DNA from: Treponema sp.
Lineage (GTDB): Bacteria; Spirochaetota; Spirochaetia; Treponematales; Treponemataceae
Reading direction: 5' to 3'
NCBI GenBank assembly: GCA_017449285.1
Contig: JAFSJX010000003.1
Location: forward strand, 62,001-126,000
Length of the DNA: 64,000 nucleotides
Part shown: positions 1 to 64,000 of the stretch, one piece after another
Numbering within the stretch: the first letter of the stretch is position 1
Layout: each line of letters opens with the position of its first letter
The notes under the pieces: generated by a model
Seen by the model: the letters and a program-made list of their open reading frames with translations, nothing else
Told to the model about the DNA's origin: nothing
The model's database searches: none
Translations under genes and position numbers: made by a program

Positions 1-1130
1 AACTTGCGCCGCTTATTCAAAAAGAATGTGACTTACGACCGTTAGGTTTTCTTGAACAGAATGCTGACTTTGCGATTGAGAGCCGACACCTTGGGTTGGT
101 CACGCCTGATGCCGTTTCGGATTTGCAGAAAAAAATCGAAGTTCTTACCGAAGCCGCAAGAAAATCACTGGATATTGAAAAAATCAAGCAAATTGCATTT
201 AACGAGGTTGAAGTTATTTCTTACAATGTAGACTTTTTTAGACAGTTTTACGATAGAAAGAACGAATATTCGTTAGTTACCGTTCAAAAAAGTAGACGAG
301 GTGATGCAAATTCTATACAAACGACCGATAGTTCTGCACAAAAATCCAATCCTTCTGCTTGCTCCGCCGACAAAAGTGAAAAAATCCGTATTGCCGTAGC
401 GAAAGATGAGGCATTCTGCTTTTATTATCAGGAGAATTTGGACTTGCTTGAAGCATTTGGAGCAGAACTCGTGCCGTTTTCTCCCCTGCGCGACAAATTG
501 ATTCCCGCAGGGTGCAACGCGCTCTACCTTGGCGGGGGCTATCCTGAACTTTTTCCCGTGCAACTGGCGGAAAATACGACCATGCTTCAGAGTGTCCGCA
601 TGTTTTGCAGGAGCGGTGCGCCCGTTTTTGCCGAATGCGGTGGCTTTTTGTACCTGAAACTTGCGGGAATCCTTGCAGGAACGTTTGAAAACAAGAAAAA
701 ACTGGTCCGCTTTGGCTACATTACGCTTACGGCGAACGAGGACACGCTTTTGTGCAAAAAAGGCGATTTCATTCGCGCGCACGAGTTCCATTATTTTGAC
801 ACCACGGAAAACGGTTCTGCGTTCACGGCGCAAAAACCAAACGGAACGCAGTGGCAGTGCATTCAGTCCGCCGTTCCCGTGAAAGATATGCGTTCTGTCG
901 GCTGCGGAAATTGCGCTGGCGGGTGCGGAAAATGCGCTGGCGGGTGCGGAAAATGTGCGGAAAACACGGATTTTTCCCCAAAACAGAATATTTTTGCCGG
1001 ATTTCCGCACTTGTACTTTCCAAGCAATCCCGTTTTTGCGCGGAATTTTGTTTGTGCGGCACAGGAATTTGCAAAACGGAAAAAATCTGGCTGTGCAAAC
1101 TGCGCAAAAAAAGGAAAATGTCATGATTGA
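1..1130 (+). CDS. cbiA: cobyrinate a,c-diamide synthase, 5' truncated by window edge
   Basis: Cobyrinic acid a,c-diamide synthase amidates the a and c side chains of the corrin ring using glutamine and ATP. The frame is open from base 3 with no start, so about 375 C-terminal residues are present. The motif FAIESRHLGLV (bases 72-104) is the conserved end of the synthase domain. The GATase part follows with LGGGYPELF and the nucleophile Cys in FAECGGFLYL (codon 636-638). The conserved HLYFPSNPVFA lies near the C-terminus. Unusual is a Cys/Gly-rich insert (bases 899-960) built on a 21-nt tandem repeat encoding GCGKCAG, plus a Cys-rich tail. The stop overlaps the cobT start region by 8 bases. Family call is firm; the role of the Cys repeats is unknown. 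Confidence 0.92.
   Translation, partial: LAPLIQKECDLRPLGFLEQNADFAIESRHLGLVTPDAVSDLQKKIEVLTEAARKSLDIEKIKQIAFNEVEVISYNVDFFRQFYDRKNEYSLVTVQKSRRGDANSIQTTDSSAQKSNPSACSADKSEKIRIAVAKDEAFCFYYQENLDLLEAFGAELVPFSPLRDKLIPAGCNALYLGGGYPELFPVQLAENTTMLQSVRMFCRSGAPVFAECGGFLYLKLAGILAGTFENKKKLVRFGYITLTANEDTLLCKKGDFIRAHEFHYFDTTENGSAFTAQKPNGTQWQCIQSAVPVKDMRSVGCGNCAGGCGKCAGGCGKCAENTDFSPKQNIFAGFPHLYFPSNPVFARNFVCAAQEFAKRKKSGCANCAKKGKCHD
899..960 (+). repeat. 21-nt tandem repeat encoding a Cys-rich peptide in cbiA
   Basis: Three copies with a 21-base period (starting near 903, 924 and 945) encode GCGNCAG, GCGKCAG and GCGKCAE. The repeat keeps frame and supplies six cysteines just before the conserved C-terminal GATase block. 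Confidence 0.85.
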
Positions 1131-2175
1131 ACGGATTATCGAAAAAATCGCTCCCGTGGATGCGCGGTATGCGGAAGTGGCCCGTGGTCGCTGGAATGAC
1201 ATTGCAAAGCCTCTGCATGGGCTGGGGGCGTTTGAGGATGCGGTGTGTCGGCTTGCGGCGGTTCAGAAAACGGAGCGACCTCACATTGCCAGGCGTGCGC
1301 TTGCGGTTTTTTGTGCGGATAATGGCATTGTGTGTGAGGGAGTGACGCAGACTGATTCTTCGGTGACGGCGATTCTGGCGGAGAATCTGTGTACGGGCGC
1401 GACTTCCGTGTGCAAAATGGCTCGGGTGGCAAAATGCGATGTGTTTCCAGTGGATATAGGAATGAACCGTGCTGTTTTGCATGAAAAAATGACGGATTTT
1501 CACGTTGCGCGGGGAACGCAAGATTTTTTGTATGAGGATGCCATGACCCGAGAACAGACTGAACTGGCAGTGATACGAGGCGCAGAATTTGCTGAAACGT
1601 TGGCGGCTCAAGGGTACAATCTGCTTGCCGCGGGAGAAATGGGAATCGGAAATACGACGACTTCAAGCGCGGTGGCTTCGGTTCTGCTGGGCATTCCTGC
1701 CGAAGATGTGACGGGCGCAGGGGCTGGTTTGAGCGAAGCGGGTATTGCCCATAAAATTGCGGTGATAAAAGAAGGAATTGCGCGACGGAAACCGAATCCC
1801 GAAGACCCGATTGACGTGCTTTCAAAGGTCGGGGGACTTGACATCGCGGGAATGGCGGGATTCATGCTCGGCGCGGCGGCAAACGATGTGGCGGTAGTGC
1901 TTGACGGCGTGATTTCGCAGGTGGCGGCTTTGATTGGCGTGCGTCTTTGCCCTGCGGTGCGTGGTTATCTTTTGGGAAGCCATGTGGGAAGCGAAAAGGC
2001 AAGCCGCCTTCTTTTGGACGCGCTGGAACTGGATGCCCCTGTTCATGCGGGAATGCATGTGGGTGAGGGTACGGGTGCGATGACGCTTTTACCGCTTCTG
2101 GATATGGCTATTTCGGTGTACGATGAGATGGCGACATTTGATGACATACGGGTTACGGCGTATCGGGAGTTGTAG
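1123..2175 (+). CDS. cobT: nicotinate-nucleotide--dimethylbenzimidazole phosphoribosyltransferase
   Basis: CobT makes alpha-ribazole 5'-phosphate from nicotinate mononucleotide and dimethylbenzimidazole, the lower-ligand branch of cobalamin synthesis. The 350-residue product has the usual length and conserved blocks: KPLHGLGAFED near the N-terminus, the FCADNGIVCEGVTQ region, and GEMGIGNTTTSSA, followed by GLDIAGMAGFMLGAA. ATG 1123 is preferred to upstream in-frame starts because it begins the conserved alignment, follows AAGGAAA and overlaps the cbiA end. Cotranscribed with cobU, four bases downstream. Confidence 0.95.
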   Translation: MIERIIEKIAPVDARYAEVARGRWNDIAKPLHGLGAFEDAVCRLAAVQKTERPHIARRALAVFCADNGIVCEGVTQTDSSVTAILAENLCTGATSVCKMARVAKCDVFPVDIGMNRAVLHEKMTDFHVARGTQDFLYEDAMTREQTELAVIRGAEFAETLAAQGYNLLAAGEMGIGNTTTSSAVASVLLGIPAEDVTGAGAGLSEAGIAHKIAVIKEGIARRKPNPEDPIDVLSKVGGLDIAGMAGFMLGAAANDVAVVLDGVISQVAALIGVRLCPAVRGYLLGSHVGSEKASRLLLDALELDAPVHAGMHVGEGTGAMTLLPLLDMAISVYDEMATFDDIRVTAYREL

Positions 2176-2178
2176 GAT

Positions 2179-2733
2179 ATGCACACGCTGATTTTAGGCG
2201 GGGCTGCAAGCGGGAAAAGTTCCTTTGCAGAAAAATATGCTTGTGACTGCGCGCGGAAAAAAAATGCTTCCCTTGTGTATGTTGCCACGCTGAACCCGGA
2301 TGCGGGCGGCGATACGGCAGAGCGGATTCAGAAGCATCGTGCTGCCCGTGCGGGAAAGGGCTTTGTGACGGCGGAGTGGTGGGATTGTTCCGTGCCGCTT
2401 TCGTTTGACGCGCAGACAGTTGTGCTTGTGGAGGACTTCGGGAATCTTGTGGCGAATTATCTCTTTCCGCAGGGAAAGCCGCCTTTAGAGATTTGCGCGG
2501 ATAGTGCAGTGGGAGATTTGCTGCGGCTTTTGCAGGAAACGTTTTCTCAGTGCGCGGACTGCATCTGCGTGTCGAATGAGATTTCGCTTGGTGGTAACAT
2601 TCCCGATGATTTGCGCCTGTATGCAGAGACGCTTGCGAAACTGAACGTGCGGTGGGCGGCTTTGTGCGATGAGGTATATGCAGTGGTAGCGGGAATTCCC
2701 GTTAGAATTTCTGAGGCGGCTACAAAGCATTAG
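2179..2733 (+). CDS. cobU: adenosylcobinamide kinase / adenosylcobinamide-phosphate guanylyltransferase
   Basis: CobU phosphorylates adenosylcobinamide and transfers GMP from GTP to give adenosylcobinamide-GDP. The 184-residue protein starts with the P-loop LILGGAASGKSSFAE. It carries the KHRAARAGKGF segment, which in this family includes the guanylylated histidine, and the conserved VSNEISLG and AGIPVRI segments at the end. The start ATG follows the cobT stop (TAG), and GTAGGA overlapping that stop can serve as ribosome site. Its partner CobS acts next on the product. Confidence 0.93.
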   Translation: MHTLILGGAASGKSSFAEKYACDCARKKNASLVYVATLNPDAGGDTAERIQKHRAARAGKGFVTAEWWDCSVPLSFDAQTVVLVEDFGNLVANYLFPQGKPPLEICADSAVGDLLRLLQETFSQCADCICVSNEISLGGNIPDDLRLYAETLAKLNVRWAALCDEVYAVVAGIPVRISEAATKH

Positions 2734-2740
2734 AAAACTA

Positions 2741-2749
2741 TGCTATACT
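2741..2749 (+). promoter_or_regulatory. extended -10 directly before cobS (leaderless type)
   Basis: TGC-TATACT ends 6 bases before the cobS ATG, and no Shine-Dalgarno sequence is present. Transcription would begin at or beside the start codon. Confidence 0.6.
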
Positions 2750-2755
2750 TTCCTT

Positions 2756-3586
2756 ATGGCTATCCTAAAATCTGTTGCCCTTGCGTTCGGTATGTTTTCT
2801 GCAGTTCCTGTGCCACGCGTTGAATGGAGCGAAAAGAATCTTCGCTATATGCTTTGTGCGTTTCCGTTGGTGGGGGCGGTGATTGGTGGCGTGACGATGG
2901 GCTTTTTTTTGCTTACGGCATTTTTTTGCAGACATGCGGATTTTTTGCCCCGGCTTTTGCCGCTCGCGCTCGTGCTGATTCCGATTGCGGTGACGGGCGG
3001 CATTCATCTGGACGGATTTATGGATACATGCGACGCGCTGGCAAGTCATGCTGACCGCGAAAAAAAACTTGCAATCTTGAAGGACAGTCATGCGGGGGCT
3101 TTTGCTGTTTTGAGGTGCGTACTGTATGTGCTGGCAGACTTTGCGCTTGCGACGGAATTTGTCAGGTTTTTGTTTGCGGACGGAGAGGTGGTTTCTATAG
3201 GTTTATTTCTGCGGGCAAAAGGGGGCGCAATCGTCTGTTTTGCGGCAGTTTTTGTGCAGAGCAGGCTTTTGAGCGCGTTTTCCGTGGCTACCTTTCCTAT
3301 TGCGAAAGACAGCGGACTGGTGCGGACGTTTTCTGATGCGAGTGCGAAGTGTGTTACGGCGGTTTGGTGCGCAGCATGGTTCGTGGCGATTTCTGCGGTT
3401 TTGGTGTGGTTCTCTCGGTGGAACGGAGTTTTTTCAGTGGGAACGATGCTGATAGTATTCGGAGGATATTTTTTGATGACGCGGCGGCATTTCGGCGGCA
3501 TTACGGGTGACACGGCGGGCTGGTTTGTGCAGATGGCGGAATTGTTGTGTCTTTTTGCGCTGATTGTTACAATGGAAGTGGTATGA
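2756..3586 (+). CDS. cobS: adenosylcobinamide-GDP ribazoletransferase (cobalamin synthase)
   Basis: CobS is the membrane enzyme that joins adenosylcobinamide-GDP to alpha-ribazole (or its phosphate) to make adenosylcobalamin (phosphate). The 276-residue sequence is rich in hydrophobic helices and holds the diagnostic acidic motif GGIHLDGFMDTCDAL (about residues 81-95) followed by KDSHAGAFAV. The start ATG 2756 lacks a ribosome-binding site but sits 6 bases after TATACT, so the gene may be expressed both by readthrough from cobU and from its own leaderless promoter. The stop overlaps the next ATG (ATGA). Confidence 0.94.
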   Translation: MAILKSVALAFGMFSAVPVPRVEWSEKNLRYMLCAFPLVGAVIGGVTMGFFLLTAFFCRHADFLPRLLPLALVLIPIAVTGGIHLDGFMDTCDALASHADREKKLAILKDSHAGAFAVLRCVLYVLADFALATEFVRFLFADGEVVSIGLFLRAKGGAIVCFAAVFVQSRLLSAFSVATFPIAKDSGLVRTFSDASAKCVTAVWCAAWFVAISAVLVWFSRWNGVFSVGTMLIVFGGYFLMTRRHFGGITGDTAGWFVQMAELLCLFALIVTMEVV

Positions 3587-4590
3587 TTCTGATTCTCGGT
3601 GGCGCACACAGCGGTCGGCATGCATTTTTTGATACACTTGGCATTACTGCTGAAGACTGCCGCATGGTTACGGCGGATGACGCGCATCGTTTTGCGGAGG
3701 AAAAAAAAGTCGCAACGCTTTCTTCTGTTTGTGTGCGGCTTTCGTCTTTTCGCGTGGTGATTGCGACGGAGATGGGGCTGGGAATTATTCCGCTTGAAAA
3801 AAAAGACCGTGTCAGGCGGGAAGAAAACGGTCGGCTGAATATCGCGCTTGCCTCGCTTTCTGACTGCGTTGTGCTGATGACGGCGGGAATTCCGCGCGTG
3901 ATAAAGGGAAATCTTTCTTCCACGCTCAAAAAAAAGACGCGCTATCTGATGGTGTTTCGTCACGGTGCGACAGAGGCGAATCTTTTAAGACGCTATGCGG
4001 GTGCGGGAACGGACATAGATTTGTGCGATGAGGGAAAAAAACAGGTGGAGCGGACAAAAAAATTGCTTACTTCGTATGCTGCGGAATTTCCGGTGCATTT
4101 GAAAAAATCACTTTTAGAGCCAGAAATTGTCTACGTCTCTCCGATGAGGCGGTGTGTGCAGACGGCAGAAATTCTCTATCCCCGCGCAAAAAAACAGATT
4201 GTTCCTGACTTCCGTGAGATGGATTTTGGTTTGTTTGAAAACCGTTCCGCAGATGAACTGCTTTCTGATGATTCGGTGCGCGACCTGTACCGGGAATTTA
4301 TTGACAGCGGGGGAACGATTTCCTGTCCGCCTTCGGTTCAGTCAGCGGGAGAAAGTGTCGCGCAGTTTTCGGCTCGGTCGGCTATGGCGTTCAGAAGAAT
4401 TCTGGCAGAGAAAGCATCGGGTCATAAGGAAAATGGGCTGGTTACGGTTGTGGCTCACGGGGGAACGCAAATGTCACTTTTCAGCCAATTCTGTGCGTGG
4501 ACGCTTGGCGATGATTTAGATGGAGCGAAAAATCCATACTTTGACTGGCAGACTGATTGCGGTGGTTTTCGGTTGGGAGCAGTAAAATGA
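3583..4590 (+). CDS. CobU-like domain fused to alpha-ribazole phosphatase (CobC-type)
   Basis: A 335-residue two-domain protein. Residues 1 to about 112 resemble CobU: a P-loop-like start LILGGAHSGRHAFF, and ATEMGLGIIPLEKKDR and AGIPRVIKGN matching CobU C-terminal blocks. The P-loop lacks the catalytic Lys-Ser/Thr pair (GRH in place of GKS/T), so kinase activity is doubtful. Residues from about 125 form a histidine phosphatase domain with the RHG motif in VFRHGATEANL and a second catalytic His in VVAHGGTQMS, as in CobC, which dephosphorylates alpha-ribazole phosphate or adenosylcobalamin phosphate. ATG 3583 overlaps the cobS stop. The phosphatase role fits the operon; the N-terminal domain may be regulatory or substrate-binding (inference). 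Confidence 0.85.
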   Translation: MILILGGAHSGRHAFFDTLGITAEDCRMVTADDAHRFAEEKKVATLSSVCVRLSSFRVVIATEMGLGIIPLEKKDRVRREENGRLNIALASLSDCVVLMTAGIPRVIKGNLSSTLKKKTRYLMVFRHGATEANLLRRYAGAGTDIDLCDEGKKQVERTKKLLTSYAAEFPVHLKKSLLEPEIVYVSPMRRCVQTAEILYPRAKKQIVPDFREMDFGLFENRSADELLSDDSVRDLYREFIDSGGTISCPPSVQSAGESVAQFSARSAMAFRRILAEKASGHKENGLVTVVAHGGTQMSLFSQFCAWTLGDDLDGAKNPYFDWQTDCGGFRLGAVK

Positions 4591-5639
4591 AATTTTTCCT
4601 GTTGTATCAACTTTTTCGGCTTCCCGCCGCATTTTTTTTGGATTTGATTTTGGGAGAGCCACGATGGATTTTGCATCCAGTTGTCATTTTCGGAAAGATG
4701 ATTTCGCACTTTGAACGACTTATCAGAAGCATTTTTCCTGCGACAAAGTGGGGCGAGCGTTTCGGTGGATTTTTTTTGGTTCTGATTATGTGCGTATATT
4801 CGTTTGCCGTGCCATTTCTTGTGCTGTACGGACTTTTTTACTGCGGACTTCGGTTTGACAACAAGATTCTGCTGGGCTTTGCCTACGGACTTGATGTGTT
4901 CTGGGGCTACCAATGTCTTGCGGCACGGAATCTGCGGGATGAGGCGGATAACGTGTATCTCAAAGTCAGCAATTCTTTGGCAGAGGGCAGGAAGGCGGTC
5001 GGCAGAATTGTCGGGCGTGATACTGATTCTCTTGACAAAAAAGGCGTGATAAAAGCCTGTGTGGAAACTGTTGCCGAAAGTACGACTGATGGCGTTGTTT
5101 CTCCGATGATTTTTTATGCGGCAGGAGGCGCACCGTTCGCGCTTTTGTTCAAGACAATCAACACGATGGACAGCATGATTGGCTACAAAAATGAACGCTA
5201 CCGCTATTTTGGAACGACGGCCGCACGTTTGGACGATATTGCAAATCTGATTGGCTCACGAGTTGCGGCATTGAGCATGATTGTCGCATCACTTTTTCTA
5301 TATATTCCGTCGATTTTCAGCCGATACGCCTTTCAGTACAACTTGATTCGCAGTGTGCGGACATTTTTGCGTGACCGTTACAAGCACGAAAGCCCCAACG
5401 CGGGGCAGACCGAAAGTGCCTGTGCGGGTGCGCTTTGCATTCAACTTGGTGGTGACGCCTATTACGGTGGCGTTCTGGAACGGAGACCCTATCTTGGCAG
5501 ACGACGGCGGGAAGCGGAAACAGAGGACATTCATCGTGCGGTCAAACTGATGTATGGCGCAAGCGTCATCTCGCTTATGCTGATTTTTATGGTCAAACTG
5601 CTGGCGATTCTGCACGTGTTTAATCCCGCATGGTTTTAG
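4587..5639 (+). CDS. cbiB: adenosylcobinamide-phosphate synthase
   Basis: CbiB (CobD in some nomenclatures) is the membrane protein that attaches aminopropanol (phosphate) to adenosylcobyric acid. The 350-residue sequence carries the N-terminal family signature DLILGEPRWILHPVVIFG, the central GRIVGRDTDSL and CVETVAESTTDGVVSP blocks, and several membrane segments. The start ATG 4587 overlaps the preceding stop (ATGA), which settles it over an in-frame ATG 30 bases upstream. Last gene of the cobalamin run; no clear terminator follows. Confidence 0.94.
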   Translation: MKFFLLYQLFRLPAAFFLDLILGEPRWILHPVVIFGKMISHFERLIRSIFPATKWGERFGGFFLVLIMCVYSFAVPFLVLYGLFYCGLRFDNKILLGFAYGLDVFWGYQCLAARNLRDEADNVYLKVSNSLAEGRKAVGRIVGRDTDSLDKKGVIKACVETVAESTTDGVVSPMIFYAAGGAPFALLFKTINTMDSMIGYKNERYRYFGTTAARLDDIANLIGSRVAALSMIVASLFLYIPSIFSRYAFQYNLIRSVRTFLRDRYKHESPNAGQTESACAGALCIQLGGDAYYGGVLERRPYLGRRRREAETEDIHRAVKLMYGASVISLMLIFMVKLLAILHVFNPAWF

Positions 5640-5679
5640 TCAGAATCTTTTTCGTGGGCGGACTGGTGTTTGCGTAAGG

Positions 5680-6465
5680 CTACCATTTGCGTAATACATC
5701 CACCACGTGCGAACTTGCGCCGAGCAGTTCCAGGCGTTCGCAGGTGGCAAGGTGGTAGTCAAGAAAATGCTGGAAGTCCGCCTCGCTCAATGCGTTCAGT
5801 TCACGCCTCATGTAGTCAGCCGCTCCGTCCGCCGCAAAAATTTTTACGCGTTCCAAATCCGCCTCTTCTGCAAGCGCATTGATGTCCTCCAGACGGAAAT
5901 AGGTGTACAATTGGTCATCATCTCCAGTCGTGTGAAAGTCTGCCGTCAGTTTTCCCTCCGCCATGACTTCGGCGATATGGTTCTGCTTAAAACAATAGGT
6001 GAGTACGCTGTATTCGTTCATCACGTAGGCACAGAAAATCAGTCCGCCGCGCCTTGTAATGCGTTTTGCCTCGCTCATCGCCTGCAAGCGGTCGTCCTTT
6101 GTGTGCAGGTGGTAGAGAGGACCAAAGACCAGCGTGATGTCAAAACTTTCGTCGTCCAGAAAAGACAGGTTCCGCGCGTCTCCCGGCCACAGGTTCACTT
6201 TTTCGTGCTTGCTTTCCAATACTGAAAGATTTTTTTGCACCAGTTCCACCGCCGTTACCGTATGGCCTTCCCGTGCCAATGCCACCGAGTACCGCCCCGT
6301 TCCCGCGCCGATGTCCGCAATCCGTGCTATTCCGTTTGTATCCGCCACAGCGGGAATAAAATCGTGAATGAATTTCATCGTCGTGGTAAATTCTACTTGT
6401 CCGTGGCGTGTTGTCAGGCGGTGGTCTTCATCAAATTTGTTGTAATAGCGTTCAAGGTTGGTCAT
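5680..6465 (-). CDS. class I SAM-dependent methyltransferase
   Basis: A 261-residue Rossmann-fold methyltransferase. The SAM-binding motif I is IADIGAGTGRYSVAL (about residues 40-54), followed by the acidic strand VTAVEL and the motif ITLVFGPLYHL. The C-terminal part is typical of small-molecule methyltransferases, and the substrate cannot be read from sequence. The start at MTNLERYYNKF is chosen because TATAAT ends 6 bases upstream, giving a leaderless start; an upstream in-frame ATG would lie inside the promoter. Divergent from the following outer-membrane-like gene. Confidence 0.85.
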   Translation of the reverse strand: MTNLERYYNKFDEDHRLTTRHGQVEFTTTMKFIHDFIPAVADTNGIARIADIGAGTGRYSVALAREGHTVTAVELVQKNLSVLESKHEKVNLWPGDARNLSFLDDESFDITLVFGPLYHLHTKDDRLQAMSEAKRITRRGGLIFCAYVMNEYSVLTYCFKQNHIAEVMAEGKLTADFHTTGDDDQLYTYFRLEDINALAEEADLERVKIFAADGAADYMRRELNALSEADFQHFLDYHLATCERLELLGASSHVVDVLRKW

Positions 6466-6471
6466 ACCGTG

Positions 6472-6480
6472 ATTATAGCA
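6472..6480 (-). promoter_or_regulatory. extended -10 of the methyltransferase gene (leaderless type)
   Basis: On the minus strand TGC-TATAAT is followed by 6 bases (CACGGT) and then ATG. There is no ribosome-binding site. Confidence 0.65.
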
Positions 6481-6515
6481 GAATTTCTCACGGAGCAACA
6501 GAGGACACGGAGACT
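6481..6515 (-). repeat. dispersed CTCCGTGAGAAA-type repeat, copy 1
   Basis: Read on the minus strand this stretch contains CTCCGTG, CCTCTGTTG and CTCCGTGAGAAA. A similar arrangement recurs at 46737-46772, suggesting a dispersed intergenic repeat. Confidence 0.5.
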
Positions 6516-6537
6516 AGCAATGGATTGTTTTTTTTTC

Positions 6538-6543
6538 TATAAT
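6538..6543 (+). promoter_or_regulatory. -10 box before the small outer-membrane-like gene (leaderless type)
   Basis: TATAAT lies 6 bases before ATG 6550. The intervening CGTTAT leaves no room for a leader or ribosome site. Confidence 0.65.
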
Positions 6544-6549
6544 CGTTAT

Positions 6550-7080
6550 ATGAAAAAAATCTCCGCCGTTCTCATCTTTTTTTTGCTCATTGCATTTTCC
6601 GCTTCCGCTAAAATCGGTCTTGGTATGCAGGGCGACTTGTTTTTACATTCAGAACTGCCTTCTTCAACGGACTTTTCTTTTAAGGACGGCGACATCAGGT
6701 CATTCATAGGAGATTCGCTGACCTTTGCTTCAAACCATACGCCATGGGTCTTCGCCCTGCAGGTAAAAGGTTCTCCCTGGTATGTGGGCTTTACGGCGGA
6801 CAACTGGTTTGTGTACAAGACAATTTCCCGCTTTGCAGATTACTATCTGTTTTGGGGCGTTTCGGGCGGTATGGAAGTGGAAGGCGTGTACGGACTGAAT
6901 ACAGGCGCGCGTGCCGGGGCAGGGGTAAACGTCTTTCTTGCGGAACGCCACTTGGAACTGTATGCGCAAGCCGCGTGGAATCCCTATTTTGGCGTGAATT
7001 TGAGGCGTGGGGATGGTGATTTGTTTTTTGTCCGCCCGATTCATTTTCCCGTGAACGTGGGATTGCGCGTGTGGTTGTAG
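6550..7080 (+). CDS. small exported protein, probable outer-membrane beta-barrel
   Basis: A 176-residue protein with a clear signal peptide (MKKISAVLIFFLLIAFSASA, cleavage likely after SASA). The mature part has short alternating hydrophobic/aromatic strands (FALQVKG, WYVGFTADNWF, LELYAQAAWNPYFGV) separated by Gly-rich turns, and it ends in VNVGLRVWL, a terminal strand typical of outer-membrane barrels. About eight strands are plausible. No specific family is recognised; small treponemal barrels and OmpW-like proteins are candidates. The leaderless promoter fixes the start at 6550. Confidence 0.6.
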   Translation: MKKISAVLIFFLLIAFSASAKIGLGMQGDLFLHSELPSSTDFSFKDGDIRSFIGDSLTFASNHTPWVFALQVKGSPWYVGFTADNWFVYKTISRFADYYLFWGVSGGMEVEGVYGLNTGARAGAGVNVFLAERHLELYAQAAWNPYFGVNLRRGDGDLFFVRPIHFPVNVGLRVWL

Positions 7081-7208
7081 CCGTGCGATGAACTCATGTT
7101 CCAGAAACTGACAGAAAAACGCATTAAAATTTATTTTCAGGTAACACTTTTTATGGCAATGATTGTCTAATACTATCTGCGCCAGTCTTTTCTACGTCAC
7201 CGCCACGC

Positions 7209-7310
7209 ATGTTTGCCTTAACAAAATATGGTCAGAAAATTGAGGCGGCGATACTTCTCGAAAAGATTTTTGATAAGCGCGATCAAAAGGATTCTTCTTG
7301 GCTGCATTGA
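7209..7310 (+). other. short 33-codon frame, possible remnant upstream of the decayed module
   Basis: ATG 7209 opens a short frame (MFALTKYGQKIEAAILLEKI...) that ends inside the next gene. No function is recognised. Bases 7081-7208 show no other convincing feature. Related modules often begin with a sigma-factor or anti-sigma gene, so this could be a relic of one. Confidence 0.2.
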
Positions 7311-7891
7311 AAAAATCCAACCAGGAGATTCTTTCCACATACCCTGAGCCGCATTTTGCTCCAAAAGTCATACGTATGGGTATGGACGAAAAAACGCGGG
7401 TAACTGTTTCTGCGCGTCTGAATAAAAACCGAGTGTTTTTATTTGCGGCGGCAACAGTCTTTGCGCTGGCTCTTTGTGTTCCGATGATGAAGAGTTCCAT
7501 CAAAATGTCAGGAAACAAGCCATATATTGGCGTGAAGGGAAGCGGTCACCACCAAATCCGCCTGTACAAGCAGGACGGAGCGAAAGCGGTTCTCTTACAA
7601 AACGGAGAGACTGCAAAAGAAAACGACTTGGTTCAAATCGCCTATACGCCGGGGCCTTACAACTACGGTGTGATCTTTAGCGTTGACGGAAACGGAAATA
7701 TCACCCGGCATTTTCCCGATGCGTCATGGCAGGCGGAAAAACTGGAAAAAACTGGCGAGGAAGTTCCACTTTCTTTTTCGTATGAGCTGGATGACGCTCC
7801 AGAATACGAATGTTTTGTATTTGTCGCGTCAAAAAAGGAATTTGATTTTTCAGACATCGAAAACCTTGACAAACAAAGCCTGAGCGAATGA
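7298..7891 (+). CDS. single-pass membrane protein with DUF4384-like domain, anti-sigma-like
   Basis: A 197-residue protein with a likely TTG start. Residues 1-45 contain KKSNQEILSTYPEPHFAPKV, similar to the juxtamembrane part of anti-sigma-like proteins that sit beside caspase-like genes. One membrane helix follows (VFLFAAATVFALALCVPM). The outer domain has IRLYKQDGAKAVLLQNGE and YNYGVIFSVDGNGNITRHFP, matching the style of DUF4384 domains. The usual zinc-binding anti-sigma N-terminus is missing, possibly lost to a stop at 7274. It overlaps the next start by 4 bases (ATGA), so it once formed an operon with the caspase-like gene. Function is inferred from layout only. Confidence 0.55.
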   Translation: MAALKKSNQEILSTYPEPHFAPKVIRMGMDEKTRVTVSARLNKNRVFLFAAATVFALALCVPMMKSSIKMSGNKPYIGVKGSGHHQIRLYKQDGAKAVLLQNGETAKENDLVQIAYTPGPYNYGVIFSVDGNGNITRHFPDASWQAEKLEKTGEEVPLSFSYELDDAPEYECFVFVASKKEFDFSDIENLDKQSLSE

Positions 7892-8590
7892 AAAACTTTA
7901 CGGCGAAACATCTTTTATTTACAGCCATGCTCACTCTTTTTGCAAACGCACTGTTTGCGCAGAACGGAAGCGCAGGCATTGAGCGATACGGTCTTTACAT
8001 CGGTTCTAATGACGGCGGAAAAAAAACAGCAGCATCTTTTGTACGCGGGAACAGACGCAATCGCCTTCCAAAACATTATGACCGAGATTGGTGGCATTTC
8101 AAAATCAAACGGAATTCTGCTCCTTGACCCGACAAAAGACGATGTTGACAATGCCTTTAAGACCATTTCGGGCATGATGCAGAAAAAACACAAGGACGCA
8201 AAAAGATCCGAATTTGTCTTTTACTATTCGGGGCACTCCGACGCATTGAATGACTTGTCCTTTTTGCTGATAATATTTTTCATCGTCATCGCGGGGTTCA
8301 ACGTGAACAAGGGATTTTTGCTGAACCTGCCTTCAAAGGATAAGCCGATTGTGGTCAATACAAACGACATCTTGAAGTGCGAACTGGACGAGGGCGGGGC
8401 ATTGTTTTTGGACGGAAAGGAAACAAAAATCGAAGAACTGTCACAAAAAATCAGCGAAAAGATAAAAAGCCAGCCGAACATGACGTTTTTGCTTACGATA
8501 GCGCCCGAGACGCATTACCAGAAGGTGATTGACGTTGTTTCGACCATACGGACGCTTAACGTCGAGAATTTTTCTTTTAGAATGAGATAA
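7888..8590 (+). pseudogene. caspase-like (C14) N-terminal half fused in frame to ExbD, with an A8 frameshift
   Basis: The frame from ATG 7888 gives a signal peptide (ending NALFAQ) and GLYIGSNDGG, the first strand of caspase-like C14 peptidases. Reading then jumps frame in an A8 run (8019-8026). The second frame continues as YAGTDAIAFQNIMTEIGG, LLLDPTKDDVDNAF and FVFYYSGHSD, which contains the catalytic-His motif. Immediately after that the same frame reads LNDLSFLLIIFFIVIAG, the membrane start of ExbD, and runs through an ExbD periplasmic domain to the stop. The caspase Cys half and the ExbD N-terminus are absent. Loss of one A would join both frames. A deletion fusing two neighbours is the simplest reading. 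Confidence 0.75.
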
Positions 8591-8599
8591 GGGAGGCGT

Positions 8600-8862
8600 A
8601 TGATTACACGGAGACAAAAAAGAAGGCGGCCAAGTATAGCGACTTCCTCAATGTCGGACATCGGTTTTTTGCTTTTGATTTTCATCATGCTGATTGCCTT
8701 GATGAACCAGAGGTATGAAGAAAAAATAAACTATTCTGAGAGTACCGTTTTGGAGCGAACCGATGCAGACGAAAATTTTGAGATATGTACATTAACGGCG
8801 TGACCTCAGTTTTGCAGATCTTGCAGCATCGTGTGGTCAGTTTTGTGGCAAAGGAAAAGTAA
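8600..8862 (+). pseudogene. second ExbD/TolR-like gene, frameshifted and shortened
   Basis: ATG 8600 follows a good ribosome site (GGGAGGCGT). The product starts SSMSDIGFLLLIFIMLIAL, an ExbD membrane helix, and reads on to DENFEI. Then the frame changes (near 8789): the remainder, YINGVTSVLQILQHRVVSFVAKEK, is in another frame and ends at 8862. The two parts together are far shorter than the usual 130-140 residues, so interior sequence has been lost. ExbD proteins transmit proton-motive force with ExbB and TonB. No ExbB is present here. Confidence 0.65.
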
Positions 8863-8863
8863 T

Positions 8864-9285
8864 ATGAGCGCAGAAAAAATAGCAACTTATTCGGGGTTCT
8901 GGCGGATACTGATTTTTGTATTCGCACTTCTTTTGCACGTGGCGACGATTTGTTTTTTCAGCATACAACAAAAAGAAGAAGCGGTTGAGACCATAGATTT
9001 TCGCGAGACTGAGGTTTTTAAATTGGTTGACGTGCAGGAATATATAAAGCCCCTCGTTCAGGAAAAGACCTCCGTTGTCGTGAACCAGCCCAAGGCATCC
9101 GACTTGAACTGTTCATCGATAAAAATGGTGCGATAAAAAATATCAAAGTGCTGAAAGACCCCGGACACGGATTTGCGGAAGCGGCGGTGGCGGCTCTTAC
9201 GGGCATAACGTGCATTCCTGCCAAGGCAAACGAAAAAAACTGCGCCGTCCGCTACCGATACCCGATAAAATTTACGCTCAATTGA
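8864..9285 (+). pseudogene. TonB-like protein, split by a frameshift
   Basis: ATG 8864 (AAGGAAAAG upstream) starts a protein with the single N-terminal helix of TonB (FWRILIFVFALLLHVATICFF) and a short periplasmic linker. That frame ends at 9136. The C-terminal energy-transduction domain continues in another frame from about 9106: ELFIDKNGAIKNIKVLKD, then EAAVAALTGITCIPAKA and RYPIKFTLN, stop at 9283-9285. The linker is very short and the frames differ, so the gene is broken by a small deletion or by shift. Confidence 0.7.
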
Positions 9286-9287
9286 CA

Positions 9288-10283
9288 CTAAAATTTTTCT
9301 ACAGACCAACGTGCGTGTTCGTTTCCCAGCGTTTTTGCAAGATGCGGAAGAACTGCCGCCATCTGCTCATCAAGCAAGTACGGAAAATTGACCACAAGCA
9401 TGCCGCTTCCGTAGAGTTTCGCAAGCCCTGTCTTTTCTTCAGGCGACTGCACTGCAAGTTGTATGTCCAGCATATTTTGCTCGGTGGCAGTGCGCTGGGC
9501 GCAAGAAATAATCTGCTGTTTCATGCGAGAAGTTTCCGTGTGGCGATGTTCCAGAAGCGGATACCATAGCGCAAGGATTCCGCCCGCCCATTTTTGGTGT
9601 ACGGTGCAAATGGTGTCCGCGCAGTCAGAAAAATCCTGTGCTTCTTCAAAACTGGGGTCAATCAGCGCCACGCCACGCTTGGTCTGGGGCGGGGTAAGCG
9701 CACGCAGCATTTCATATCCGTTACGAAAATGGATTTGCGGCGTGACGTATGCTTTTGTGTGCGCGGGCGATTGTGTTTGCGTCGTGGCGGGCGTTTCGTC
9801 TGCAAGCGGCTGTGTGTGCGCGCTCGTGCCGTGTGCAAGAGGCGGCGTTTTCATGTTGCGGTGCAGCACTTCAATCCCCTGCGGGTGCAGTTCGGAAAGA
9901 ATCAGTTTGTCCGCTGGACGCAGAAAACACCGCGCGATTTCGGGTGATCCGGGATACTTTTGTTCCGTAGCGTATGTGCGGCACAGGGTGAGGTAGGGCG
10001 CAATAATGTTGGTCATTGCGCCTGTCGAAATGACCTGTGGCGATTCAAGTTTGCTTAAGTCAAACACTTCTGGCTGCAAAAGTCGTCGGATGCCGCTTTC
10101 TGCCTCGTTCGTCTTTTGCGCGCGGCAGTCGGTCAAATCGTACACGCCGAATCCCGCATGGGTGTCGTACACGGTAAACGGCTTGTCCTTCTGCAAAAGC
10201 CGCTGCAAAATCAGTGTCAGCGTGAGGTGCTTCAAGATGTCGGCGTGGTTTCCCGCGTGGTAGATGTGTTCGTAACTTAACAT
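9288..10283 (-). CDS. rlmJ: 23S rRNA (adenine-N6)-methyltransferase RlmJ family
   Basis: RlmJ methylates A2030 of 23S rRNA in E. coli. The 331-residue protein begins MLSYEHIYHAGNHADILKH, the family hallmark, then VYDTHAGFGVYDL (SAM motif) and the catalytic-motif variant DPSFE in place of the usual DPPYE. A 35-residue Thr/Pro/His-rich insert (around PLAHGTSAHTQ...TKAYVTP) interrupts the domain. ATG 10283 is chosen because it overlaps the nadE stop (TGATG); a GTG one codon upstream is possible. Translationally coupled to nadE. Confidence 0.88.
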   Translation of the reverse strand: MLSYEHIYHAGNHADILKHLTLTLILQRLLQKDKPFTVYDTHAGFGVYDLTDCRAQKTNEAESGIRRLLQPEVFDLSKLESPQVISTGAMTNIIAPYLTLCRTYATEQKYPGSPEIARCFLRPADKLILSELHPQGIEVLHRNMKTPPLAHGTSAHTQPLADETPATTQTQSPAHTKAYVTPQIHFRNGYEMLRALTPPQTKRGVALIDPSFEEAQDFSDCADTICTVHQKWAGGILALWYPLLEHRHTETSRMKQQIISCAQRTATEQNMLDIQLAVQSPEEKTGLAKLYGSGMLVVNFPYLLDEQMAAVLPHLAKTLGNEHARWSVEKF

Positions 10284-12283
10284 CACAATGCTTCCGCTTC
10301 GTCAACCCACAGCCGTGCGCTGGCATCGCTGGGCATGCGCCAGTCACCGCGTGGACTCAAGTTTACCGTACCGACTTTTGCGCCGTCGGGGAGACAACTG
10401 CGCTTGAACTGCTGGGCGAAGAACCGTTTGTAGAATGACACGAGCCATTTTTTTATCGTTGCCTTGTCGTAGACTGCCTGTCCGCCCTGTGTCTGTGGTT
10501 GCGTGATGAACGCCTGTTCAGCAAGGTAGAAAATCTTTGAGGGCGAAAAGCCGAAGCGCAGCACGTAGTACAAAAAAAAGTCATGCAGTTCATACGGGCC
10601 TACAATGTCTTCTGTTTTCTGCGAGATATTTTTGCCATCGGGTGGAAGCAGTTCCGGGCTTACCGGCGTGTCAAGAATGTTCCGCAAAACTTCGGCGAGC
10701 GTGTTCCGTCCTTTTTCTTCCGCATCATCGCTGAACCAATTGACCAAGTGGCGCACCAAAGTTTTGGGAATCGAGGCATTTACGCCGTACATGCTCATGT
10801 GGTCGCCGTTGTAGGTCGCCCACCCAAGAGCCAGTTCGCTCAAATCTCCCGTTCCAATTACAATGCCGTTGTGCTTGTTCGCAATGTCCATCAGCACTTG
10901 CGTCCGTTCCCGCGCCTGACAATTCTCATAGGTCACGTCATGTACCGATTCGTCCTGACCGATGTCCTTGAAATGCTGGCGGACGGCATTGGCAATCGGA
11001 ATTTCAAGCAGTGTCGCGCCCGTTTCCTTTGCCAAAAAACAGGCATTGTTGTAGGTGCGGTCGGTCGTGCCAAAGCAGGGCATCGTCACCGCGCGGATTT
11101 TTTCTGCGGGGATGCCGCACAGCATAAAGGCGCGAACTGTAACAAGCAGGGCGAGTGTACTGTCCAGACCGCCGCTCAGTCCAATCACTGCGCACTGCGA
11201 GTGTATGTGGCGGAGCCTTTTTGCCAATCCCTGCGCCTGTAACTCAATGACCGCGCGGCATCGTTCTGCCCGCTCAGTCTTTCCGCTCGGCACAAAGGGG
11301 TGGGGCGCGACCGTGCGCAAAAGCGTTTGCCTCTGTGCTGCGGAATCCTTTTTCTGCACGGCATTTTTTCTGCTCCCCAAATCAATGGTAATCGTCACAA
11401 AATCATCTTTCTCATTCCGCTGGCAGTCGGCAAAGGTGGTCGTCCGCTTCCGTTCCTGTGCGAGCCGTTCCAAATCAAAGTCTGCGTAGGTTATGCCGCT
11501 AGAAAACAAATCTGACTGAGCCAGAATCGTGCCGTTTTCCGCCAGAATGTTGTGTGCGGCAAATACCAAATCCGTCGTGCTTTCGCCGTTTCCGCAATCC
11601 GCGTAGAGATATGCCGTCATCGTCTTTGCGCTTTGGGCAGACACGAGCGTCCTCCGATAATCCGCCTTTCCGATAATCTCATTGCTCGCACTCAAATTTG
11701 CGATGACCGTTGCCCCCGAAAGAGAAGCATGGGTTGAGGGCGAGAGCGGTACCCACACGTCCTCGCAGATTTCTGTTCCCAGCAGAAAAAGCGGATTTGA
11801 CTTGTCGGCAATCAGAATGTTCGTTCCGAACGGAACTGCCGCATTGTTTTCATCTATATAAATTGATTTTATTTCATCTCGGTCAGCGGGCGCAAAATGT
11901 CTCCGCTCGTAAAATTCGTTGTAGGTGGGAATGTATGTTTTGGGTACGAGCGCAAGAATGTTTCCCCGGTGCAGGATTGCCGCACAGTTGTAGGTTGCCC
12001 CGTTATCCACAAGCGGTAAACCCACTAAAATGAGCGCATTCAGTTCCGCCGTTTCGGCACAAATCCGCTTGAGCGCAGAAAGTGCGCCGTCCAAAAGCGT
12101 GCGCTGGAGAAAAAGGTCTCCGCAGGTGTAGGCGGTAATGCACAGTTCTGGAAAGACAATCAGTTGTGCGCCGCCCGCCGCGGCCTTTTTTGCCAAGTCA
12201 ATAATTGCGTCTGCGTTCGCATTGCAGTCTGCCACCACAACGTCAGGACTAGCACATGCGGCGCGAAAAAATCCGTAGTTCAT
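10283..12283 (-). CDS. nadE: glutamine-dependent NAD+ synthetase
   Basis: NadE converts nicotinate adenine dinucleotide to NAD+ with ATP and ammonia from glutamine. The 666-residue protein has the two-domain layout of the glutamine-dependent class. The N-terminal nitrilase domain has the catalytic triad Glu (VFPELCITAY), Lys (VPKTYIPTYNEFYE) and Cys (GTEICEDVWVP). The C-terminal synthetase domain has the ATP-binding loop GLSGGLDSTLAL. The start at MNYGFFRAACASPD is set by a leaderless promoter, TACAAT ending 6 bases before ATG 12283. Confidence 0.95.
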   Translation of the reverse strand: MNYGFFRAACASPDVVVADCNANADAIIDLAKKAAAGGAQLIVFPELCITAYTCGDLFLQRTLLDGALSALKRICAETAELNALILVGLPLVDNGATYNCAAILHRGNILALVPKTYIPTYNEFYERRHFAPADRDEIKSIYIDENNAAVPFGTNILIADKSNPLFLLGTEICEDVWVPLSPSTHASLSGATVIANLSASNEIIGKADYRRTLVSAQSAKTMTAYLYADCGNGESTTDLVFAAHNILAENGTILAQSDLFSSGITYADFDLERLAQERKRTTTFADCQRNEKDDFVTITIDLGSRKNAVQKKDSAAQRQTLLRTVAPHPFVPSGKTERAERCRAVIELQAQGLAKRLRHIHSQCAVIGLSGGLDSTLALLVTVRAFMLCGIPAEKIRAVTMPCFGTTDRTYNNACFLAKETGATLLEIPIANAVRQHFKDIGQDESVHDVTYENCQARERTQVLMDIANKHNGIVIGTGDLSELALGWATYNGDHMSMYGVNASIPKTLVRHLVNWFSDDAEEKGRNTLAEVLRNILDTPVSPELLPPDGKNISQKTEDIVGPYELHDFFLYYVLRFGFSPSKIFYLAEQAFITQPQTQGGQAVYDKATIKKWLVSFYKRFFAQQFKRSCLPDGAKVGTVNLSPRGDWRMPSDASARLWVDEAEAL

Positions 12284-12289
12284 AGAACG

Positions 12290-12298
12290 ATTGTAGCA
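12290..12298 (-). promoter_or_regulatory. extended -10 of nadE (leaderless type)
   Basis: Minus strand TGC-TACAAT, then CGTTCT and ATG. No Shine-Dalgarno sequence. Confidence 0.65.
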
Positions 12299-12381
12299 CA
12301 AACACGCGAATTAGCAAAGACAGACGGCCTTTTTAAGAAAAAATGTGATTTTTGCTTCGCACGCTCGACTTCAACGCCCCG

Positions 12382-14340
12382 TTAAGCACAGTCCTTTGCA
12401 CTGATATGCGCTTCCCACATCGACTTGTACAGTCCGCCTTTTGCAAGAAGTTCTTCGTGCGTGCCTTCAGAATCAACTACGCCGTTTTTGATGACTACGA
12501 TTTTGTCCGCGTCCTGAATTGTAGAAAGCCTGTGCGCAATTACAATCAGAGTCTTGCCATGCACGAGTCGGGCGACGCTCTGCTGGATTATTGCTTCATT
12601 TTCGGGGTCGGTATAGGCGGTGGCTTCGTCAAGAATTACGATTGGCGCATTTTTCATCATGGCACGGGCAATTGCAATTCGCTGGCGCTCGCCGCCGCTC
12701 AAATGCGCTCCGCTTCCGCCGACGATTGTGTCAAAGCCGTTTTCAAGCGACATTATGAAGTCGTAGCAACCGCTTTGTTTTGCAATTTCTTCTACTTCGC
12801 TGTCCGTTGCATCAGGTTTTCCAAGCCTTATGTTTTCGCGCACGCTAAGGTCAAAGAGGAAATTGTCCTGGCTTACATAAGCGACGCGGCGGTTGTATCC
12901 TTCAAGCGAAAGGTCTTTGATGTTCACTCCGCCGATTTCGACCGAGCCAGAATCAACATCCCAGAAAGAGGCGATGAGCCGGGCAATCGTTGACTTCCCG
13001 CTTCCAGAAGGACCAACAAGAGCGGTGTACGAGCCGGAAGGAAGGGAAAGATTTATGCCGTGAAGGATTTGCCGTTCGCTTCGCGAACTTACCGAGTTTC
13101 CGTTGGAAACTCGCATCGGGGGCGTTGCGGGGGGGTCCCCCGCAGAAGGGGTAGCGGAAGAACCAACAAAGCGGAGAGAATCGTCACTGCTTGCAGGGGC
13201 GATTCGTGTAGCGACTTGGTTCTGGAGCGAGGGGAAGGCTTTCCCCTCCTTATGGTAACTGAATTTTACGTCTTTGAGTTCGATTGCATTGTCTTTCGGT
13301 GTTGCCTTGTCTTTTTCAGGGCGGTCAAGTTCCTGCATGTCCATAATTGCCCCGACCTCGCCGAAAATTACACCCGCCTTTGCGATGTCATCATGGTAAG
13401 AATAGACCACAAGGAGCGGCTGGATAACGCTCATCGAAAGAATGATGATTGTGATGAAGTTTACCGCAGAAAGTGTGCCGTGCAGGAAGAAAAATCCGCC
13501 GATTGGAAGGACGGCAAGAAGTGTTGAGGGAGCAATTACGAATGCAATCGTAAACGGCCAGATGCAGTCGCGCATCCATTCAACATAGCAGTCAGAGCCT
13601 TCGCGGGCGGCGACAACGAATTTTTCGTAAGATGATTTTGATTTTCCGAACGCCTTGATGACTTCGATTCCGTTGATGTATTCCACTGCCGTGTCGTTCA
13701 GAATTTTTGTCTTTTCGATTGCGTTCTGAAAGCGTTCCGTCATGTTGCGCATCATAAAACAGGCGGAAATCATGCCGATTGGAAGGGTAATCAGCGAGGC
13801 AAATCCCATGCGGGCATCGATGTAGAAAAGATAGATGAACATCACGAGAGGCAGCAGGAGGTTGCTCGTCCATTCGGGAACGATGTGCGCGAGCGTCGTC
13901 TCCATGCTGTCAATGCGTTCAATAAGGATGTTTTTGAGACTGCCCGAAGAATGGTCGAGGACACTTCCCAGCGGAACACGGGCAAGCTTGTCGCAGAGAT
14001 TTTTCCTGATGTTTGCAAGCACGTTGAATGTCGCCACATGGCTCATCGTCGTGGAAACCGCATGAAAAAGAGCGTTTCCGGCCCAGAACAGCGCCACGAT
14101 TCCAGACTCACGAAGGTAAACATTCCACTCGCGCACGCCGCCCAAAAGTTTTTTTACGATGTCCGCTATCAGCACATAAGGTGCAAGTGAACATGCCACG
14201 CACAAAAGCGCAAAAAATACGCTCGCCCAGTACATCGGACGTTTTTCGCCCGCAAAGGTAAAAATCCATGAAAGAAGAGACTTTTTCTTAGATTTACCGG
14301 TACAACATTCGGACTTTTTGTTATTATCAGACATATACAA
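12382..14340 (-). CDS. ABC transporter, fused permease and ATPase, exporter fold
   Basis: A 652-residue half-transporter: six-helix membrane domain (residues about 35-320) followed by an ATPase with Walker A GPSGSGKSTIARL, the signature LSGGERQRIAIARAMM, Walker B IVILDEATAYTDPENE and the H-loop IAHRLSTI. The membrane domain (SSGSLKNILIERIDSMET) resembles iron-regulated exporter-fold transporters such as YbtP/IrtA, some of which import siderophores; substrate is not proven. A roughly 58-residue stretch between FSYHK and RQILHG is an inserted palindromic element (see 13072-13250). Expression is from TTGACA-N17-TATTAT with the operator at 14346-14361. AAGGG gives a good ribosome site. Only one half-transporter is present, so a homodimer is likely. 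Confidence 0.85.
   Translation of the reverse strand: MYMSDNNKKSECCTGKSKKKSLLSWIFTFAGEKRPMYWASVFFALLCVACSLAPYVLIADIVKKLLGGVREWNVYLRESGIVALFWAGNALFHAVSTTMSHVATFNVLANIRKNLCDKLARVPLGSVLDHSSGSLKNILIERIDSMETTLAHIVPEWTSNLLLPLVMFIYLFYIDARMGFASLITLPIGMISACFMMRNMTERFQNAIEKTKILNDTAVEYINGIEVIKAFGKSKSSYEKFVVAAREGSDCYVEWMRDCIWPFTIAFVIAPSTLLAVLPIGGFFFLHGTLSAVNFITIIILSMSVIQPLLVVYSYHDDIAKAGVIFGEVGAIMDMQELDRPEKDKATPKDNAIELKDVKFSYHKEGKAFPSLQNQVATRIAPASSDDSLRFVGSSATPSAGDPPATPPMRVSNGNSVSSRSERQILHGINLSLPSGSYTALVGPSGSGKSTIARLIASFWDVDSGSVEIGGVNIKDLSLEGYNRRVAYVSQDNFLFDLSVRENIRLGKPDATDSEVEEIAKQSGCYDFIMSLENGFDTIVGGSGAHLSGGERQRIAIARAMMKNAPIVILDEATAYTDPENEAIIQQSVARLVHGKTLIVIAHRLSTIQDADKIVVIKNGVVDSEGTHEELLAKGGLYKSMWEAHISAKDCA
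13072..13250 (-). repeat. palindromic element inserted in frame in the ABC transporter gene
   Basis: Within about 180 bases lie several perfect inverted repeats: GTTCGC/GCGAAC (13074-13088), GAGTTTCC/GGAAACTC (13094-13112), TGCGGGGG/CCCCCGCA (13126-13144) and GAGGGGAA/TTCCCCTC (13229-13248). A larger nested pair is GAACCAA (13160-13166) with TTGGTTC (13216-13222) enclosing GAATCG (13178-13183) with CGATTC (13200-13205). The element keeps the reading frame and adds a Ser/Ala/Pro-rich peptide at the beginning of the ATPase domain. It resembles in principle the in-frame palindromic elements known from Rickettsia. Confidence 0.75.
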
Positions 14341-14345
14341 CCCTT

Positions 14346-14361
14346 GTTAGCAATATCTAAC
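14346..14361 (-). promoter_or_regulatory. operator GTTAG-N6-CTAAC at the ABC transporter promoter
   Basis: The perfect inverted repeat GTTAG-CAATAT-CTAAC lies just downstream of the minus-strand -10, where a bound repressor would block transcription. It is one of six sites of this form between 14.3 and 19.8 kb. Confidence 0.75.
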
Positions 14362-14369
14362 TACAAATC

Positions 14370-14398
14370 ATAATATATTACTCTGTTATAATTGTCAA
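14370..14398 (-). promoter_or_regulatory. sigma70-type promoter of the ABC transporter gene
   Basis: Minus strand TTGACA (14398-14393), a 17-base spacer and TATTAT (14375-14370). The operator follows directly. Confidence 0.75.
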
Positions 14399-14453
14399 TA
14401 AAAGAAGAAGCCATACTCTGTGTAGAAAATTCAAATCATTTTTTATCCAGCAA

Positions 14454-15142
<689 letters not shown>

Positions 15143-15153
<11 letters not shown>

Positions 15154-15268
15154 TTTTATCCTTTACAACGCCGCGGATATTTTCATACAGCTTTTCATAG
15201 ATTTGTTTCTGACTTTTCATCGCCCGCTCGTAAACGGGTGCGAATAAATCCCAGACTGATTTTTTCAT
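15143..15268 (-). pseudogene. N-terminal fragment of a SAM-dependent methyltransferase
   Basis: ATG 15268 (AAGGA upstream) encodes 41 residues, beginning MKKSVWDLFAPVYERAMKSQ, the characteristic N-terminus of a small methyltransferase family, and ending GVVKDKNVL just before where the SAM motif should start. A further piece of the same family continues in another frame at 15153. The gene has thus lost its SAM-binding core and is frameshifted. Confidence 0.7.
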
Positions 15269-15279
15269 TTTATTTTTCC

Positions 15280-15873
15280 TTACTTTTTTCCTTCTACAAA
15301 AAACAGCGTTCCTTTTTCTGAAATTTTCACATCTGAAAATCCTGCTTTTTCCATGAGATTTTTTATTTCTCCTGCCGTGTGGCGTGTCATGCAGGGAACT
15401 TTTTTCTCCCAGTCAATTTTCGGGTCGCCGTAATTGTTGATGACTGCAAGACGTCCGCCAGATTTTAAGGTCCGCCTGATTTCAGAAAAAGAGGATTCGA
15501 TGTTCTTCCAGAAAAAGACTGTCTCAAATGCCGTCACAAGTTCAAGTTCTTCATCTTCAAAAGGAAGTTTTTCCGCACTTCCCTGAATGATTTCGCAGCG
15601 GCCGCCAAGTTCATCTTTGTTGATTTTCTTTGCCTTTCTGACGCTCTCTTCTGAAATGTCGATGCCGATGACTTTCGCAGCCGCCGATTTTTCAAGCAGC
15701 CGCCTCACATTATATCCGCCGCCACAACCGACATCCAGGATTTTTCCACTCTGGGGAATTTCAAGCAGACTGAACGCCCATTTTGCCATCGGAAGATGTT
15801 CTCTTTCCATCGTTACAAGCATGAGCCGACCTAAAAGACCTTTCGGGTTTCCAAAATTATCTGTAAATGACAT
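15280..15873 (-). CDS. class I SAM-dependent methyltransferase, operator-controlled
   Basis: An intact 197-residue methyltransferase. Motif I is ILDVGCGGGYNVRRL (about residues 45-59), the acidic strand VIGIDIS follows, then the ELVTAFETVFFW region and the GGRLAVINNYGDP C-terminal strand. It belongs to the broad UbiE-like group; the substrate is not readable. The ribosome site GGAG is 8 bases from ATG 15873. The promoter TTGCTA-N16-TATAAT overlaps an operator at 15918. Its company with metal-responsive genes suggests a role under metal stress, possibly modification of a small metabolite (inference). Confidence 0.8.
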   Translation of the reverse strand: MSFTDNFGNPKGLLGRLMLVTMEREHLPMAKWAFSLLEIPQSGKILDVGCGGGYNVRRLLEKSAAAKVIGIDISEESVRKAKKINKDELGGRCEIIQGSAEKLPFEDEELELVTAFETVFFWKNIESSFSEIRRTLKSGGRLAVINNYGDPKIDWEKKVPCMTRHTAGEIKNLMEKAGFSDVKISEKGTLFFVEGKK

Positions 15874-15917
15874 TATACAACTCCGTTTTTTATACTAATT
15901 ATACAAGTATTACAAAA

Positions 15918-15933
15918 GTTAGCAATAGATAAT
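15918..15933 (-). promoter_or_regulatory. imperfect operator at the methyltransferase promoter
   Basis: GTTAG-CAATAG-ATAAT has one perfect half-site and one degenerate half-site. It overlaps the minus-strand -35 of the methyltransferase gene. Confidence 0.5.
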
Positions 15934-15951
15934 ATTATCATATTTTTTTTA

Positions 15952-15993
15952 TTGACTGAAATTAGGAGTTGTATTATATTAGTAATAACTAAC
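15952..15993 (+). promoter_or_regulatory. promoter and operator of the P1B-ATPase operon
   Basis: TTGACT (15952-15957), a 17-base spacer and TATATT (15975-15980). The operator ATTAG-TAATAA-CTAAC (15978-15993) overlaps the -10 and the probable start point. A leader of about 65 bases ends in a strong ribosome site, TGGAGGAATTAAC, before ATG 16054. Confidence 0.75.
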
Positions 15994-16053
15994 ACAAGTT
16001 GCTCGTGTAAATTTATCGTTATTGTTAAATTACAAAAGTTTGGAGGAATTAAC

Positions 16054-16290
16054 ATGGCTTTTGCTAACAAATGGGTCGCTTTTGGTGTCGGAGTTGTCGC
16101 GGGCGTTGCGGCAGTTTCACTTGTAAAAAATCCTGCTTTCAAAAAGGCTTGTGCGGCGGTTGTCGGAAAGGGTTTGCAGCTCAAGGACGAGGCGGCGGCT
16201 TTTGCTGAAAGCGTAAAGGAAGATGCTCAGGACATCGTAGCAGAGGCAAAATACAACAACCAGAAAAAGACTGAGGAAGCGAAGGCATAA
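16054..16290 (+). CDS. small DUF6110-like membrane protein, candidate ferrosome component
   Basis: A 78-residue protein: one hydrophobic segment (WVAFGVGVVAGVAAVSLV, residues 7-24) with a GxxxG helix-packing motif, followed by a charged Lys/Glu/Ala-rich amphipathic tail. It fits the small DUF6110-type proteins found beside P1B-ATPases in anaerobes. In ferrosome (fez) clusters, small GxxxG-containing membrane proteins accompany the ATPase FezB. The next gene begins 3 bases after its stop. No metal ligands are visible, so a structural membrane role is more likely than metal binding (inference). Confidence 0.65.
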   Translation: MAFANKWVAFGVGVVAGVAAVSLVKNPAFKKACAAVVGKGLQLKDEAAAFAESVKEDAQDIVAEAKYNNQKKTEEAKA

Positions 16291-16293
16291 TCA

Positions 16294-18381
16294 GTGACGG
16301 TCACAATTCATCACAGCTTGCCGGGGAGAATCCGCGTTCATTATGATTTGCACGAAGTTTCTCCGAGGCAGGCGGTTCTCGCCCAGAGCCTGATTGCCGT
16401 TCAAGAAGGAATCACGGATATTTCCGTCAACACCAACATCGGCTCTTATCTTATCCTTTTTAATTCTTCTATTATATCTCAACCTCAAATCGAAAATCTT
16501 TTTAAGGCTCTCGGTGCAAAATATCTTGAGGACGAAAAGCTGCTTGAAGCCGTAGCACAGATTCCAATTACAGAAAGCATAATGAGCATTTTCGTATCAA
16601 CGATGATAACTCACTTTGCGAAAAAACTTCTTCCGTTTCCAATCAGAAGAATTCTTCTATATAAAAACATCCTTCCACGCATTTTTGAGGCAATCGGAAT
16701 CTTCACAAAGGAAGGAAAATTTTTCTCAACGCAGATGCTTGATGCAACTGCACTTACTGTCGCGGCTCTCACAGGCAATACGAATACCGCAAGTTCAATT
16801 TCAACGCTCCTGCAAATGGGCGAGGACATTGAGGATGTCACGAAACGCACTTCTTACGGAAATCTTGCGCACAAACTGTTGATTTCTGATGAGCCGGCTC
16901 ACATTATTGAAAATGGTGAAGAAAAGACAATTCCGGCCGCTTCACTCAAAAAAGACGACCTTGTAATCGTCCGCGAAGGAAGTCTGATTCCTTGTGACGG
17001 CTCTGTAGAAAAGGGCGAGGGCATGGTAAATCAGGCAAGCATCACGGGCGAGTCGCTTCCTGTCGAAAAAAAGGCGGGAAGCGGTGTCTTTGCCGGAACG
17101 ATTTTGAGCGAGGGCGAGCTTGTAATCCGCACCCGCTCGACAGGCCAGGACACGAAAGTCCAGAACATAATTCAGATGATAGACTGCTCCCAGAATCTCA
17201 AGGCAAATGCTCAGAGGCGTTCGGAACTTCTTGCAGAAAAAATCGTGCCGCTTAATTTTGCGCTTGCAGGTCTCACATGGCTTTTCACTCGAAATCTGAC
17301 CAAAACAATGTCTACGCTCATGGTGGATTATTCATGTGCGATGAAACTCGCCGCCCCAATTGCAGTTCTTTCCGCCATGAAGGAAGCGACAACACTAGGA
17401 ATCAGCGTTAAGGGCGGAAAATATCTTGAAAAGGCGGCAGAAGCAAATACCGTCATCTTCGACAAGACAGGCACGCTCACTTTTGCAAATCCTGTGGTCG
17501 AAAAAATCTATCCGATGAAAGGCTTTGGCGAGGATTTCGTCTTACAGACTGCAGCCTGCCTTGAAGAGCATTTCCCGCATCCGCTCGGTCGTGCCGTTGT
17601 CGCTTTTGCTTCTGAAAAAGGTCTTTTACATCCCGAAAAACACACCAAAGTAGAATATATTGTCGCACACGGAATCGCATCGACTCTTGATGAAAAGAAA
17701 GTCAGAATCGGAAGCGCGCATTTTATCTTTGATGATGAAAAAATTCCGTTTGATGAGTGCGTAAAAAACATTCAGAAAGAATCGTTGGAGACAGGGCAGT
17801 CACTTCTTTATCTTTCTTATGACGGAAAACTTGCCGGAGTTCTTACAGTCGGAGACCCTGTGCGCCCCGAAGCACGCGAAGTCATTCAGAAGCTCAGGAA
17901 CACAGGAATCAGACGCTGCGTTATGATTACGGGCGACACGGAAGGAGCCGCCAGAAAGATTGCCGAAAGTGCGGGGCTGGATTTTTACTATTCACAGGCT
18001 CTGCCGGAAGACAAAGTTTCGCTGATAGAAAAAGAAAAGTCTCTCGGAAAGGTAATCATGCTTGGCGACGGAATCAATGACGCTCCAGCGTTGAGCTGTG
18101 CTGATGTCGGAATTGCAATCGAAGGAAGCTCTTCAATCGCAAGCGACACGGCTGACATCGTTCTGACCGAAGGCGGCTTGAACAATGTTGTCACGACGCG
18201 GCTTTTGGGACAGGAATTGATTTCAAAAATCAACATGAACAATCTTCTGATAATCGAGCTGAATTCGGCGTTGCTTTTGCTGGGCGTGTTCGGGCTTATC
18301 AGTCCGCAGATTGCCGCAATTCTTCACAATTCGGCGACGGTAGGAATCAGCGTCAAGGCAATGCAGCCGATTTTGAAGTAG
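16294..18381 (+). CDS. P1B-type heavy-metal ATPase with SCA membrane motif (FezB-like)
   Basis: A 695-residue metal-transport ATPase. Catalytic features: TGES at 251-254, phosphorylation site D390 in DKTGTLT, the P1B HP pair at H429-P430, and GDGINDAPAL from 591. In the membrane metal site the usual CPC is replaced by S347-C348-A349 (DYSCAMKLAAP), which I associate with the P1B-6 group containing FezB, the ATPase of ferrosomes. The N-terminal 70 residues (HSLPGRIRVHY) form an HMA2-like domain without the CxxC metal site. Translation starts at GTG 16294, preceded by GAAGG. Substrate iron is inferred from group and context. Confidence 0.85.
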   Translation: MTVTIHHSLPGRIRVHYDLHEVSPRQAVLAQSLIAVQEGITDISVNTNIGSYLILFNSSIISQPQIENLFKALGAKYLEDEKLLEAVAQIPITESIMSIFVSTMITHFAKKLLPFPIRRILLYKNILPRIFEAIGIFTKEGKFFSTQMLDATALTVAALTGNTNTASSISTLLQMGEDIEDVTKRTSYGNLAHKLLISDEPAHIIENGEEKTIPAASLKKDDLVIVREGSLIPCDGSVEKGEGMVNQASITGESLPVEKKAGSGVFAGTILSEGELVIRTRSTGQDTKVQNIIQMIDCSQNLKANAQRRSELLAEKIVPLNFALAGLTWLFTRNLTKTMSTLMVDYSCAMKLAAPIAVLSAMKEATTLGISVKGGKYLEKAAEANTVIFDKTGTLTFANPVVEKIYPMKGFGEDFVLQTAACLEEHFPHPLGRAVVAFASEKGLLHPEKHTKVEYIVAHGIASTLDEKKVRIGSAHFIFDDEKIPFDECVKNIQKESLETGQSLLYLSYDGKLAGVLTVGDPVRPEAREVIQKLRNTGIRRCVMITGDTEGAARKIAESAGLDFYYSQALPEDKVSLIEKEKSLGKVIMLGDGINDAPALSCADVGIAIEGSSSIASDTADIVLTEGGLNNVVTTRLLGQELISKINMNNLLIIELNSALLLLGVFGLISPQIAAILHNSATVGISVKAMQPILK

Positions 18382-18389
18382 GATACCTT

Positions 18390-18686
18390 ATGATTACAAG
18401 TTTTTTTCCAGGAAGAGTGCGATTGCGTGCCCCGATTTTTAAGGAAGCGGATTTAGTTGAAAAGGCACGCTTGATTCTGGGCAAAAGTGATGCCGTCAAG
18501 AAGATTGAGAACAATTTCCTTACGGGAAGCGTCCTGATTGAATATTACCCCGAAAAAGTGCCGATGAAAAAACTGCTTCCCATGCAGGAATTTTTCGCAA
18601 ATCTTGCAAAGGAAGCGCAGCATTTTGACGGCTCAAACCGCCAGAAAATTCTTTCGATGCTCGATGAACTCGAAGGAATATTTTAA
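18390..18686 (+). CDS. HMA2-like small protein, candidate ferrosome component
   Basis: A 98-residue soluble-looking protein with the motif SFFPGRVRLRAP that parallels SLPGRIRVHY at the N-terminus of the neighbouring ATPase, so both carry an HMA2-type ferredoxin-like fold. No CxxC is present, so classical copper-chaperone activity is unlikely. The C-terminal half (KKLLPMQEFFANLAKEA) is helical. It starts 8 bases after the ATPase stop and ends the operon; the flavodoxin gene converges from the other side with no clear terminator between. Confidence 0.7.
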   Translation: MITSFFPGRVRLRAPIFKEADLVEKARLILGKSDAVKKIENNFLTGSVLIEYYPEKVPMKKLLPMQEFFANLAKEAQHFDGSNRQKILSMLDELEGIF

Positions 18687-18688
18687 AA

Positions 18689-19096
18689 TCACTCACCCGC
18701 AAGTTTTTTTACGGCTTCCAAGTCCGCGTCCTCTGGCGTAAGGTGAGCCTTTACGCTTCCCACAAGTGTTGCGCCGACTCCAGATACGCGGTCGCTCCAA
18801 TCCGAAATCCACTGACCATCGCCCCAGTCATAAGAGCCGAACAAGCCGACTTTTTTGCCGTTCAGACTGCCTTCGATTCCAGAAAAGAAAGTTTCCATTG
18901 AATCTTCAAGTTGCTCTGCTCCCATTGCGGGGCTTCCCAGAAGAATCAGGTCTGCCGAAAGCGTTTCTGCTGAATCAGCGCTGTCCGCCGTCGTAATGCT
19001 GACCTCTCGGCCCGCCGCTTTAGCTCCTTCGGCTGCCGCATTTGCAAGCATTTCTGTGTTTCCTGTTGTTGATGCGTAAACGATTGCTACTTTCAT
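18689..19096 (-). CDS. flavodoxin
   Basis: A 135-residue flavodoxin, an FMN electron carrier that replaces ferredoxin when iron is short. The FMN phosphate loop is YASTTGNTEMLA (residues about 7-18). The flavin-contacting loops are LLGSPAMGAEQLED and FGSYDWGDGQW, typical of short-chain flavodoxins. The start overlaps the DUF3793 stop (ATGA) and AAGGAG lies upstream, so both are one operon under the double operator at 19.75 kb. Placement fits an iron-sparing response. Confidence 0.92.
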   Translation of the reverse strand: MKVAIVYASTTGNTEMLANAAAEGAKAAGREVSITTADSADSAETLSADLILLGSPAMGAEQLEDSMETFFSGIEGSLNGKKVGLFGSYDWGDGQWISDWSDRVSGVGATLVGSVKAHLTPEDADLEAVKKLAGE

Positions 19097-19671
19097 TTCG
19101 TAACTCCTTTTTGATGATATTTTTTTGTCGCCAAAGGAACAGAAAGCCCAGAGGCGAGCAATTTCATACAAGTTTCAGTGCAGTTTCTGTACAGATTCAT
19201 ACGGCGGATTGCGCTCTCCTTGTCGCCGTAGACTTTCCAGATTCCCGAATATTTAAAATTTTCCGCTCCATGCTCTTCAAAGCCGACAACATCTTCAAGA
19301 GGATAACCAAGGAAAACTCCGACCTCATGCGGAAAATTCTCGTTTACTGAAAGCCTGTGCAAAAGTTCGGCAAGAACGCAGGAAAGTCCCTTTTCAACGC
19401 AATAACCTTTTGAAAGAAGATAGGTACGGTTCTGCGGATTTTTGAGGATTTTTTCAAGAAGTTTTTTATCGTAGACGAAAAGCAGAAATCGACCGTCAGA
19501 TTTTTTTACGGGCACGAAAAATTTCTTTTCCTTTGAGAACTGCCATTGCCACTGATGAATCTTCTTACATCCATCGGTAAAGTTTTTATCAGACATCGAA
19601 AAAAGACAGGCACTCTTTATTCCGCAGAGAGCGGGCGCACCACAATGAATAATCGTCTCGTCAAAACCCAT
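19093..19671 (-). CDS. DUF3793 family protein
   Basis: A 192-residue cytosolic protein of unknown function with the DUF3793 landmarks: CGAPALCGIKSACLF near the N-terminus, FPHEVGVFLGYPLEDVVGF in the middle, and SGIWKVYGDKESA late. Such genes are often found near flavodoxin or iron-uptake genes in anaerobes. Here it heads an operon with flavodoxin. GGGAG is the ribosome site. Its roughly 95-base leader contains a strong hairpin followed by a T-run (19684-19733), so expression may be attenuated in addition to operator control. Confidence 0.85.
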   Translation of the reverse strand: MGFDETIIHCGAPALCGIKSACLFSMSDKNFTDGCKKIHQWQWQFSKEKKFFVPVKKSDGRFLLFVYDKKLLEKILKNPQNRTYLLSKGYCVEKGLSCVLAELLHRLSVNENFPHEVGVFLGYPLEDVVGFEEHGAENFKYSGIWKVYGDKESAIRRMNLYRNCTETCMKLLASGLSVPLATKKYHQKGVTK

Positions 19672-19683
19672 TTTTTAACTCCC

Positions 19684-19733
19684 AAAAAAATAGCGGGGCA
19701 AAGCATGAAACAGTCTAAAGTACTTTACCCCGC
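19684..19733 (-). terminator. intrinsic-terminator-like hairpin inside the DUF3793 leader
   Basis: On the minus strand GCGGGGTAAAG pairs with CTTTGCCCCGC (one G-T wobble) and is followed by TATTTTTTT. It lies between the promoter and the ribosome site, so it can act as an attenuator. The left arm also belongs to the perfect palindrome TAAAGTACTTTA, giving a possible competing fold. Confidence 0.6.
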
Positions 19734-19746
19734 CCATGAGGTACTA

Positions 19747-19762
19747 GTTAGGTATGTCTAAC
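19747..19762 (-). promoter_or_regulatory. operator A upstream of DUF3793-flavodoxin
   Basis: Perfect inverted repeat GTTAG-GTATGT-CTAAC, just downstream of the minus-strand promoter. Confidence 0.75.
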
Positions 19763-19769
19763 TTTTGAT

Positions 19770-19801
19770 GTTAGTTTATGCTAACTTTTATTTTATGTCA
19801 A
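19770..19801 (-). promoter_or_regulatory. promoter and operator B of DUF3793-flavodoxin
   Basis: Minus strand TTGACA (19801-19796), a 17-base spacer and TAAACT (19778-19773). Operator GTTAG-TTTATG-CTAAC (19770-19785) covers the -10. The two operators are centred 23 bases apart, about two helical turns. Confidence 0.75.
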
Positions 19802-19823
19802 TAACTTTTTGAAAAAAAATATC

Positions 19824-19854
19824 TTGACCAAATGTTTCTGCATTGTGCTATACT
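19824..19854 (+). promoter_or_regulatory. promoter of the ZIP transporter gene (leaderless type)
   Basis: TTGACC (19824-19829) and an extended -10 TGC-TATACT (19846-19854), which ends 6 bases before ATG 19861. There is no ribosome site. Confidence 0.65.
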
Positions 19855-19860
19855 CTTTCT

Positions 19861-20646
19861 ATGAGTATCACATTTTGGGGACTTTTGATTCCTTTTTTTG
19901 GAACGGTATTTGGTGCGGGCTGTGTGTTTTTTTTGAAGCGCGAAATGAACGACAGCGTTCAACGTGCCTTGCTCGGATTTGCGGCGGGCGTGATGGTTGC
20001 CGCCTCGGTGTGGTCGCTTCTTATTCCTGCGATGAATATGTCGGATTCGCTGGGACGGCTTGCATTTCTTCCCGCACTGGTAGGATTTGGTCTTGGCGTA
20101 GCATTTCTTTTTTTGCTCGACAAAATTACGCCGCATCTGCATGCAATAGCAGAAAAACCGGAAGGCCCAAAATCTTCAATAAATAAAATCAGCCGCACGA
20201 TGATGCTCGTTTTTGCCGTTACGCTGCATAATATTCCAGAGGGAATGGCAGTCGGTGTTGTTTTTGCAAGTTTTTTGAACGGCGGAGCGATTTCATCGGC
20301 TGATGCAATTGCCCTGTCTCTCGGAATCGCCATTCAGAATTTTCCGGAAGGTGCGATTATTTCCATGCCGCTCCGTTCAGAAGGAAACAGCAAACTCCGC
20401 TCATTTTTGTACGGTACGCTTTCGGGCGCAGTGGAGCCTGTTGCCGCCGTCCTCACGATTCTCCTCACTTCGCTTGTCCTGCCGTTTTTGCCATACCTGC
20501 TTTCGTTTGCGGCGGGTGCAATGGTCTACGTAGTCATTGAAGAACTTCTGCCCGAAGCCACCCGCGAAGAAAAAACCGACATTTGCACGATTGGCTTTGC
20601 ACTGGGATTTGCGTTGATGATGGTGCTTGATGTGGCATTGGGATAG
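19861..20646 (+). CDS. ZIP family divalent metal transporter
   Basis: A 261-residue inner-membrane transporter of the ZIP family, which brings zinc, iron or manganese into the cytoplasm. About eight helices are visible. The metal-site signatures are HNIPEGMAVG on helix IV and QNFPEGAIISMPL on helix V, as in ZupT/GufA-type proteins. VYVVIEELLPEA lies near the C-terminus. It sits beside the operator-controlled metal locus, although its own promoter carries no GTTAG-N6-CTAAC site; the nearest is 76 bases upstream and belongs to the opposite strand. Start is fixed by the leaderless promoter. Confidence 0.9.
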   Translation: MSITFWGLLIPFFGTVFGAGCVFFLKREMNDSVQRALLGFAAGVMVAASVWSLLIPAMNMSDSLGRLAFLPALVGFGLGVAFLFLLDKITPHLHAIAEKPEGPKSSINKISRTMMLVFAVTLHNIPEGMAVGVVFASFLNGGAISSADAIALSLGIAIQNFPEGAIISMPLRSEGNSKLRSFLYGTLSGAVEPVAAVLTILLTSLVLPFLPYLLSFAAGAMVYVVIEELLPEATREEKTDICTIGFALGFALMMVLDVALG

Positions 20647-20664
20647 AAAAATGCCAAAGGTGTG

Positions 20665-21822
20665 TCAGCGTAAAATTGAAATCAGGTTTCTTCGCCACCA
20701 GCGTTCGGTAAAAAGAGATGGGGTCTCAAGTTTTACCGTTTGACCGATGTACGGCGTAATTACAGTGAGGTTTTCTTTTTCGGCGGCAAGGAGAAATCGC
20801 TCTACAGAATCGTCCCAACCGTGGCGGGAAAGAATAATCGCACCCCAGTGAATTGGTAGCGCGGTTTTTGCCCCAAGAATTTTTACTGCCTCTACCGATT
20901 GTTCCGGAAAAGAATGAACGCGCGGCCATTGCACATCATACTGGCCACATTCCATCATCACAAAATCAAAATCTCCATATTTGTCATGGATTTTTTGCCA
21001 GTGAGAACCAAATCCTGAATCTCCGCTCTCAAAAATCTGATGATATTCATCTTTAAAGACCCAACTTGCCCAAAGCGTTGTCATATTGTCTGAGATATGA
21101 CGACCTGAAAAATGTTGGGCGGGGGTACAAGCAATCGTAAGTCCTTCGGTCTCTGTTTCTTCCCACCATGCCATATTTGTGATTTTATCTGACCTGACTT
21201 TCCACCGTTTCAAATGGTTTTCAACTCCGAGCGGAACAATGTATTTTTTTACCTTGCTGTCAATTTCTCGGATTACGTTATAGTCAAGATGGTCGTAATG
21301 GTCGTGGGAAAGAAGAAGAATGTCTATTTCTGGCAGTTCTGAGACCGTAACTGGCGGACGGGAAAAACGATGGCTTCCAGCCCAAGAAACAGGTGAAATC
21401 ACCTCAGAAAAAACAGGGTCAATCAGAATGTTCAGACCGTGCATTTGCAGAAGAAGGGAAGAGTGTCCGAACCAAGTGATTCGAATATCTTCAACGGCAA
21501 TGCGCTTTTCGGGATTCTCAAGAAAGTCTGGTTTCTTTACGGGAAAATCAAAATCTGGACGGGGGAAATTCTTTGAGAATGTAAGCGGATCTGGCTCTGG
21601 ATTCTTAGCCATCGAAAGCGTTTTAAAATCTTCTTCATTGTGGAATTTCTTTCCGTCAAAGTTTTCTGCCCGCGCTGCATATAGTTTTCTGTCTGCCTTG
21701 CTCGCTTTTCCTCCAAACGGTTTCCATGTTTTTAGAAAAATGAACACAAAAAGAGAAACTATAGCGACAAGGGCGATAAACACAATGCCAATAATTGAAA
21801 GAATGTGAAAAAATTTAACCAT
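20665..21822 (-). CDS. membrane-anchored metallo-beta-lactamase-fold hydrolase
   Basis: A 385-residue protein with an N-terminal membrane helix (IIGIVFIALVAIVSLFVFIFL) and a metallo-beta-lactamase domain. Metal ligands are in LLLSHDHYDHLDYNV, with further His residues in TPAQHFSGRH and LPIHWGAI and Asp in FESGDSGFG. The order and WFGHSSLLLQ resemble the NAPE-PLD/UlaG-like branch, some of whose members hydrolyse N-acyl phospholipids; the substrate here is unproven. AGAGGG is a good ribosome site before ATG 21822. It lies downstream of the GGDEF relic on the same strand, 31 bases apart. Confidence 0.85.
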   Translation of the reverse strand: MVKFFHILSIIGIVFIALVAIVSLFVFIFLKTWKPFGGKASKADRKLYAARAENFDGKKFHNEEDFKTLSMAKNPEPDPLTFSKNFPRPDFDFPVKKPDFLENPEKRIAVEDIRITWFGHSSLLLQMHGLNILIDPVFSEVISPVSWAGSHRFSRPPVTVSELPEIDILLLSHDHYDHLDYNVIREIDSKVKKYIVPLGVENHLKRWKVRSDKITNMAWWEETETEGLTIACTPAQHFSGRHISDNMTTLWASWVFKDEYHQIFESGDSGFGSHWQKIHDKYGDFDFVMMECGQYDVQWPRVHSFPEQSVEAVKILGAKTALPIHWGAIILSRHGWDDSVERFLLAAEKENLTVITPYIGQTVKLETPSLFTERWWRRNLISILR

Positions 21823-21852
21823 AAACAGCCCTCTGGGCAAAAAAGAACTGAA

Positions 21853-22197
21853 TTATTCTCGCGTCGCTTTCATTGCCTTTTTTGCTTCGTACATTTTGTT
21901 GTCTGCACGCTTGTACCGCTCGCGCGATTTCTGTATGTCATCGTTGTCAAAATGAACGGGCAGACGAAAGTCTTCGTAATGGGCGATAAAATACCGCTGC
22001 ATGTTCAGAAAATCTTCGCCGTCAGTCACGACTAGCGTATCAAGATAGTTTGCCACATACTGAATGCTTTCTTCCCTCTGCTGTTTATATAATTGCATCT
22101 GGTTGAAATAAGAAAGCAGCGACGTAATGACAAGAATGACCAGCATACACATCGTAAAAAACAGCGTGAATTTAAACGTAAGTCTGCGTGTTTTCAT
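21853..22197 (-). pseudogene. GGDEF-protein relic: sensor N-terminus joined to the last residues of a diguanylate cyclase
   Basis: The 114-residue product begins with a membrane helix (FTLFFTMCMLVILVITSLLSY) and a short extracytoplasmic segment. It ends with RADNKMYEAKKAMKA, the closing helix found at the C-terminus of GGDEF domains. The domain itself, including the GG[DE]EF active site, is absent. An internal deletion of a diguanylate cyclase gene explains this. The start is set by TACAAT ending 6 bases before ATG 22197. Translation of a small membrane peptide remains possible. Confidence 0.7.
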
Positions 22198-22203
22198 ATT
22201 TTT

Positions 22204-22212
22204 ATTGTAGCA
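22204..22212 (-). promoter_or_regulatory. extended -10 of the GGDEF relic (leaderless type)
   Basis: Minus strand TGC-TACAAT, then AAAAAT and ATG. Confidence 0.6.
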
Positions 22213-22269
22213 GACTTCTTTAAAAAAAGCAAAAAATATATCCGTATTCCCAAAAAAAACGAAATCCGC

Positions 22270-22275
22270 TACACT
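22270..22275 (+). promoter_or_regulatory. -10 box of the RNase Z gene (leaderless type)
   Basis: TACACT is followed by GTCATT and ATG 22282; no ribosome site is visible. Confidence 0.5.
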
Positions 22276-22281
22276 GTCATT

Positions 22282-23208
22282 ATGAATATGGAAGCATTTG
22301 TGTTGGGCTGCGGAGGCATGATGCCGCTCCCGTACCGTCACCTTACCTCTGTGCTCTTGAGACGTGACGGAGATTTATTTTTATTTGACGGCGGTGAAGG
22401 CACACAGGTCAGTTTGCGTAGACTGAACCTCAAATGGAAAAAAATCAATGCTATTTTTGTTTCTCATACCCATGCCGACCATGTGACGGGCTTGCCCGGA
22501 ATTATGATGCTTTCCGCGCAGGTTGACCGCACCGAGCCTCTCTACATCTATGGTCCTCCAAAAATTGCAGAATATATTGAAACAAGCCGCAAGGTACTCG
22601 ATATGTACATCAATTATCCTGTGGTCGTAAAAGAAATTACGGCTCCCTGTGTGGTGCATGAGGGCGATGGATTCTACATTCGTGCTTTTCCGCTCTCGCA
22701 TACAAAAACATGCGTGGGCTACACGCTGGAAGAACTTGACCGTCCCGGAGAGTTTAATCCAGAAGCGGCCATGAACTTGGGCATTCCCCGAGGCCCCCTC
22801 TGGGGTAAACTTCAGCACGGCGAAAGTGTTACTGCGGAAAGCGGAATCACGGTCACTCCAGAGCAAGTGATGGGAAAAAGTCGGAGCGGGCGCAAATTCA
22901 GTTTTGTGACTGACACGCAGTATTTGCCCTCAATTGCAAAGGAAGTGCGGGGGTCAGACCTGCTGATTTGCGAGGGCATGTTTGCCGAGGAACTGGCTGA
23001 CCAGGCAAAAGAGAAAAAACACATGACGGCGCGTCAGGCGGGAACGGTTGCAAGGGATGCCCAGGTGCGTCGCATGGCGATGATTCACTACAGTCCCCGC
23101 TATACCGACCGGGAATTGGATGTGCTTTTGGAGCAGGCGAGGGAAGTGTATCCTGGTGCTGAACTTACCCGTGACCGTATGCATTTTGAAATTCCCTACG
23201 TGGATTAG
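22282..23208 (+). CDS. rnz: ribonuclease Z
   Basis: RNase Z trims the 3' end of tRNA precursors; in organisms whose tRNA genes lack encoded CCA it is the main route, and the tRNA genes in this window lack CCA. The 308-residue protein has the zinc-binding motif VSHTHADHVTGLPG (about residues 62-75), LSHTKTCVGYT, FVTDTQYLP and the final AMIHYSPRYTDREL. Length and order match the short bacterial form. The leaderless promoter divergent from the GGDEF relic fixes ATG 22282. Confidence 0.92.
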   Translation: MNMEAFVLGCGGMMPLPYRHLTSVLLRRDGDLFLFDGGEGTQVSLRRLNLKWKKINAIFVSHTHADHVTGLPGIMMLSAQVDRTEPLYIYGPPKIAEYIETSRKVLDMYINYPVVVKEITAPCVVHEGDGFYIRAFPLSHTKTCVGYTLEELDRPGEFNPEAAMNLGIPRGPLWGKLQHGESVTAESGITVTPEQVMGKSRSGRKFSFVTDTQYLPSIAKEVRGSDLLICEGMFAEELADQAKEKKHMTARQAGTVARDAQVRRMAMIHYSPRYTDRELDVLLEQAREVYPGAELTRDRMHFEIPYVD

Positions 23209-23229
23209 GGTGGATTAGGCGGGCGTTCA

Positions 23230-23452
23230 TTACCGGAGCAGCGAGCGCGAATAGGTATAGTCAAAGAATTCGCGCGGCTGTTCAACAGAAAGTTGGTTGT
23301 AGTTCTCGGCATTGACGATTTGCACGTGAGAGCCGTTGGTGGATTTTGCGACGCTTTCGTATAGTTCTTTAAAACTGATGACGTTATTTTCCGTATTATG
23401 CAGTTGAGGAATATCTGTTTCATCGGCTTCAATCATCAGAAGGGAGGGCATG
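23230..23452 (-). pseudogene. possible C-terminal fragment of an alpha/beta-hydrolase-like protein
   Basis: The frame reads MPSLLMIEADETDIPQ, later VQIVNAENYNQLSVEQ and FFDYTYSRSLLR to a stop. The pattern (strand, acidic turn, later His/Asn-containing strand, Phe-rich end) looks like the C-terminal part of an alpha/beta hydrolase, but I cannot name a family. There is no promoter or N-terminus. It overlaps the start of the next decayed gene on the other strand. Confidence 0.3.
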
Positions 23453-24510
23453 GCCTTTTCCAAATTTCTGAAAGGTGATTCGCAGGAGATTACCGTGTTC
23501 AGGGGAACGGATAATCTCACCAGTGAAGTTACCTACAAGGTTGATTCAAATGGTTCGGAGACGATTTCAGACAGCAATGTATCGACCGAAAAACGTACAA
23601 AGGTCATCTATGAAGACCTGCCCTCGTTGGCTCACTACGGTTTCTTGACCATCAATAGTGCCAGCACGAATGCAATCAGCCTTTCTGCCACTATTTTTTC
23701 TGTTGACGGAACAAGTTTCAAAACGATCTCAAAAACAATCAACAAAGGAAAAACCTGCGACCTGGACGGCGATGGATATGACGACTTGAAATATGACGAG
23801 CCGCCGATTAAACGTACTGGTTATGAGAACGCCCGCTGGCTTACTTTTATTTGTTCAGGATACACCTCCTGCGCAGAATGCTGAAGGTAGGACGAACTCG
23901 GATACTGGTGCTTTTGGAGACTTCCTTGTTGGTCTGCCTACAGGATATGATTCCACAAACATTACCGTAACGGAGAACGATAGCTCGGTAAGCAAAGAGG
24001 CGGCTGAAAGCCGTCAATGACAAATGGGATACCTTCTATCAGTTTCAGATTAAGTCAATTACAGGCAAGAAGGATGACACCGAACCCAAAGAAGGACGGG
24101 CTGCGGGTGACGATAAGGATGACAAGGATAAGAAAGACGATGACGATTCTGACGATTTTGACTTGGACACAATAGGTCTTACCCTTGCCGCGGGCGTAAC
24201 CCACAGTGCGCTTTGTCGGTCTCTACGGCGGGGAGGCAACTTTTGGTGCTGACTATGGCATTGAGCGGGTGTGGGATTCTCGTATGTGAGCGCACGTGTC
24301 GGTGTACCGATAAAAGCGGGTATGCAATTCAAGAACAGCTGGAAAGACGGCAGCATAACCTTTGACCGGGCTGCGCTTACTCTTGCGGTAAATGTAAAGC
24401 CTTATGTAGAGGTTGATATATGGTTTATAAAAGCGAGCCATGACTTCTTCAATATCAGCGTCATTGATAAATCGCTCAGATTCTGGCCGCTCCCCATTGC
24501 ATGGGAATAG
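23450..24510 (+). pseudogene. shattered gene for a large exported/surface protein
   Basis: Readable protein segments occur in shifting frames: MAFSKFLKGDSQEITVFRG through DLDGDGYDDLKYDEPP (to about 23855); VQDTPPAQNAEG to NITVTENDSSVSKE (to about 24010); NDKWDTFYQFQIKSITGKKD with a long Asp/Lys-rich run, then DTIGLTLAAGVTHSA (to about 24200); YGGEATFGADYGIERVW; and FSYVSARVGVPIKAG to the stop at 24510. Each segment looks like genuine coding sequence, but at least four frameshifts separate them. The last segment, with alternating strands, suggests a beta-rich outer-membrane C-terminus. Family not recognised. Confidence 0.55.
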
Positions 24511-24616
24511 AGAAGGTAACGGACGCTTGCATTGTGCCATACGCCCAGTCGTAGACAAAGCGGAGGTTTTGCGTTGTCGAAGCCGCCGTTTTGTGTTACC
24601 ATAGGCAAGGCGCACG

Positions 24617-25333
24617 ATGATAGAACTCGTTCATTTTTCCAAATCTTACCATTCTTCTCCGGCAGTGCAGGATGTTTCCCTTCATTGTGCCTCAGGGCGC
24701 ATAACAGGTTTGCTGGGTGAAAACGGTGCGGGAAAAACGACAATTCTTCGTGCCGTGTGCGCCCAACATTTCGCCACAAGCGGGCAGGTAGTGGTGAACG
24801 GCATTGACGTGGCGGAAAATCCCGCCGCCGTGCGCAGCCTCGTTGGATTTGTGCCTGAGCAGGCAAACTTTCCCGCCGAATACACCGTGCGCGAACTGCT
24901 TTCGATGACCGCGCATCTCCATGGCGTTCAGAACGTGCAAAAGGAACTGTCTCGCATTGCCGAACTTTGCGCCATTGGCGACGTGCTTGCAAAAAAAGTC
25001 CGCATGCTTTCAAAAGGCTATCGCGAGAGGGTTGCCTTTGCCCGTGCGCTCATCTTCAATCCGCCCGTACTCGTTCTCGATGAGCCTGCAAGCGGTCTTG
25101 ACCCAGCCCAAATCGTCCGTATGCGCGCACTCGTCACGTCTCTTGCTCCGTCGCACACGATTCTGCTTTCCACGCACCTCATGCAGGAAGTGGACGCACT
25201 CTGTGACGAAATTTGCATCCTTCACAAAGGTCGCTCTGTCGCGCAGGGTACGTCAGAAGAAATTGTTCGTCAGACCGGAACCGCCACACTGGAAGAAGCG
25301 TTTTTCAAATTGACACAGGGGGAGAATAAATGA
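24617..25333 (+). CDS. ABC transporter ATP-binding protein, GldA-like
   Basis: A 238-residue ATPase with Walker A GENGAGKTTILRA, the Q-loop region FVPEQANFP, the signature variant LSKGYRERVAFARAL, Walker B VLVLDEPASGLDP and the H-loop LLSTHLMQEVD. It matches the branch that includes GldA of Bacteroidetes gliding/secretion loci. It overlaps the following permease by 4 bases (ATGA), and AAGG lies upstream of ATG 24617. With the next two genes it forms a three-gene export-type system whose substrate is unknown. Confidence 0.9.
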   Translation: MIELVHFSKSYHSSPAVQDVSLHCASGRITGLLGENGAGKTTILRAVCAQHFATSGQVVVNGIDVAENPAAVRSLVGFVPEQANFPAEYTVRELLSMTAHLHGVQNVQKELSRIAELCAIGDVLAKKVRMLSKGYRERVAFARALIFNPPVLVLDEPASGLDPAQIVRMRALVTSLAPSHTILLSTHLMQEVDALCDEICILHKGRSVAQGTSEEIVRQTGTATLEEAFFKLTQGENK

Positions 25334-27627
25334 AAAAATTCCTGCCCCTCTATAAAATCGCCTTGTTCACCTATCTCATTGACCCGCTTTTTTACATTGC
25401 ATCGCTGGTGACAGTCTTGTTTTGTGTGCTTCGATTTTTCTTTGTCGGGCATTTTTTTCTTGCGGGAGTGGGAACGTCTGATTTGCGTCCGTTTTTTACG
25501 AGCCTACCTTACATCTCAATTCTTGTCGTGCCGCTCCTTGTCCTGCGCCTTCGCCATTTTATTTCCGACGATTCCTTTCCCGCCACGCCAACGCTACGCT
25601 TTTCTGCACTCGTGACGGCGGCATTCTCTGCGTTTTCTTTTCCGCTTGTGCTGTTGGGTTCGCTTCCTTTGTGCGTCAATTTGTTTGGCACGGTGGACGC
25701 GGGGCAGGTGTGTGCGGGTTTTGTCGGCGTTCTGCTCTACGGTTTTTCTGCCTGTGCCGCCACTGTGTTTTTGTACGCTCATTTTACGGAATCTGCCGCC
25801 GTGCCGCTTTTTTTGAGCGCGCTGCTCCTCTCCGTGGTGAATGTGTTGCACTTGCTTCCATTGTATGTGCCAGCGGGAAACGCGCTCACCTTTTTGTGCC
25901 GTGCTATCAGTTTTTCGTGGCATTTCGATGCGGCAGAAAAAGGCATTTTCGACAGCCGTGACCTGGTGTTTTATGCGCTTGCATCAATTTTGTTCATTTT
26001 GCTTTCTGTTCGCGCGGAATACAAACGAATTGGGCGGCGTATCAATGCGCTCACGCAATTTCTGCTCGTGGTGATTCTCCTCTGTTCGGGAATTGCGTTC
26101 AGCCGCTTGTATTTCCGTGCAGACCTTACCCAATCGCGCACATTCAGTCTTTCTCAGACCTCAAAAACGCTGGTCAGCCAGTTGGAAGCCCCTTTGCGCG
26201 TCACCTATTACCGTTCAGCCGAACTCAAAAATCTCTACCCGCAGACCAACGACGTTGCCGAATACCTTACCACCTACTGCGCCCAAAGCCGTAACCTTAC
26301 CCTGCAATTTGAAAAGCCCGATGGCGACAAACTGAACGCGCTGGGCATCCAAGGTCAGCAGATTCGGAACGACACGGGAACAAAGACTGAATTCGTTACG
26401 GTGTATTCGGCGGTGCTGCTCCAATATCTTGACAAGCAGACGCTTATTCCGTTTGTGCTTGCGACCGACACGCTTGAATACGATTTGACCCGTCGCGTAC
26501 AGGATTTGATTACCGAAAAGCAAAAAAAAGTGCTTATTGTCGCTGGAAATGGTCGCAGTATCGAATCAGAATACGGCTATGTCTCTCCGTGGCTCAATGC
26601 GATGGGATTTCAGACAGAGATTATTCCGCCAAGCAAAATAGAAGAAAAAACGCTTTCGGCAGAGCAGGGAACAGAACTCCTTGTGTTCGGCTCATCGGCA
26701 CTCACGCGGGAAGAAAGTTCAGGTCTTGAACACGCCGTTTTCTCCGGGATTCCTGCGCTCATTGCAACTTCACCGTATTCGGTCGCCTTGGAAGATGACT
26801 GGCGGGTAACGAAAAATCGGCGTGACACGCTCATTCCCGTGCTGAATTCGTGGGGATTTACTTTTGCCCCCGCGCTTGTACAGGATATTTCCAACGTGCC
26901 GCTCATGCTCCAAAGCGCGGATGCCGATGCATTGCAGTACACGGTAAATTATCCGCCGTGGATTTCGATTCTGCCGCAGGAAAGTACCATGCGCGGTCTC
27001 TCGCTCTTTTGGTCAAGTCCGCTGGTGCTGTATGAGAATACCAAGCCGCTTTTAGTCACCACGACAAGCGCATGGATTCAAAATGAGGAAAAATCTGCGG
27101 GAACGTTCAACTCCGTGGCAGGGGAGCGCAACACGGTGACGGATGAGTATGGACGAGCATCCGTGTTTCTGACCAACGCGTTTACTGTTCCTAAATCCGC
27201 AAAAGAAGCGGGCGCAGAAACGGCGCAATTTGTGGTTGGCGCATACAACGATGGCGACATGGCGGGCTACTATGAGACAGGAAAAACCATTACACCTGTC
27301 GCCGTCATTGCCGACCAATATGTTTGCCACCAAAGTATGACCGCATTTACCGCAAGTGAAAAGGGCGCGGACTTCCGTAACTATGATTTTCTTTCCACAA
27401 CGCTCCTTCGTCTGCGCGGGGATACGGAACTTGCCGCCCTGCTTGAAAAATCCGCGCCCAATAATACGCTCTACAAAATCACCGATGCGGACGCATTTAG
27501 GACAGCACGGAATACAACGCTGTTCGTTTTGTTTGCATTGCTTCCTGCGCTGATAGCGGTTCTTTCCCTTGTGGTAAAAATCAGACGGCGGCGGTATAAT
27601 GCGGGGTATGTTTATTCGGAACGATAG
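25330..27627 (+). CDS. fused GldF-like permease and GldG-like extracytoplasmic domain
   Basis: A 765-residue protein. Residues 1 to about 225 are a six-helix ABC-2-type permease like GldF. Another helix (FLLVVILLCSGIAFSRLYF) starts a GldG-like part: FRADLTQSRTFSLSQTSKTLVSQLEAPLRVTYY is split across a typical GldG N-terminus, then FVLATDTLEYDLTRRVQDL and a long domain, and a final membrane helix (LFVLFALLPALIAVLSLVV). In Bacteroidetes GldF and GldG are separate; fusion is the arrangement here. It starts inside the ATPase stop and is followed 8 bases later by the DUF4340 gene. Confidence 0.85.
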   Translation: MKKFLPLYKIALFTYLIDPLFYIASLVTVLFCVLRFFFVGHFFLAGVGTSDLRPFFTSLPYISILVVPLLVLRLRHFISDDSFPATPTLRFSALVTAAFSAFSFPLVLLGSLPLCVNLFGTVDAGQVCAGFVGVLLYGFSACAATVFLYAHFTESAAVPLFLSALLLSVVNVLHLLPLYVPAGNALTFLCRAISFSWHFDAAEKGIFDSRDLVFYALASILFILLSVRAEYKRIGRRINALTQFLLVVILLCSGIAFSRLYFRADLTQSRTFSLSQTSKTLVSQLEAPLRVTYYRSAELKNLYPQTNDVAEYLTTYCAQSRNLTLQFEKPDGDKLNALGIQGQQIRNDTGTKTEFVTVYSAVLLQYLDKQTLIPFVLATDTLEYDLTRRVQDLITEKQKKVLIVAGNGRSIESEYGYVSPWLNAMGFQTEIIPPSKIEEKTLSAEQGTELLVFGSSALTREESSGLEHAVFSGIPALIATSPYSVALEDDWRVTKNRRDTLIPVLNSWGFTFAPALVQDISNVPLMLQSADADALQYTVNYPPWISILPQESTMRGLSLFWSSPLVLYENTKPLLVTTTSAWIQNEEKSAGTFNSVAGERNTVTDEYGRASVFLTNAFTVPKSAKEAGAETAQFVVGAYNDGDMAGYYETGKTITPVAVIADQYVCHQSMTAFTASEKGADFRNYDFLSTTLLRLRGDTELAALLEKSAPNNTLYKITDADAFRTARNTTLFVLFALLPALIAVLSLVVKIRRRRYNAGYVYSER

Positions 27628-27635
27628 AGGTGCTT

Positions 27636-28643
27636 ATGACAAGCCTGAACAAAAAACTTTCCGCCATCGCGCTGATTTTGGTCGTATTCTGCATTGTCTC
27701 CTTCCTGCCGATAGTGAGCAAAAAATCTGCGCCCAAGCCTTTCCAATCCGCGTTCTTGAATCCGTCCCACAAAGATGAGGTGACCGAAATCGTGCTGACA
27801 TTTCAGCAGAAAGAAAATGAGCGGAATAGTTACGGTGAGACACTGGAAGAGCAGTTTATTTCGCTAAAAAAAATGGATGTGGGTAGCGGCGCAGGGAAGA
27901 CTCTTTGGATTGCCGATGATGGGCTTACGACCGTTCGTGCGGATGAGAAACTTATAGAGAACCTGCTTATTAACTTGACAAAAATTCGCAAGATGTATAC
28001 AATTTCAGACAGTAAGGGTGATCAGGGTTCTTGCACTTGTGCGGCTACTATTAGAAATAATGATAAGATGTATACAAAAATAGACTTTTTTGCTACAAAT
28101 TCGCTTACAAACCGTATCATGCTTGGTGTGGAAACCAAAAAATCACTTTATGAAACCGATGATACCGTCAGTCAGTTCTTCCAAACAAACGTTAGTTTTT
28201 GGTCAAACCCGGGATTGGTACAGATGGCGGATGCGCCGATTTCGTTTATTTTTCAGGAAAATGGCAAAAATTTCTCAAAAATTGATGAATTTTCCTCCGA
28301 ATTCGCCAAAAAATCGCATGAAGTGATGGTTTTGCGCCACGGAATGATATTACCACCGCAGGTTAACGAACGTTTTGCAGGTGAGCCACGGCAGTCTGAC
28401 GCAATCGACCCGTCCGCGCGTCTTACCGTTGCCGACAAAAACGGTTTTTCCGAAGTCATCTCTTTTTATGCGCGGGGAGACGGCTCGTATCGCTGTGAGT
28501 ATCGGTTTTTTGGTGAAAATCGCACGGTTCGTCAGGCAGACGAGGTTCATGCTGCCGATACCCTTCGTTTTACCGATGATTTACGCTTTGCCTTTGAAAT
28601 CAGCGGATGGACGTATGACCGTTTACGGAGCATCTTCCAATAG
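27636..28643 (+). CDS. DUF4340 domain protein, partner of the Gld-like ABC system
   Basis: A 335-residue protein with an N-terminal membrane helix (LSAIALILVVFCIVSFLPIV) and an extracytoplasmic region of beta-rich repeats. LWIADDGLTTVRADEKLIENLLINL is split over a DUF4340-like unit, and further units occur (RIMLGVETKKSLYETDD). DUF4340 genes regularly follow GldA/GldFG-like genes, and the layout here matches. GAGG 5 bases before ATG 27636 makes this start better than GTG 27630. Confidence 0.75.
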   Translation: MTSLNKKLSAIALILVVFCIVSFLPIVSKKSAPKPFQSAFLNPSHKDEVTEIVLTFQQKENERNSYGETLEEQFISLKKMDVGSGAGKTLWIADDGLTTVRADEKLIENLLINLTKIRKMYTISDSKGDQGSCTCAATIRNNDKMYTKIDFFATNSLTNRIMLGVETKKSLYETDDTVSQFFQTNVSFWSNPGLVQMADAPISFIFQENGKNFSKIDEFSSEFAKKSHEVMVLRHGMILPPQVNERFAGEPRQSDAIDPSARLTVADKNGFSEVISFYARGDGSYRCEYRFFGENRTVRQADEVHAADTLRFTDDLRFAFEISGWTYDRLRSIFQ

Positions 28644-28707
28644 CAGAATCGGCGGACGGTGAGGGCGAAAGGGGCAAATTTTTCTTTGCTTTTCCTAAAA
28701 TCTCTGT

Positions 28708-28713
28708 TATACT
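28708..28713 (+). promoter_or_regulatory. -10 box of the desulfoferrodoxin gene
   Basis: TATACT lies 18 bases before ATG 28732, and GGTGAGG gives a conventional ribosome site. This is a normal leader, in contrast to the leaderless genes. Confidence 0.55.
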
Positions 28714-28731
28714 TAACGGTGAGGTATAGTT

Positions 28732-29106
28732 ATGGTACAATTTTTTAAATGCCTGAAATGCGGCAAAATTATTGAGATTGTGAACAAGGGCTGCCCGGTG
28801 GTGGTCTGCTGTGGCGATGAGATGAAAGAACTCAAGGCGAATACAACCGATGGCGCGATGGAAAAGCATGTTCCTGTCATCGAGCAGAACGGAAATGCGG
28901 TTACGGTCACGGTCGGTTCTGTCGCTCACCCGATGGAAGCAGATCACTGGATTCAGTGGATTGTTCTGGAGACGGACAAAGGCGTGTATCGCAAGAATCT
29001 GAATTCTGGCGAAGCCCCCGTGGCAAAATTCACGCTTACGGACGAAAAACTTATCGCCGTATACGAGTACTGCAACAAGCACGGACTCTGGAAGGCAGAG
29101 GCGTAA
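28732..29106 (+). CDS. dfx: desulfoferrodoxin (superoxide reductase)
   Basis: Superoxide reductase converts superoxide to hydrogen peroxide without releasing oxygen, a defence of anaerobes. The 124-residue protein has both iron centres: the N-terminal desulforedoxin-like site with four Cys (CLKC ... VVCCGDEM) and the catalytic site with His ligands in EKHVPVIE, VAHPMEADHWIQW and the Cys-His pair in EYCNKHGLWKA. This is the two-centre class I type. Transcribed alone from its own promoter. Confidence 0.95.
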   Translation: MVQFFKCLKCGKIIEIVNKGCPVVVCCGDEMKELKANTTDGAMEKHVPVIEQNGNAVTVTVGSVAHPMEADHWIQWIVLETDKGVYRKNLNSGEAPVAKFTLTDEKLIAVYEYCNKHGLWKAEA

Positions 29107-29157
29107 AAGGCGGGCTTCGGCTGCGTTCAGTTCCCGTATGACAGCGGAAGTCTAGTC

Positions 29158-29181
29158 ATTGAGCGTAGTCGGAATGACAAT
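29158..29181. repeat. imperfect palindrome GTCATT...AATGAC before the permease
   Basis: GTCATTGAGCGTAGTCGGAATGAC has complementary ends (GTCATT/AATGAC) and resembles common dispersed intergenic palindromes. It also contributes the only ribosome-site-like bases (GGAA) before ATG 29182. Confidence 0.4.
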
Positions 29182-30288
29182 ATGATTTCTTTTCTAAAAA
29201 AACGCGCTGTATTTTGTGCGGCGATGCTCTGTGCCGTTGTCAGTTGCCTGTTTGTGCCGCCGAGCCGTGAGTATCTTTCGTATATCGACTGGAACACGCT
29301 TTCACTGTTGTTCGCGCTTATGACGGCAGTGGCAGGACTGGAGCGGTGCGATGTGTTCCGTTTTCTTGCGGTGCGGTTGTGTGCGGTGGTGCATACGGCG
29401 CGGTCTTTGTCTTTTGTGCTGGTCTTTCTCTGCTTTTTTGCGAGCATGCTGATTACGAATGACGTGGCTCTGCTTGCGTTCGTGCCGTTTGCGCTCATGC
29501 TTTTGGGAACGCAGGAAAAACTGCCGCGCAAATTTATCGGCTATGTGGTGGTCTTGCAGACGGTGGCGGCGAATACAGGCAGTATGCTTACTCCTATGGG
29601 AAACCCGCAGAATCTGTTTCTGTTCAATAAAATGGGAATTTCTCTCGGTTCGTTTGTGGCGATACTGTTTCCCTATACGCTTATGTGCGGAATCATGCTT
29701 GTCCTTGGATTGTTTTTCGTTCCGAATATGCGTCTTTCTGCGCTGGGAAGTCCCAATGCAAAGACACATCCGTCTTCATGGCGAAAAATTCTGTATGCCC
29801 TGCTGTTCGTCTTTTGTCTGCTTTCAGTGCTGAAACTGATTCCTAAACCGTTGCTTGCGCTGATTGTTTTTGTCGCCGTGCTTGCTTTTGACCGCAGGAC
29901 GCTTTTGCATACGGATTATTTTCTGATTGCAACTTTTGTAGCGTTTTTTGTTTTCAGCGGAAATATTGCCGCAATTCCTGCGGTGCGCTCGTTTCTGGAG
30001 CGTTCTGTGCAGGGGCATGAACTTTTTTCTGGTCTGCTTGCCAGTCAGGTCATCAGCAATGTGCCGGCAACGCTTCTTTTATATCCGTTTGTTGAGAGTG
30101 CGAAGAATCTGCTTCTTGGCGTGAATATCGGCGGACTGGGAACGCTCGTCGCGTCGCTTGCAAGCCTGATTTCGTTTACGATTTATACGAAGACAGAAAA
30201 ACGGGGCGGCTCATATCTTGCGCTGTTTACCGTGGTCAACATACTCTTTATGGCTGTGCTTTTGGGAGCATATTTGATTTTACGGTGA
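29182..30288 (+). CDS. ArsB/CitM-family anion permease
   Basis: A 368-residue membrane protein with about ten helices. The two symmetry-related signatures of the ion-transporter superfamily are ITNDVALLAFVPFALML (about residues 92-108) and ANTGSMLTPMGNPQNLFLF, with SNVPATLLLYPF late. This places it among ArsB/CitM/SLC13-like carriers; arsenite, citrate or another anion may be the substrate. Neighbours do not decide. The start lacks a strong ribosome site. Confidence 0.8.
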   Translation: MISFLKKRAVFCAAMLCAVVSCLFVPPSREYLSYIDWNTLSLLFALMTAVAGLERCDVFRFLAVRLCAVVHTARSLSFVLVFLCFFASMLITNDVALLAFVPFALMLLGTQEKLPRKFIGYVVVLQTVAANTGSMLTPMGNPQNLFLFNKMGISLGSFVAILFPYTLMCGIMLVLGLFFVPNMRLSALGSPNAKTHPSSWRKILYALLFVFCLLSVLKLIPKPLLALIVFVAVLAFDRRTLLHTDYFLIATFVAFFVFSGNIAAIPAVRSFLERSVQGHELFSGLLASQVISNVPATLLLYPFVESAKNLLLGVNIGGLGTLVASLASLISFTIYTKTEKRGGSYLALFTVVNILFMAVLLGAYLILR

Positions 30289-30326
30289 TTGACACAAAAT
30301 GTGTTTTTCACTACAGTAGTCTCATC

Positions 30327-30525
30327 GGTCGTTTAACTCAGTGGTAGAGTGCTTGCACTTTGCGATGGTAGAGTAATTTTTGTGGTCAATTAACTCAGTG
30401 GTAGAGTGCTACCTTCACACGGTAGAAGTCACTAGTTCGAACCTAGTATTGACCACAAAAATTATTCAATAACTGCAAAGTTGCTCACACTGTAGAAGTC
30501 ACTAGTTCAAATCTAGTAACGACCA
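30327..30525 (+). pseudogene. split outer tRNA-Val-like gene holding a second tRNA
   Basis: The 5' part (30327-30353: GGTCGTT acceptor strand, D-arm ACTCAGTGGTAGAGT) and the 3' part (30485-30525: CACACTGTAG of an anticodon arm, T-arm ACTAG-TTCAAAT-CTAGT, acceptor AACGACC, discriminator A) would form one tRNA with a perfect 7-bp acceptor stem. The break lies in the anticodon stem. About 130 bases are inserted there, including a complete tRNA-Val. TGCACTTTGC (30354-30363) pairs with GCAAAGTTGC (30475-30484) at the base of the insert, apart from one bulged T. Confidence 0.65.
30384..30455 (+). tRNA. tRNA-Val(CAC)
   Basis: Complete cloverleaf: acceptor GGTCAAT/ATTGACC, D-arm ACTC/GAGT, anticodon arm CTACC-TTCACAC-GGTAG with anticodon CAC, T-arm ACTAG-TTCGAAC-CTAGT and discriminator A. 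CCA is not encoded. The acceptor stem is prolonged into a perfect 16-bp stem by flanking bases (30375-30390 with 30448-30463). Confidence 0.9.
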
Positions 30526-30539
30526 TCAAGGGAATTTTT

Positions 30540-32708
30540 TTAAAGTTCCCCAAGCACAAGTTTGTTGTTTTTGAGCGTGTTTTTATTGTCAAATTTTACG
30601 TTTGGAGAGGCGGCGGAAGGGTCTTCGTAGAACCCGATGCAGATGCGGTCACCACTGCAAATTGAAGTAAAATCAGAGTAAAAAATGTAGGTCTTTTCAT
30701 CTCCGTCAGCAAAACTTCCTTTTTTTAGCTTTTTTATGCTGCCGATTTGTGCTTTTCGTTTTCCGCTTTGGTCAATTACTTCTGCAATCAGATGTACGTC
30801 AAAAAAGGCGGGGGCTAGACCGGTGTTTTTGATTGTCACGGAAAGCTGGGTTTTTAAGTTTTCGTCTGTGTCAAGATGTGCGGCGGTCACTTCAAAATTG
30901 TAGCCGAGTTTGTTGGTCATCTCTTTTACATGCTCGGCGTTGTCCTTAAAAAATGTCATTGCGCAACTCTGGCGGTCAAGCTCGTAATAGGTCAGATGCG
31001 CCACATTGATTACGGATTTCCAGCGTTCGAGCGTCCATTGCTGGTGCCACCTGTCAGAATTATCTAGATTCAAAAGCTTTTCGTAAATATCGCAGTTCTC
31101 GCCAACCGTCGGAAGTCCCGCCTCATAACATTTTGCCAGGTCGTTCTCTCGGTCAGCAATCTGAATCAAACCATCGTCTCTTTTTGCAATTCCAAGTGAA
31201 AGTGCGTACTGGTACACATCTCCCCGACAATCACTCGGTATGACAAGTTGCGTAGTTTTAAAAACTGATTTGTAATAGGCAATCATATCTTTTTGGATTT
31301 CTTCAGAAGGCATTTCACTTCCGTCAAGTTGAGAACAATGCCATTCACCCCAGTTGCCGAATGAGCGGATGTCTATGAACTCAACACGGCTGTCACCGTC
31401 ATATCTGCGGGCCATTTCTGCGGCAAAATCTTTGCACGCCTGAATATAAATCGGGTCAGACCAGTCTGGAACACGTATTTTTGTTTCTGTTCCTTTAATT
31501 GTCGCATCAACAAAACCGCAGCCTTTGTCATAAATATATTGCGGCACATATTCTCCGCTTCCCGGCTCATCTGCTTTTTTAGCTCCTGTGTCAGTCGGGT
31601 AAATGCGCCAGCCTAATGTCCTTCCATTTTCTGCGCAAAGCTTCAGCAGATTGTCGATAAAAGTCCAGTCGTATTCATGTTCTCCTTTTTGAATCTTGCT
31701 CCAGCCGCAGCCGGTATACACAACGGTGCAATAATCCCATGCCTCATTTTTACCAGAAGCAAGAGCCGCGTCCCAATACTGATTGTTGATAAAGCCGTTG
31801 CTCCACGCATACTGAACAAAGCCTTTGTGCGGATTTATGACAGGCGCGTCCGATGGAGCCATAGAAAAATCTTTTTTTATGGGGAAAAGTAATCCAGAGA
31901 CCTTAAAAGTCGCTTCCGTATCAAGAATGTCCGGCATATAAATGAACTGCAGAATGACTTTTTCAATCGGATTATTGCTGAAGGTAAACGTGTGGTCAAC
32001 AGAAAAATCTTTGTCTGCGAAGATATCTGAAAACTCGATTGTTTCTGAAAGTGCTGCGCCCCAGTTTGCCGTTTTCGTATTGTTATCGACCAGTTTGAGC
32101 TGCATCTTGGATATTGCTTTGTCGCTCGTACCTTTCCACGTGATTTTTACCGTTTCGCCCGCTTTGGGAAGACGTGTAAAACTTTCTGTCAAATCAATCG
32201 GGCAAAAATATCTGTTATACCTTTCTGTTTTTACGCCGTTTTCCCAGATGTAATTTTTTTCTGCGGATTTCCGTACCAATATTGAGGATATATCAAGTTT
32301 GTGATTGTAGGAGTTCCCGCTGTCGGTTTCTATAATGATTGTTTTTTCTGCTATGGAAACGGTTGCCACCGAAATCGGACTGTTTTCTAACCCTTCTTTT
32401 ACAGCGAATGCCTTTATGGTTTTGTTTTCCATAAATGTGATTGCGCCTGTGTATTTTGCGCTTTGCATGGTGGGAGATGAGCCATCGGTTGTGTAAAAGA
32501 TAACCGCACCTTCTGTTTCGGTCGTCATGGAGACGGTCATTCTTGTGCCGCCCTCACGTTCTTCTGCGGAAAATTGAACGGCTTTTACATATTCCTTTGT
32601 TTGGTCTTCTGATGAGCATGAAGAAAAAAACACGCATAAAAAAGAAAGCGCAACAAGTGTTGCAAAGGAAGATTTTGCTCTACCTAAAAAATCAAAAAAA
32701 TGTTTCAT
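30540..32708 (-). CDS. lipoprotein with chitobiase-type domain and DUF4832/DUF4874-like glycosidase fold
   Basis: A 722-residue exported protein. The signal peptide ends at a lipobox (VFFSSCSS, lipidated Cys about 31). Residues about 65-120 resemble the CHB_HEX_C_1 domain (VIFYTTDGSSPT, ITFMENKTIKAFAV), often carbohydrate-related. The main domain begins NPHKGFVQYAWS and contains WRIYPTDTG, IDIRSFGNWGEWH and a further acidic segment ENCDIYEKL, as in DUF4874/DUF4832 proteins with a TIM-barrel glycosidase look. A beta-sandwich closes the protein (SVTIKNTGLAPAFFDVHL). Probable cell-surface polysaccharide enzyme; substrate unknown. AAGG precedes the start. Confidence 0.75.
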   Translation of the reverse strand: MKHFFDFLGRAKSSFATLVALSFLCVFFSSCSSEDQTKEYVKAVQFSAEEREGGTRMTVSMTTETEGAVIFYTTDGSSPTMQSAKYTGAITFMENKTIKAFAVKEGLENSPISVATVSIAEKTIIIETDSGNSYNHKLDISSILVRKSAEKNYIWENGVKTERYNRYFCPIDLTESFTRLPKAGETVKITWKGTSDKAISKMQLKLVDNNTKTANWGAALSETIEFSDIFADKDFSVDHTFTFSNNPIEKVILQFIYMPDILDTEATFKVSGLLFPIKKDFSMAPSDAPVINPHKGFVQYAWSNGFINNQYWDAALASGKNEAWDYCTVVYTGCGWSKIQKGEHEYDWTFIDNLLKLCAENGRTLGWRIYPTDTGAKKADEPGSGEYVPQYIYDKGCGFVDATIKGTETKIRVPDWSDPIYIQACKDFAAEMARRYDGDSRVEFIDIRSFGNWGEWHCSQLDGSEMPSEEIQKDMIAYYKSVFKTTQLVIPSDCRGDVYQYALSLGIAKRDDGLIQIADRENDLAKCYEAGLPTVGENCDIYEKLLNLDNSDRWHQQWTLERWKSVINVAHLTYYELDRQSCAMTFFKDNAEHVKEMTNKLGYNFEVTAAHLDTDENLKTQLSVTIKNTGLAPAFFDVHLIAEVIDQSGKRKAQIGSIKKLKKGSFADGDEKTYIFYSDFTSICSGDRICIGFYEDPSAASPNVKFDNKNTLKNNKLVLGEL

Positions 32709-32783
32709 AAGCGGACCTTCTTGCTTTTATATTACCAGTGCATTTTCAAAAAAACAACAAAAAAATCTTAATAGCCTTTTTAT

Positions 32784-32829
32784 CTGGGGAAAACGACACC
32801 TTTCGTCGAAAGGATTTCTTTTTCCCCAG
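32784..32829 (+). other. strong double hairpin with T-run in the divergent intergenic region
   Basis: CTGGGGAAAA (32784-32793) pairs with TTTTTCCCCAG (32819-32829), and CCTTTCG-T-CGAAAGG (32799-32813) nests inside. CCCCTTTTTT follows on the plus strand. It has the form of an intrinsic terminator, but no plus-strand gene precedes it; an unrecognised small RNA ending here is possible. The rest of 32709-32971 shows only promoter-like boxes, including TATAAT at 32883-32888. Confidence 0.5.
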
Positions 32830-32915
32830 CCCCTTTTTTCTTCCAAAGCCTGCTCTTTTTATAAATACTAAAGTTTCTATAGTATAATTTAAGGAATTTT
32901 TCTTGCAATACCTTA

Positions 32916-32944
32916 TTGACCTTGCGCACGAATTGCGGTAATCT
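32916..32944 (+). promoter_or_regulatory. promoter of ilvD-ilvB
   Basis: TTGACC (32916-32921), exactly 17 bases, then TAATCT (32939-32944). The leader is about 27 bases and contains TGAGG as ribosome site. There is no room for a T-box or peptide attenuator. Confidence 0.7.
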
Positions 32945-32977
32945 TTAGCGAAAACCATTGATTTTTGAGGTATGAAT

Positions 32978-34669
32978 ATGGCGAAAAAATCTGACAATGC
33001 GGTAAAAGGAACGGCTCGTGCGCCGCACCGCAGTCTCTTTTATGCGATGGGCTATACTGATGAAGAACTGGAACGCCCGCTGGTAGGCGTTTGCTGCGCT
33101 AAGAATGAAATTATCCCCGGACATGCGGAACTGGACAGAATCGCGGAGGCGGTAAAGGCTGGCGTACGCATGGCTGGCGGCACCCCCATTGAATTTCCTG
33201 CTATCGGTGTCTGTGACGGCATCGCCATGGGGCACGAGGGCATGAAGTACAGCCTTGTTACCCGCGAACTGATTGCCGACAGCGTTGAGTGCGTTGCAAA
33301 GGCGCATCAGTTTGACGCGCTGGTTATGATTCCCAACTGCGATAAGATTGTTCCCGGTATGCTCATGGCTGCCGCGCGCTTGGACTTGCCCACGGTATTC
33401 TGCTCTGGCGGTCCTATGATGCCAGGTCACTTGCCCGGACACGATGCGACCAATCCCTATTCGGACAAAAATCTTTCCCTTACCGACATGTTTGAGGCGG
33501 TGGGCGGTCTTGCCGTGGGCAAAATCAACGAATGCCAGCTAAAAGAACTGGAGCATTCTGCCTGCCCCGGTTGCGGCGCGTGTTCCGGCATGTTCACGGC
33601 AAATTCGATGAACTGCCTTACCGAAGTGCTTGGTCTGGGGCTTCCCGGAAACGGCACGATTCCTGCGGTGACGGGCGCGCGCATTGCGCTTGCAAAACAC
33701 GCTGGTATGCAGGTCATGGATTTGTACAATAAAGGCATTACCGCCCGCGCCATGATGACGGCGGACTCTTTCCGCAACGCGCTCGCCGCAGACATGGCGT
33801 TGGGCTGCTCCTCAAACACGATGCTCCACGTTCCTGCCATCGCGCACGAAGCGGGCATTAAGATTGACTTGCACGAGGTGAACGAGATTTCAAACCGCAC
33901 GCCCAACCTCTGTCATCTTGCTCCGGCTGGACACACTTTTATGTGCGAGTTGAACGATGCGGGCGGCGTACAGGCGGTGCTTGCTGAACTTGCAAAAAAG
34001 AATCTGATTAAGACAGACATGATTACCGCAACTGGTAAGACGATTGCGGAGAACATCAAGGGCGTTGTGAACCGCAATCCCGAAATCCTGCGCCCGATAG
34101 AAAATCCCTACAGCGACAACGGCGGCATTGCAATCCTCTTCGGAAACCTTGCTCCCGATGGCACGGTGGTAAAGCGTTCTGCCTGCGCTCCCGAACTGAT
34201 GAAGCATACAGGCCCCGCCCGCGTCTTCAACAGCGAGGAAGATGCCATGGCGGCGGTACAGGGGCGCAAAATCAATGCAGGCGATGTGGTGGTCATCCGC
34301 TACGAAGGCCCCAAGGGTGGCCCCGGTATGCGCGAGATGCTTGCGGTTACGGCGGCACTGGCGGGGCAGGGTATGGACAAGCAGGTTGCCCTCATTACTG
34401 ACGGACGCTTTAGCGGGGCAACCCGTGGCGCATCCCTCGGTCACTGCTCACCCGAAGCGGCTGTGGGCGGCCCCATTGGCTTGGTTGAGGAAGGCGACAA
34501 AATTACGCTGGACATCAACAACTACAAGATTACGCTGGAAGTGAGCGACGAGGAACTTGCCAAGCGCAAGGCTGCATGGAAGCCCCTCCCGCCCAAAGTA
34601 ACGACCGGCTACCTTGCCCGCTACGCCAAACTGGTAAGTTCAGCGGATAAAGGCGCAATACTGGAATAG
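32978..34669 (+). CDS. ilvD: dihydroxy-acid dehydratase
   Basis: IlvD dehydrates dihydroxy acids to the 2-keto precursors of valine and isoleucine and needs an iron-sulfur cluster. The 563-residue protein has the cluster cysteines in [11 protein letters not shown] and [19 protein letters not shown], and the C-terminal [16 protein letters not shown] motif. ATG 32978 has better spacing to GAGG than ATG 32972. It is followed 9 bases later by ilvB. No ilvC or ilvE is present, so the pathway is completed elsewhere. Confidence 0.96.
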
Positions 34670-34678
34670 GAGAAAAAT

Positions 34679-36385
34679 ATGAAAATTACAGGTGCGAGAG
34701 TTGTTGTGGAATGCCTGATTGAGCAGGGCGTTCACACTGTTTTTGGATATCCTGGCGGAACGATTTTGAATGTGTACGATGAACTGTACAAGTGCAGCGA
34801 CAGGATTCGCCATATTTTGACGGCTCATGAACAGGGTGCTGCCCATGCGGCTGACGGTTACGCCCGCTCAACAGGTGAAGTTGGCGTGGTCATGGCAACC
34901 AGTGGCCCCGGCGCGACGAACCTGGTGACGGGCATTGCGACTGCATACATGGATTCGATTCCGCTGGTGGCTATTACGTGCAACGTGCCCACATCGCTTT
35001 TGGGAAAGGACAGTTTTCAGGAAGTGGACATTGCGGGTATTACCATGCCGATTACCAAGCACAATTACATTGCCCGCGACCCCAAGAAACTTGCGTCAAT
35101 TATCCGCGAGGCGTTTTTGATTGCAAAGTCAGGCCGTCCGGGACCGGTGCTCATTGATATTCCCAAGGACGTGACGGCGGCTCAGGTGGAATACACGCCT
35201 ATTGATCCTGCTTCGGCAAAAGATGCTTCCGCCTTGCAGAAGACATCGCTTCGCCGTTTGACCAAGATTGAGAATCCTACGGACGATGACATCAAGGCTG
35301 CCGCGGAACTGATTAACACGGCAGAACGACCGCTCATCTACTGCGGTGGCGGCGTGGTTATCTCCAGCGCGGAAAAAGAACTGCTTGAGTTGGCGGAAAA
35401 GGCTCAGATTCCCGTGTGCGTCACGCTGATGGGCAAGAGCGCATTCCCGTCCACGAACGAACTTTGCACGGGCATGATTGGTATGCACGGCACAAAAGCG
35501 TCAAACCTTGCCGTAAGCAAGTGTGATTTGCTCATTGCGATTGGGGCGCGCTTTAGCGACCGCGTGACGAGCGATACCAAGCGTTTTGCCAAGAACAGCA
35601 AGGTGCTTCATATCGACATTGACCCTGCCGAAATCGACAAGAACGTAAAGACAAGCGCGTCTGTGATTGGAAACATCAAGGAAACGCTTTCGCGCCTGAT
35701 TCCTGCGGTGGAAAAAAAGAGTGCGGGAAAATGGAACGAGCAGGTTGCCGAGTGGAAGCAGCTGGTACCGCCGAGTTGGACAAGCGCAAAGAATATCCAT
35801 CCGCGCATTCTCTGTGAATACGTGCACGAGAAACTGGGCGATGACGCGATTATCACGACGGAAGTTGGACAGCATCAGATGTGGGTGGCTCAGTTCTATC
35901 CCTTTGTAAAGCCGCGCACATTCATTACTTCCGGCGGTTTGGGAACGATGGGCTTTGGCACAGGCGCGGCGATTGGCGCACAGGTGGCAAACCCGAACAA
36001 GTACGTGGTTCATTACGCAGGTGACGGCTCTTTCCGCATGAACTGCAACGAACTTGCGACAATCTGCCACTACAACCTTCCTGTTGTAATCATCGTGGTG
36101 AACAACGGCACGCTGGGCATGGTGCGCCAGTGGCAGAATCTCTTCTACGGTCAGCGGTACAGTCAGACCACACTTGACTTTGGACCCGATTTTGCAAAAC
36201 TTGCCGAAGCCTACGGAATTCGCGGCTATCATGCGTCAAGTGAGGCTGAATTCAAGAAGGCATTTGACGACGCGGTGAGCGAGAGAAAGCCCGCCGTGAT
36301 TGAGTGCCACATCGGTATTGACGAGATGGTCTTGCCGATGGTTCCGGGCGGAAAACCCGTGGACGAGCCGATTATGGAAGTGTAG
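34679..36385 (+). CDS. ilvB: acetolactate synthase large subunit
   Basis: This thiamine-diphosphate enzyme condenses pyruvate to acetolactate, the first common step of branched-chain amino acid synthesis. The 568-residue protein has the cofactor-activating Glu in TAHEQGAAHAADGYA, the ATSGPGATN motif and the ThDP-binding GDGSFRMNC ... IVVNN. AGGAG precedes ATG 34679. No gene for the regulatory small subunit (ilvN/ilvH) follows; the operon ends here. Confidence 0.93.
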   Translation: MKITGARVVVECLIEQGVHTVFGYPGGTILNVYDELYKCSDRIRHILTAHEQGAAHAADGYARSTGEVGVVMATSGPGATNLVTGIATAYMDSIPLVAITCNVPTSLLGKDSFQEVDIAGITMPITKHNYIARDPKKLASIIREAFLIAKSGRPGPVLIDIPKDVTAAQVEYTPIDPASAKDASALQKTSLRRLTKIENPTDDDIKAAAELINTAERPLIYCGGGVVISSAEKELLELAEKAQIPVCVTLMGKSAFPSTNELCTGMIGMHGTKASNLAVSKCDLLIAIGARFSDRVTSDTKRFAKNSKVLHIDIDPAEIDKNVKTSASVIGNIKETLSRLIPAVEKKSAGKWNEQVAEWKQLVPPSWTSAKNIHPRILCEYVHEKLGDDAIITTEVGQHQMWVAQFYPFVKPRTFITSGGLGTMGFGTGAAIGAQVANPNKYVVHYAGDGSFRMNCNELATICHYNLPVVIIVVNNGTLGMVRQWQNLFYGQRYSQTTLDFGPDFAKLAEAYGIRGYHASSEAEFKKAFDDAVSERKPAVIECHIGIDEMVLPMVPGGKPVDEPIMEV

Positions 36386-36389
36386 GCAG

Positions 36390-36489
36390 CAGGAAAGCCT
36401 TTTGTTAGTCACACTGTTTTGGCTGCCGTTTTGTCCCGACCAAGGTCGGGGCTTGTTGGATGGGGACAGGAAAGCCTTTTGTTAGTCAC
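36390..36489. repeat. 23-bp direct repeat flanking a palindrome, downstream of ilvB
   Basis: CAGGAAAGCCTTTTGTTAGTC (plus AC) occurs at 36390-36412 and again at 36467-36489. Between them CCCGACC-AA-GGTCGGG (36435-36450) is palindromic. A related palindrome with compensating changes lies after trpS (53271-53286). Confidence 0.75.
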
Positions 36490-36499
36490 GTTGTGCTAC

Positions 36500-37201
36500 T
36501 TATGCCAGCGTGGCTAACAGCATGACAAAATTGTATAGTGTATGTGCGATAAAGCATGACAAAAGCGAGGCGGTTTTTATATAACATCGTCTGAGAACCG
36601 TACCTGCAATCAATGCGTTCAAAACAGAAATCCATCCTACATAACGATGGGCGAGTGCGAACAGAATAACAGCAGCGGATTCAAGGGCAAATGACCTCAG
36701 GTCTTTTTTTGTGGTCTGTGGAACTTCGGACTGGAATGACGAGCCTCCTTTTCGGTGAACAAAAATCCGTTTCATCGCATCGGGGAGATAGACTCTGTAC
36801 AGCACTTCCTCATAAAATGCCGCACACAGTGTGCCAAAAATCACATTCAGCCAGCCGGAAAAAGTTTCGGGAGGAAGGAGATGAGGTTTATTCTGTGTGA
36901 CAGGCGAAAGACGACAGATTAGTTCAATACCTCCTGCTGTTACAAGCAAAGTACCGAATGTCACAAGGCAATGTCCATGATTCATCAAAACGCGAAGGCG
37001 ACTGGTTTGTGATGGAGTCTGTATGTTTTTTTCCGCCTTTATCTGCCACCAGAGACAGAAAGAGAGTGCCGCAAGGATAAACACGGTATATGGAATTTCC
37101 ATAACATATTCATCACCTGTTGTTTGCGGAAATATGATGGGGGGCATCACAAAAAAGAGCAGAATAATAAAAAATTCTGTAGAAAAAAATCGTTTTTGCA
37201 T
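36500..37201 (-). CDS. CPBP-family intramembrane protease
   Basis: A 233-residue membrane protein with about six helices and the CAAX-protease/bacteriocin-processing motifs: paired glutamates in AFYEEVLYRVYLP, His in FALAHRYVGW and the late FIAHTLYNF. Bacterial members process membrane or peptide substrates; a specific role cannot be assigned. The start at MQKRFFSTEF is favoured by TATTAT ending 7 bases before ATG 37201, on a divergent promoter with the PilZ gene. Confidence 0.8.
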   Translation of the reverse strand: MQKRFFSTEFFIILLFFVMPPIIFPQTTGDEYVMEIPYTVFILAALSFCLWWQIKAEKNIQTPSQTSRLRVLMNHGHCLVTFGTLLVTAGGIELICRLSPVTQNKPHLLPPETFSGWLNVIFGTLCAAFYEEVLYRVYLPDAMKRIFVHRKGGSSFQSEVPQTTKKDLRSFALESAAVILFALAHRYVGWISVLNALIAGTVLRRCYIKTASLLSCFIAHTLYNFVMLLATLA

Positions 37202-37208
37202 ATAGAAT

Positions 37209-37224
37209 ATAATAGTGGTATTAT
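37209..37224. promoter_or_regulatory. divergent -10 boxes between the CPBP and PilZ genes
   Basis: Minus strand TATTAT (37214-37209) ends 7 bases before the CPBP start. Plus strand TATTAT (37219-37224) serves the PilZ gene, which has a leader and a GGAG site. Confidence 0.5.
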
Positions 37225-37271
37225 ATAAATTTTTCCACAGGGTATTCAAGTAAAAATGGAGCGCTAAAAAA

Positions 37272-38480
37272 ATGCTTTTGGTTCTTGGCATAACTGCTGG
37301 AGTCTTGTTCATCGTTATTCGTCTCTTGTTTGTTTTTGCGGACAAAATCAAATTTTATTCTATTGGCATGGACGAAGGCTTTTCTTTTTCTGAAATATCT
37401 ATGTTTTGGAAACTGGGGAAAAAAGCCGGCGTTGAAGAACCTCTTGCGCTGTATGTTTCATTTCCGACTCTGAACAAGGCGATTACACAGTTTATAAATG
37501 ATGCGAAGGAAAAGGGAACAGAGAATTCCGCGGAAGTGCAGAATTTTTTAAGCAAACTGTATAAATATCGCACAAAGATTAATATTGAGCATGAAAACAA
37601 AAGGGGGCTTGACTCCACACGGTTTCTTACAAAAGGACAGCGACTCAGAATCATTTTACCAGGACATGGCGTGTTTGTCTCTGAGATTATGAATAATGCC
37701 CGTCATATTGCCATAAGATTTCCTGTACAGGAAAAAAAAGTCAATGTAAAGTTGGATGACTGGATAAACAAGGCCATCAGCGTGTATTTGTGGCGCAAAG
37801 GTGATGCGGGCTACGTTTTTGATACTGTGGTCACAGAGGCGGGTATGTACAACGGAACGCCCGTTCTCTACCTTGTGCAGACGAATAAATTGTTGCGCAC
37901 ACAAAAGCGAAAGTCTGTTCGTGCGACATGTACGATTTCCGCTATGTTGTATTTTATGGAAGATGACATCATGGACTTTGCCGAAGAGACGATTCCTGGA
38001 TACAAATGTCTTTTGGAAGATATATCGGAGGACGGCGCACTGATTCGAGTAGGCGGCCTCGGCAGAAATAATGTAAAGATAAAAATACAGTTTACCTTGG
38101 ACGAAAAAAAGATTATCATGTATGGTATCGTCAGGGCGGTGGAATACAATAAGACGCATAATCAATCACGGCTGCATTTTGAGTGCGTGAATGTTACGGA
38201 CGACATGCGCAATACGATTCTGAGTTTTGTGTACAATATTCTTCCCCAGGAAGCGAAGGACGTTTTGGTAGCACTTGCCGAGACAGAACAAGATGCGGCA
38301 CAGGATGAGACCGCTCCCAAGGAAAAGGCTGTCACGCTGGAAGATGCGGAAAAAAATCCTACGGCTCCGCAGATTGCTGTTACGATGCCAGAAATTGCCA
38401 CAAATATGGACATTGACAGTCTGGCGGAACTAGAGGCGGTTGATGACGAAGAAAGTCTGGAAGAACTTGCTTCGGTATAA
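37272..38480 (+). CDS. PilZ domain protein, probable c-di-GMP receptor
   Basis: A 402-residue protein with an N-terminal membrane helix (LLVLGITAGVLFIVIRLLFVF). A central domain is followed by a PilZ domain from about residue 210. The c-di-GMP-binding motifs are RKSVR (RxxxR) and EDISEDGALIR (D/NxSxxG). The C-terminal 80 residues are acidic and look disordered. PilZ proteins in spirochaetes influence motility and virulence. The GGAG site is 10 bases from ATG. Followed closely by an exported HEAT-like protein. Confidence 0.85.
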   Translation: MLLVLGITAGVLFIVIRLLFVFADKIKFYSIGMDEGFSFSEISMFWKLGKKAGVEEPLALYVSFPTLNKAITQFINDAKEKGTENSAEVQNFLSKLYKYRTKINIEHENKRGLDSTRFLTKGQRLRIILPGHGVFVSEIMNNARHIAIRFPVQEKKVNVKLDDWINKAISVYLWRKGDAGYVFDTVVTEAGMYNGTPVLYLVQTNKLLRTQKRKSVRATCTISAMLYFMEDDIMDFAEETIPGYKCLLEDISEDGALIRVGGLGRNNVKIKIQFTLDEKKIIMYGIVRAVEYNKTHNQSRLHFECVNVTDDMRNTILSFVYNILPQEAKDVLVALAETEQDAAQDETAPKEKAVTLEDAEKNPTAPQIAVTMPEIATNMDIDSLAELEAVDDEESLEELASV

Positions 38481-38493
38481 GGTGAGGTTTGAT

Positions 38494-39642
38494 ATGAAGG
38501 GAATGCTTACAATTGTAATAGGACTAATCTCATGTTCTTTGTTTGCACAGACTGTAACGGATGCGCAACGGAAATTCATCAAGGGAAATATTAATGACAA
38601 GACTGCGGCAATCAGAGAAGCGGGCAGTAACGATGTCCTTGCATTGGCAGGTTTGGATTTTGCGATTGGAAACCGTCCTCTGCTTGGCGCAGACAGAGAT
38701 TTGGCGGCCCTTGCCATAGCCTCAATTCTGTCGTTGCCTACGGATAATTTGCCTCAGAAGAATGCAGATTCCATTTCTGACAGGTTGGTGCAGACATTCA
38801 ATCAGTTTGAGGATGAGACGGTACGGATTGCTGTGCTGGAAAAAATTATTCCGCTTTCGTCTGCGTACAAATCGGCTAAGGCTGTGAATCTAGTCAATAC
38901 ATATCTTACAACGACTAACGCAGAAAATGCAACGACCCGTGCGGCAATAACTGCGGCAGGAAAAATCGGAAACAGCAGGACGTTTGAAATTATCTACGGT
39001 GCATGGACTTCTGAACGTTGGCCGCGCTATAAGGCTGAGACCGAGGATGCGCTGATTTCTCTTTCTTCTGAATCCAGGGGAGATGCGGTGCGGGCAATCT
39101 CCACGGCAAATTTGACCGAAGCTTATGCATTTTTTAAGCTTTTGACAAATTCTGAAAAAAATTCACCGAATTTTAAGGCAGAAATAGCCGAAAATGCCTT
39201 GTCGAAGGCTATATATACTACGGAAGATCTTTCCGGAAGTATGGACGAAACGCTTAACCTTCAGACCGAAGCGATGAAAGTGATTTCTGATAGTCACTGG
39301 GTTCGGGCGGCTCCGCTGGTTATCCGTTATTTTTCTCTGGCAAGGGAAGAATATGAGGCAAATGTCCTGAAAGAGGAACAGTTTGTCGCTGTCATCAACA
39401 GCATGGCGCAACTTACCTCAACAGGCACTGCGCAGACGCTCTCAGGCTATCTGGCGGATCTTAACAGGAATGTTGAGAAAAACAACTATCCTGCCAAGCC
39501 AGTTGTGCTTGCCGTAATCAATGGTTTAGGAGTGCTGGGCGACAAGTCTGCCTTTGACAATCTGCTGTACGTCACCTATCTGTCTTATCCTCAGGAGGTC
39601 ATTGCGGCGGCGAGGAATGCCCTTGCGAAACTGAAATGGTAA
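38494..39642 (+). CDS. exported protein with HEAT-like helical repeats
   Basis: A 382-residue protein with a signal peptide (MLTIVIGLISCSLFAQ, cleavage after Ala). The mature part is a series of paired helices, for example DRDLAALAIASILSLP, ARNALAKLKW and AVINSMAQLTSTG, typical of HEAT/armadillo-like scaffolds for protein contacts in the periplasm. ATG 38494 has GGTGAGG upstream and begins the signal peptide, in preference to in-frame upstream starts. Function unknown. Its end overlaps comEC by 7 bases. Confidence 0.65.
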   Translation: MKGMLTIVIGLISCSLFAQTVTDAQRKFIKGNINDKTAAIREAGSNDVLALAGLDFAIGNRPLLGADRDLAALAIASILSLPTDNLPQKNADSISDRLVQTFNQFEDETVRIAVLEKIIPLSSAYKSAKAVNLVNTYLTTTNAENATTRAAITAAGKIGNSRTFEIIYGAWTSERWPRYKAETEDALISLSSESRGDAVRAISTANLTEAYAFFKLLTNSEKNSPNFKAEIAENALSKAIYTTEDLSGSMDETLNLQTEAMKVISDSHWVRAAPLVIRYFSLAREEYEANVLKEEQFVAVINSMAQLTSTGTAQTLSGYLADLNRNVEKNNYPAKPVVLAVINGLGVLGDKSAFDNLLYVTYLSYPQEVIAAARNALAKLKW

Positions 39643-40922
39643 AACTGCCAAAATGGCTCAGGTATCTGCCTGTTCTTAAAAATCCTCTGGTGTCTGCCGC
39701 CGTCATCTGCGCGGTGGTCGTGTATGCAGGTGTAGTGTCGGTACAAAGTCGTAATCCTTTTGCGTCGCTTTTTTCTGACAACGAAATCTGTCTGCTTGTG
39801 GGAACGGTCGTCTCAAATCCTGCAAAAACCAGTGCTTTTAACGGCTCGTATCGTACGGATATTGCCGTAGAAAAAATAGTGGCAAAAAGCGGGGCGACCT
39901 CTTCTGCAGGTGGCGTTGCTTCCGTGTTTTTTCCGTCTGCTGTGGTGGAATCGCTCTATCCCGGAAAACTGTACACGGTGGCAAAGCGGCAGGGCGGAAT
40001 TCTGATTGAAACAGGAGCGCATCTTTCTCTTTCGGTCAGGGGTGGCTATAGTGAGCATGAATTTGTGGTGACGAGCGCAACTGAATTAGGCTGGGGAAGC
40101 GGCTTTTTTTCGCGCGTAAGATATTTCCGTGCGCTCTGTCGTTTGCAGTTCAAGAGGCTTTTGTATTCATGGGGAAAGGCTGGCGGTCTTTTGCTTGCGC
40201 TTTTGAGCGGTTCACGCGAGTATACAGAGGGCATTGTGTCCGATTCGTTCAGAAATGCGGGACTTTCTCATATCCTTGCGCTTTCAGGAATGCATTTGTC
40301 TTTGTTTTCGGGATTGGCATTATTTTTGGGAAAGAAAGCGGCATCGCGAACTATAGCGGACGGATTGCAATTGGGAGCGATTTTGTTTTTCGTGTGGTTC
40401 GCGGGCATTTCTCCGTCACTTTTCCGCGCGATGCTCTGCTCGCTCATTCTTTTTGGAAGCTCTCTTTTGCGCATGAACAGACCAACAGGATTATCGGTGC
40501 TTTCGGCGAGTTTTTTGCTTCACTTAATGTTGTTTCCCGGTCATTTGCAGTCTGCGGCTTTTATGCTGTCTTATGGCGCGCTCGCGGGCATTCTGCTTAT
40601 CGGCGTTCCAGTCAGACGGCTTTTTTCCCGCCGGTTCTTGCCAAAACTCACTTCCGCGCTTTCCGATTCTGCCGGGGCGCAAATGTTTACCGCACCAATT
40701 ACGCTTCGCCTGTTCGGGAAACTTATGCCTGTGGGGATTTTCGCTTCGGTGGTGGTTTCTCCGCTGGTGGTGTTCTTTTTGTATGCGGGACTTCTGGGAA
40801 TTATGTTATGTCTTATGCTCCCTTTTCTTTCCCCCGCAATTGGTGCTATACTGAATTGGTTTTATGAACTGATAAAATCGATGACTGTATTCTTTGCGGG
40901 ATTTCCTGCGCTTACGGTATAA
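39636..40922 (+). CDS. comEC: ComEC/Rec2-family membrane protein
   Basis: A 428-residue membrane protein matching the competence domain of ComEC/Rec2, the DNA-uptake channel. The hallmark is FRNAGLSHILALSGMHLSLFSGL (quoted in part: GLSHILALSGMHLSL), followed by about seven helices. The N-terminal OB-like region is short, and the C-terminal metallo-beta-lactamase domain of long ComEC proteins is missing, as in short forms. Whether the organism is transformable is not shown here. Confidence 0.85.
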   Translation: MVKLPKWLRYLPVLKNPLVSAAVICAVVVYAGVVSVQSRNPFASLFSDNEICLLVGTVVSNPAKTSAFNGSYRTDIAVEKIVAKSGATSSAGGVASVFFPSAVVESLYPGKLYTVAKRQGGILIETGAHLSLSVRGGYSEHEFVVTSATELGWGSGFFSRVRYFRALCRLQFKRLLYSWGKAGGLLLALLSGSREYTEGIVSDSFRNAGLSHILALSGMHLSLFSGLALFLGKKAASRTIADGLQLGAILFFVWFAGISPSLFRAMLCSLILFGSSLLRMNRPTGLSVLSASFLLHLMLFPGHLQSAAFMLSYGALAGILLIGVPVRRLFSRRFLPKLTSALSDSAGAQMFTAPITLRLFGKLMPVGIFASVVVSPLVVFFLYAGLLGIMLCLMLPFLSPAIGAILNWFYELIKSMTVFFAGFPALTV

Positions 40923-40953
40923 AAACGAGAAGTCGCAAAAAAAGGAGCAATGT

Positions 40954-41814
40954 TTGACCAATCCAGATTATAATTCGCCAACAGCACTAAAAGAATTTCT
41001 CGAAACAAACGGACTTGCCATGCAGAAAAAATTTGGGCAGAACTTTTTGGTGAACGAAGCCGCTCGTAAGACTATTGTGGACGCTCTTGACGTTGACGAA
41101 GAAACAACCGTATGGGAAGTGGGACCTGGATTAGGCGCGATGACCGATGAAATCTTATGCCGTGGAGCGGCAGTCACAGCCTTTGAGATTGACCACGGAT
41201 TTGCGCGGCTGCTCCCGCAATTTTTTTCCGAATACGCCGAAAAAGGAAAGTTTACGCTGGTAGAAGGCGATGTGCTTAAAACATGGAAAAGCGTTTCCGA
41301 GCAGGGCGTACCCGACCGCTTTTTCGGAAATCTTCCGTACAATATTGCGGCCACGATTATCGGTGACACGATAAATGCCGGCGTTCGTTTTGAAAAATGC
41401 GTCTTTACGATTCAAAAAGAAGTTGGTCAGCGGATGATTGCAAAACCTGGCACGGAAGATTATTCATCTTTTTCCGTGCTGTGTCAGTGGGCGTATGATA
41501 TAAAGACCGTGCTTGATTTGGCGGGCGGAAATTTCTGGCCAAAGCCCAATGTGGCAAGCCGTGCTGTGCTTATGACCAAAAAGGCTGATTTTCCCCGCTG
41601 TAAGAATCCTGCGTCATTTATGAAGTTGATTCGGGCATTGTTTGCAGCGCGTAGAAAAACCGTGCGCAATAATCTGCTTCCCTTTACGCAGGGCGGTGAA
41701 TATGCGGACAGAGCGTTGCAGACGGCTGGAATTTCTCCTTCTAAACGAGCGGAAAACCTGAGCGCAGACAAACTGCTTGCATTGAGTGATGCGCTGGAAA
41801 ATGATATACTATAA
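40954..41814 (+). CDS. rsmA: 16S rRNA dimethyladenosine transferase
   Basis: RsmA (KsgA) dimethylates two adjacent adenosines near the 3' end of 16S rRNA during small-subunit maturation. The 286-residue protein has QKKFGQNFLVNE, the SAM motif WEVGPGLGAMTDEIL and the catalytic NLPYNIAATI. The start is taken as TTG 40954 because AAGGAG lies 6 bases upstream; an ATG in this frame exists only 60 bases further up, inside comEC. Confidence 0.93.
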   Translation: MTNPDYNSPTALKEFLETNGLAMQKKFGQNFLVNEAARKTIVDALDVDEETTVWEVGPGLGAMTDEILCRGAAVTAFEIDHGFARLLPQFFSEYAEKGKFTLVEGDVLKTWKSVSEQGVPDRFFGNLPYNIAATIIGDTINAGVRFEKCVFTIQKEVGQRMIAKPGTEDYSSFSVLCQWAYDIKTVLDLAGGNFWPKPNVASRAVLMTKKADFPRCKNPASFMKLIRALFAARRKTVRNNLLPFTQGGEYADRALQTAGISPSKRAENLSADKLLALSDALENDIL

Positions 41815-41852
41815 GGAATCGTAACACAAAACGGAAAATAAAGGATAAAAAA

Positions 41853-42548
41853 GTGTCAGTCGCAGAGAATCTTGCACAAGTTATTTCCCTCGTCCGCGCC
41901 GCAGAAAAAACTGCGAACCGTGTGCCGAACAGTGTCCGTCTTGTCGCCGTAAGCAAATTTCATTCCGCTGACGATGTGATAAGCGCAATCAAGGCGGGGC
42001 AGAATCTTTTTGGCGAAAACCGTGTGCAAGAAGCGGTGTCAAAGTTTTCTGACATTTCGGCGCGGGGATTTTCGTTTGATTTGCACATCATCGGTACGCT
42101 GCAGCGGAACAAAGTGCGCGACGCGGTAAAAATCGCTTCCTGCATTGAATCTGTTGACCGTATCGTGCTTTTGGAAGAAATTGAAAAACAGTGCGCAAAA
42201 ATTGGAAAGACTATTGACGTACTGCTTGAATTTCACACGGGAGAAGAGACAAAGGCAGGCTTCACTGATACCGAGGAACTTAAAAAAGCCGTCCGCCTGT
42301 GTGCAGAAAAGGCTTATCCTCATATTTTGCTCAAAGGACTGATGACTATGGCTTCAAATACTGATGACACAGAAAAAATCCGCCGTTCATTCAGCACGCT
42401 CCGTTCTTTGCGAGACACACTTTCCCAAACTTACGGTTTGTCATTACCAGAACTTTCTATGGGCATGAGCGGGGATTATCCTATTGCCATTTCCGAGGGG
42501 GCGACCATTGTCAGAATCGGAACGGCTATTTTTGGAGCGCGACAATGA
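41853..42548 (+). CDS. YggS-family pyridoxal-phosphate homeostasis protein
   Basis: A 231-residue PLP-binding TIM-barrel protein. The PLP lysine is in LVAVSKFHSADDV, and LFGENRVQEAVSK and DLHIIGTLQRNKV follow; PELSMGMSGDYPIAISEG is the C-terminal phosphate-binding signature. The start is GTG 41853 with AAAGGA upstream. YggS proteins buffer free PLP and affect amino-acid metabolism; no catalytic activity is established. Confidence 0.9.
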   Translation: MSVAENLAQVISLVRAAEKTANRVPNSVRLVAVSKFHSADDVISAIKAGQNLFGENRVQEAVSKFSDISARGFSFDLHIIGTLQRNKVRDAVKIASCIESVDRIVLLEEIEKQCAKIGKTIDVLLEFHTGEETKAGFTDTEELKKAVRLCAEKAYPHILLKGLMTMASNTDDTEKIRRSFSTLRSLRDTLSQTYGLSLPELSMGMSGDYPIAISEGATIVRIGTAIFGARQ

Positions 42549-43057
42549 AAAAAGCGATTCTCTGCGTAATGCTCATTTTTTTCTTCTCGGTGTGCGTCTC
42601 TCCGCTTTTTGCAGAAGATACGACGTATGCCAATGTCAGTTTTCCGCAGTGGGTAAAAGATTTGCGCCGTACCGAAATCATCACTTTTGGCTCTCTTCCG
42701 TTTGTCACGCTATGGACGACCGTGGGCTATTCACTTGCGGTTAAGGGCGAGTTTCACAGCCCTGTGGATAAAAGTTCATCAGGATTTGATACCGATGACC
42801 AGAAGGCGATTATCGGTATTGCGGCGGCGACCAGCGTGGGATTGGGGCTAATCGACTTGGGCATCACGCTTATCCGAAGGCATATCAAGGCAAAGCAAAA
42901 CAGAAATCTGCGCCCTGATGAAGTGACTATTATCCCTCTGAGTCAGGAAAAAAAAGAGCGGGAAAAGAATGCGCGTGCAGAGACGTATGACCCGTCATCA
43001 GAGCCGCAAATTCCGCAGGATTATCTGCAAGGCGGGCTTGAAAGTGCCATTTTTTAG
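42545..43057 (+). CDS. exported/membrane protein of unknown function
   Basis: A 170-residue protein with a signal peptide (AILCVMLIFFFSVCVSPLFA), a WVKDLRRTEIITFGSLPFV segment, a second hydrophobic stretch (IIGIAAATSVGLGLIDLGI) and a basic, charged tail (IRRHIKAKQNR). It seems to be a treponeme-type conserved protein, but I do not recognise a named family. It overlaps yggS by 4 bases and the next pseudouridine synthase start by about 20. Confidence 0.6.
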   Translation: MKKAILCVMLIFFFSVCVSPLFAEDTTYANVSFPQWVKDLRRTEIITFGSLPFVTLWTTVGYSLAVKGEFHSPVDKSSSGFDTDDQKAIIGIAAATSVGLGLIDLGITLIRRHIKAKQNRNLRPDEVTIIPLSQEKKEREKNARAETYDPSSEPQIPQDYLQGGLESAIF

Positions 43058-44027
43058 CGCGAAAGTTCCCGCTGATTTTTCAGGTAGAATGCGGTTGGAT
43101 TCCTATATTGCCATGCTTCCAGACGGCATGAACCGCTCGAAACTCAAAAGCGGGGTTACGGAAATCATGCTGAACGGAAATCGCGCAAAACTGTCGGCAA
43201 AAGTGGGGGCGGGCGACCAGATTGACATTGAATGGGAAGACAACATTCCCACGGACATTGTACCAGAGGACATTCCTCTTGACATCATCTACGAGGACAA
43301 AGACGTAACGGTCGTAAACAAAAAGCAGGGAATGGTCACGCATCCTGCAAGCGGCAATTGGACGGGAACATTGGTCAATGCGCTTTTGTATCACTGGGGG
43401 CGTACTGCTATTCCGCAGGAAACAAATCTTTCCGCTTCACAGATGCTTTCCCAGCGCAGACCAGGCATCGTGCATCGGCTGGATAAAGACACATCTGGCG
43501 TAATCATTACCGCAAAAAATCGTAACGCAGAGGAATGGCTGCAAAAGCAGTTCAAGGACAGAAAACTCGGAAAAATCTATATCGCCATCGTAACGGGTGC
43601 GCCACCAAAGGCAAACGGCGAAATTAAGACGCAGATAATTCGTGACCCCAAAGACAGAAAACGGTTTAGGGCGGTCACCAACACCGGAAGCGGCAAATTC
43701 GCTCATACGCTCTACAAGCACATCGCAAGTTACGGCACTTATTCTCTTGTCGCGCTCAAACTAAAGACAGGGCGGACACATCAGATTCGCGTACATCTTA
43801 AATACCTTGGCTGTCCGATTTTGGGAGACCCTTTGTACGGACGCAAAACTACAGGAACTATTTTTGAGGGAGCAACGCTTATGCTTCATGCCTATATGCT
43901 CAAAATCCGTCTGCCGAACAAAAAAAAATATACGGTCTTCAAGGCGAATACTCCTGTCAGGTTCAAAAAAGTCCTTCGTGTGCTACATCAGAATTATTCA
44001 AAAGAAATACCGGGCAAAAAGAAATGA
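43038..44027 (+). CDS. RluD-type 23S rRNA pseudouridine synthase
   Basis: A roughly 329-residue enzyme with an N-terminal S4 RNA-binding region (RLDSYIAMLPDGMNRSKLKS) and the RluA/RluD catalytic motif GIVHRLDKDTSGVIIT containing the Asp nucleophile. LKTGRTHQIRVHLKYLGCPI follows. The start is uncertain: TTG 43038 is 5 bases from AAGG, GTG 43044 is an alternative, and the longer frame has no good site. RluD modifies helix 69 of 23S rRNA; which site this paralogue uses is unknown. Confidence 0.85.
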   Translation: MKVPFFSAKVPADFSGRMRLDSYIAMLPDGMNRSKLKSGVTEIMLNGNRAKLSAKVGAGDQIDIEWEDNIPTDIVPEDIPLDIIYEDKDVTVVNKKQGMVTHPASGNWTGTLVNALLYHWGRTAIPQETNLSASQMLSQRRPGIVHRLDKDTSGVIITAKNRNAEEWLQKQFKDRKLGKIYIAIVTGAPPKANGEIKTQIIRDPKDRKRFRAVTNTGSGKFAHTLYKHIASYGTYSLVALKLKTGRTHQIRVHLKYLGCPILGDPLYGRKTTGTIFEGATLMLHAYMLKIRLPNKKKYTVFKANTPVRFKKVLRVLHQNYSKEIPGKKK

Positions 44028-44788
44028 CGGGGCAAGATGCGATGAGTGAAGAGACAAAGCAGATTCAGATTCTCCATGCGCCGACCGAAGCAGAACCGTT
44101 TTTGGTGGTTGATAAGCCTGAGGGATTACCATCTGCACCTTTGCACGAGGGGGAAAATTCTGCGCTTACCCAAGCCATGGTCTTGTTTCCGAAGATTGCG
44201 GCGGTTTTGGGCAGAAAAACGGTGGAAAAAGGCTTGGTGCATCGTATTGACACGGCGACACGGGGCTGTGTACTGATAGCCGCCACACAGAGTGCCTACG
44301 ATTTTTTTCTGCGCGCTCAGGAAGAAGGTGCATTTACAAAGTGGTATTCCGCAAAAGTTGACTACGTTCCCAAACTCTTCAAAATGGTCGGCGGATTTTC
44401 TTTTCCACCTATAGAAACATCGGATATTACGCCGGGAAAAACCATTGTCGTGGAAAGTCGATTCCGAGCCTATGGGAAACATCATGTCGGAGTAAGACCA
44501 GTTACAGAAGAGTCGGGGAGGGCTGCGCTAAAAAAAAGCGGAGACAAGTGCTATCGTACTGAAATCACCCTGAAAGACAAAGATACAGCCGTCTGCCGAA
44601 TTACTGCGGGCTACCGTCATCAAGTGCGCTGTCATTTGGCATGGATTGGCTTACCCGTCAAAAATGATTTTCTCTACAATCCCCTGTGCAATGGGAATTT
44701 TTCGGAAAAATTGTGTTTTACGGCGTATAAAATTGCTTTTCCTAATCCGTCTGACGGCTCGCTGGTAACCATATCGCTGGAAACTTAA
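44024..44788 (+). CDS. RluA-family pseudouridine synthase, short form
   Basis: A 254-residue second member of the family, without S4 domain. It has LVVDKPEGLPSAPL, the catalytic GLVHRIDTATRGCVLIA (Asp nucleophile) and ITAGYRHQVRCHLAWIGLP. The start ATG overlaps the preceding stop (ATGA), so both synthases are translationally coupled. The RNA target is not known. Confidence 0.85.
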   Translation: MTGQDAMSEETKQIQILHAPTEAEPFLVVDKPEGLPSAPLHEGENSALTQAMVLFPKIAAVLGRKTVEKGLVHRIDTATRGCVLIAATQSAYDFFLRAQEEGAFTKWYSAKVDYVPKLFKMVGGFSFPPIETSDITPGKTIVVESRFRAYGKHHVGVRPVTEESGRAALKKSGDKCYRTEITLKDKDTAVCRITAGYRHQVRCHLAWIGLPVKNDFLYNPLCNGNFSEKLCFTAYKIAFPNPSDGSLVTISLET

Positions 44789-44828
44789 AAAAATCTTTCG
44801 TCATTTTAAAATCTGCGGGTTTTAAATA

Positions 44829-44856
44829 TTGTTTTTCTGCTACAGTGTGATATAAT
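44829..44856 (+). promoter_or_regulatory. promoter of the purine permease gene
   Basis: TTGTTT (44829-44834), 16 bases, TATAAT (44851-44856), then a short leader with CGGAGG. No purine riboswitch fits in the leader. An ATCTGCGGGT repeat remnant lies at 44811-44820. Confidence 0.6.
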
Positions 44857-44890
44857 AGAATATCTTTCTAAAAAAACGGAGGCTTTATAA

Positions 44891-46195
44891 ATGGATAAGT
44901 TTTTTAAGCTAACAGAGCGGGGAACAACGGTCAGCCGTGAGATTATCGGTGGCATTACAACGTTTCTCGCCATGTCGTACATTCTTGCGGTAAACCCTGG
45001 AATTCTTTCTCAGTCTGGCTTGGATTGGGGCGCGGTCTTTACGGCAACGGGCGTTTCTGCGGCAATAGCCACGCTGGTCATGGCATTCTGCGCGAATCTG
45101 CCGGTTGCCCTTGCACCAGGCTTGGGGCTGAATGCGTTCTTTACCTACACAGTTGTTCTGGGCATGGGGTGCAGCCCCGCTTTCGCGCTGACAGCCGTTT
45201 TGCTTGAAGGTATCCTGTTCATTCTGCTTTCATTGTTCGGCATCCGCGAGGCGATTATCAAATCTATTCCGCTGACATTGCGTAGTGCGGTCGCTGTTGG
45301 TATCGGTCTTTTTATCGCGCTGATTGGGCTTACCAATGCGGGCATCACGGCGGGAGACACGGGTACGCTGATTGGTTTTGTTAATCTGAACGGTCAGCAT
45401 ACGACGGCAATCGTTGCCCTGCTCGGACTGGTGATTACGATTGCGCTGTACATGCTCAATATTCCCGGTGCAATTCTGCTCGGCATCATCATCACGACAA
45501 TCATCGGCATTCCGTTCGGTGTTACAAAAGTGCCGGATGGTTTCAAGCCGTTCTCGGTTCCTGCCGCTCCCGCAATGTTCAAGTTTGAGTGGGGCAATGT
45601 GCTGACGCTCAAATTCTTCGTGGTATTCTTCACATTCTTGTTCACTGATTTGTTCGATACGATTGGTACGTTGCTTGGTGTTGCTGAGCAGGCAAATCTG
45701 AAGGACGAGGACGGCAACGTGAAAAACGCAAAGGGTGCGCTCATGTCCGATGCTATCGGTACGGTTGTCGGCGCATGTCTGGGAACGTCTACCGTTACCA
45801 GTTTTGTGGAAAGTTCTTCTGGTGTCGCTGCTGGTGCGCGCACTGGTCTTGCTTCCGTGGTGACGGCAATCCTGTTCTTGGTCGCGCTGTTATTAAGCCC
45901 GCTTTTCGCACTGATTCCGGCTGCGGCGACCGCTCCTGCGTTGATTTTTGTCGGCTTCTTGATGATGAAGTCCGTAATGGCGATTAACTTTAAGGATGAG
46001 AGCGAAGGAATTCCTGCGTTCATTACGATTATCGTTATGCCGTTCTCATACTCAATCTCAAAGGGCATTACGTTCGGTATCATCAGTTATGTGCTGTGCA
46101 AGGTGTTCGCAAAAAAGACCAAAGATATTCCGGTAATCACATGGATTCTCGCCGTGATATTCCTTGCGGACATTATCTTTGAGGCGGTAAAATAA
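44891..46195 (+). CDS. AzgA-type adenine/guanine/hypoxanthine permease
   Basis: A 434-residue NCS2-superfamily carrier with about 14 helices. Family marks: REIIGGITTFLAMSYILAVNP at the N-terminus (quoted in part: GGITTFLAMSYILAVNP), ALAPGLGLNAFFTY, FLFTDLFDTIGTLLGVA and GTSTVTSFVESSSGVAAGARTG. This is the AzgA/PbuG branch for purine bases. The dCMP deaminase gene begins 5 bases after the stop, suggesting cotranscription of nucleobase and nucleotide metabolism. Confidence 0.92.
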   Translation: MDKFFKLTERGTTVSREIIGGITTFLAMSYILAVNPGILSQSGLDWGAVFTATGVSAAIATLVMAFCANLPVALAPGLGLNAFFTYTVVLGMGCSPAFALTAVLLEGILFILLSLFGIREAIIKSIPLTLRSAVAVGIGLFIALIGLTNAGITAGDTGTLIGFVNLNGQHTTAIVALLGLVITIALYMLNIPGAILLGIIITTIIGIPFGVTKVPDGFKPFSVPAAPAMFKFEWGNVLTLKFFVVFFTFLFTDLFDTIGTLLGVAEQANLKDEDGNVKNAKGALMSDAIGTVVGACLGTSTVTSFVESSSGVAAGARTGLASVVTAILFLVALLLSPLFALIPAAATAPALIFVGFLMMKSVMAINFKDESEGIPAFITIIVMPFSYSISKGITFGIISYVLCKVFAKKTKDIPVITWILAVIFLADIIFEAVK

Positions 46196-46199
46196 CCTT

Positions 46200-46691
46200 A
46201 TGGCAGACGGAACATACGTGCGTCCTACTTGGGACGAATACTTTATGGAAGTCTGCCGCACGGTTGCCAAACGTGCTACCTGCGACAGAGGACGGAGCGG
46301 CTGCGTGATTGCCCGCGACAACCAGATTCTCGTGACCGGCTACGTGGGAAGTCCCACGGGGCTGGCTCATTGTGATGAAGTAGGGCATCTGATGCGCAAA
46401 GTAATCCACACTGACGGCACGATAAGCCAGCATTGTGTGCGCACGGTTCACGCGGAGCAGAACGCTATCTGCCAGGCGGCAAAAAGAGGAATTACGATTG
46501 ACGGAGCCACCGTGTACTGCAAGATGACCCCATGCATGACCTGTGCCATGCTGATTATCAATTGTGGCATAAAGCGCGTTGTCTGCGAAAAGCACTATCA
46601 CGACGAGGAAGATTCATTGCGCATGTTTAGGGAAGCGGGCATACAAATTGAGCACCTCGAAGACGAAGTACAGACGTACTCTAACATGTAG
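46200..46691 (+). CDS. deoxycytidylate deaminase (ComEB-type)
   Basis: A 163-residue zinc deaminase converting dCMP to dUMP for thymidylate synthesis. Zinc ligands and catalytic Glu are in VHAEQNAICQAA and TPCMTCAMLIINCGIKRV; an additional His-Cys site (GLAHCDEVGH) is typical for the group. The start ATG lies 5 bases after the permease stop, without a strong ribosome site. Confidence 0.92.
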   Translation: MADGTYVRPTWDEYFMEVCRTVAKRATCDRGRSGCVIARDNQILVTGYVGSPTGLAHCDEVGHLMRKVIHTDGTISQHCVRTVHAEQNAICQAAKRGITIDGATVYCKMTPCMTCAMLIINCGIKRVVCEKHYHDEEDSLRMFREAGIQIEHLEDEVQTYSNM

Positions 46692-46716
46692 GAATTTCAA
46701 GAGAGTAAAAGAGAGT

Positions 46717-46772
46717 ACAGAGAAATTTTTAACAAATCTCTGTGGACTCTGTGCGCTCCGTGAGAAAATTCT
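46717..46772. repeat. hairpin and dispersed CTCCGTGAGAAA repeat, copy 2
   Basis: ACAGAGA (46717-46723) pairs with TCTCTGT (46737-46743) between two convergent genes, and T/A-rich bases in the loop could allow bidirectional termination. The following CTCTGTG and CTCCGTGAGAAAATTCT resembles the stretch at 6481-6515 on the other strand. Confidence 0.55.
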
Positions 46773-46776
46773 AATC

Positions 46777-48189
46777 TTATAAATTTTCCAAGAGCCATTC
46801 TTTGAACTGTTTGTAATCATTCTGCATGGGAATTGCTTTGTCTTCCAGTTTCAGCACTTTTTCCAGGCGTTCGGGGATAATCGGTTCTCTGCCGATTGCC
46901 TGTGTGACGGTCGCACCGAATTTTGCGGGGTGGGCGGTCTCCAAGATGATACCAACGGCTTTTTTGTTCAGCACGCAGTCTGCCCATGCGGGAAGATTCG
47001 GCGAAAGCCCCGGCTTGGTGTAGTCGCCCTTGCTTCCGTCTTTGAGCGACTGCAATGCGCCGCTTCTGATGTCGTCCCAAGCCTTCCAGCCGACCGCGCC
47101 ATGTGGGTCAATAGTGTAGCCCGTGCGGTCAAAACAATGCTTGATTGACTTTATGATGCCATCGTTATCCAGCCAGTATGAGGCGAACAGATTGCGTACC
47201 TGTTCCAGCGTATACATAGAAATAATGCGTTCGTAATTTGAGGGCGCGCCTACGTCCATAGCATTCGCATACGTTTCCACGCTTGGACGCGCTTTATATT
47301 CACCAGTCGAAATCCAGTCTGGAACAGTGCGATTTGTATTTGTTGCGGCAACAAATCCCATAATCGGCGCGCCCATTTCACGCGCAATCAAGCCGCTCGT
47401 AAGATTTCCGAAATTTCCGCTCGGCACAACCGTGATAATCGCAGGATTCTCAATCTTGCTCATTCTCCAGCTTTGATTTTTGACCACGAGCGCGGAATAC
47501 ATATAATAGAAACTCTGCGGTAAAAGGCGCGAGATGTTGATTGAATTTGCGGAAGATAGACGCAGTTTTGCGCGCAGTTCTTTGTCCGTAAAAGCAGTTT
47601 TGACTAGTCTCTGGCAATCATCAAATGTGCCTTTCACTTTAAGCGCGCGTACATTGCCGTCAAACGTGGAAAGTTGTTTTTCCTGAAGCGGACTGATTTT
47701 TCCTTCTGGATACAGAATCGTCACGTCAAGTCCGGGAACATTGTGGAACGCACTTCCAACCGCGCTGCCTGTGTCGCCGCTTGTGGCAACCAGAATGTGC
47801 AGACGAGTGTCCTCATTGCGGTTAAAATATGACATCACACGAGCCATAAAACGCGCGCCAAAATCCTTGAATGCACAGGTCGGACCGTGGAAGAGTTCCA
47901 GAACATAAGCGGTAGGGTCAACAGGAACGACTTTTGCCACAAACGGATAGGCATCCTGAATAATCGCGCTCAAATCCGCATCGGGAATTTCGCCCGCTAC
48001 ATAAGGTTTTGCCATCTCAAAGGCAATGTCGCGGAAAGACGGCTCTGGATTTTTGTTGATAAACTCACTTGAAAGTGCGGGAAACTCCACCGGAATATAC
48101 AGTCCTCCCGTTTTTTCATTCATACCGTTCATCACGGCAGTTCTAAAATCAGTCTTTACGCTTTTATCCCTTGTGTCTGTATAAATCAT
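46777..48189 (-). CDS. thrC: threonine synthase
   Basis: ThrC converts O-phosphohomoserine to threonine with PLP. The 470-residue protein is of the long bacterial type: the PLP lysine is in HGPTCAFKDFGARFM, followed by VATSGDTGSAVG (phosphate contacts) and VVPSGNFGNLTSGL. It starts 15 bases after the lipoprotein gene stop with CAGGAAAA as ribosome site, so the two genes probably share an mRNA. Confidence 0.95.
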   Translation of the reverse strand: MIYTDTRDKSVKTDFRTAVMNGMNEKTGGLYIPVEFPALSSEFINKNPEPSFRDIAFEMAKPYVAGEIPDADLSAIIQDAYPFVAKVVPVDPTAYVLELFHGPTCAFKDFGARFMARVMSYFNRNEDTRLHILVATSGDTGSAVGSAFHNVPGLDVTILYPEGKISPLQEKQLSTFDGNVRALKVKGTFDDCQRLVKTAFTDKELRAKLRLSSANSINISRLLPQSFYYMYSALVVKNQSWRMSKIENPAIITVVPSGNFGNLTSGLIAREMGAPIMGFVAATNTNRTVPDWISTGEYKARPSVETYANAMDVGAPSNYERIISMYTLEQVRNLFASYWLDNDGIIKSIKHCFDRTGYTIDPHGAVGWKAWDDIRSGALQSLKDGSKGDYTKPGLSPNLPAWADCVLNKKAVGIILETAHPAKFGATVTQAIGREPIIPERLEKVLKLEDKAIPMQNDYKQFKEWLLENL

Positions 48190-48204
48190 TTTCGTTTTCC
48201 TGTC

Positions 48205-49200
48205 TTATAATCCAAAGTATATTGCATCTGCCAACTGCTTTGCCAAATTTTCACGAGCCTTGGGAAGCACCTGCCAGTCTTTTTCATCTGATGCCGTCGC
48301 CGTTTTTATCGTGTGATACAGCACCGCACCATCTTTCATATTCAGACAGGTAATATCTCCTACGAGCGTACAGGTGTAGTCTGTCTCTGTCTTAGTGATA
48401 ACCTGCTCATATTTTACCGTACCAAAAATCAAATACGAAGATGAAGTTCCAATCATCGGTTTCGCGGTATTGTACACTCGATTCTTGTCGCCAGAAACAA
48501 CTTCCTTGGTAAAATCAATGTTACCAACACGAACGAAACCTTTTTTCATCAGTTCTGTCAAAAGATTTGAGGACGAAACCGAATTATTTGTAATCGGCGT
48601 GCCGTTCTGCGCATAGTCCACAATAGCAAGGCATCCACCTGACTGCATAAGATTTGAGCGTACCTGATACGCAGCAGTTACGCTCGCAAGTTTTGCGGCA
48701 TTTGCAATATCTTCGTCAGAAGTGTCTCCCGACGGAAAAATAGTGACCGAGCCGTTTACCGAAATCTGGGGAACAGGCGGAGTAAAGTTTGCCGTGCCGT
48801 TTCCATTGGAGACGATTTTTGTTTCCCCGTAATGAATTTCATCGTCTTTTTTTGAGATGGGATAGACCACCGTAAGCTCAACGCCCTCTGCAGGAGTTCC
48901 ATCCACCGTTTTTGTGACTTTTACGCTGAACGGAGAGGGAAACGCCTTTCCTTTTGAGGTTGCTTTAGGCGCGGATGCAAGGCGCAGAGAAATCCCGTCA
49001 ATTTTACTTTTATACAAATCGTATGCAGTTGGTTCTGTGGCGACGGGTTCTTCAGTCTGCAAGTCAGTTTGCTCAACCTCAATCTGCACAGGTTCTTTAT
49101 CGGATGCTTCAGTTTTTGCTGCGGTCTGTGTCGTTCCGCAAGATATAATGAACAGCGATGCCGCTGCGGTTGTTAGTGTAAGCCATTTAGAAACTTTCAT
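48205..49200 (-). CDS. lipoprotein of unknown function
   Basis: A 331-residue exported lipoprotein; the lipobox is SLFIISCGT (Cys about 21). A Thr/Glu/Pro linker leads to an Ig-like region (VELTVVYPISKKDDEIHYG). The C-terminal part (GFVRVGNIDF, SSYLIFGTVKYEQVI, LADAIYFGL) resembles LPP20/CsgG-type lipoprotein domains. The start at MKVSKWLTL follows GGGGA. The promoter TTGAAT-N18-TATACT lies at 49221-49250. No specific function can be given. Confidence 0.7.
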   Translation of the reverse strand: MKVSKWLTLTTAAASLFIISCGTTQTAAKTEASDKEPVQIEVEQTDLQTEEPVATEPTAYDLYKSKIDGISLRLASAPKATSKGKAFPSPFSVKVTKTVDGTPAEGVELTVVYPISKKDDEIHYGETKIVSNGNGTANFTPPVPQISVNGSVTIFPSGDTSDEDIANAAKLASVTAAYQVRSNLMQSGGCLAIVDYAQNGTPITNNSVSSSNLLTELMKKGFVRVGNIDFTKEVVSGDKNRVYNTAKPMIGTSSSYLIFGTVKYEQVITKTETDYTCTLVGDITCLNMKDGAVLYHTIKTATASDEKDWQVLPKARENLAKQLADAIYFGL

Positions 49201-49220
49201 AATTGTCCCCAATTAAAGTA

Positions 49221-49250
49221 GTAGTATACAAGAAAAACACGTATCTATTC
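49221..49250 (-). promoter_or_regulatory. promoter of the lipoprotein-thrC operon
   Basis: Minus strand TTGAAT, 18 bases, TATACT, then a leader of about 15-20 bases with GGGGA. This is a standard leadered promoter. Confidence 0.5.
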
Positions 49251-49322
49251 AATACATCGGCATAAAACTTCTATAATATTAGAAGTATTGGAAAATCGGG
49301 ATTTTTGACCTGAACTTTTCCC

Positions 49323-49351
49323 TTGCAAAACATTTCTGAAAGTCCTACAAT
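49323..49351 (+). promoter_or_regulatory. promoter of alr (leaderless type)
   Basis: TTGCAA (49323-49328), exactly 17 bases, TACAAT (49346-49351), and ATG after 7 more bases. No ribosome site. Confidence 0.7.
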
Positions 49352-49358
49352 CAAGATT

Positions 49359-50528
49359 ATGCGAGCGACGATAGCAAAAATCTACACGGACAACCTGAGA
49401 CACAACCTCTCCCAAATAAAGAAACGAATTTCCTCTGGTGCAAAAATGTGCGTGGCAATCAAGGCGGACGCTTATGGACACGGCGCGGTTGAATGCGCGA
49501 AAATTGCCGTGGAAGAGGGCGCGGACTATTTTGCGGTGGCGGCAATCAGCGAGGGAATCCAGCTGCGCGAGGCGGGAATCACCTGTCCGATTCTGGTTCT
49601 GAGCCTTTGTTCTCCCGACGAGATGGATGATTTGGTGCAGCACGACCTGACACCGCTTGCATTTGACGAGGAGTATATCACGGGAATCGCCGTCTCATGC
49701 CTCCGGCTTGGCAGAAAAGACTTTCCCGTGCATCTTGCGGTGGACACGGGCATGGGGCGGATTGGCTGCCTTCCCGAAGAAGCGCCGTTTTTTGCCAAGA
49801 TGATTGTGGACACAAAGGTGCTGCGCCTTGGCGGAATGTGCACCCATTTTTCCGTGGGAGATTCCTTGGACGCGGACGACATCGAATACACCAAGAAGCA
49901 GTTCGAGCGGTTCTGCTTTGCGTGCGGGCAGGTAAAGAAACTGGGAATTGACCCTGGAATCCGCCACTGCGCCAATTCAGCCCTTACGCTGAACAACCCG
50001 GAGATGCACCTTGACATGTGCCGCCCCGGAATCATCTGCTACGGCTATTATCCGGGAGACCTGACGCGCGAATATTTTGCGTCAAAAAAAGAGCCTGTTG
50101 ACCTTACGCCCGTGATGGCTTTGGTGTCAAAAGTCGTCGCCATCCGCAAATTCGGCGTGGGACATTCCATTTCTTACGGGCGCACGTGGACAAGTTCGCG
50201 CGAAACGGACATCGGTGTGCTTCCGATTGGCTATGATGACGGCCTTTTCAGACGGTTCAACCAGACGAACGAGGGCAGGGAAGGTGGCGCCCTCAAAGTG
50301 GCAATCGGCGGAAAATCATATCCCGTGCGCGGCAGAATCTGCATGGATCAGTGCATGATAGACCTGGGAAAAGAAAGCAATGTCAAACGCTGGGACGAGG
50401 CCGTCATTTTTGGACCGAAAAACAGCGGCGCATTGCAGAGCGCAGAAGACATCGCCCGCGCCACGAACACGATTTCCTACGAGATTACCTGCGGCATTTC
50501 AAAGCGAGTGCCGAGGTTGTACGTTTGA
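49359..50528 (+). CDS. alr: alanine racemase
   Basis: Alr makes D-alanine for peptidoglycan. The 389-residue PLP enzyme has the catalytic Lys in CVAIKADAYGHGAVE, the catalytic Tyr in GHSISYGRTW, and RPGIICYGYYPG. The -10 box lies 7 bases before ATG 49359, which also begins the conserved alignment (ATIAKIYTDNLRHN). It converges on folC. Confidence 0.94.
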   Translation: MRATIAKIYTDNLRHNLSQIKKRISSGAKMCVAIKADAYGHGAVECAKIAVEEGADYFAVAAISEGIQLREAGITCPILVLSLCSPDEMDDLVQHDLTPLAFDEEYITGIAVSCLRLGRKDFPVHLAVDTGMGRIGCLPEEAPFFAKMIVDTKVLRLGGMCTHFSVGDSLDADDIEYTKKQFERFCFACGQVKKLGIDPGIRHCANSALTLNNPEMHLDMCRPGIICYGYYPGDLTREYFASKKEPVDLTPVMALVSKVVAIRKFGVGHSISYGRTWTSSRETDIGVLPIGYDDGLFRRFNQTNEGREGGALKVAIGGKSYPVRGRICMDQCMIDLGKESNVKRWDEAVIFGPKNSGALQSAEDIARATNTISYEITCGISKRVPRLYV

Positions 50529-50540
50529 CTTCCATGCAAT

Positions 50541-52082
50541 TTAGGTAGCGTTTGTGCCGCCTCGCAGGTTTAGTATACGCTTCACCTCCGCAAGCAGATA
50601 GAATGACCCCGTTACGAGCAGATACGCGTTGTTTTCCGACGCATAGGCGAGTGCCTTTTTTATCTGCGCCGCAAAATCTTCGTCAAGGTCGTAGGGAAGC
50701 CCTGCATCGTCAAAAGCCCTGGCGAGCGCAGCCAAATCCGACTGCTTTACGTTTCCGGGCTTGGTTAAAAACACCGCGTCAAACTTGTCCTTAAAGAGCG
50801 GCGCAATGTCCTTTGCGTCCTTGTCGGCGGCACAGGCAAAGAGCAGGATAAAATGATGCTGTCCGCTAGTTGTGCCGGGCGTGTTCGTGTCGCCAAAGAC
50901 TGCGCGAAATGTCTCCAGAGTGAACTTGACGCTGTTTACCGTGTGCGCTCCGTCAAGAATAACGAACGGTCGTGTGGCGGATGCCGTTCGTGCCGGAGAA
51001 GCGTTTTTTTGGCACGAAGCCGAGCCGTCTGCCGAACATGTCATCGGATTCGCAATAATCTCGAATCTGCCGGGCAAAAATGCGTTTTCAAGCCCTTTTT
51101 CGATGATTTTCTCGTCAATGTCGGGCAAAACGAGTTTTACCGCCGTCGCTGCCAGTGCCGCATTCTGTGCCTGAAATTCCCCCAGCAAGCGCAGGCGGGC
51201 GCAAATCGGACGGCGGAACAGCGGCGAACGAATGGTAGTTTGCATGACCAATGGCGGAATGCTGTTGCAGAAATTGTCTGAAGATGTATTGTTTTTTAGA
51301 CTTTTTTCGCCGTCTCTGTCTATATCCAGACCTCGCAATCTGCATCCATCTGCGTAATCTGCGGATATTTCCGTCATTTCATCAATAAAATATACTTTTG
51401 CGCCTTTTTCTGCCGCAATTCGCTCGAAAACCGTCCGAACCTCGGGTTTTTGCCCCGCAATCACCACGGGAACGCCTTCTTTTATGATGCCGCCTTTTTC
51501 TGCCGCAATCTTCTCCAGCGTGTCGCCCAAAAATTCGGTATGCTCCAGTTCAATCGGTGTGATGCAGGAAACGGCGGGGATAATCACATTTGTCGCGTCA
51601 AGCCGCCCGCCCAAACCCACTTCAAGCACGTTGTAATCTGTTTTTGCCTGCCTGAAACACAAAAAGCCGTACAGCGTGACCAGTTCAAACCATGTGAGCG
51701 GCCGCCCGCCGGGAAATTCACGCTCAGGAATTGCAGCTGTCGTTTTCCTAAGTTCTTCTGCCGCCTTTTGGTACACATCTTCCGAGAATACTCCGTGAGC
51801 CGTGCCAATCCGTTCCACGAAATCCAGAATATGCGGTGACGAATACAATCCTGTCTTGCAGCCCGCCGCGTCCAGAATCGATGCAATCATCGCGGAAACA
51901 GAGCCTTTTCCCTTGCTCCCCGCGACGTGAAAGGCGGGCGCGGACTTCTGCGGGTCTCCCATCTTTTTGCACAAAAATTCCATAGTATCAAGCCAAAAGA
52001 TATTTTTCTGCGGAAGCCGTTCAAAATTCAGGTAGGAATCGAGCCATGTTTGCAGTTCGTCTAAGCATGCGTATTGTGACAT
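50541..52082 (-). CDS. folC: dihydrofolate synthase / folylpolyglutamate synthase
   Basis: FolC adds glutamate to dihydropteroate and to folates. The 513-residue protein has the ATP loop VAGSKGKGSVSAMIA, the SSPHILDFVERI motif, EVGLGGRLDATNVI and ILDGAHTVNSV. It is longer than usual because of inserts: one of about 50 residues (ISADYADGCRLRGLDIDRD...) contains a dispersed ATCTGCG-type repeat translated in frame, and another Ala/Ser/Thr-rich insert precedes ILDGAH. The start at MSQYACLDEL is fixed by a leaderless promoter. Confidence 0.92.
   Translation of the reverse strand: MSQYACLDELQTWLDSYLNFERLPQKNIFWLDTMEFLCKKMGDPQKSAPAFHVAGSKGKGSVSAMIASILDAAGCKTGLYSSPHILDFVERIGTAHGVFSEDVYQKAAEELRKTTAAIPEREFPGGRPLTWFELVTLYGFLCFRQAKTDYNVLEVGLGGRLDATNVIIPAVSCITPIELEHTEFLGDTLEKIAAEKGGIIKEGVPVVIAGQKPEVRTVFERIAAEKGAKVYFIDEMTEISADYADGCRLRGLDIDRDGEKSLKNNTSSDNFCNSIPPLVMQTTIRSPLFRRPICARLRLLGEFQAQNAALAATAVKLVLPDIDEKIIEKGLENAFLPGRFEIIANPMTCSADGSASCQKNASPARTASATRPFVILDGAHTVNSVKFTLETFRAVFGDTNTPGTTSGQHHFILLFACAADKDAKDIAPLFKDKFDAVFLTKPGNVKQSDLAALARAFDDAGLPYDLDEDFAAQIKKALAYASENNAYLLVTGSFYLLAEVKRILNLRGGTNAT
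51337..51365 (-). repeat. dispersed ATCTGCG repeat translated within folC
   Basis: Plus strand AATCTGCATCC, ATCTGCGT and AATCTGCGGA follow one another; the minus strand encodes SADYADG. Similar AATCTGCGG units occur at 57549-57576, 57624-57633 and 44811-44820. Confidence 0.65.
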
Positions 52083-52088
52083 AGGGGA

Positions 52089-52094
52089 AGTATA
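52089..52094 (-). promoter_or_regulatory. -10 box of folC (leaderless type)
   Basis: Minus strand TATACT, then TCCCCT and ATG 52082. No ribosome site. Confidence 0.6.
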
Positions 52095-52139
52095 GCGTGG
52101 CGGACAAAAAAAGAAAATCCCTTGCATCGCGTCAAAATC

Positions 52140-52168
52140 TTGCTACAAAACCTGCTATCTGATAGAAT
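52140..52168 (+). promoter_or_regulatory. promoter of trpS (leaderless type)
   Basis: TTGCTA (52140-52145), 17 bases, TAGAAT (52163-52168), ATG 8 bases later. A T-box leader is excluded by the short distance. Confidence 0.6.
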
Positions 52169-52176
52169 GAACCATT

Positions 52177-53262
52177 ATGGCAGAAGAATTTGAAACGAAT
52201 ACCGATAAGATACTTGCCGAGGCGATGCGTCAGAGCGAACGGATTGAAGCCGACATCAAGGTGAACCCGAAAAAATACCGCGTCCTCACAGGAGACCGCC
52301 CCACAGGAAGACTGCACATCGGGCATTATTTTGGCTCGCTCAAAAACCGGGTGCGCCTGTCAAAAATGGGCGTTCCCACGATGATTCTGATTGCGGACTA
52401 TCAGGTGCTGACCGACCACGACGCATACGACAAAATCAGTGAGAACACCAAGCAGCTCGTGATTGACTACCTTGCCGCGGGAATCGAGCCGGGCGAGAAC
52501 GTCTTCATCTATCCGCACAGCCACGTGCCGGAGGCGAACCAACTGATGATTCCGTTCCTTACGCTCGTCACCAACGCAGAGCTTTCCCGCAATCCCACCG
52601 TAAAGGACGAGATTGAAAAATCAACGATTCCTCTCAACGCGGGCATGTATACCTATCCCGTGCATCAGGCGGTGGACATCCTGTTCTGCAAGGGAAACGT
52701 CGTTCCCGTGGGAAAAGACCAGTTGCCGCATCTGGAGATGGCACGCGTGATTGCCCGCCGCTTTAACCATAAATTCTGCAAGAACGCAGAGCCTGTCTTC
52801 CCCGAGCCGCACGCGCTCCTTTCCAAAACGCCGATGATTATGGGCTTGGACGGCAGCGCGAAGATGTCTAAGTCGCTCGGAAACACAATCATGCTCTCCG
52901 CCACCGAGGACGAGACGGCAAAACTGCTCAAAAAAGCCAAGACCGACCAAGACCGACACATCACCTACGACCCCAAGAACCGCCCCGAAGTGGCAAACCT
53001 CTTGCGCCTTATCTCTCTCTGCACGGGCGAAGAGCCGGAAGCAATTGCGGAGCGCATTGGAGACGGTGGCGGCGGTGCGCTCAAGAACGAACTGACCGAA
53101 GCACTGAACGAACACCTGCGCCCCCTGCGCACAAAACGCGCCGAACTGGAACAGCAGCCCGAACTGATACGCACCGTGCTGAACGAAGGCATTGCCAAAG
53201 CGCGGGAAATCGCGCAGCAGACGCTCGCCGAAGTGCGCCACGTGATGAACATGGAGATATGA
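52177..53262 (+). CDS. trpS: tryptophanyl-tRNA synthetase
   Basis: The class I synthetase charges tRNA-Trp. The 361-residue protein has the HIGH-type motif PTGRLHIGHYFGSL and the KMSKS motif SAKMSKSLGNTI, with the AGMYTYPVHQAVDILF substrate region between. The N-terminal 25 residues precede the catalytic core. Start and leaderless promoter agree. A palindromic repeat follows the stop. Confidence 0.95.
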   Translation: MAEEFETNTDKILAEAMRQSERIEADIKVNPKKYRVLTGDRPTGRLHIGHYFGSLKNRVRLSKMGVPTMILIADYQVLTDHDAYDKISENTKQLVIDYLAAGIEPGENVFIYPHSHVPEANQLMIPFLTLVTNAELSRNPTVKDEIEKSTIPLNAGMYTYPVHQAVDILFCKGNVVPVGKDQLPHLEMARVIARRFNHKFCKNAEPVFPEPHALLSKTPMIMGLDGSAKMSKSLGNTIMLSATEDETAKLLKKAKTDQDRHITYDPKNRPEVANLLRLISLCTGEEPEAIAERIGDGGGGALKNELTEALNEHLRPLRTKRAELEQQPELIRTVLNEGIAKAREIAQQTLAEVRHVMNMEI

Positions 53263-53538
53263 GGCTTTGTCCCGTCCAAGGACGGGGCGGAGTGGTGAAA
53301 ACAGTTTACAATCCGCAAAAAGTAGGGTAATAGTATTGGCATGGACAAGGAAAAGTGTGCGGGCATAGGGAAGATTGTTCTTAATGCCGCTGATACGACG
53401 CATTGAGTTTACGCTTGCCAAGACGAAACAGGATATTGGTCATGTGTTTGAAGAGGCTTTAACCCGTAAAATCTGACAATAAGTTGGTTTATTTGCGGGA
53501 GAAAGACCTCGAAGCGGTCTAAACCGCCACCGCTCATA
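53263..53538. repeat. intergenic region with palindrome CCCGTCC-AA-GGACGGG
   Basis: The palindrome is at 53271-53286 in the context TTTGTCCCG...CGGGGC. It matches the element after ilvB (36431-36451) except for an A-T to T-A exchange in both arms that keeps pairing. The remaining bases of this stretch hold short broken frames and nothing I can assign. Confidence 0.6.
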
Positions 53539-54930
53539 TTACCCTGCAATCGCTTTCGCTACCCGCAGCAATTTCTCCCGCTCGTTCATCTTCGGATCGT
53601 CCAGTACGCACTGGAATAACTCGTTTAAAATGCGCCCGATTTGTTTTCCGGCGGGGATGCCGAGCGCGAGCAAATCTTTCCCGTTTACTGCCAAATCTTT
53701 GAGGCTGAGGGCTGATTTTTCGGCTTCCACGTGCTCGATGCGGTCGCGCAAATCGTTCAGGTTGCGCACGGTTTCAGAATTTGCTACGACGGGAACGCGG
53801 TGCATGCCGTAGATGTCGGCGTAGCGGAGCAGGAACAAATCTTCCACGTTTTCCATGCCCACGCGCACGACAAAGCGGCGGACGGCTGCGGCACTCCATG
53901 TCGGCTCGAAGAAGAACATGTGATTCTTTATCAAGTGGCAGACCGCGTCAATCTGCGCGTTGGAGAATTTGAGGCGGAACAGCACTTCGCGGGCGATGTC
54001 GGCGGATTTGGTTTCGTGTCCGTGGAAATGAACGAGTTCCACCGTCTGACCGCTGACCGTCTTTTGCTCAACGGTGCGCGTGGCGGTTTTTCCGATGTCG
54101 TGGAAGAGGGCGGAAAGGCACACAATCAGGTTGTCTTTGGGCGCGCCGTCACAGGCGTACAGGTTGTGGTCAAGCACGTCGAATTCGTGGAAGCCGCGCG
54201 CGTCAATCTGCGACACCCCGCGTCCTTCAGCCAGTTCGGGAATAAAATAGGCGAGAAGTCCCGTCTCTTCAAGGCGGTGCAAGCCTACGGACGGTACGGG
54301 CGACTGCACAATCTTGCAAAACTCATCGCGGAAGCGTTCGATAGAAATGGAATGGATTTTTTCCTGCACCGCCTCCTCTAAAATTGCTGAATATGTATCT
54401 TTTTGTATAACAAAATTGAGTTGCGAACTGAACCGAATCGCGCGAATGGGGCGAAGTCCGTCTTCAAGGAAACGGTCGCGCGGATTTCCCACGGTGCGGA
54501 TGATTTTTTTCTTGATGTCGCCCTGTCCGTCGTACAAATCAACGATTGTGCCGTCAGAAAGGCGCGCGGCGATGGCATTCATCGTAAAATCACGGCGGCT
54601 CAAATCGTCTTCGAGCGTGGCGGCGAATGAAACGCTGTCGGGATGGCGGCCGTCAGAGTAGCCCTGTTCGGTGCGATAAGTAGTCACTTCAATTTCTCGC
54701 TTCATGAAATGCACCGTGACCGTTCCGTGCGCGATGCCCGTGGGAATCACTTTATGGAAGATGCGCATTACGTCCGCAGGGTTTGCGTTGGTGGTCACAT
54801 CCCAGTCGGAAGCGTCCTTTCCCAAAAGCATGTCGCGTACCGCACCGCCCACAAGGTATGCCTCATAGCCGTTTTTTGAGAAAATTTCATGCATTTTTTT
54901 GAGTTCAACAGGAATTTTTACGCGATTCAT
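53539..54930 (-). CDS. CCA-adding enzyme / poly(A) polymerase family nucleotidyltransferase
   Basis: A 463-residue class II nucleotidyltransferase. Core motifs: YLVGGAVRDMLLGKDASDWDV with the metal-binding Asp pair (quoted in part: GGAVRDMLLG and DASDWDV), the RRDFTMNAIA motif and EDGLRPIRAIRFS. A C-terminal HD-type domain (FHDIGKTATRT, HGHETKSA) is present, as in bacterial CCA-adding enzymes that also trim. The tRNA genes in this window lack encoded CCA, so such an enzyme is required. The start follows TAAAAT by 6 bases. Confidence 0.88.
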   Translation of the reverse strand: MNRVKIPVELKKMHEIFSKNGYEAYLVGGAVRDMLLGKDASDWDVTTNANPADVMRIFHKVIPTGIAHGTVTVHFMKREIEVTTYRTEQGYSDGRHPDSVSFAATLEDDLSRRDFTMNAIAARLSDGTIVDLYDGQGDIKKKIIRTVGNPRDRFLEDGLRPIRAIRFSSQLNFVIQKDTYSAILEEAVQEKIHSISIERFRDEFCKIVQSPVPSVGLHRLEETGLLAYFIPELAEGRGVSQIDARGFHEFDVLDHNLYACDGAPKDNLIVCLSALFHDIGKTATRTVEQKTVSGQTVELVHFHGHETKSADIAREVLFRLKFSNAQIDAVCHLIKNHMFFFEPTWSAAAVRRFVVRVGMENVEDLFLLRYADIYGMHRVPVVANSETVRNLNDLRDRIEHVEAEKSALSLKDLAVNGKDLLALGIPAGKQIGRILNELFQCVLDDPKMNEREKLLRVAKAIAG

Positions 54931-54936
54931 GCTATC

Positions 54937-54942
54937 ATTTTA
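54937..54942 (-). promoter_or_regulatory. -10 box of the CCA-enzyme gene (leaderless type)
   Basis: Minus strand TGA-TAAAAT, then GATAGC and ATG 54930. No ribosome site. Confidence 0.55.
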
Positions 54943-54964
54943 TCAGAAAGGAAATATTTTTACT

Positions 54965-55729
54965 ATGCACATCGTCATTTTTACGGGCGGAGAAAGCCCC
55001 GAACCGAGCCTGACAGAAGCCTATTTTTCCGCTCGCAGGAGCGATTTTGTGATTGCGGCGGATTCTGGCATTCTTGCGTGGGAACTATACAACGCGCACT
55101 TTGGCGGGCTTTTTTCCCATAATGGTGCGCCGGACGCAATTCTTGGCGACATGGACAGCCTTTCTGACAAGGGGGCTGTGGATGCGCTTAAAAAATATCC
55201 CGCAGAGAGAATCCAGCGTTTTGTAGCGGACAAAGACTACACCGACACGGAACTTGCGCTGGAATACGCGCACAAGATTATCACCAGCGGCGGAAATGGC
55301 AATGGGAAGTCGCACTGGATTACGCTGGTGGGAGCGGGCGGGGGAAAGCGGCTTGACCATTTTCTTGGCGTGTTCGATTTGTTTGCGACAGAGTTGCGCC
55401 CTGATGCGTGGCTGGCAGGGGAGCAGTCGTTCTGGTATGCGGAAGCGGGCGCGTCATTTGAGGTGAGCAACATAGAACTGCGGGATATGATTTCCTTGGC
55501 ACGGACGACCACCGGGCGCAGGGGTGGCGACATTTTTTCTGATGGGCTTTTGTGGGAATACGGCGTGTTCAGAGAAGAAGGAATGCCGAGCATCAGCAAC
55601 AGAATCAAGCCCGCTTATCTTGAGGCGAAAAAGCCCGTAAAAATTACGGTGAGGGAAGGCGAATTTGTGCTGATTCTGCCGACAAAAGCGACTGTAAGCG
55701 TAGCGCAAGGGATTGGAGGGGTGGCGTAG
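54965..55729 (+). CDS. thiamine pyrophosphokinase
   Basis: The enzyme transfers pyrophosphate from ATP to thiamine. The 254-residue protein has FVIAADSGILAWE, ILGDMDSLSDKGA (metal-binding Asp residues) and DKDYTDTELALEYA, the three conserved acidic blocks, followed by GGGKRLDHFLG. The C-terminal beta-sandwich binds thiamine. The start at MHIVIFTGGE is preferred over upstream in-frame ATGs, which overlap the divergent promoter; AAAGGAAA lies about 12 bases upstream. Confidence 0.88.
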   Translation: MHIVIFTGGESPEPSLTEAYFSARRSDFVIAADSGILAWELYNAHFGGLFSHNGAPDAILGDMDSLSDKGAVDALKKYPAERIQRFVADKDYTDTELALEYAHKIITSGGNGNGKSHWITLVGAGGGKRLDHFLGVFDLFATELRPDAWLAGEQSFWYAEAGASFEVSNIELRDMISLARTTTGRRGGDIFSDGLLWEYGVFREEGMPSISNRIKPAYLEAKKPVKITVREGEFVLILPTKATVSVAQGIGGVA

Positions 55730-55757
55730 CCAGTGCCGCAAGGCGTGTGCGCCCGAA

Positions 55758-56204
55758 TTACGGATAGCCTAGCGATAGCAAATCGACAGTGCGCGAAAAA
55801 ACGGCGAATGTTGCCGCAAGAATCATCACCAAACCATAGGGAATCAGGCGAAAGAGAAATCGGGATTGTTTTTGCACGATGGTAAAGTACAGGCTTTCTG
55901 CGACTCCTGCCGCACAGAACAGAGCCAATGCGATAGAAGAGACGGTCATTCCCCACAGAATGATTTTTATGTTCACCTCCAGAAAATACTGCATGTTTGC
56001 GGAAATATAGTAGAGTATAAGTGCGATGGTCAGCAATCCGAGAAAGACCACTGCCCGACGGGTAAGGCGCAGAATCAGGGGAGTATGCTTTTTTGAGGCT
56101 GACGGCAATGAAAGCGGCTTGGAATTTTCAGAAACAAATTCCGTCTTGCCGTGTTCTAATCTTGCAATAGCATCGTCTTTCGGGGTATAATGAGCATCAC
56201 TCAT
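55758..56204 (-). CDS. small membrane protein of unknown function
   Basis: A 148-residue protein with a polar N-terminal 45 residues and three hydrophobic helices (AVVFLGLLTIALILYYISA, IILWGMTVSSIALALFCAA, LIPYGLVMILAATFAVF). No known domain is recognised. The start ATG 56204 lies 6 bases after TATAAT, on a divergent promoter shared with the next gene. Confidence 0.65.
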   Translation of the reverse strand: MSDAHYTPKDDAIARLEHGKTEFVSENSKPLSLPSASKKHTPLILRLTRRAVVFLGLLTIALILYYISANMQYFLEVNIKIILWGMTVSSIALALFCAAGVAESLYFTIVQKQSRFLFRLIPYGLVMILAATFAVFSRTVDLLSLGYP

Positions 56205-56210
56205 ATTTCT

Positions 56211-56218
56211 ATTATACT
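56211..56218. promoter_or_regulatory. overlapping divergent -10 boxes
   Basis: Minus strand TATAAT (56216-56211), ATG after 6 bases (leaderless). Plus strand TATACT (56213-56218), ATG after 13 bases, with AAAGG as ribosome site. The two boxes share four base pairs, so the promoters should exclude each other. Confidence 0.65.
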
Positions 56219-56231
56219 GAAAAGGCGTGTT

Positions 56232-57170
56232 ATGAAAAAGATACTAAAATCTTTATTTTTGACTTTACTTTGTCTGATTCTGGTTGGCGGTGCAGTTTTC
56301 TATTTAGGCTGGGTGCAGTTCAAGGTGAAGACGGACGAGTGCGGTGTGCTTGTGTCTAAGACAAGCGGCGTATATCCGCAGGTGATTGAAAAAGGCGTGT
56401 TCTGCTGGCGTTGGGAGCCGCTTCTTCCGACGAACGCAAAACTGATGACGTTTCAGTTAAAACCACACGTGTACTCGAAATCGGTGCGCGGAAGTTTGCC
56501 GTCTGCGGAGGTGTATGCCGCTCAGTTAAAGGGCGCGCCAGAATTCGCCTATAAATTTGATTTTGACATTTCACTTAAAGTGGGAAAAAAGGCTCTGCTT
56601 GAAAAGGCGGCGGATTCGGAGATTACGAGCAGTGATGAACTGGATTCCCATCTTAATCGCACGGCAGACCGTCTTGCGGAACTGATTGCTGAATATTTTA
56701 TTTTGGCGAGCGCAGAAGACCCGACAAAGATTGCGACAGCCCGCAGTAAGGAGCAGATTCTTAGCGGAATCGGTTCGGCGGCAGACCTCGGGGATGTGGA
56801 GGTGGTCTCCATCTTTGTGAAGAATGCGCAGATTCCTGATGCGACGTTGTACAACCGTGCAAAACAGACCTACATGACGTTTCAGGACTACGTGGACGAG
56901 GCTCTGACAAAGTCTGCGCAGCATCAGGCAGACACGATTCTTTCTGACAACCGTGCCGTAAGCCGTCTGACGCAAATTGGCGAGACGCTCAAAAAATACC
57001 CGGAGCTGACGGATATTCTTAAAAACGGCGATTCCGTTGAATTTATCAACTCACTTAACAGCACGGTGGGCGGTACAAGCGGCACGGACGCTGTGTTTTC
57101 TGCCCCCCGGAATCAGAACACAGAAGCGGAAAAAAACGCACCTCAGAACGCAAGCGCGGACGGAGAGTAG
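56232..57170 (+). CDS. membrane-anchored protein, possibly SPFH/band-7-like
   Basis: A 312-residue protein with an N-terminal helix (SLFLTLLCLILVGGAVFYLGW) followed by TDECGVLVSKTSGVYPQVIEKGVF, which has the style of the first strands of SPFH/prohibitin domains. A helical region (ALLEKAADSEITSSDELDSH and later) and a Asn/Ala-rich tail complete it. Weak resemblance only. It lies 2 bases before the chorismate mutase gene, suggesting one operon. Confidence 0.5.
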   Translation: MKKILKSLFLTLLCLILVGGAVFYLGWVQFKVKTDECGVLVSKTSGVYPQVIEKGVFCWRWEPLLPTNAKLMTFQLKPHVYSKSVRGSLPSAEVYAAQLKGAPEFAYKFDFDISLKVGKKALLEKAADSEITSSDELDSHLNRTADRLAELIAEYFILASAEDPTKIATARSKEQILSGIGSAADLGDVEVVSIFVKNAQIPDATLYNRAKQTYMTFQDYVDEALTKSAQHQADTILSDNRAVSRLTQIGETLKKYPELTDILKNGDSVEFINSLNSTVGGTSGTDAVFSAPRNQNTEAEKNAPQNASADGE

Positions 57171-57172
57171 GC

Positions 57173-57550
57173 ATGGAAAAACGTCTTTATGGCTTGCGCG
57201 GAGCGTCTGGCGCGGAGAACACGCGGGAATCAGTGCAAAAAGGGGTGACGGAATTGTGCCGCGCGCTTTTTTCTGACAATGCGCTTTCCCCCGATGACAT
57301 CGTTTCCGTTCACTTTACGCTGACCAAAGATTTGACCGCGCTCAACCCTGCGTTTGCCCTGCGTCACGGAGACGTGGGGATTGATGTGAGCCGTTGCGCT
57401 CTGTTTACGTCACAGGAAGCGGATATTACAGGCGCGCCTTCGGGAATGATTCGCGTGCTGGTTCATGCCTATCTGGAAGAGGGTGCGCAGCCAAAGCACG
57501 TCTATATCAACGGCGCAGAAAAACTTCGTCCCGACTTTGTGAGAAAATAA
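57173..57550 (+). CDS. aroH: chorismate mutase, AroH type
   Basis: The monofunctional chorismate mutase converts chorismate to prephenate for phenylalanine and tyrosine synthesis. The 125-residue protein matches the Bacillus AroH trimer type: YGLRGASGAENTRESV at the N-terminus (catalytic Arg), FTLTKDLTALNPAFALR, and SGMIRVLVHAYL (second catalytic Arg), then HVYINGAEKLRPDF. Starts 2 bases after the preceding stop. Confidence 0.9.
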   Translation: MEKRLYGLRGASGAENTRESVQKGVTELCRALFSDNALSPDDIVSVHFTLTKDLTALNPAFALRHGDVGIDVSRCALFTSQEADITGAPSGMIRVLVHAYLEEGAQPKHVYINGAEKLRPDFVRK

Positions 57551-57650
57551 TCTGCGGTAATCGGCGAAATCTGCGGATACCATACTTGACAAAAAAAATT
57601 GATATGAATCTGCATGAATTGTGAAATCTGCGGGTAAATATACTTGACAC
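57549..57650. repeat. AATCTGCGG-type repeats between aroH and tRNA-Thr
   Basis: Units AATCTGCGG, AAATCTGCGGATA and AAATCTGCGGGTA occur here, the latter two each followed by ATACTTGACA, making an imperfect direct repeat of about 30 bases (57567-57596 and 57622-57650). The second copy supplies the -35 of the tRNA promoter. Confidence 0.6.
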
Positions 57651-57673
57651 ATTCGCTCGGATTCTGTTATAGT
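57644..57673 (+). promoter_or_regulatory. promoter of tRNA-Thr and tRNA-Tyr
   Basis: TTGACA (57644-57649) with TTATAG (17-base spacer) or TATAGT (18-base spacer), about 24 bases before tRNA-Thr. Confidence 0.75.
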
Positions 57674-57696
57674 AACGTACGTTCGTAAGAACATTT

Positions 57697-57769
57697 GCTG
57701 CCTTAGCTCAGCTGGTAGAGCACGTGATTTGTAATCTCGGGGTCGTGGGTCCAAATCCTACAGGCAGCT
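57697..57769 (+). tRNA. tRNA-Thr(TGT)
   Basis: Cloverleaf with acceptor GCTGCCT/AGGCAGC, D-arm GCTC/GAGC, anticodon loop TTTGTAA (anticodon TGT), and T-arm GTGGG/CCTAC. One T-T mismatch sits in the anticodon stem, and the T-loop starts TCCAAAT. Discriminator T, CCA not encoded. Confidence 0.9.
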
Positions 57770-57775
57770 TAAAAC

Positions 57776-57857
57776 GGGGAGTTTCCCGAGTGGTCAAAGG
57801 GGACAGACTGTAAATCTGCTGGCTCCGCCTTCGTAGGTTCGAATCCTACACTCCCCA
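57776..57857 (+). tRNA. tRNA-Tyr(GTA)
   Basis: Acceptor GGGGAGT/ACTCCCC, anticodon loop CTGTAAA (anticodon GTA), a long variable arm (CTGGCTCCGCCTTCG) and T-arm GTAGG-TTCGAAT-CCTAC. Discriminator A, CCA not encoded. Confidence 0.93.
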
Positions 57858-57860
57858 AAA

Positions 57861-57892
57861 GGGTCTTGAGTTTATCTTGAGACCCTTTTTTT
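57861..57892 (+). terminator. intrinsic terminator after the tRNA pair
   Basis: GGGTCT...AGACCC hairpin (57861-57885) followed directly by TTTTTTT. Confidence 0.85.
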
Positions 57893-57969
57893 ATCCTCAG
57901 CACCGATGGCAGTTCTGAAAATTCCGCAAGCGGGAACTTCAAACTAGCAGCCTGTTTTTGTGAGGCGAT

Positions 57970-58425
57970 ATGACTTTCTACGATAACGGTCTTCATTTTT
58001 CTTGTCAGCGATGCTCCAATTGCTGCCGAATTGATCCAGGCTATGTTTATCTTTCCCGCGCAGATTTGACAAATCTTTGTCAAAGGTTTAAAATGTCCGT
58101 AAAAGAATTTGTGCATGTCTACTGTCGGTGGGTGCATTATTATGACGATACCGATGTTCTTTGCCTGAAAGAAAGGACAAATTACGATTGCATTCTCTGG
58201 GACAACGGCTGCACTGCATACGAAGCCCGTCCTGTGCAATGCTCCACTTTTCCGTTCTGGACATGGATTCTGGAGAGCGGGAAGCAGTGGAAAGAATGCT
58301 CGCAGGACTGTCCGGGAATCAACACAGGTCGTCTGTGGTCTAAAGAAGAAATTGAAGCGCAGCGCAAAAGATATGAGCAAAATCTGCCGATACATAAGAG
58401 TGAACTTATGATGGAGTTGCAGTAG
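57970..58425 (+). CDS. YkgJ-family cysteine-cluster protein
   Basis: A 151-residue protein of the CxxCxxCC type: SCQRCSNCCRIDPGYVYLS at the start, then CILWDNGCTAYEARPVQCSTFPFW and CSQDCPGI. These Cys residues form a metal or iron-sulfur site in the family; the biochemical role is unsettled. It shares one base with the next gene (TAGTG), so the pair is translationally coupled. Confidence 0.85.
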   Translation: MTFYDNGLHFSCQRCSNCCRIDPGYVYLSRADLTNLCQRFKMSVKEFVHVYCRWVHYYDDTDVLCLKERTNYDCILWDNGCTAYEARPVQCSTFPFWTWILESGKQWKECSQDCPGINTGRLWSKEEIEAQRKRYEQNLPIHKSELMMELQ

Positions 58426-59363
58426 TGAACATTCATTTTTGGGGTGTCAGGGGGTCTTTGCCGGCTCCCCTTACTCCGCAGCAGATACGAGCAAAAATCT
58501 CAGCAGCAATTCAGCGCGTTCAGCCGAAAGACATTGCGACAGAAGATGCTCGTGAGCGTTTCATAGCATCTCTGCCCTCATGGTTGTACGGAACGACGGG
58601 AGGAAACACTCCTTGTATAGAAGTGACATCCTCTGGCGGCACAAAAATCATTCTGGACGCAGGTACGGGAATCCGTATGCTCGGAAAATATGGTGAGCCG
58701 CCAAAGGATATGCGCTACAATATTTTGCTCTCCCATTTCCACTGGGATCATATTCAGGGACTGCCTTTTTTTGACCCGCTGTACAATGAAAAATCGGTCA
58801 TCAATTTTTATTCCCCGTTTGACAATATGCAGTCATTGTTCCATGAACAGATGCGCGAGCCTTTCTACCCGGTCACAATGGAAACTTGCACTCAGCATCT
58901 TTCGTTCAATACGATTGAGCAGAAAAAAGACGTGATGATTGGTGACGTGCAGGTAAGGACGATTGAAATGCCGCATCCAGGAAAATCCTTTGCCTATTCG
59001 CTAATTGAGGGCGACCGTAAATTCGTTTATGCAACAGATATAGAATTGAACCATCCCGACTTTGAGCGTACAAAAGAACACGATGCTTTTTTTATGAACG
59101 CAGACGCGTTGGTTATTGATTCGCAGTATACGGTCGAGGAGGCTTATGCGAAGCAGGGGTGGGGGCATTCTGCGTTCTGCTATGCGATTGACTTTGCGGT
59201 AGCATGGAAAGTCAAAAAGCTGTATCTTTTCCATCATGACCCTATGTATGATGATAGGAAACTAAACTCAATTCTTCAGTCCGCTCTTTGGTATGCAGAT
59301 TACAGCGCGAAAAATGCCGTGCAAATCGAGCTTGCTATGGAAGGAGTGGAATTTAAACTATGA
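58425..59363 (+). CDS. metallo-beta-lactamase-fold hydrolase, cytosolic
   Basis: A 312-residue protein beginning at GTG 58425 (NIHFWGVRGSLPAP). Metal ligands are in LLSHFHWDHIQGLPFF, with Asp in FVYATDIE and His in MPHPGKSF and LFHHDPMYDD. GTTGGNTPCIEV is characteristic of the YycJ/PhnP-related phosphodiesterase-like group. Coupled by overlaps to the genes on both sides. The substrate is not known; cyclic nucleotide or nucleic-acid phosphodiester hydrolysis are possibilities. Confidence 0.82.
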   Translation: MNIHFWGVRGSLPAPLTPQQIRAKISAAIQRVQPKDIATEDARERFIASLPSWLYGTTGGNTPCIEVTSSGGTKIILDAGTGIRMLGKYGEPPKDMRYNILLSHFHWDHIQGLPFFDPLYNEKSVINFYSPFDNMQSLFHEQMREPFYPVTMETCTQHLSFNTIEQKKDVMIGDVQVRTIEMPHPGKSFAYSLIEGDRKFVYATDIELNHPDFERTKEHDAFFMNADALVIDSQYTVEEAYAKQGWGHSAFCYAIDFAVAWKVKKLYLFHHDPMYDDRKLNSILQSALWYADYSAKNAVQIELAMEGVEFKL

Positions 59364-59566
59364 ATTTTGACTCCCTTCTTCTAAGTGACGTTGATGATTT
59401 GCAGTTGACCTATACGTTCTCCAAGCAGGAACTGCGGATTCTGGCACGTTTTATCCGACTTCATCAGGAACAGATTCCCGAAGGTCTGGAAGATTTTGCG
59501 GGTGCGGTGGAAAAAGCGATGTATGATTCCATGTCAATTGATGAGGCGGAAGTATTTTATTCATGA
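59360..59566 (+). CDS. small conserved acidic protein
   Basis: A 68-residue acidic helical protein (LQLTYTFSKQELRILARFIR, then LEDFAGAVEKAMYDSM). ATGA overlaps connect it to both neighbours, which argues for real expression. No family is recognised. Its place before mltG, dnaG and rpoD suggests a housekeeping operon member. Confidence 0.65.
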   Translation: MNFDSLLLSDVDDLQLTYTFSKQELRILARFIRLHQEQIPEGLEDFAGAVEKAMYDSMSIDEAEVFYS

Positions 59567-60654
59567 AAAAAAAATCATCGGTCAAAACAGGTCTGATTCT
59601 CTTGTGCGCTGTTTCCGTGCTGCTCGCGCTTTGTGCCGCAGTTTTTGCGGCGGGATTGCATCTGCTTTCTCCTGCGACTGATGCAGGTGAGGAGCGGGTT
59701 TCCCGCATTGAGATTCCTTCGGGAACTGGAGTGCGCGCCGTTGCGTCCATGCTTGCGCAGAAACAACTTATCCGCTCCGAAAAAATGTTCTACATTGCGG
59801 CGCGGTATCCCGTAATTGTCCGCAGGAATCATCCATTCATGCTGAAGTCAGGTGTCTATCCTGTTTCCAGCGCGATGAGCGTCCACGAGATTCTTGACTT
59901 GCTTGAATCTGGCAAACAGGAGTACATCAAGACGGTCATTCCGGAAGGGCTTACGCTAAGCAAAATTGCCGCTGAACTGGAAGAAAACGGCGTATGCGGT
60001 GCGGACGAATTCAAATCGGCAGCCCGTTCCCCGGCACTGCTTTCCGAATACAAGATTCCTGCGGAGAATTTTGAGGGGTATCTTTTTCCCGACACCTATT
60101 TTTTTACGCCGATGATGCGTGCTGAGGATGTGCTACGTATGATGGCAGACACGTTCTTTAAGCGTATACAAACACTGGAAATCGCCCCGTCAAAAGGCGG
60201 CGGGAATGTTTCACCAGAGCAACTGCATCAGATTGTCATTCTTGCGTCGATTGTTGAGCGAGAATATCGGATAGATAGCGAAGCACCTCTGATTGCGAGC
60301 GTGTTTACCAACAGAATCAAAGTGAACAGCGGTCTGTATTCGTGTGCGACGATTGAATACATCATCACAGAAATCATGGGAAAGCCTCATCCCGATGTAA
60401 TTACTTACGATGACCTTAAAATTGACAATCCCTACAACACCTACAAATGGGCGGGGCTGACACCCGGACCGATTTCAAATCCTGGCATGGTCGCGCTACA
60501 GGCCGCCGCAAATCCACCCGCAACGGACTATTTCTATTTTACGCTCACCGATTCGGCTGCTGGAAGTCACACGTTTACTGAATCGCTCAGTTCTCATGCC
60601 CAGGCGGGCGCACAGTTCAAATTCAGGACAAAAAAGGCGGCGGCATCAAAGTAA
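59563..60654 (+). CDS. mltG: endolytic peptidoglycan transglycosylase
   Basis: MltG cuts growing glycan strands and limits their length. The 363-residue protein has an N-terminal membrane helix (TGLILLCAVSVLLALCAAVFA), a LysM-like segment (IPSGTGVRAVASMLAQ) and the catalytic YceG domain: PEGLTLSKIA, GYLFPDTYFF, and ILASIVEREYRIDSEAPLIA with the active-site Glu. The start overlaps the previous stop (ATGA). Confidence 0.93.
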   Translation: MKKKSSVKTGLILLCAVSVLLALCAAVFAAGLHLLSPATDAGEERVSRIEIPSGTGVRAVASMLAQKQLIRSEKMFYIAARYPVIVRRNHPFMLKSGVYPVSSAMSVHEILDLLESGKQEYIKTVIPEGLTLSKIAAELEENGVCGADEFKSAARSPALLSEYKIPAENFEGYLFPDTYFFTPMMRAEDVLRMMADTFFKRIQTLEIAPSKGGGNVSPEQLHQIVILASIVEREYRIDSEAPLIASVFTNRIKVNSGLYSCATIEYIITEIMGKPHPDVITYDDLKIDNPYNTYKWAGLTPGPISNPGMVALQAAANPPATDYFYFTLTDSAAGSHTFTESLSSHAQAGAQFKFRTKKAAASK

Positions 60655-60655
60655 G

Positions 60656-62440
60656 ATGGCAGGATTCATTCAGAAAGAAACAATAGATGCTGTGACCCGT
60701 ACCGCCGACATCGTGTCAATTGTAGGTGAGTATGTACCGCTTACCCGAAAAGGTTCATCGTGGTGGGGGTGCTGTCCGTTCCACAAAGAAAAAACGCCTT
60801 CATTCAGCGTTACCCCCGACAAAAATATGTTCTACTGTTTCGGCTGTCACAAGGGCGGTGACGTAATAAAATTTGTCATGGAAATGGAAAAACAGTCCTA
60901 TCCCGAAGCGATTACGGCACTGGCAAAAAAAGCGGGAATTGAGATTAAATATGAAGAAGGCTACAATCCTGATGCGGCGAAAAAAGATACGACCAAAGAT
61001 GAACTTATCCAATTGTATGACCGTGTGGCGACAATGTTCCATTATCTTCTGACCCAGACTGAGGGCGGAAAATTCGCTTTTGAATACACCACCAAGCGCG
61101 GACTTACGGCAGATACGATTGCGAAATTCAAACTGGGATATGCGCCCGCTGACCGCCGCTGGCTCAAAAATTTTCTGCGCAAAAAGAATTTCAGCGATGA
61201 TTTTCTGGCAAAGTCCGGGCTTTTCAGCAAAAACTATCCCGATGTCGCTTTTTTTTCAGACAGACTTATGTTTCCTATTTTCAACCGACGAGGACAGTGT
61301 GTTGCGATGGGTGGTCGGCTTTTGCGCGGTGAAGGTCCGAAGTACCTGAATTCCGGCGACTTGATTCAGTATCAGAAAGGAGAGACGCTCTACGCATTCA
61401 ATTTTGCAAAAAACGCCATCCGACAAGAAAAGAAAGTGATTTTCTGCGAGGGCTACATGGACTGCATTGCCTATCACCAATGCGGCATTGAGTATGCGGT
61501 CGCTCCGTTGGGAACGGCACTCACCGAAGAGCAGGTAAAACTGGTGCAGGGCTTTGTGGACACGGTGCTACTTTCGTTCGACAGTGACGGGGCGGGGCAA
61601 ACGGCGACGTGGAAAGCAATCCTTCTGTGCCGCAAACATGATTTAACGGTCAAAGTCATCAGGCTGAGAGGAGCAAAAGATCCTGCGGAAATTATGCTGA
61701 ATTTCGGGAAAGAAACCTTGACGGCAGATGTAAATAACGCTATATTAGACAGTGATTATCTTTTGGATTCGCTGTCGCACTCATATCCGATTGACACACC
61801 GGAAGGGAAAACAAAAGCGTGCTTGGCATTCTTCCCGTATATTGATGCGCTCCAGACTGACATACAAAAGGAGTCATGCTTGGAACAATTGGGGCAGGTG
61901 TTCAATATCTCCCCAGAGGCGGTGCGCAGGGATTTTAATAATCGTGAGCGGGTACGCGAACGCTTGGAGCAACGGCAGACAGATGCGGGGCAAATCAAAC
62001 AGCAGGACATAAAATTAGATGCCGAGATACGTGCGGTCCTTGCAATTATTACCGATACAAATCAGTTTGAGCTGATGCGCCGGGAACTCACCGAAAGCGA
62101 TTTTGAAAATCCTGTGGCAAAAAAAATATTTATTATTTTGGAAGAGTGTTATAGAGAAAGTGACTTATCTTTCAGCACGATTCTTGCCCGCTGCGAGGAA
62201 GAGAATCTTCAGCAGATGATAACCAGTGCGGTAGCTTCTGGTGAATTCTCACAGCATACGGAGCAGATGGTAACAGACAGCATCGCGCTGATAAAAAAGA
62301 ATAGTCTTGAAAAACAGCGGAATTCACTTCTAAACAGAATTCGGCTGCTCAATCCTTCTACGCAAGAAGATAAGGCAATGCTCGATGAACTAATCGCCCA
62401 AAAAATGGATATTGACAACAGACTAAGTAAAAAGGAATAA
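60656..62440 (+). CDS. dnaG: DNA primase
   Basis: DnaG makes RNA primers for replication. The 594-residue protein has the zinc-binding domain (GCCPFHKEKTPSFSV and CFGCHKGGDV), the RNA polymerase basic/TOPRIM core (IFCEGYMDCIAYHQ, LLSFDSDGAGQTATW) and a C-terminal helicase-binding region from about residue 440. The start at MAGFIQKETID is 1 base after the mltG stop. It is followed 3 bases later by rpoD, the classic macromolecular-synthesis arrangement without rpsU. Confidence 0.95.
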   Translation: MAGFIQKETIDAVTRTADIVSIVGEYVPLTRKGSSWWGCCPFHKEKTPSFSVTPDKNMFYCFGCHKGGDVIKFVMEMEKQSYPEAITALAKKAGIEIKYEEGYNPDAAKKDTTKDELIQLYDRVATMFHYLLTQTEGGKFAFEYTTKRGLTADTIAKFKLGYAPADRRWLKNFLRKKNFSDDFLAKSGLFSKNYPDVAFFSDRLMFPIFNRRGQCVAMGGRLLRGEGPKYLNSGDLIQYQKGETLYAFNFAKNAIRQEKKVIFCEGYMDCIAYHQCGIEYAVAPLGTALTEEQVKLVQGFVDTVLLSFDSDGAGQTATWKAILLCRKHDLTVKVIRLRGAKDPAEIMLNFGKETLTADVNNAILDSDYLLDSLSHSYPIDTPEGKTKACLAFFPYIDALQTDIQKESCLEQLGQVFNISPEAVRRDFNNRERVRERLEQRQTDAGQIKQQDIKLDAEIRAVLAIITDTNQFELMRRELTESDFENPVAKKIFIILEECYRESDLSFSTILARCEEENLQQMITSAVASGEFSQHTEQMVTDSIALIKKNSLEKQRNSLLNRIRLLNPSTQEDKAMLDELIAQKMDIDNRLSKKE

Positions 62441-62443
62441 AAC

Positions 62444-64000
62444 ATGGATCAAGAGTTGGAGCCCTCAGTAGCAAAACTTTTGGATTACGCAAAAGACAAG
62501 CAGATTATTTCATGGGAAGAAATCACCGAACATCTTGGACAAGATTTCGTCAATTCTCAAAAAATGGAAGACGTTCTGCAACTGCTGACTCAAAACAACA
62601 TTCAGGTCATGGAAGAAGATGCCGATTTGGATGATGAGACGGACGATGAGGACGAATTGGAGGACGATGAGGATGCGGAGGTCGCCGAAGAAGAGGAAAA
62701 AAGCGACAAAACACATCTTCTGAACACCGACAAAGAATCAAATGTAGACGACCCCATCCGCCTGTATCTGCGCGAAATCGGAAAGGAAAAACTTCTGACT
62801 GCCGAACAGGAAGTGACGCTCTCCAAGGAAATGGAAGACGGCGAGAATATCATTAAGAACGTAATTAAGCAGTCGGGCATGATGATTCCTGAATTCTTCG
62901 GCGTAGCACAAAAAGCATTTAAGCGCATTGATATGCATGAGCCGGGAAAACCGCGAAAAGAACTGAACGAAGAAATGGCAGAAAAACGCCGTCTTAAAAG
63001 TTGCTATTCAGAATATCTCAAGCCAGTCTTGCAGGAAATGAAGCAGTACATGGATCTTAAAAAACAACTCTACGACAGCATTCAGAGTCAGGAAATTTTT
63101 GAGAATCCCCAGTTGCTTGCCCTGCGCGCAAAAATTCTTCCTGAACTTCGTAAGACAGACATTCAGTCAGAAGAAATTGAATGTTTCAGCGCAAAATTTG
63201 TGGACGCAAAGCGAAAGATTGACGAATATCATCACAAACAGGAAAAGCGCATGAAGGAATTGCGGATTGCAAGTCCGGCTGAATTGCGCAGTCTTGGTCG
63301 TCGTCTTGCGCTTCATTCTGAGGCTGCAAAACTGGAGCAGGAACTGAACCTAAAGAGCGATGAAATCCGCGACATCTACACGCAGATTCAGAAGATTGAC
63401 CGCAAGTTGCGCAAAATGGAATACGACTTCGAGAACAACGTTTCCGAAATTCTTGAGATGGAAGAGGAGATTGCCCGCGGACGGCGTATGATGGAAAAGG
63501 CAAAAAATCGCCTTATCAATGCAAATCTTCGCCTTGTCGTGTCAATCGCAAAAAAATATACCAACCGCGGTCTACAGTTTTTCGATTTGGTACAAGAAGG
63601 AAACATCGGTCTGATTAAGGCAGTAGAAAAATTTGAATATCGCAAGGGCTATAAATTCTCCACTTACGCTACATGGTGGATTCGGCAGGCGATTACACGC
63701 TCTATTTCCGATCAGGCGCGCACGATTCGTGTTCCCGTCCACATGATTGAGCAGATTAACAAAGTCGTTCGCGAAAGCCGCCAGTTGATGCAGAAACTTG
63801 GTCGCGAGCCGAACGATGAGGAAATCGCACAGCAGTTGGGCTGGCCAGTCAGCCGCGTAAAGCAGGTTAAGAATGTTGCGCGCGAGCCGATTTCGCTTGA
63901 AACGCCGATTGGAGAGGAAGAGGACAGTCAGTTGGGAGACTTCATCGAGGACAAAGAAGTGGAGAATCCCGCAAACCAGACTGCGTACACACTCTTACAG
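62444..64000 (+). CDS. rpoD: RNA polymerase primary sigma factor, 3' truncated by window edge
   Basis: The frame is open from ATG 62444 (AAAGGA upstream) to the window end, 519 codons. Region 1.1 is followed by a long acidic run (about residues 55-90), then region 1.2 ([20 protein letters not shown]), a non-conserved helical region, and region 2 with the -10-binding helices ([19 protein letters not shown] and [18 protein letters not shown]). Region 3 ([27 protein letters not shown]) is complete; region 4, which reads the -35, is outside the window. Confidence 0.96.

Follow-up and report, generated by a model that had tools for sequence, protein, structure and literature searches.

Ferrosomes are iron-storage organelles demonstrated so far in very few bacteria, and a recent review poses their wider occurrence as an open question (PMC12574912). 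In this study, the question was raised for a spirochaete by three adjacent genes in a 64,000-nt stretch of a Treponema sp. genome (contig JAFSJX010000003.1, positions 62,001 to 126,000, forward strand; the whole stretch is referred to as the window), which a sequence-only reading had proposed to be a ferrosome cluster. FezA and FezB are both required for ferrosomes and are Fur-repressed (PMC12574912). A literature search combining ferrosome with spirochaete or Treponema returned no paper joining them; primary ferrosome surveys lay outside this search and may already include spirochaetes.

The three genes were found to be close-packed on the forward strand at window positions 16054 to 18686, with intergenic gaps of 3 and 8 nt, and the three-gene operon first described was confirmed. 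The first ORF (16054 to 16290), preceded by GGAGG, encodes a DUF6110-like protein of 78 aa; the second (16294 to 18381), with a GTG start 3 nt past the preceding stop codon, encodes a P1B-6-type ATPase of 695 aa; and the third (18390 to 18686), starting 8 nt past the ATPase stop codon, encodes an HMA_2 protein of 98 aa. A putative sigma-70-like promoter, TTGACT-17 bp-TATATT (15952 to 15980, forward strand), matched the consensus at 10 of 12 positions; matches this good are common by chance, and its location before the operon is fitting. Position 15952, from which the cluster had been counted originally, is the start of the -35 hexamer.

Pfam and NCBIfam assigned the ATPase to the heavy-metal P1B-ATPases and to nothing finer. 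In transmembrane segment 4 (TM4), S347-C348-A349 occupies the place of CPC, exactly as had been read from the sequence; TM6 carries LHN (residues 677-679), and the N-terminus is HMA_2-like with PGRIR. Scanning of genome contigs gave at least 574 relatives, and 80 loci were taken for neighbourhood analysis. Homologues from the host genus, the 80 genome contigs, and plasmids shared SC[AV] in TM4 and LHN in TM6. In the alignment, D[YF]SCA was seen in TM4 of the P1B-6 rows, and LHN was kept across these rows and missing from the Cu/Ag and Zn/Cd rows. A conserved HN motif in TM6 is the defining mark of P1B6 pumps (PMC9374683).

A maximum-likelihood tree was constructed with the host's CopA-like and Cd/Zn-like pumps, SilP, CadA, and others, leaving out experimentally proven FezB; the relatives among the matches listed include no known ferrosome maker. 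The window ATPase fell inside a P1B-6 clade of 29 rows (support 100/99), with the clostridial relatives in its sister part, and Cu/Ag, Zn/Cd/Co, and DUF1490-linked CtpC-like pumps each formed a separate group. The kinship proposed for the ATPase was borne out at the level of the class: it is a P1B-6 pump, having HN in TM6, SCA rather than CPC in TM4, and a place in the tree separate from the P1B-1, -2, and -4 pumps, and the copper, Zn/Cd/Co, and CtpC-like classes were ruled out by tree and motifs together. A grouping with copper or manganese exporters, named beforehand as the outcome that would speak against the proposal, was thus looked for and not seen. A sequence search of the PDB with the ATPase retrieved CopA/ZntA/Kdp-type and more distant pumps only, with no P1B-6 entry. 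We regard the protein as a candidate FezB-like pump.

Two divergent pumps were observed on plasmids in the same survey. A Bosea plasmid (L123, 2590-5297) encodes a divergent P1B-type ATPase whose TM4 site reads AGACG; its gene lies between a ferric-reductase-like gene upstream and a VIT1/CCC1 transporter gene downstream, and the pump may represent a further P1B type that handles iron. The P-type ATPase of a Methylobacterium plasmid (L131, 1045-3498) is very divergent, with ADLGTGIR in TM4, and its long branch (86/65) attached to the tree on the P1B-6 side.

The 78-aa protein was predicted to have a single TM helix (residues 6-24) bearing G13-V-V-A-G17 and a long charged tail. In an alignment with homologues from several phyla, G13 and G17 of the GxxxG motif were invariant in 25 of 25 sequences, as were E56 and D60. 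Its description as a GxxxG, DUF6110-like membrane protein held, with Pfam scores slightly below the cut-offs for both DUF6110 (PF19605; 22.5 bits, gathering cut-off 26) and DUF1490 (22.7 bits, cut-off 28.4). Since the window protein is under the cut-off while 24 of the 25 aligned homologues matched DUF6110 at E ≤ 0.01 (best E 3.5e-41), it is named DUF6110-like here. Its predicted structure was of low confidence (pLDDT 70.6, pTM 0.31) and gives a two-helix sketch at most.

By using an HMM built from this protein, a homologue was detected directly upstream of the ATPase in 77 of the 80 loci; in the three exceptions, the contigs start inside or just before the ATPase gene. The same HMM detected no homologue in 20 control loci around CopA/ZntA-type pumps. 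As the gene pair is kept in at least 77 loci, the observation is far beyond chance. A small membrane partner in the same operon, as expected of FezA, is present here in the form of a single TM helix with GxxxG encoded directly upstream of the pump, and the protein is considered a candidate FezA-like partner on the basis of its sequence.

In the small-protein gene of another locus (L033 of genome G021, approximately 4725-4950, reverse-complemented), an in-frame TGA was observed at a conserved Cys position. Selenocysteine was considered for this codon and rejected; only class II tRNA look-alikes fitted the tRNA-Sec model, and ARAGORN called these Leu/Ser. Because no tRNA-Sec was found and the frame is intact in a close relative (L195, G123), a nonsense change or an assembly error is likelier than selenocysteine.

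The small protein also allows a different reading, that of a PacL-type effluxosome, in which the DUF6110 protein would gather P1B-6 pumps into plasma-membrane clusters that export excess Fe(II) from the cell, with no internal compartment. DUF1490/PacL proteins cluster Zn and Cd pumps into efflux platforms rather than organelles, and a GxxG motif is needed for the clustering (PMC13043812, PMC9374683). The window protein is about as similar to DUF1490 as to DUF6110, and the same platform role has been proposed for DUF6110 proteins with P1B6 pumps (PMC9374683). Against this reading, its C-terminus, KYNNQKKTEEAKA, is without a His/Asp motif, that is, without the C-terminal metal-binding motif of PacL, and the CtpC-like pumps, which have CPC, fall into a clade of their own. 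Evidence from the operators also bears on it (see below).

The third protein scored 33 bits against HMA_2 (PF19991; cut-off 30), and the family was matched by 17 of 18 aligned orthologues. It contains PGRVR, repeating the PGRxR of the ATPase N-terminus. It had been described as a small HMA2-like protein lacking CxxC and likened to the HMA-type membrane proteins of fez clusters; the HMA_2 assignment and the lack of CxxC stood, and a membrane location did not, for no membrane segment was predicted and the protein appears to be soluble. The structural model was confident (pLDDT 92.3) and HMA-like, and the nearest PDB folds found with Foldseek were metal-binding HMA domains, e.g., MerP and CopP, at E above 0.01. 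Within the 80 loci, stand-alone HMA_2 genes were confined to those of spirochaetes and Deferribacterota; none was detected in the clostridial loci. The protein is a candidate metal donor or regulator of the pump.

Genes next to the operon point to iron. A short-chain flavodoxin gene (18689 to 19171, reverse strand; Pfam and NCBIfam) is the convergent neighbour, and a DUF3793 gene (19093 to 19671, reverse strand; Pfam PF12672, 159.9 bits) lies in the same operon as the flavodoxin gene; both had been named as neighbours beforehand, and Pfam agreed. Across the operators described below, a gene for a ZIP-family metal transporter (19843 to 20646, forward strand; Pfam PF02535, 91.4 bits) diverges from DUF3793-flavodoxin. 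On the other side of the operon, an ABC half-transporter is encoded at 12382 to 14340 (reverse strand).

Among the 80 loci, feoA and/or feoB were present within 6 kb in 25, compared with 0 of the 20 CopA/ZntA control loci (one-sided Fisher p 0.0015, to be taken as indicative, because the controls were all from spirochaetes and the loci are mutually related). By way of a chance yardstick, any particular locus of a 3-Mb genome should fall in a 14-kb interval with a probability of about 0.5%. Other recurrent neighbours were flavodoxins (14 loci), DtxR-family regulators (12), and DUF3793 proteins (10), none of which occurred in the controls. In two congeners, the gene right after the operon is the first of feoA-feoA-feoB; a third congener has feoA-feoA-feoB upstream, and then, in this order, a DtxR-type regulator, DUF3793, flavodoxin, and the operon. 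An apparent TGA in the feoB match of the window's genome was dismissed, being outside the open FeoB frame. Absence of ferritin was likewise dropped as indirect evidence; ferritin-family matches were present in this genome and in most relatives, so the operon need not be its only iron store. In a spirochaete of another family (L035 of genome G036, 7312-10960, reverse-complemented), the operon is closely followed by NifD/NifK/NifH-like genes, and palindrome-like sites occur near the NifH-like one.

Common functions of P1B pumps are export and the metallation of exported proteins. A pump that moves Fe(II) to the periplasm, either to metallate exported proteins or to balance iron, with no storage, would fit this general role. 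The tally of neighbour families, however, showed no exported iron-protein gene to be consistently linked, and the FezB-type pumps of C. difficile store iron (PMC12574912), which make periplasmic delivery very improbable.

The promoter region contains a palindrome, ATTAGTAATAACTAAC (15978 to 15993, forward strand), which overlaps the -10 box and is exact to GTTAGYNNNNRCTAAY read on the reverse strand. Upstream of the -35 hexamer, the whole-genome scan gave a second operator-like site, GTTAGCAATAGATAAT (15918 to 15933, forward strand), with one mismatch to GTTAGYNNNNRCTAAY; the repeated operator reported earlier is accordingly one strong palindrome and a weaker copy. Between the DUF3793 and ZIP genes, an operator-like site, GTTAGGTATGTCTAAC (19747 to 19762, forward strand), was read in the sequence, and the whole-genome scan gave an exact operator, GTTAGTTTATGCTAAC (19770 to 19785, forward strand), upstream of both DUF3793-flavodoxin and the divergent ZIP gene. 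Near-exact operators are located at 14346-14361 and 14489-14504, upstream of the ABC half-transporter gene in the window.

Exact matches to GTTAGYnnnnRCTAAY occurred at four places in the 3.2-Mb genome, namely this operon, feoA1A2B, DUF3793-flavodoxin, and an ABC half-transporter. With up to 2 mismatches allowed, 18 of 28 non-clostridial loci had the palindrome in the 250 nt preceding the first gene, whereas the expectation derived from dinucleotide shuffles was 0.66. It was not over-represented genome-wide, where a reversed control pattern had more near-matches, so only its positions are informative. The link to iron, which the sequence-only reading had offered as an inference, now has independent support from the feoAB linkage across phyla and from the operator shared with the feoAB genes of the same genome. 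ABC half-transporters were also observed to recur under the feo/operon palindrome in several treponemes (L176, 3547-5380; L030, 7502-11105, reverse-complemented), and these may be an iron- or siderophore-linked pair.

These positions also bear on the export platform. The operator is common to the operon, feoAB, and flavodoxin, and an iron exporter made together with an iron importer would be futile; the shared operator therefore argues against plain iron export, and we consider a PacL-type effluxosome unlikely.

The genome of the window has one DtxR-family gene and one Fur-family gene, and the repressor acting at the operator is probably the single DtxR-family protein. TroR of T. denticola is an unlikely model for it, since the TroR operator, centred on TTTTGATATATCAAAA (PMC2628430), is unlike GTTAGYnnnnRCTAAY. 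DtxR-family regulators can respond to Mn, and TroR responds to both Mn and Fe (PMC2628430); in addition, Mn is imported by some FeoB systems (PMC11651100), and a ZIP-family gene is present at the shared operator region. It might thus be argued that the substrate is a divalent metal other than iron (Mn or Zn) and that the operon is part of a regulon for divalent metals in general. Such a role is quite unlikely, as an operator shared with feoAB and flavodoxin indicates iron, and the tree places the ATPase apart from the Zn/Cd/Co and CtpC-like pumps.

Of 296 spirochaete genomes, 29 were found to encode the pump; most of these belong to the window's family, and the distribution has gaps. T. bryantii, T. 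parvum, and T. socranskii also have the operon. One carrier genome matched the published tro-promoter oligonucleotide of T. denticola ATCC 35405 (PMC2628430) at 78 of 78 bases. The operon is complete in this genome, and the small-protein orthologue scored 29.5 bits against DUF6110, over the cut-off of 26. The palindrome was absent at the T. denticola locus, indicating that regulation differs between lineages. In one congener (L201 of genome G191, 2114-6437), the operon looks inactivated, the ATPase being split by approximately 2 kb with a transposase-like ORF on the opposite strand. Larger clusters were found on plasmids of Azospirillum, where a P1B-6 pump with HMA_2 and YtxH-like proteins lies beside an iron ABC transporter, and of Arcobacter, where a P1B-6 pump with small proteins has a DUF2202 (ferritin-like) protein and TonB receptors nearby.

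Taken together, gene content, the P1B-6 clade, the near-invariant partner gene, feo linkage, and the shared operator make a ferrosome cluster the best reading of the locus from sequence; the operon is probably a fez-type iron-storage system to which an HMA_2 gene is added and whose operator differs. At low iron, a metal-dependent repressor would leave the palindrome overlapping the -10 box, and the pump would be produced alongside FeoAB, which imports ferrous iron, flavodoxin, and further products of low-iron genes. By analogy to its DUF1490 relatives and to FezA, the GxxxG protein would cluster and stabilise the P1B-6-ATPase in a membrane patch that gives rise to an internal vesicle. When iron returns, the ATPase would pump Fe(II) from the cytosol into this vesicle, the ferrosome, and the HMA_2-type N-terminal region of the ATPase and the soluble HMA_2 protein may present metal to the pump or regulate it. 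We infer every step after the shared operator.

The chances appear about even that treponemes, including the periodontal species T. denticola, build ferrosomes with this three-gene variant, with a soluble HMA_2 donor of their own and, in the window's lineage, a DtxR-type regulon rather than Fur. If so, it would be the first time that an iron-storage organelle is demonstrated in a spirochaete. The operon is intact in the genome that matches T. denticola ATCC 35405, a culturable strain, so cultured cells can be used to test the claim. What was a guess from one sequence has become a testable claim, that of an iron-regulon-linked P1B-6/DUF6110 operon conserved in treponemes. Furthermore, about one third of the 80 sampled loci adjoin feo genes, which suggests that the many DUF6110-P1B-6 pairs of gut Firmicutes and other phyla, published as possible efflux platforms, are iron systems.

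One of the closest known systems is the ferrosome operon of C. difficile, where fezAB corresponds to CD630_05910-05920 (PMC11651100). Both iron limitation and loss of fur induce these genes, and Feo proteins, fldX, and zupT rise with them (PMC6311696). Like fezXAB of C. difficile (PMC11533511), the window operon combines a P-type ATPase and a small protein. Flavodoxin and ZIP genes lie at the shared operators of the window, and the genome's feoAB carries the operator as well; their C. difficile counterparts belong to the low-iron regulon. The two differ in that C. difficile uses Fur, whereas a different palindrome, probably of DtxR type, is found here; in addition, the window operon has the extra stand-alone HMA_2 gene and no fezX equivalent was identified, as compared by published description rather than by sequence. 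The fez cluster of R. palustris has six genes, RPA2333-2338 (PMC12016538). The Azospirillum cluster (L116) resembles the window operon in joining a P1B-6 pump with HMA_2-type and GxxxG/YtxH-type small proteins, and its gene number recalls the six genes of R. palustris (compared by description only), while the window operon has three.

In having a small TM protein with a Gly motif adjoining a P1B pump with HN in TM6, the operon is also similar to the mycobacterial PacL-CtpC effluxosome. Unlike the window pump, however, CtpC-like pumps carry CPC and form a separate clade, and PacL-CtpC exports Zn/Cd, not iron. DUF6110-P1B6 gene pairs, mainly in Firmicutes, have been noted previously (PMC9374683). 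The window operon belongs to these pairs by ATPase clade and gene order, and differs from the others in the added downstream HMA_2 gene, which was observed here in spirochaete and Deferribacterota loci only.
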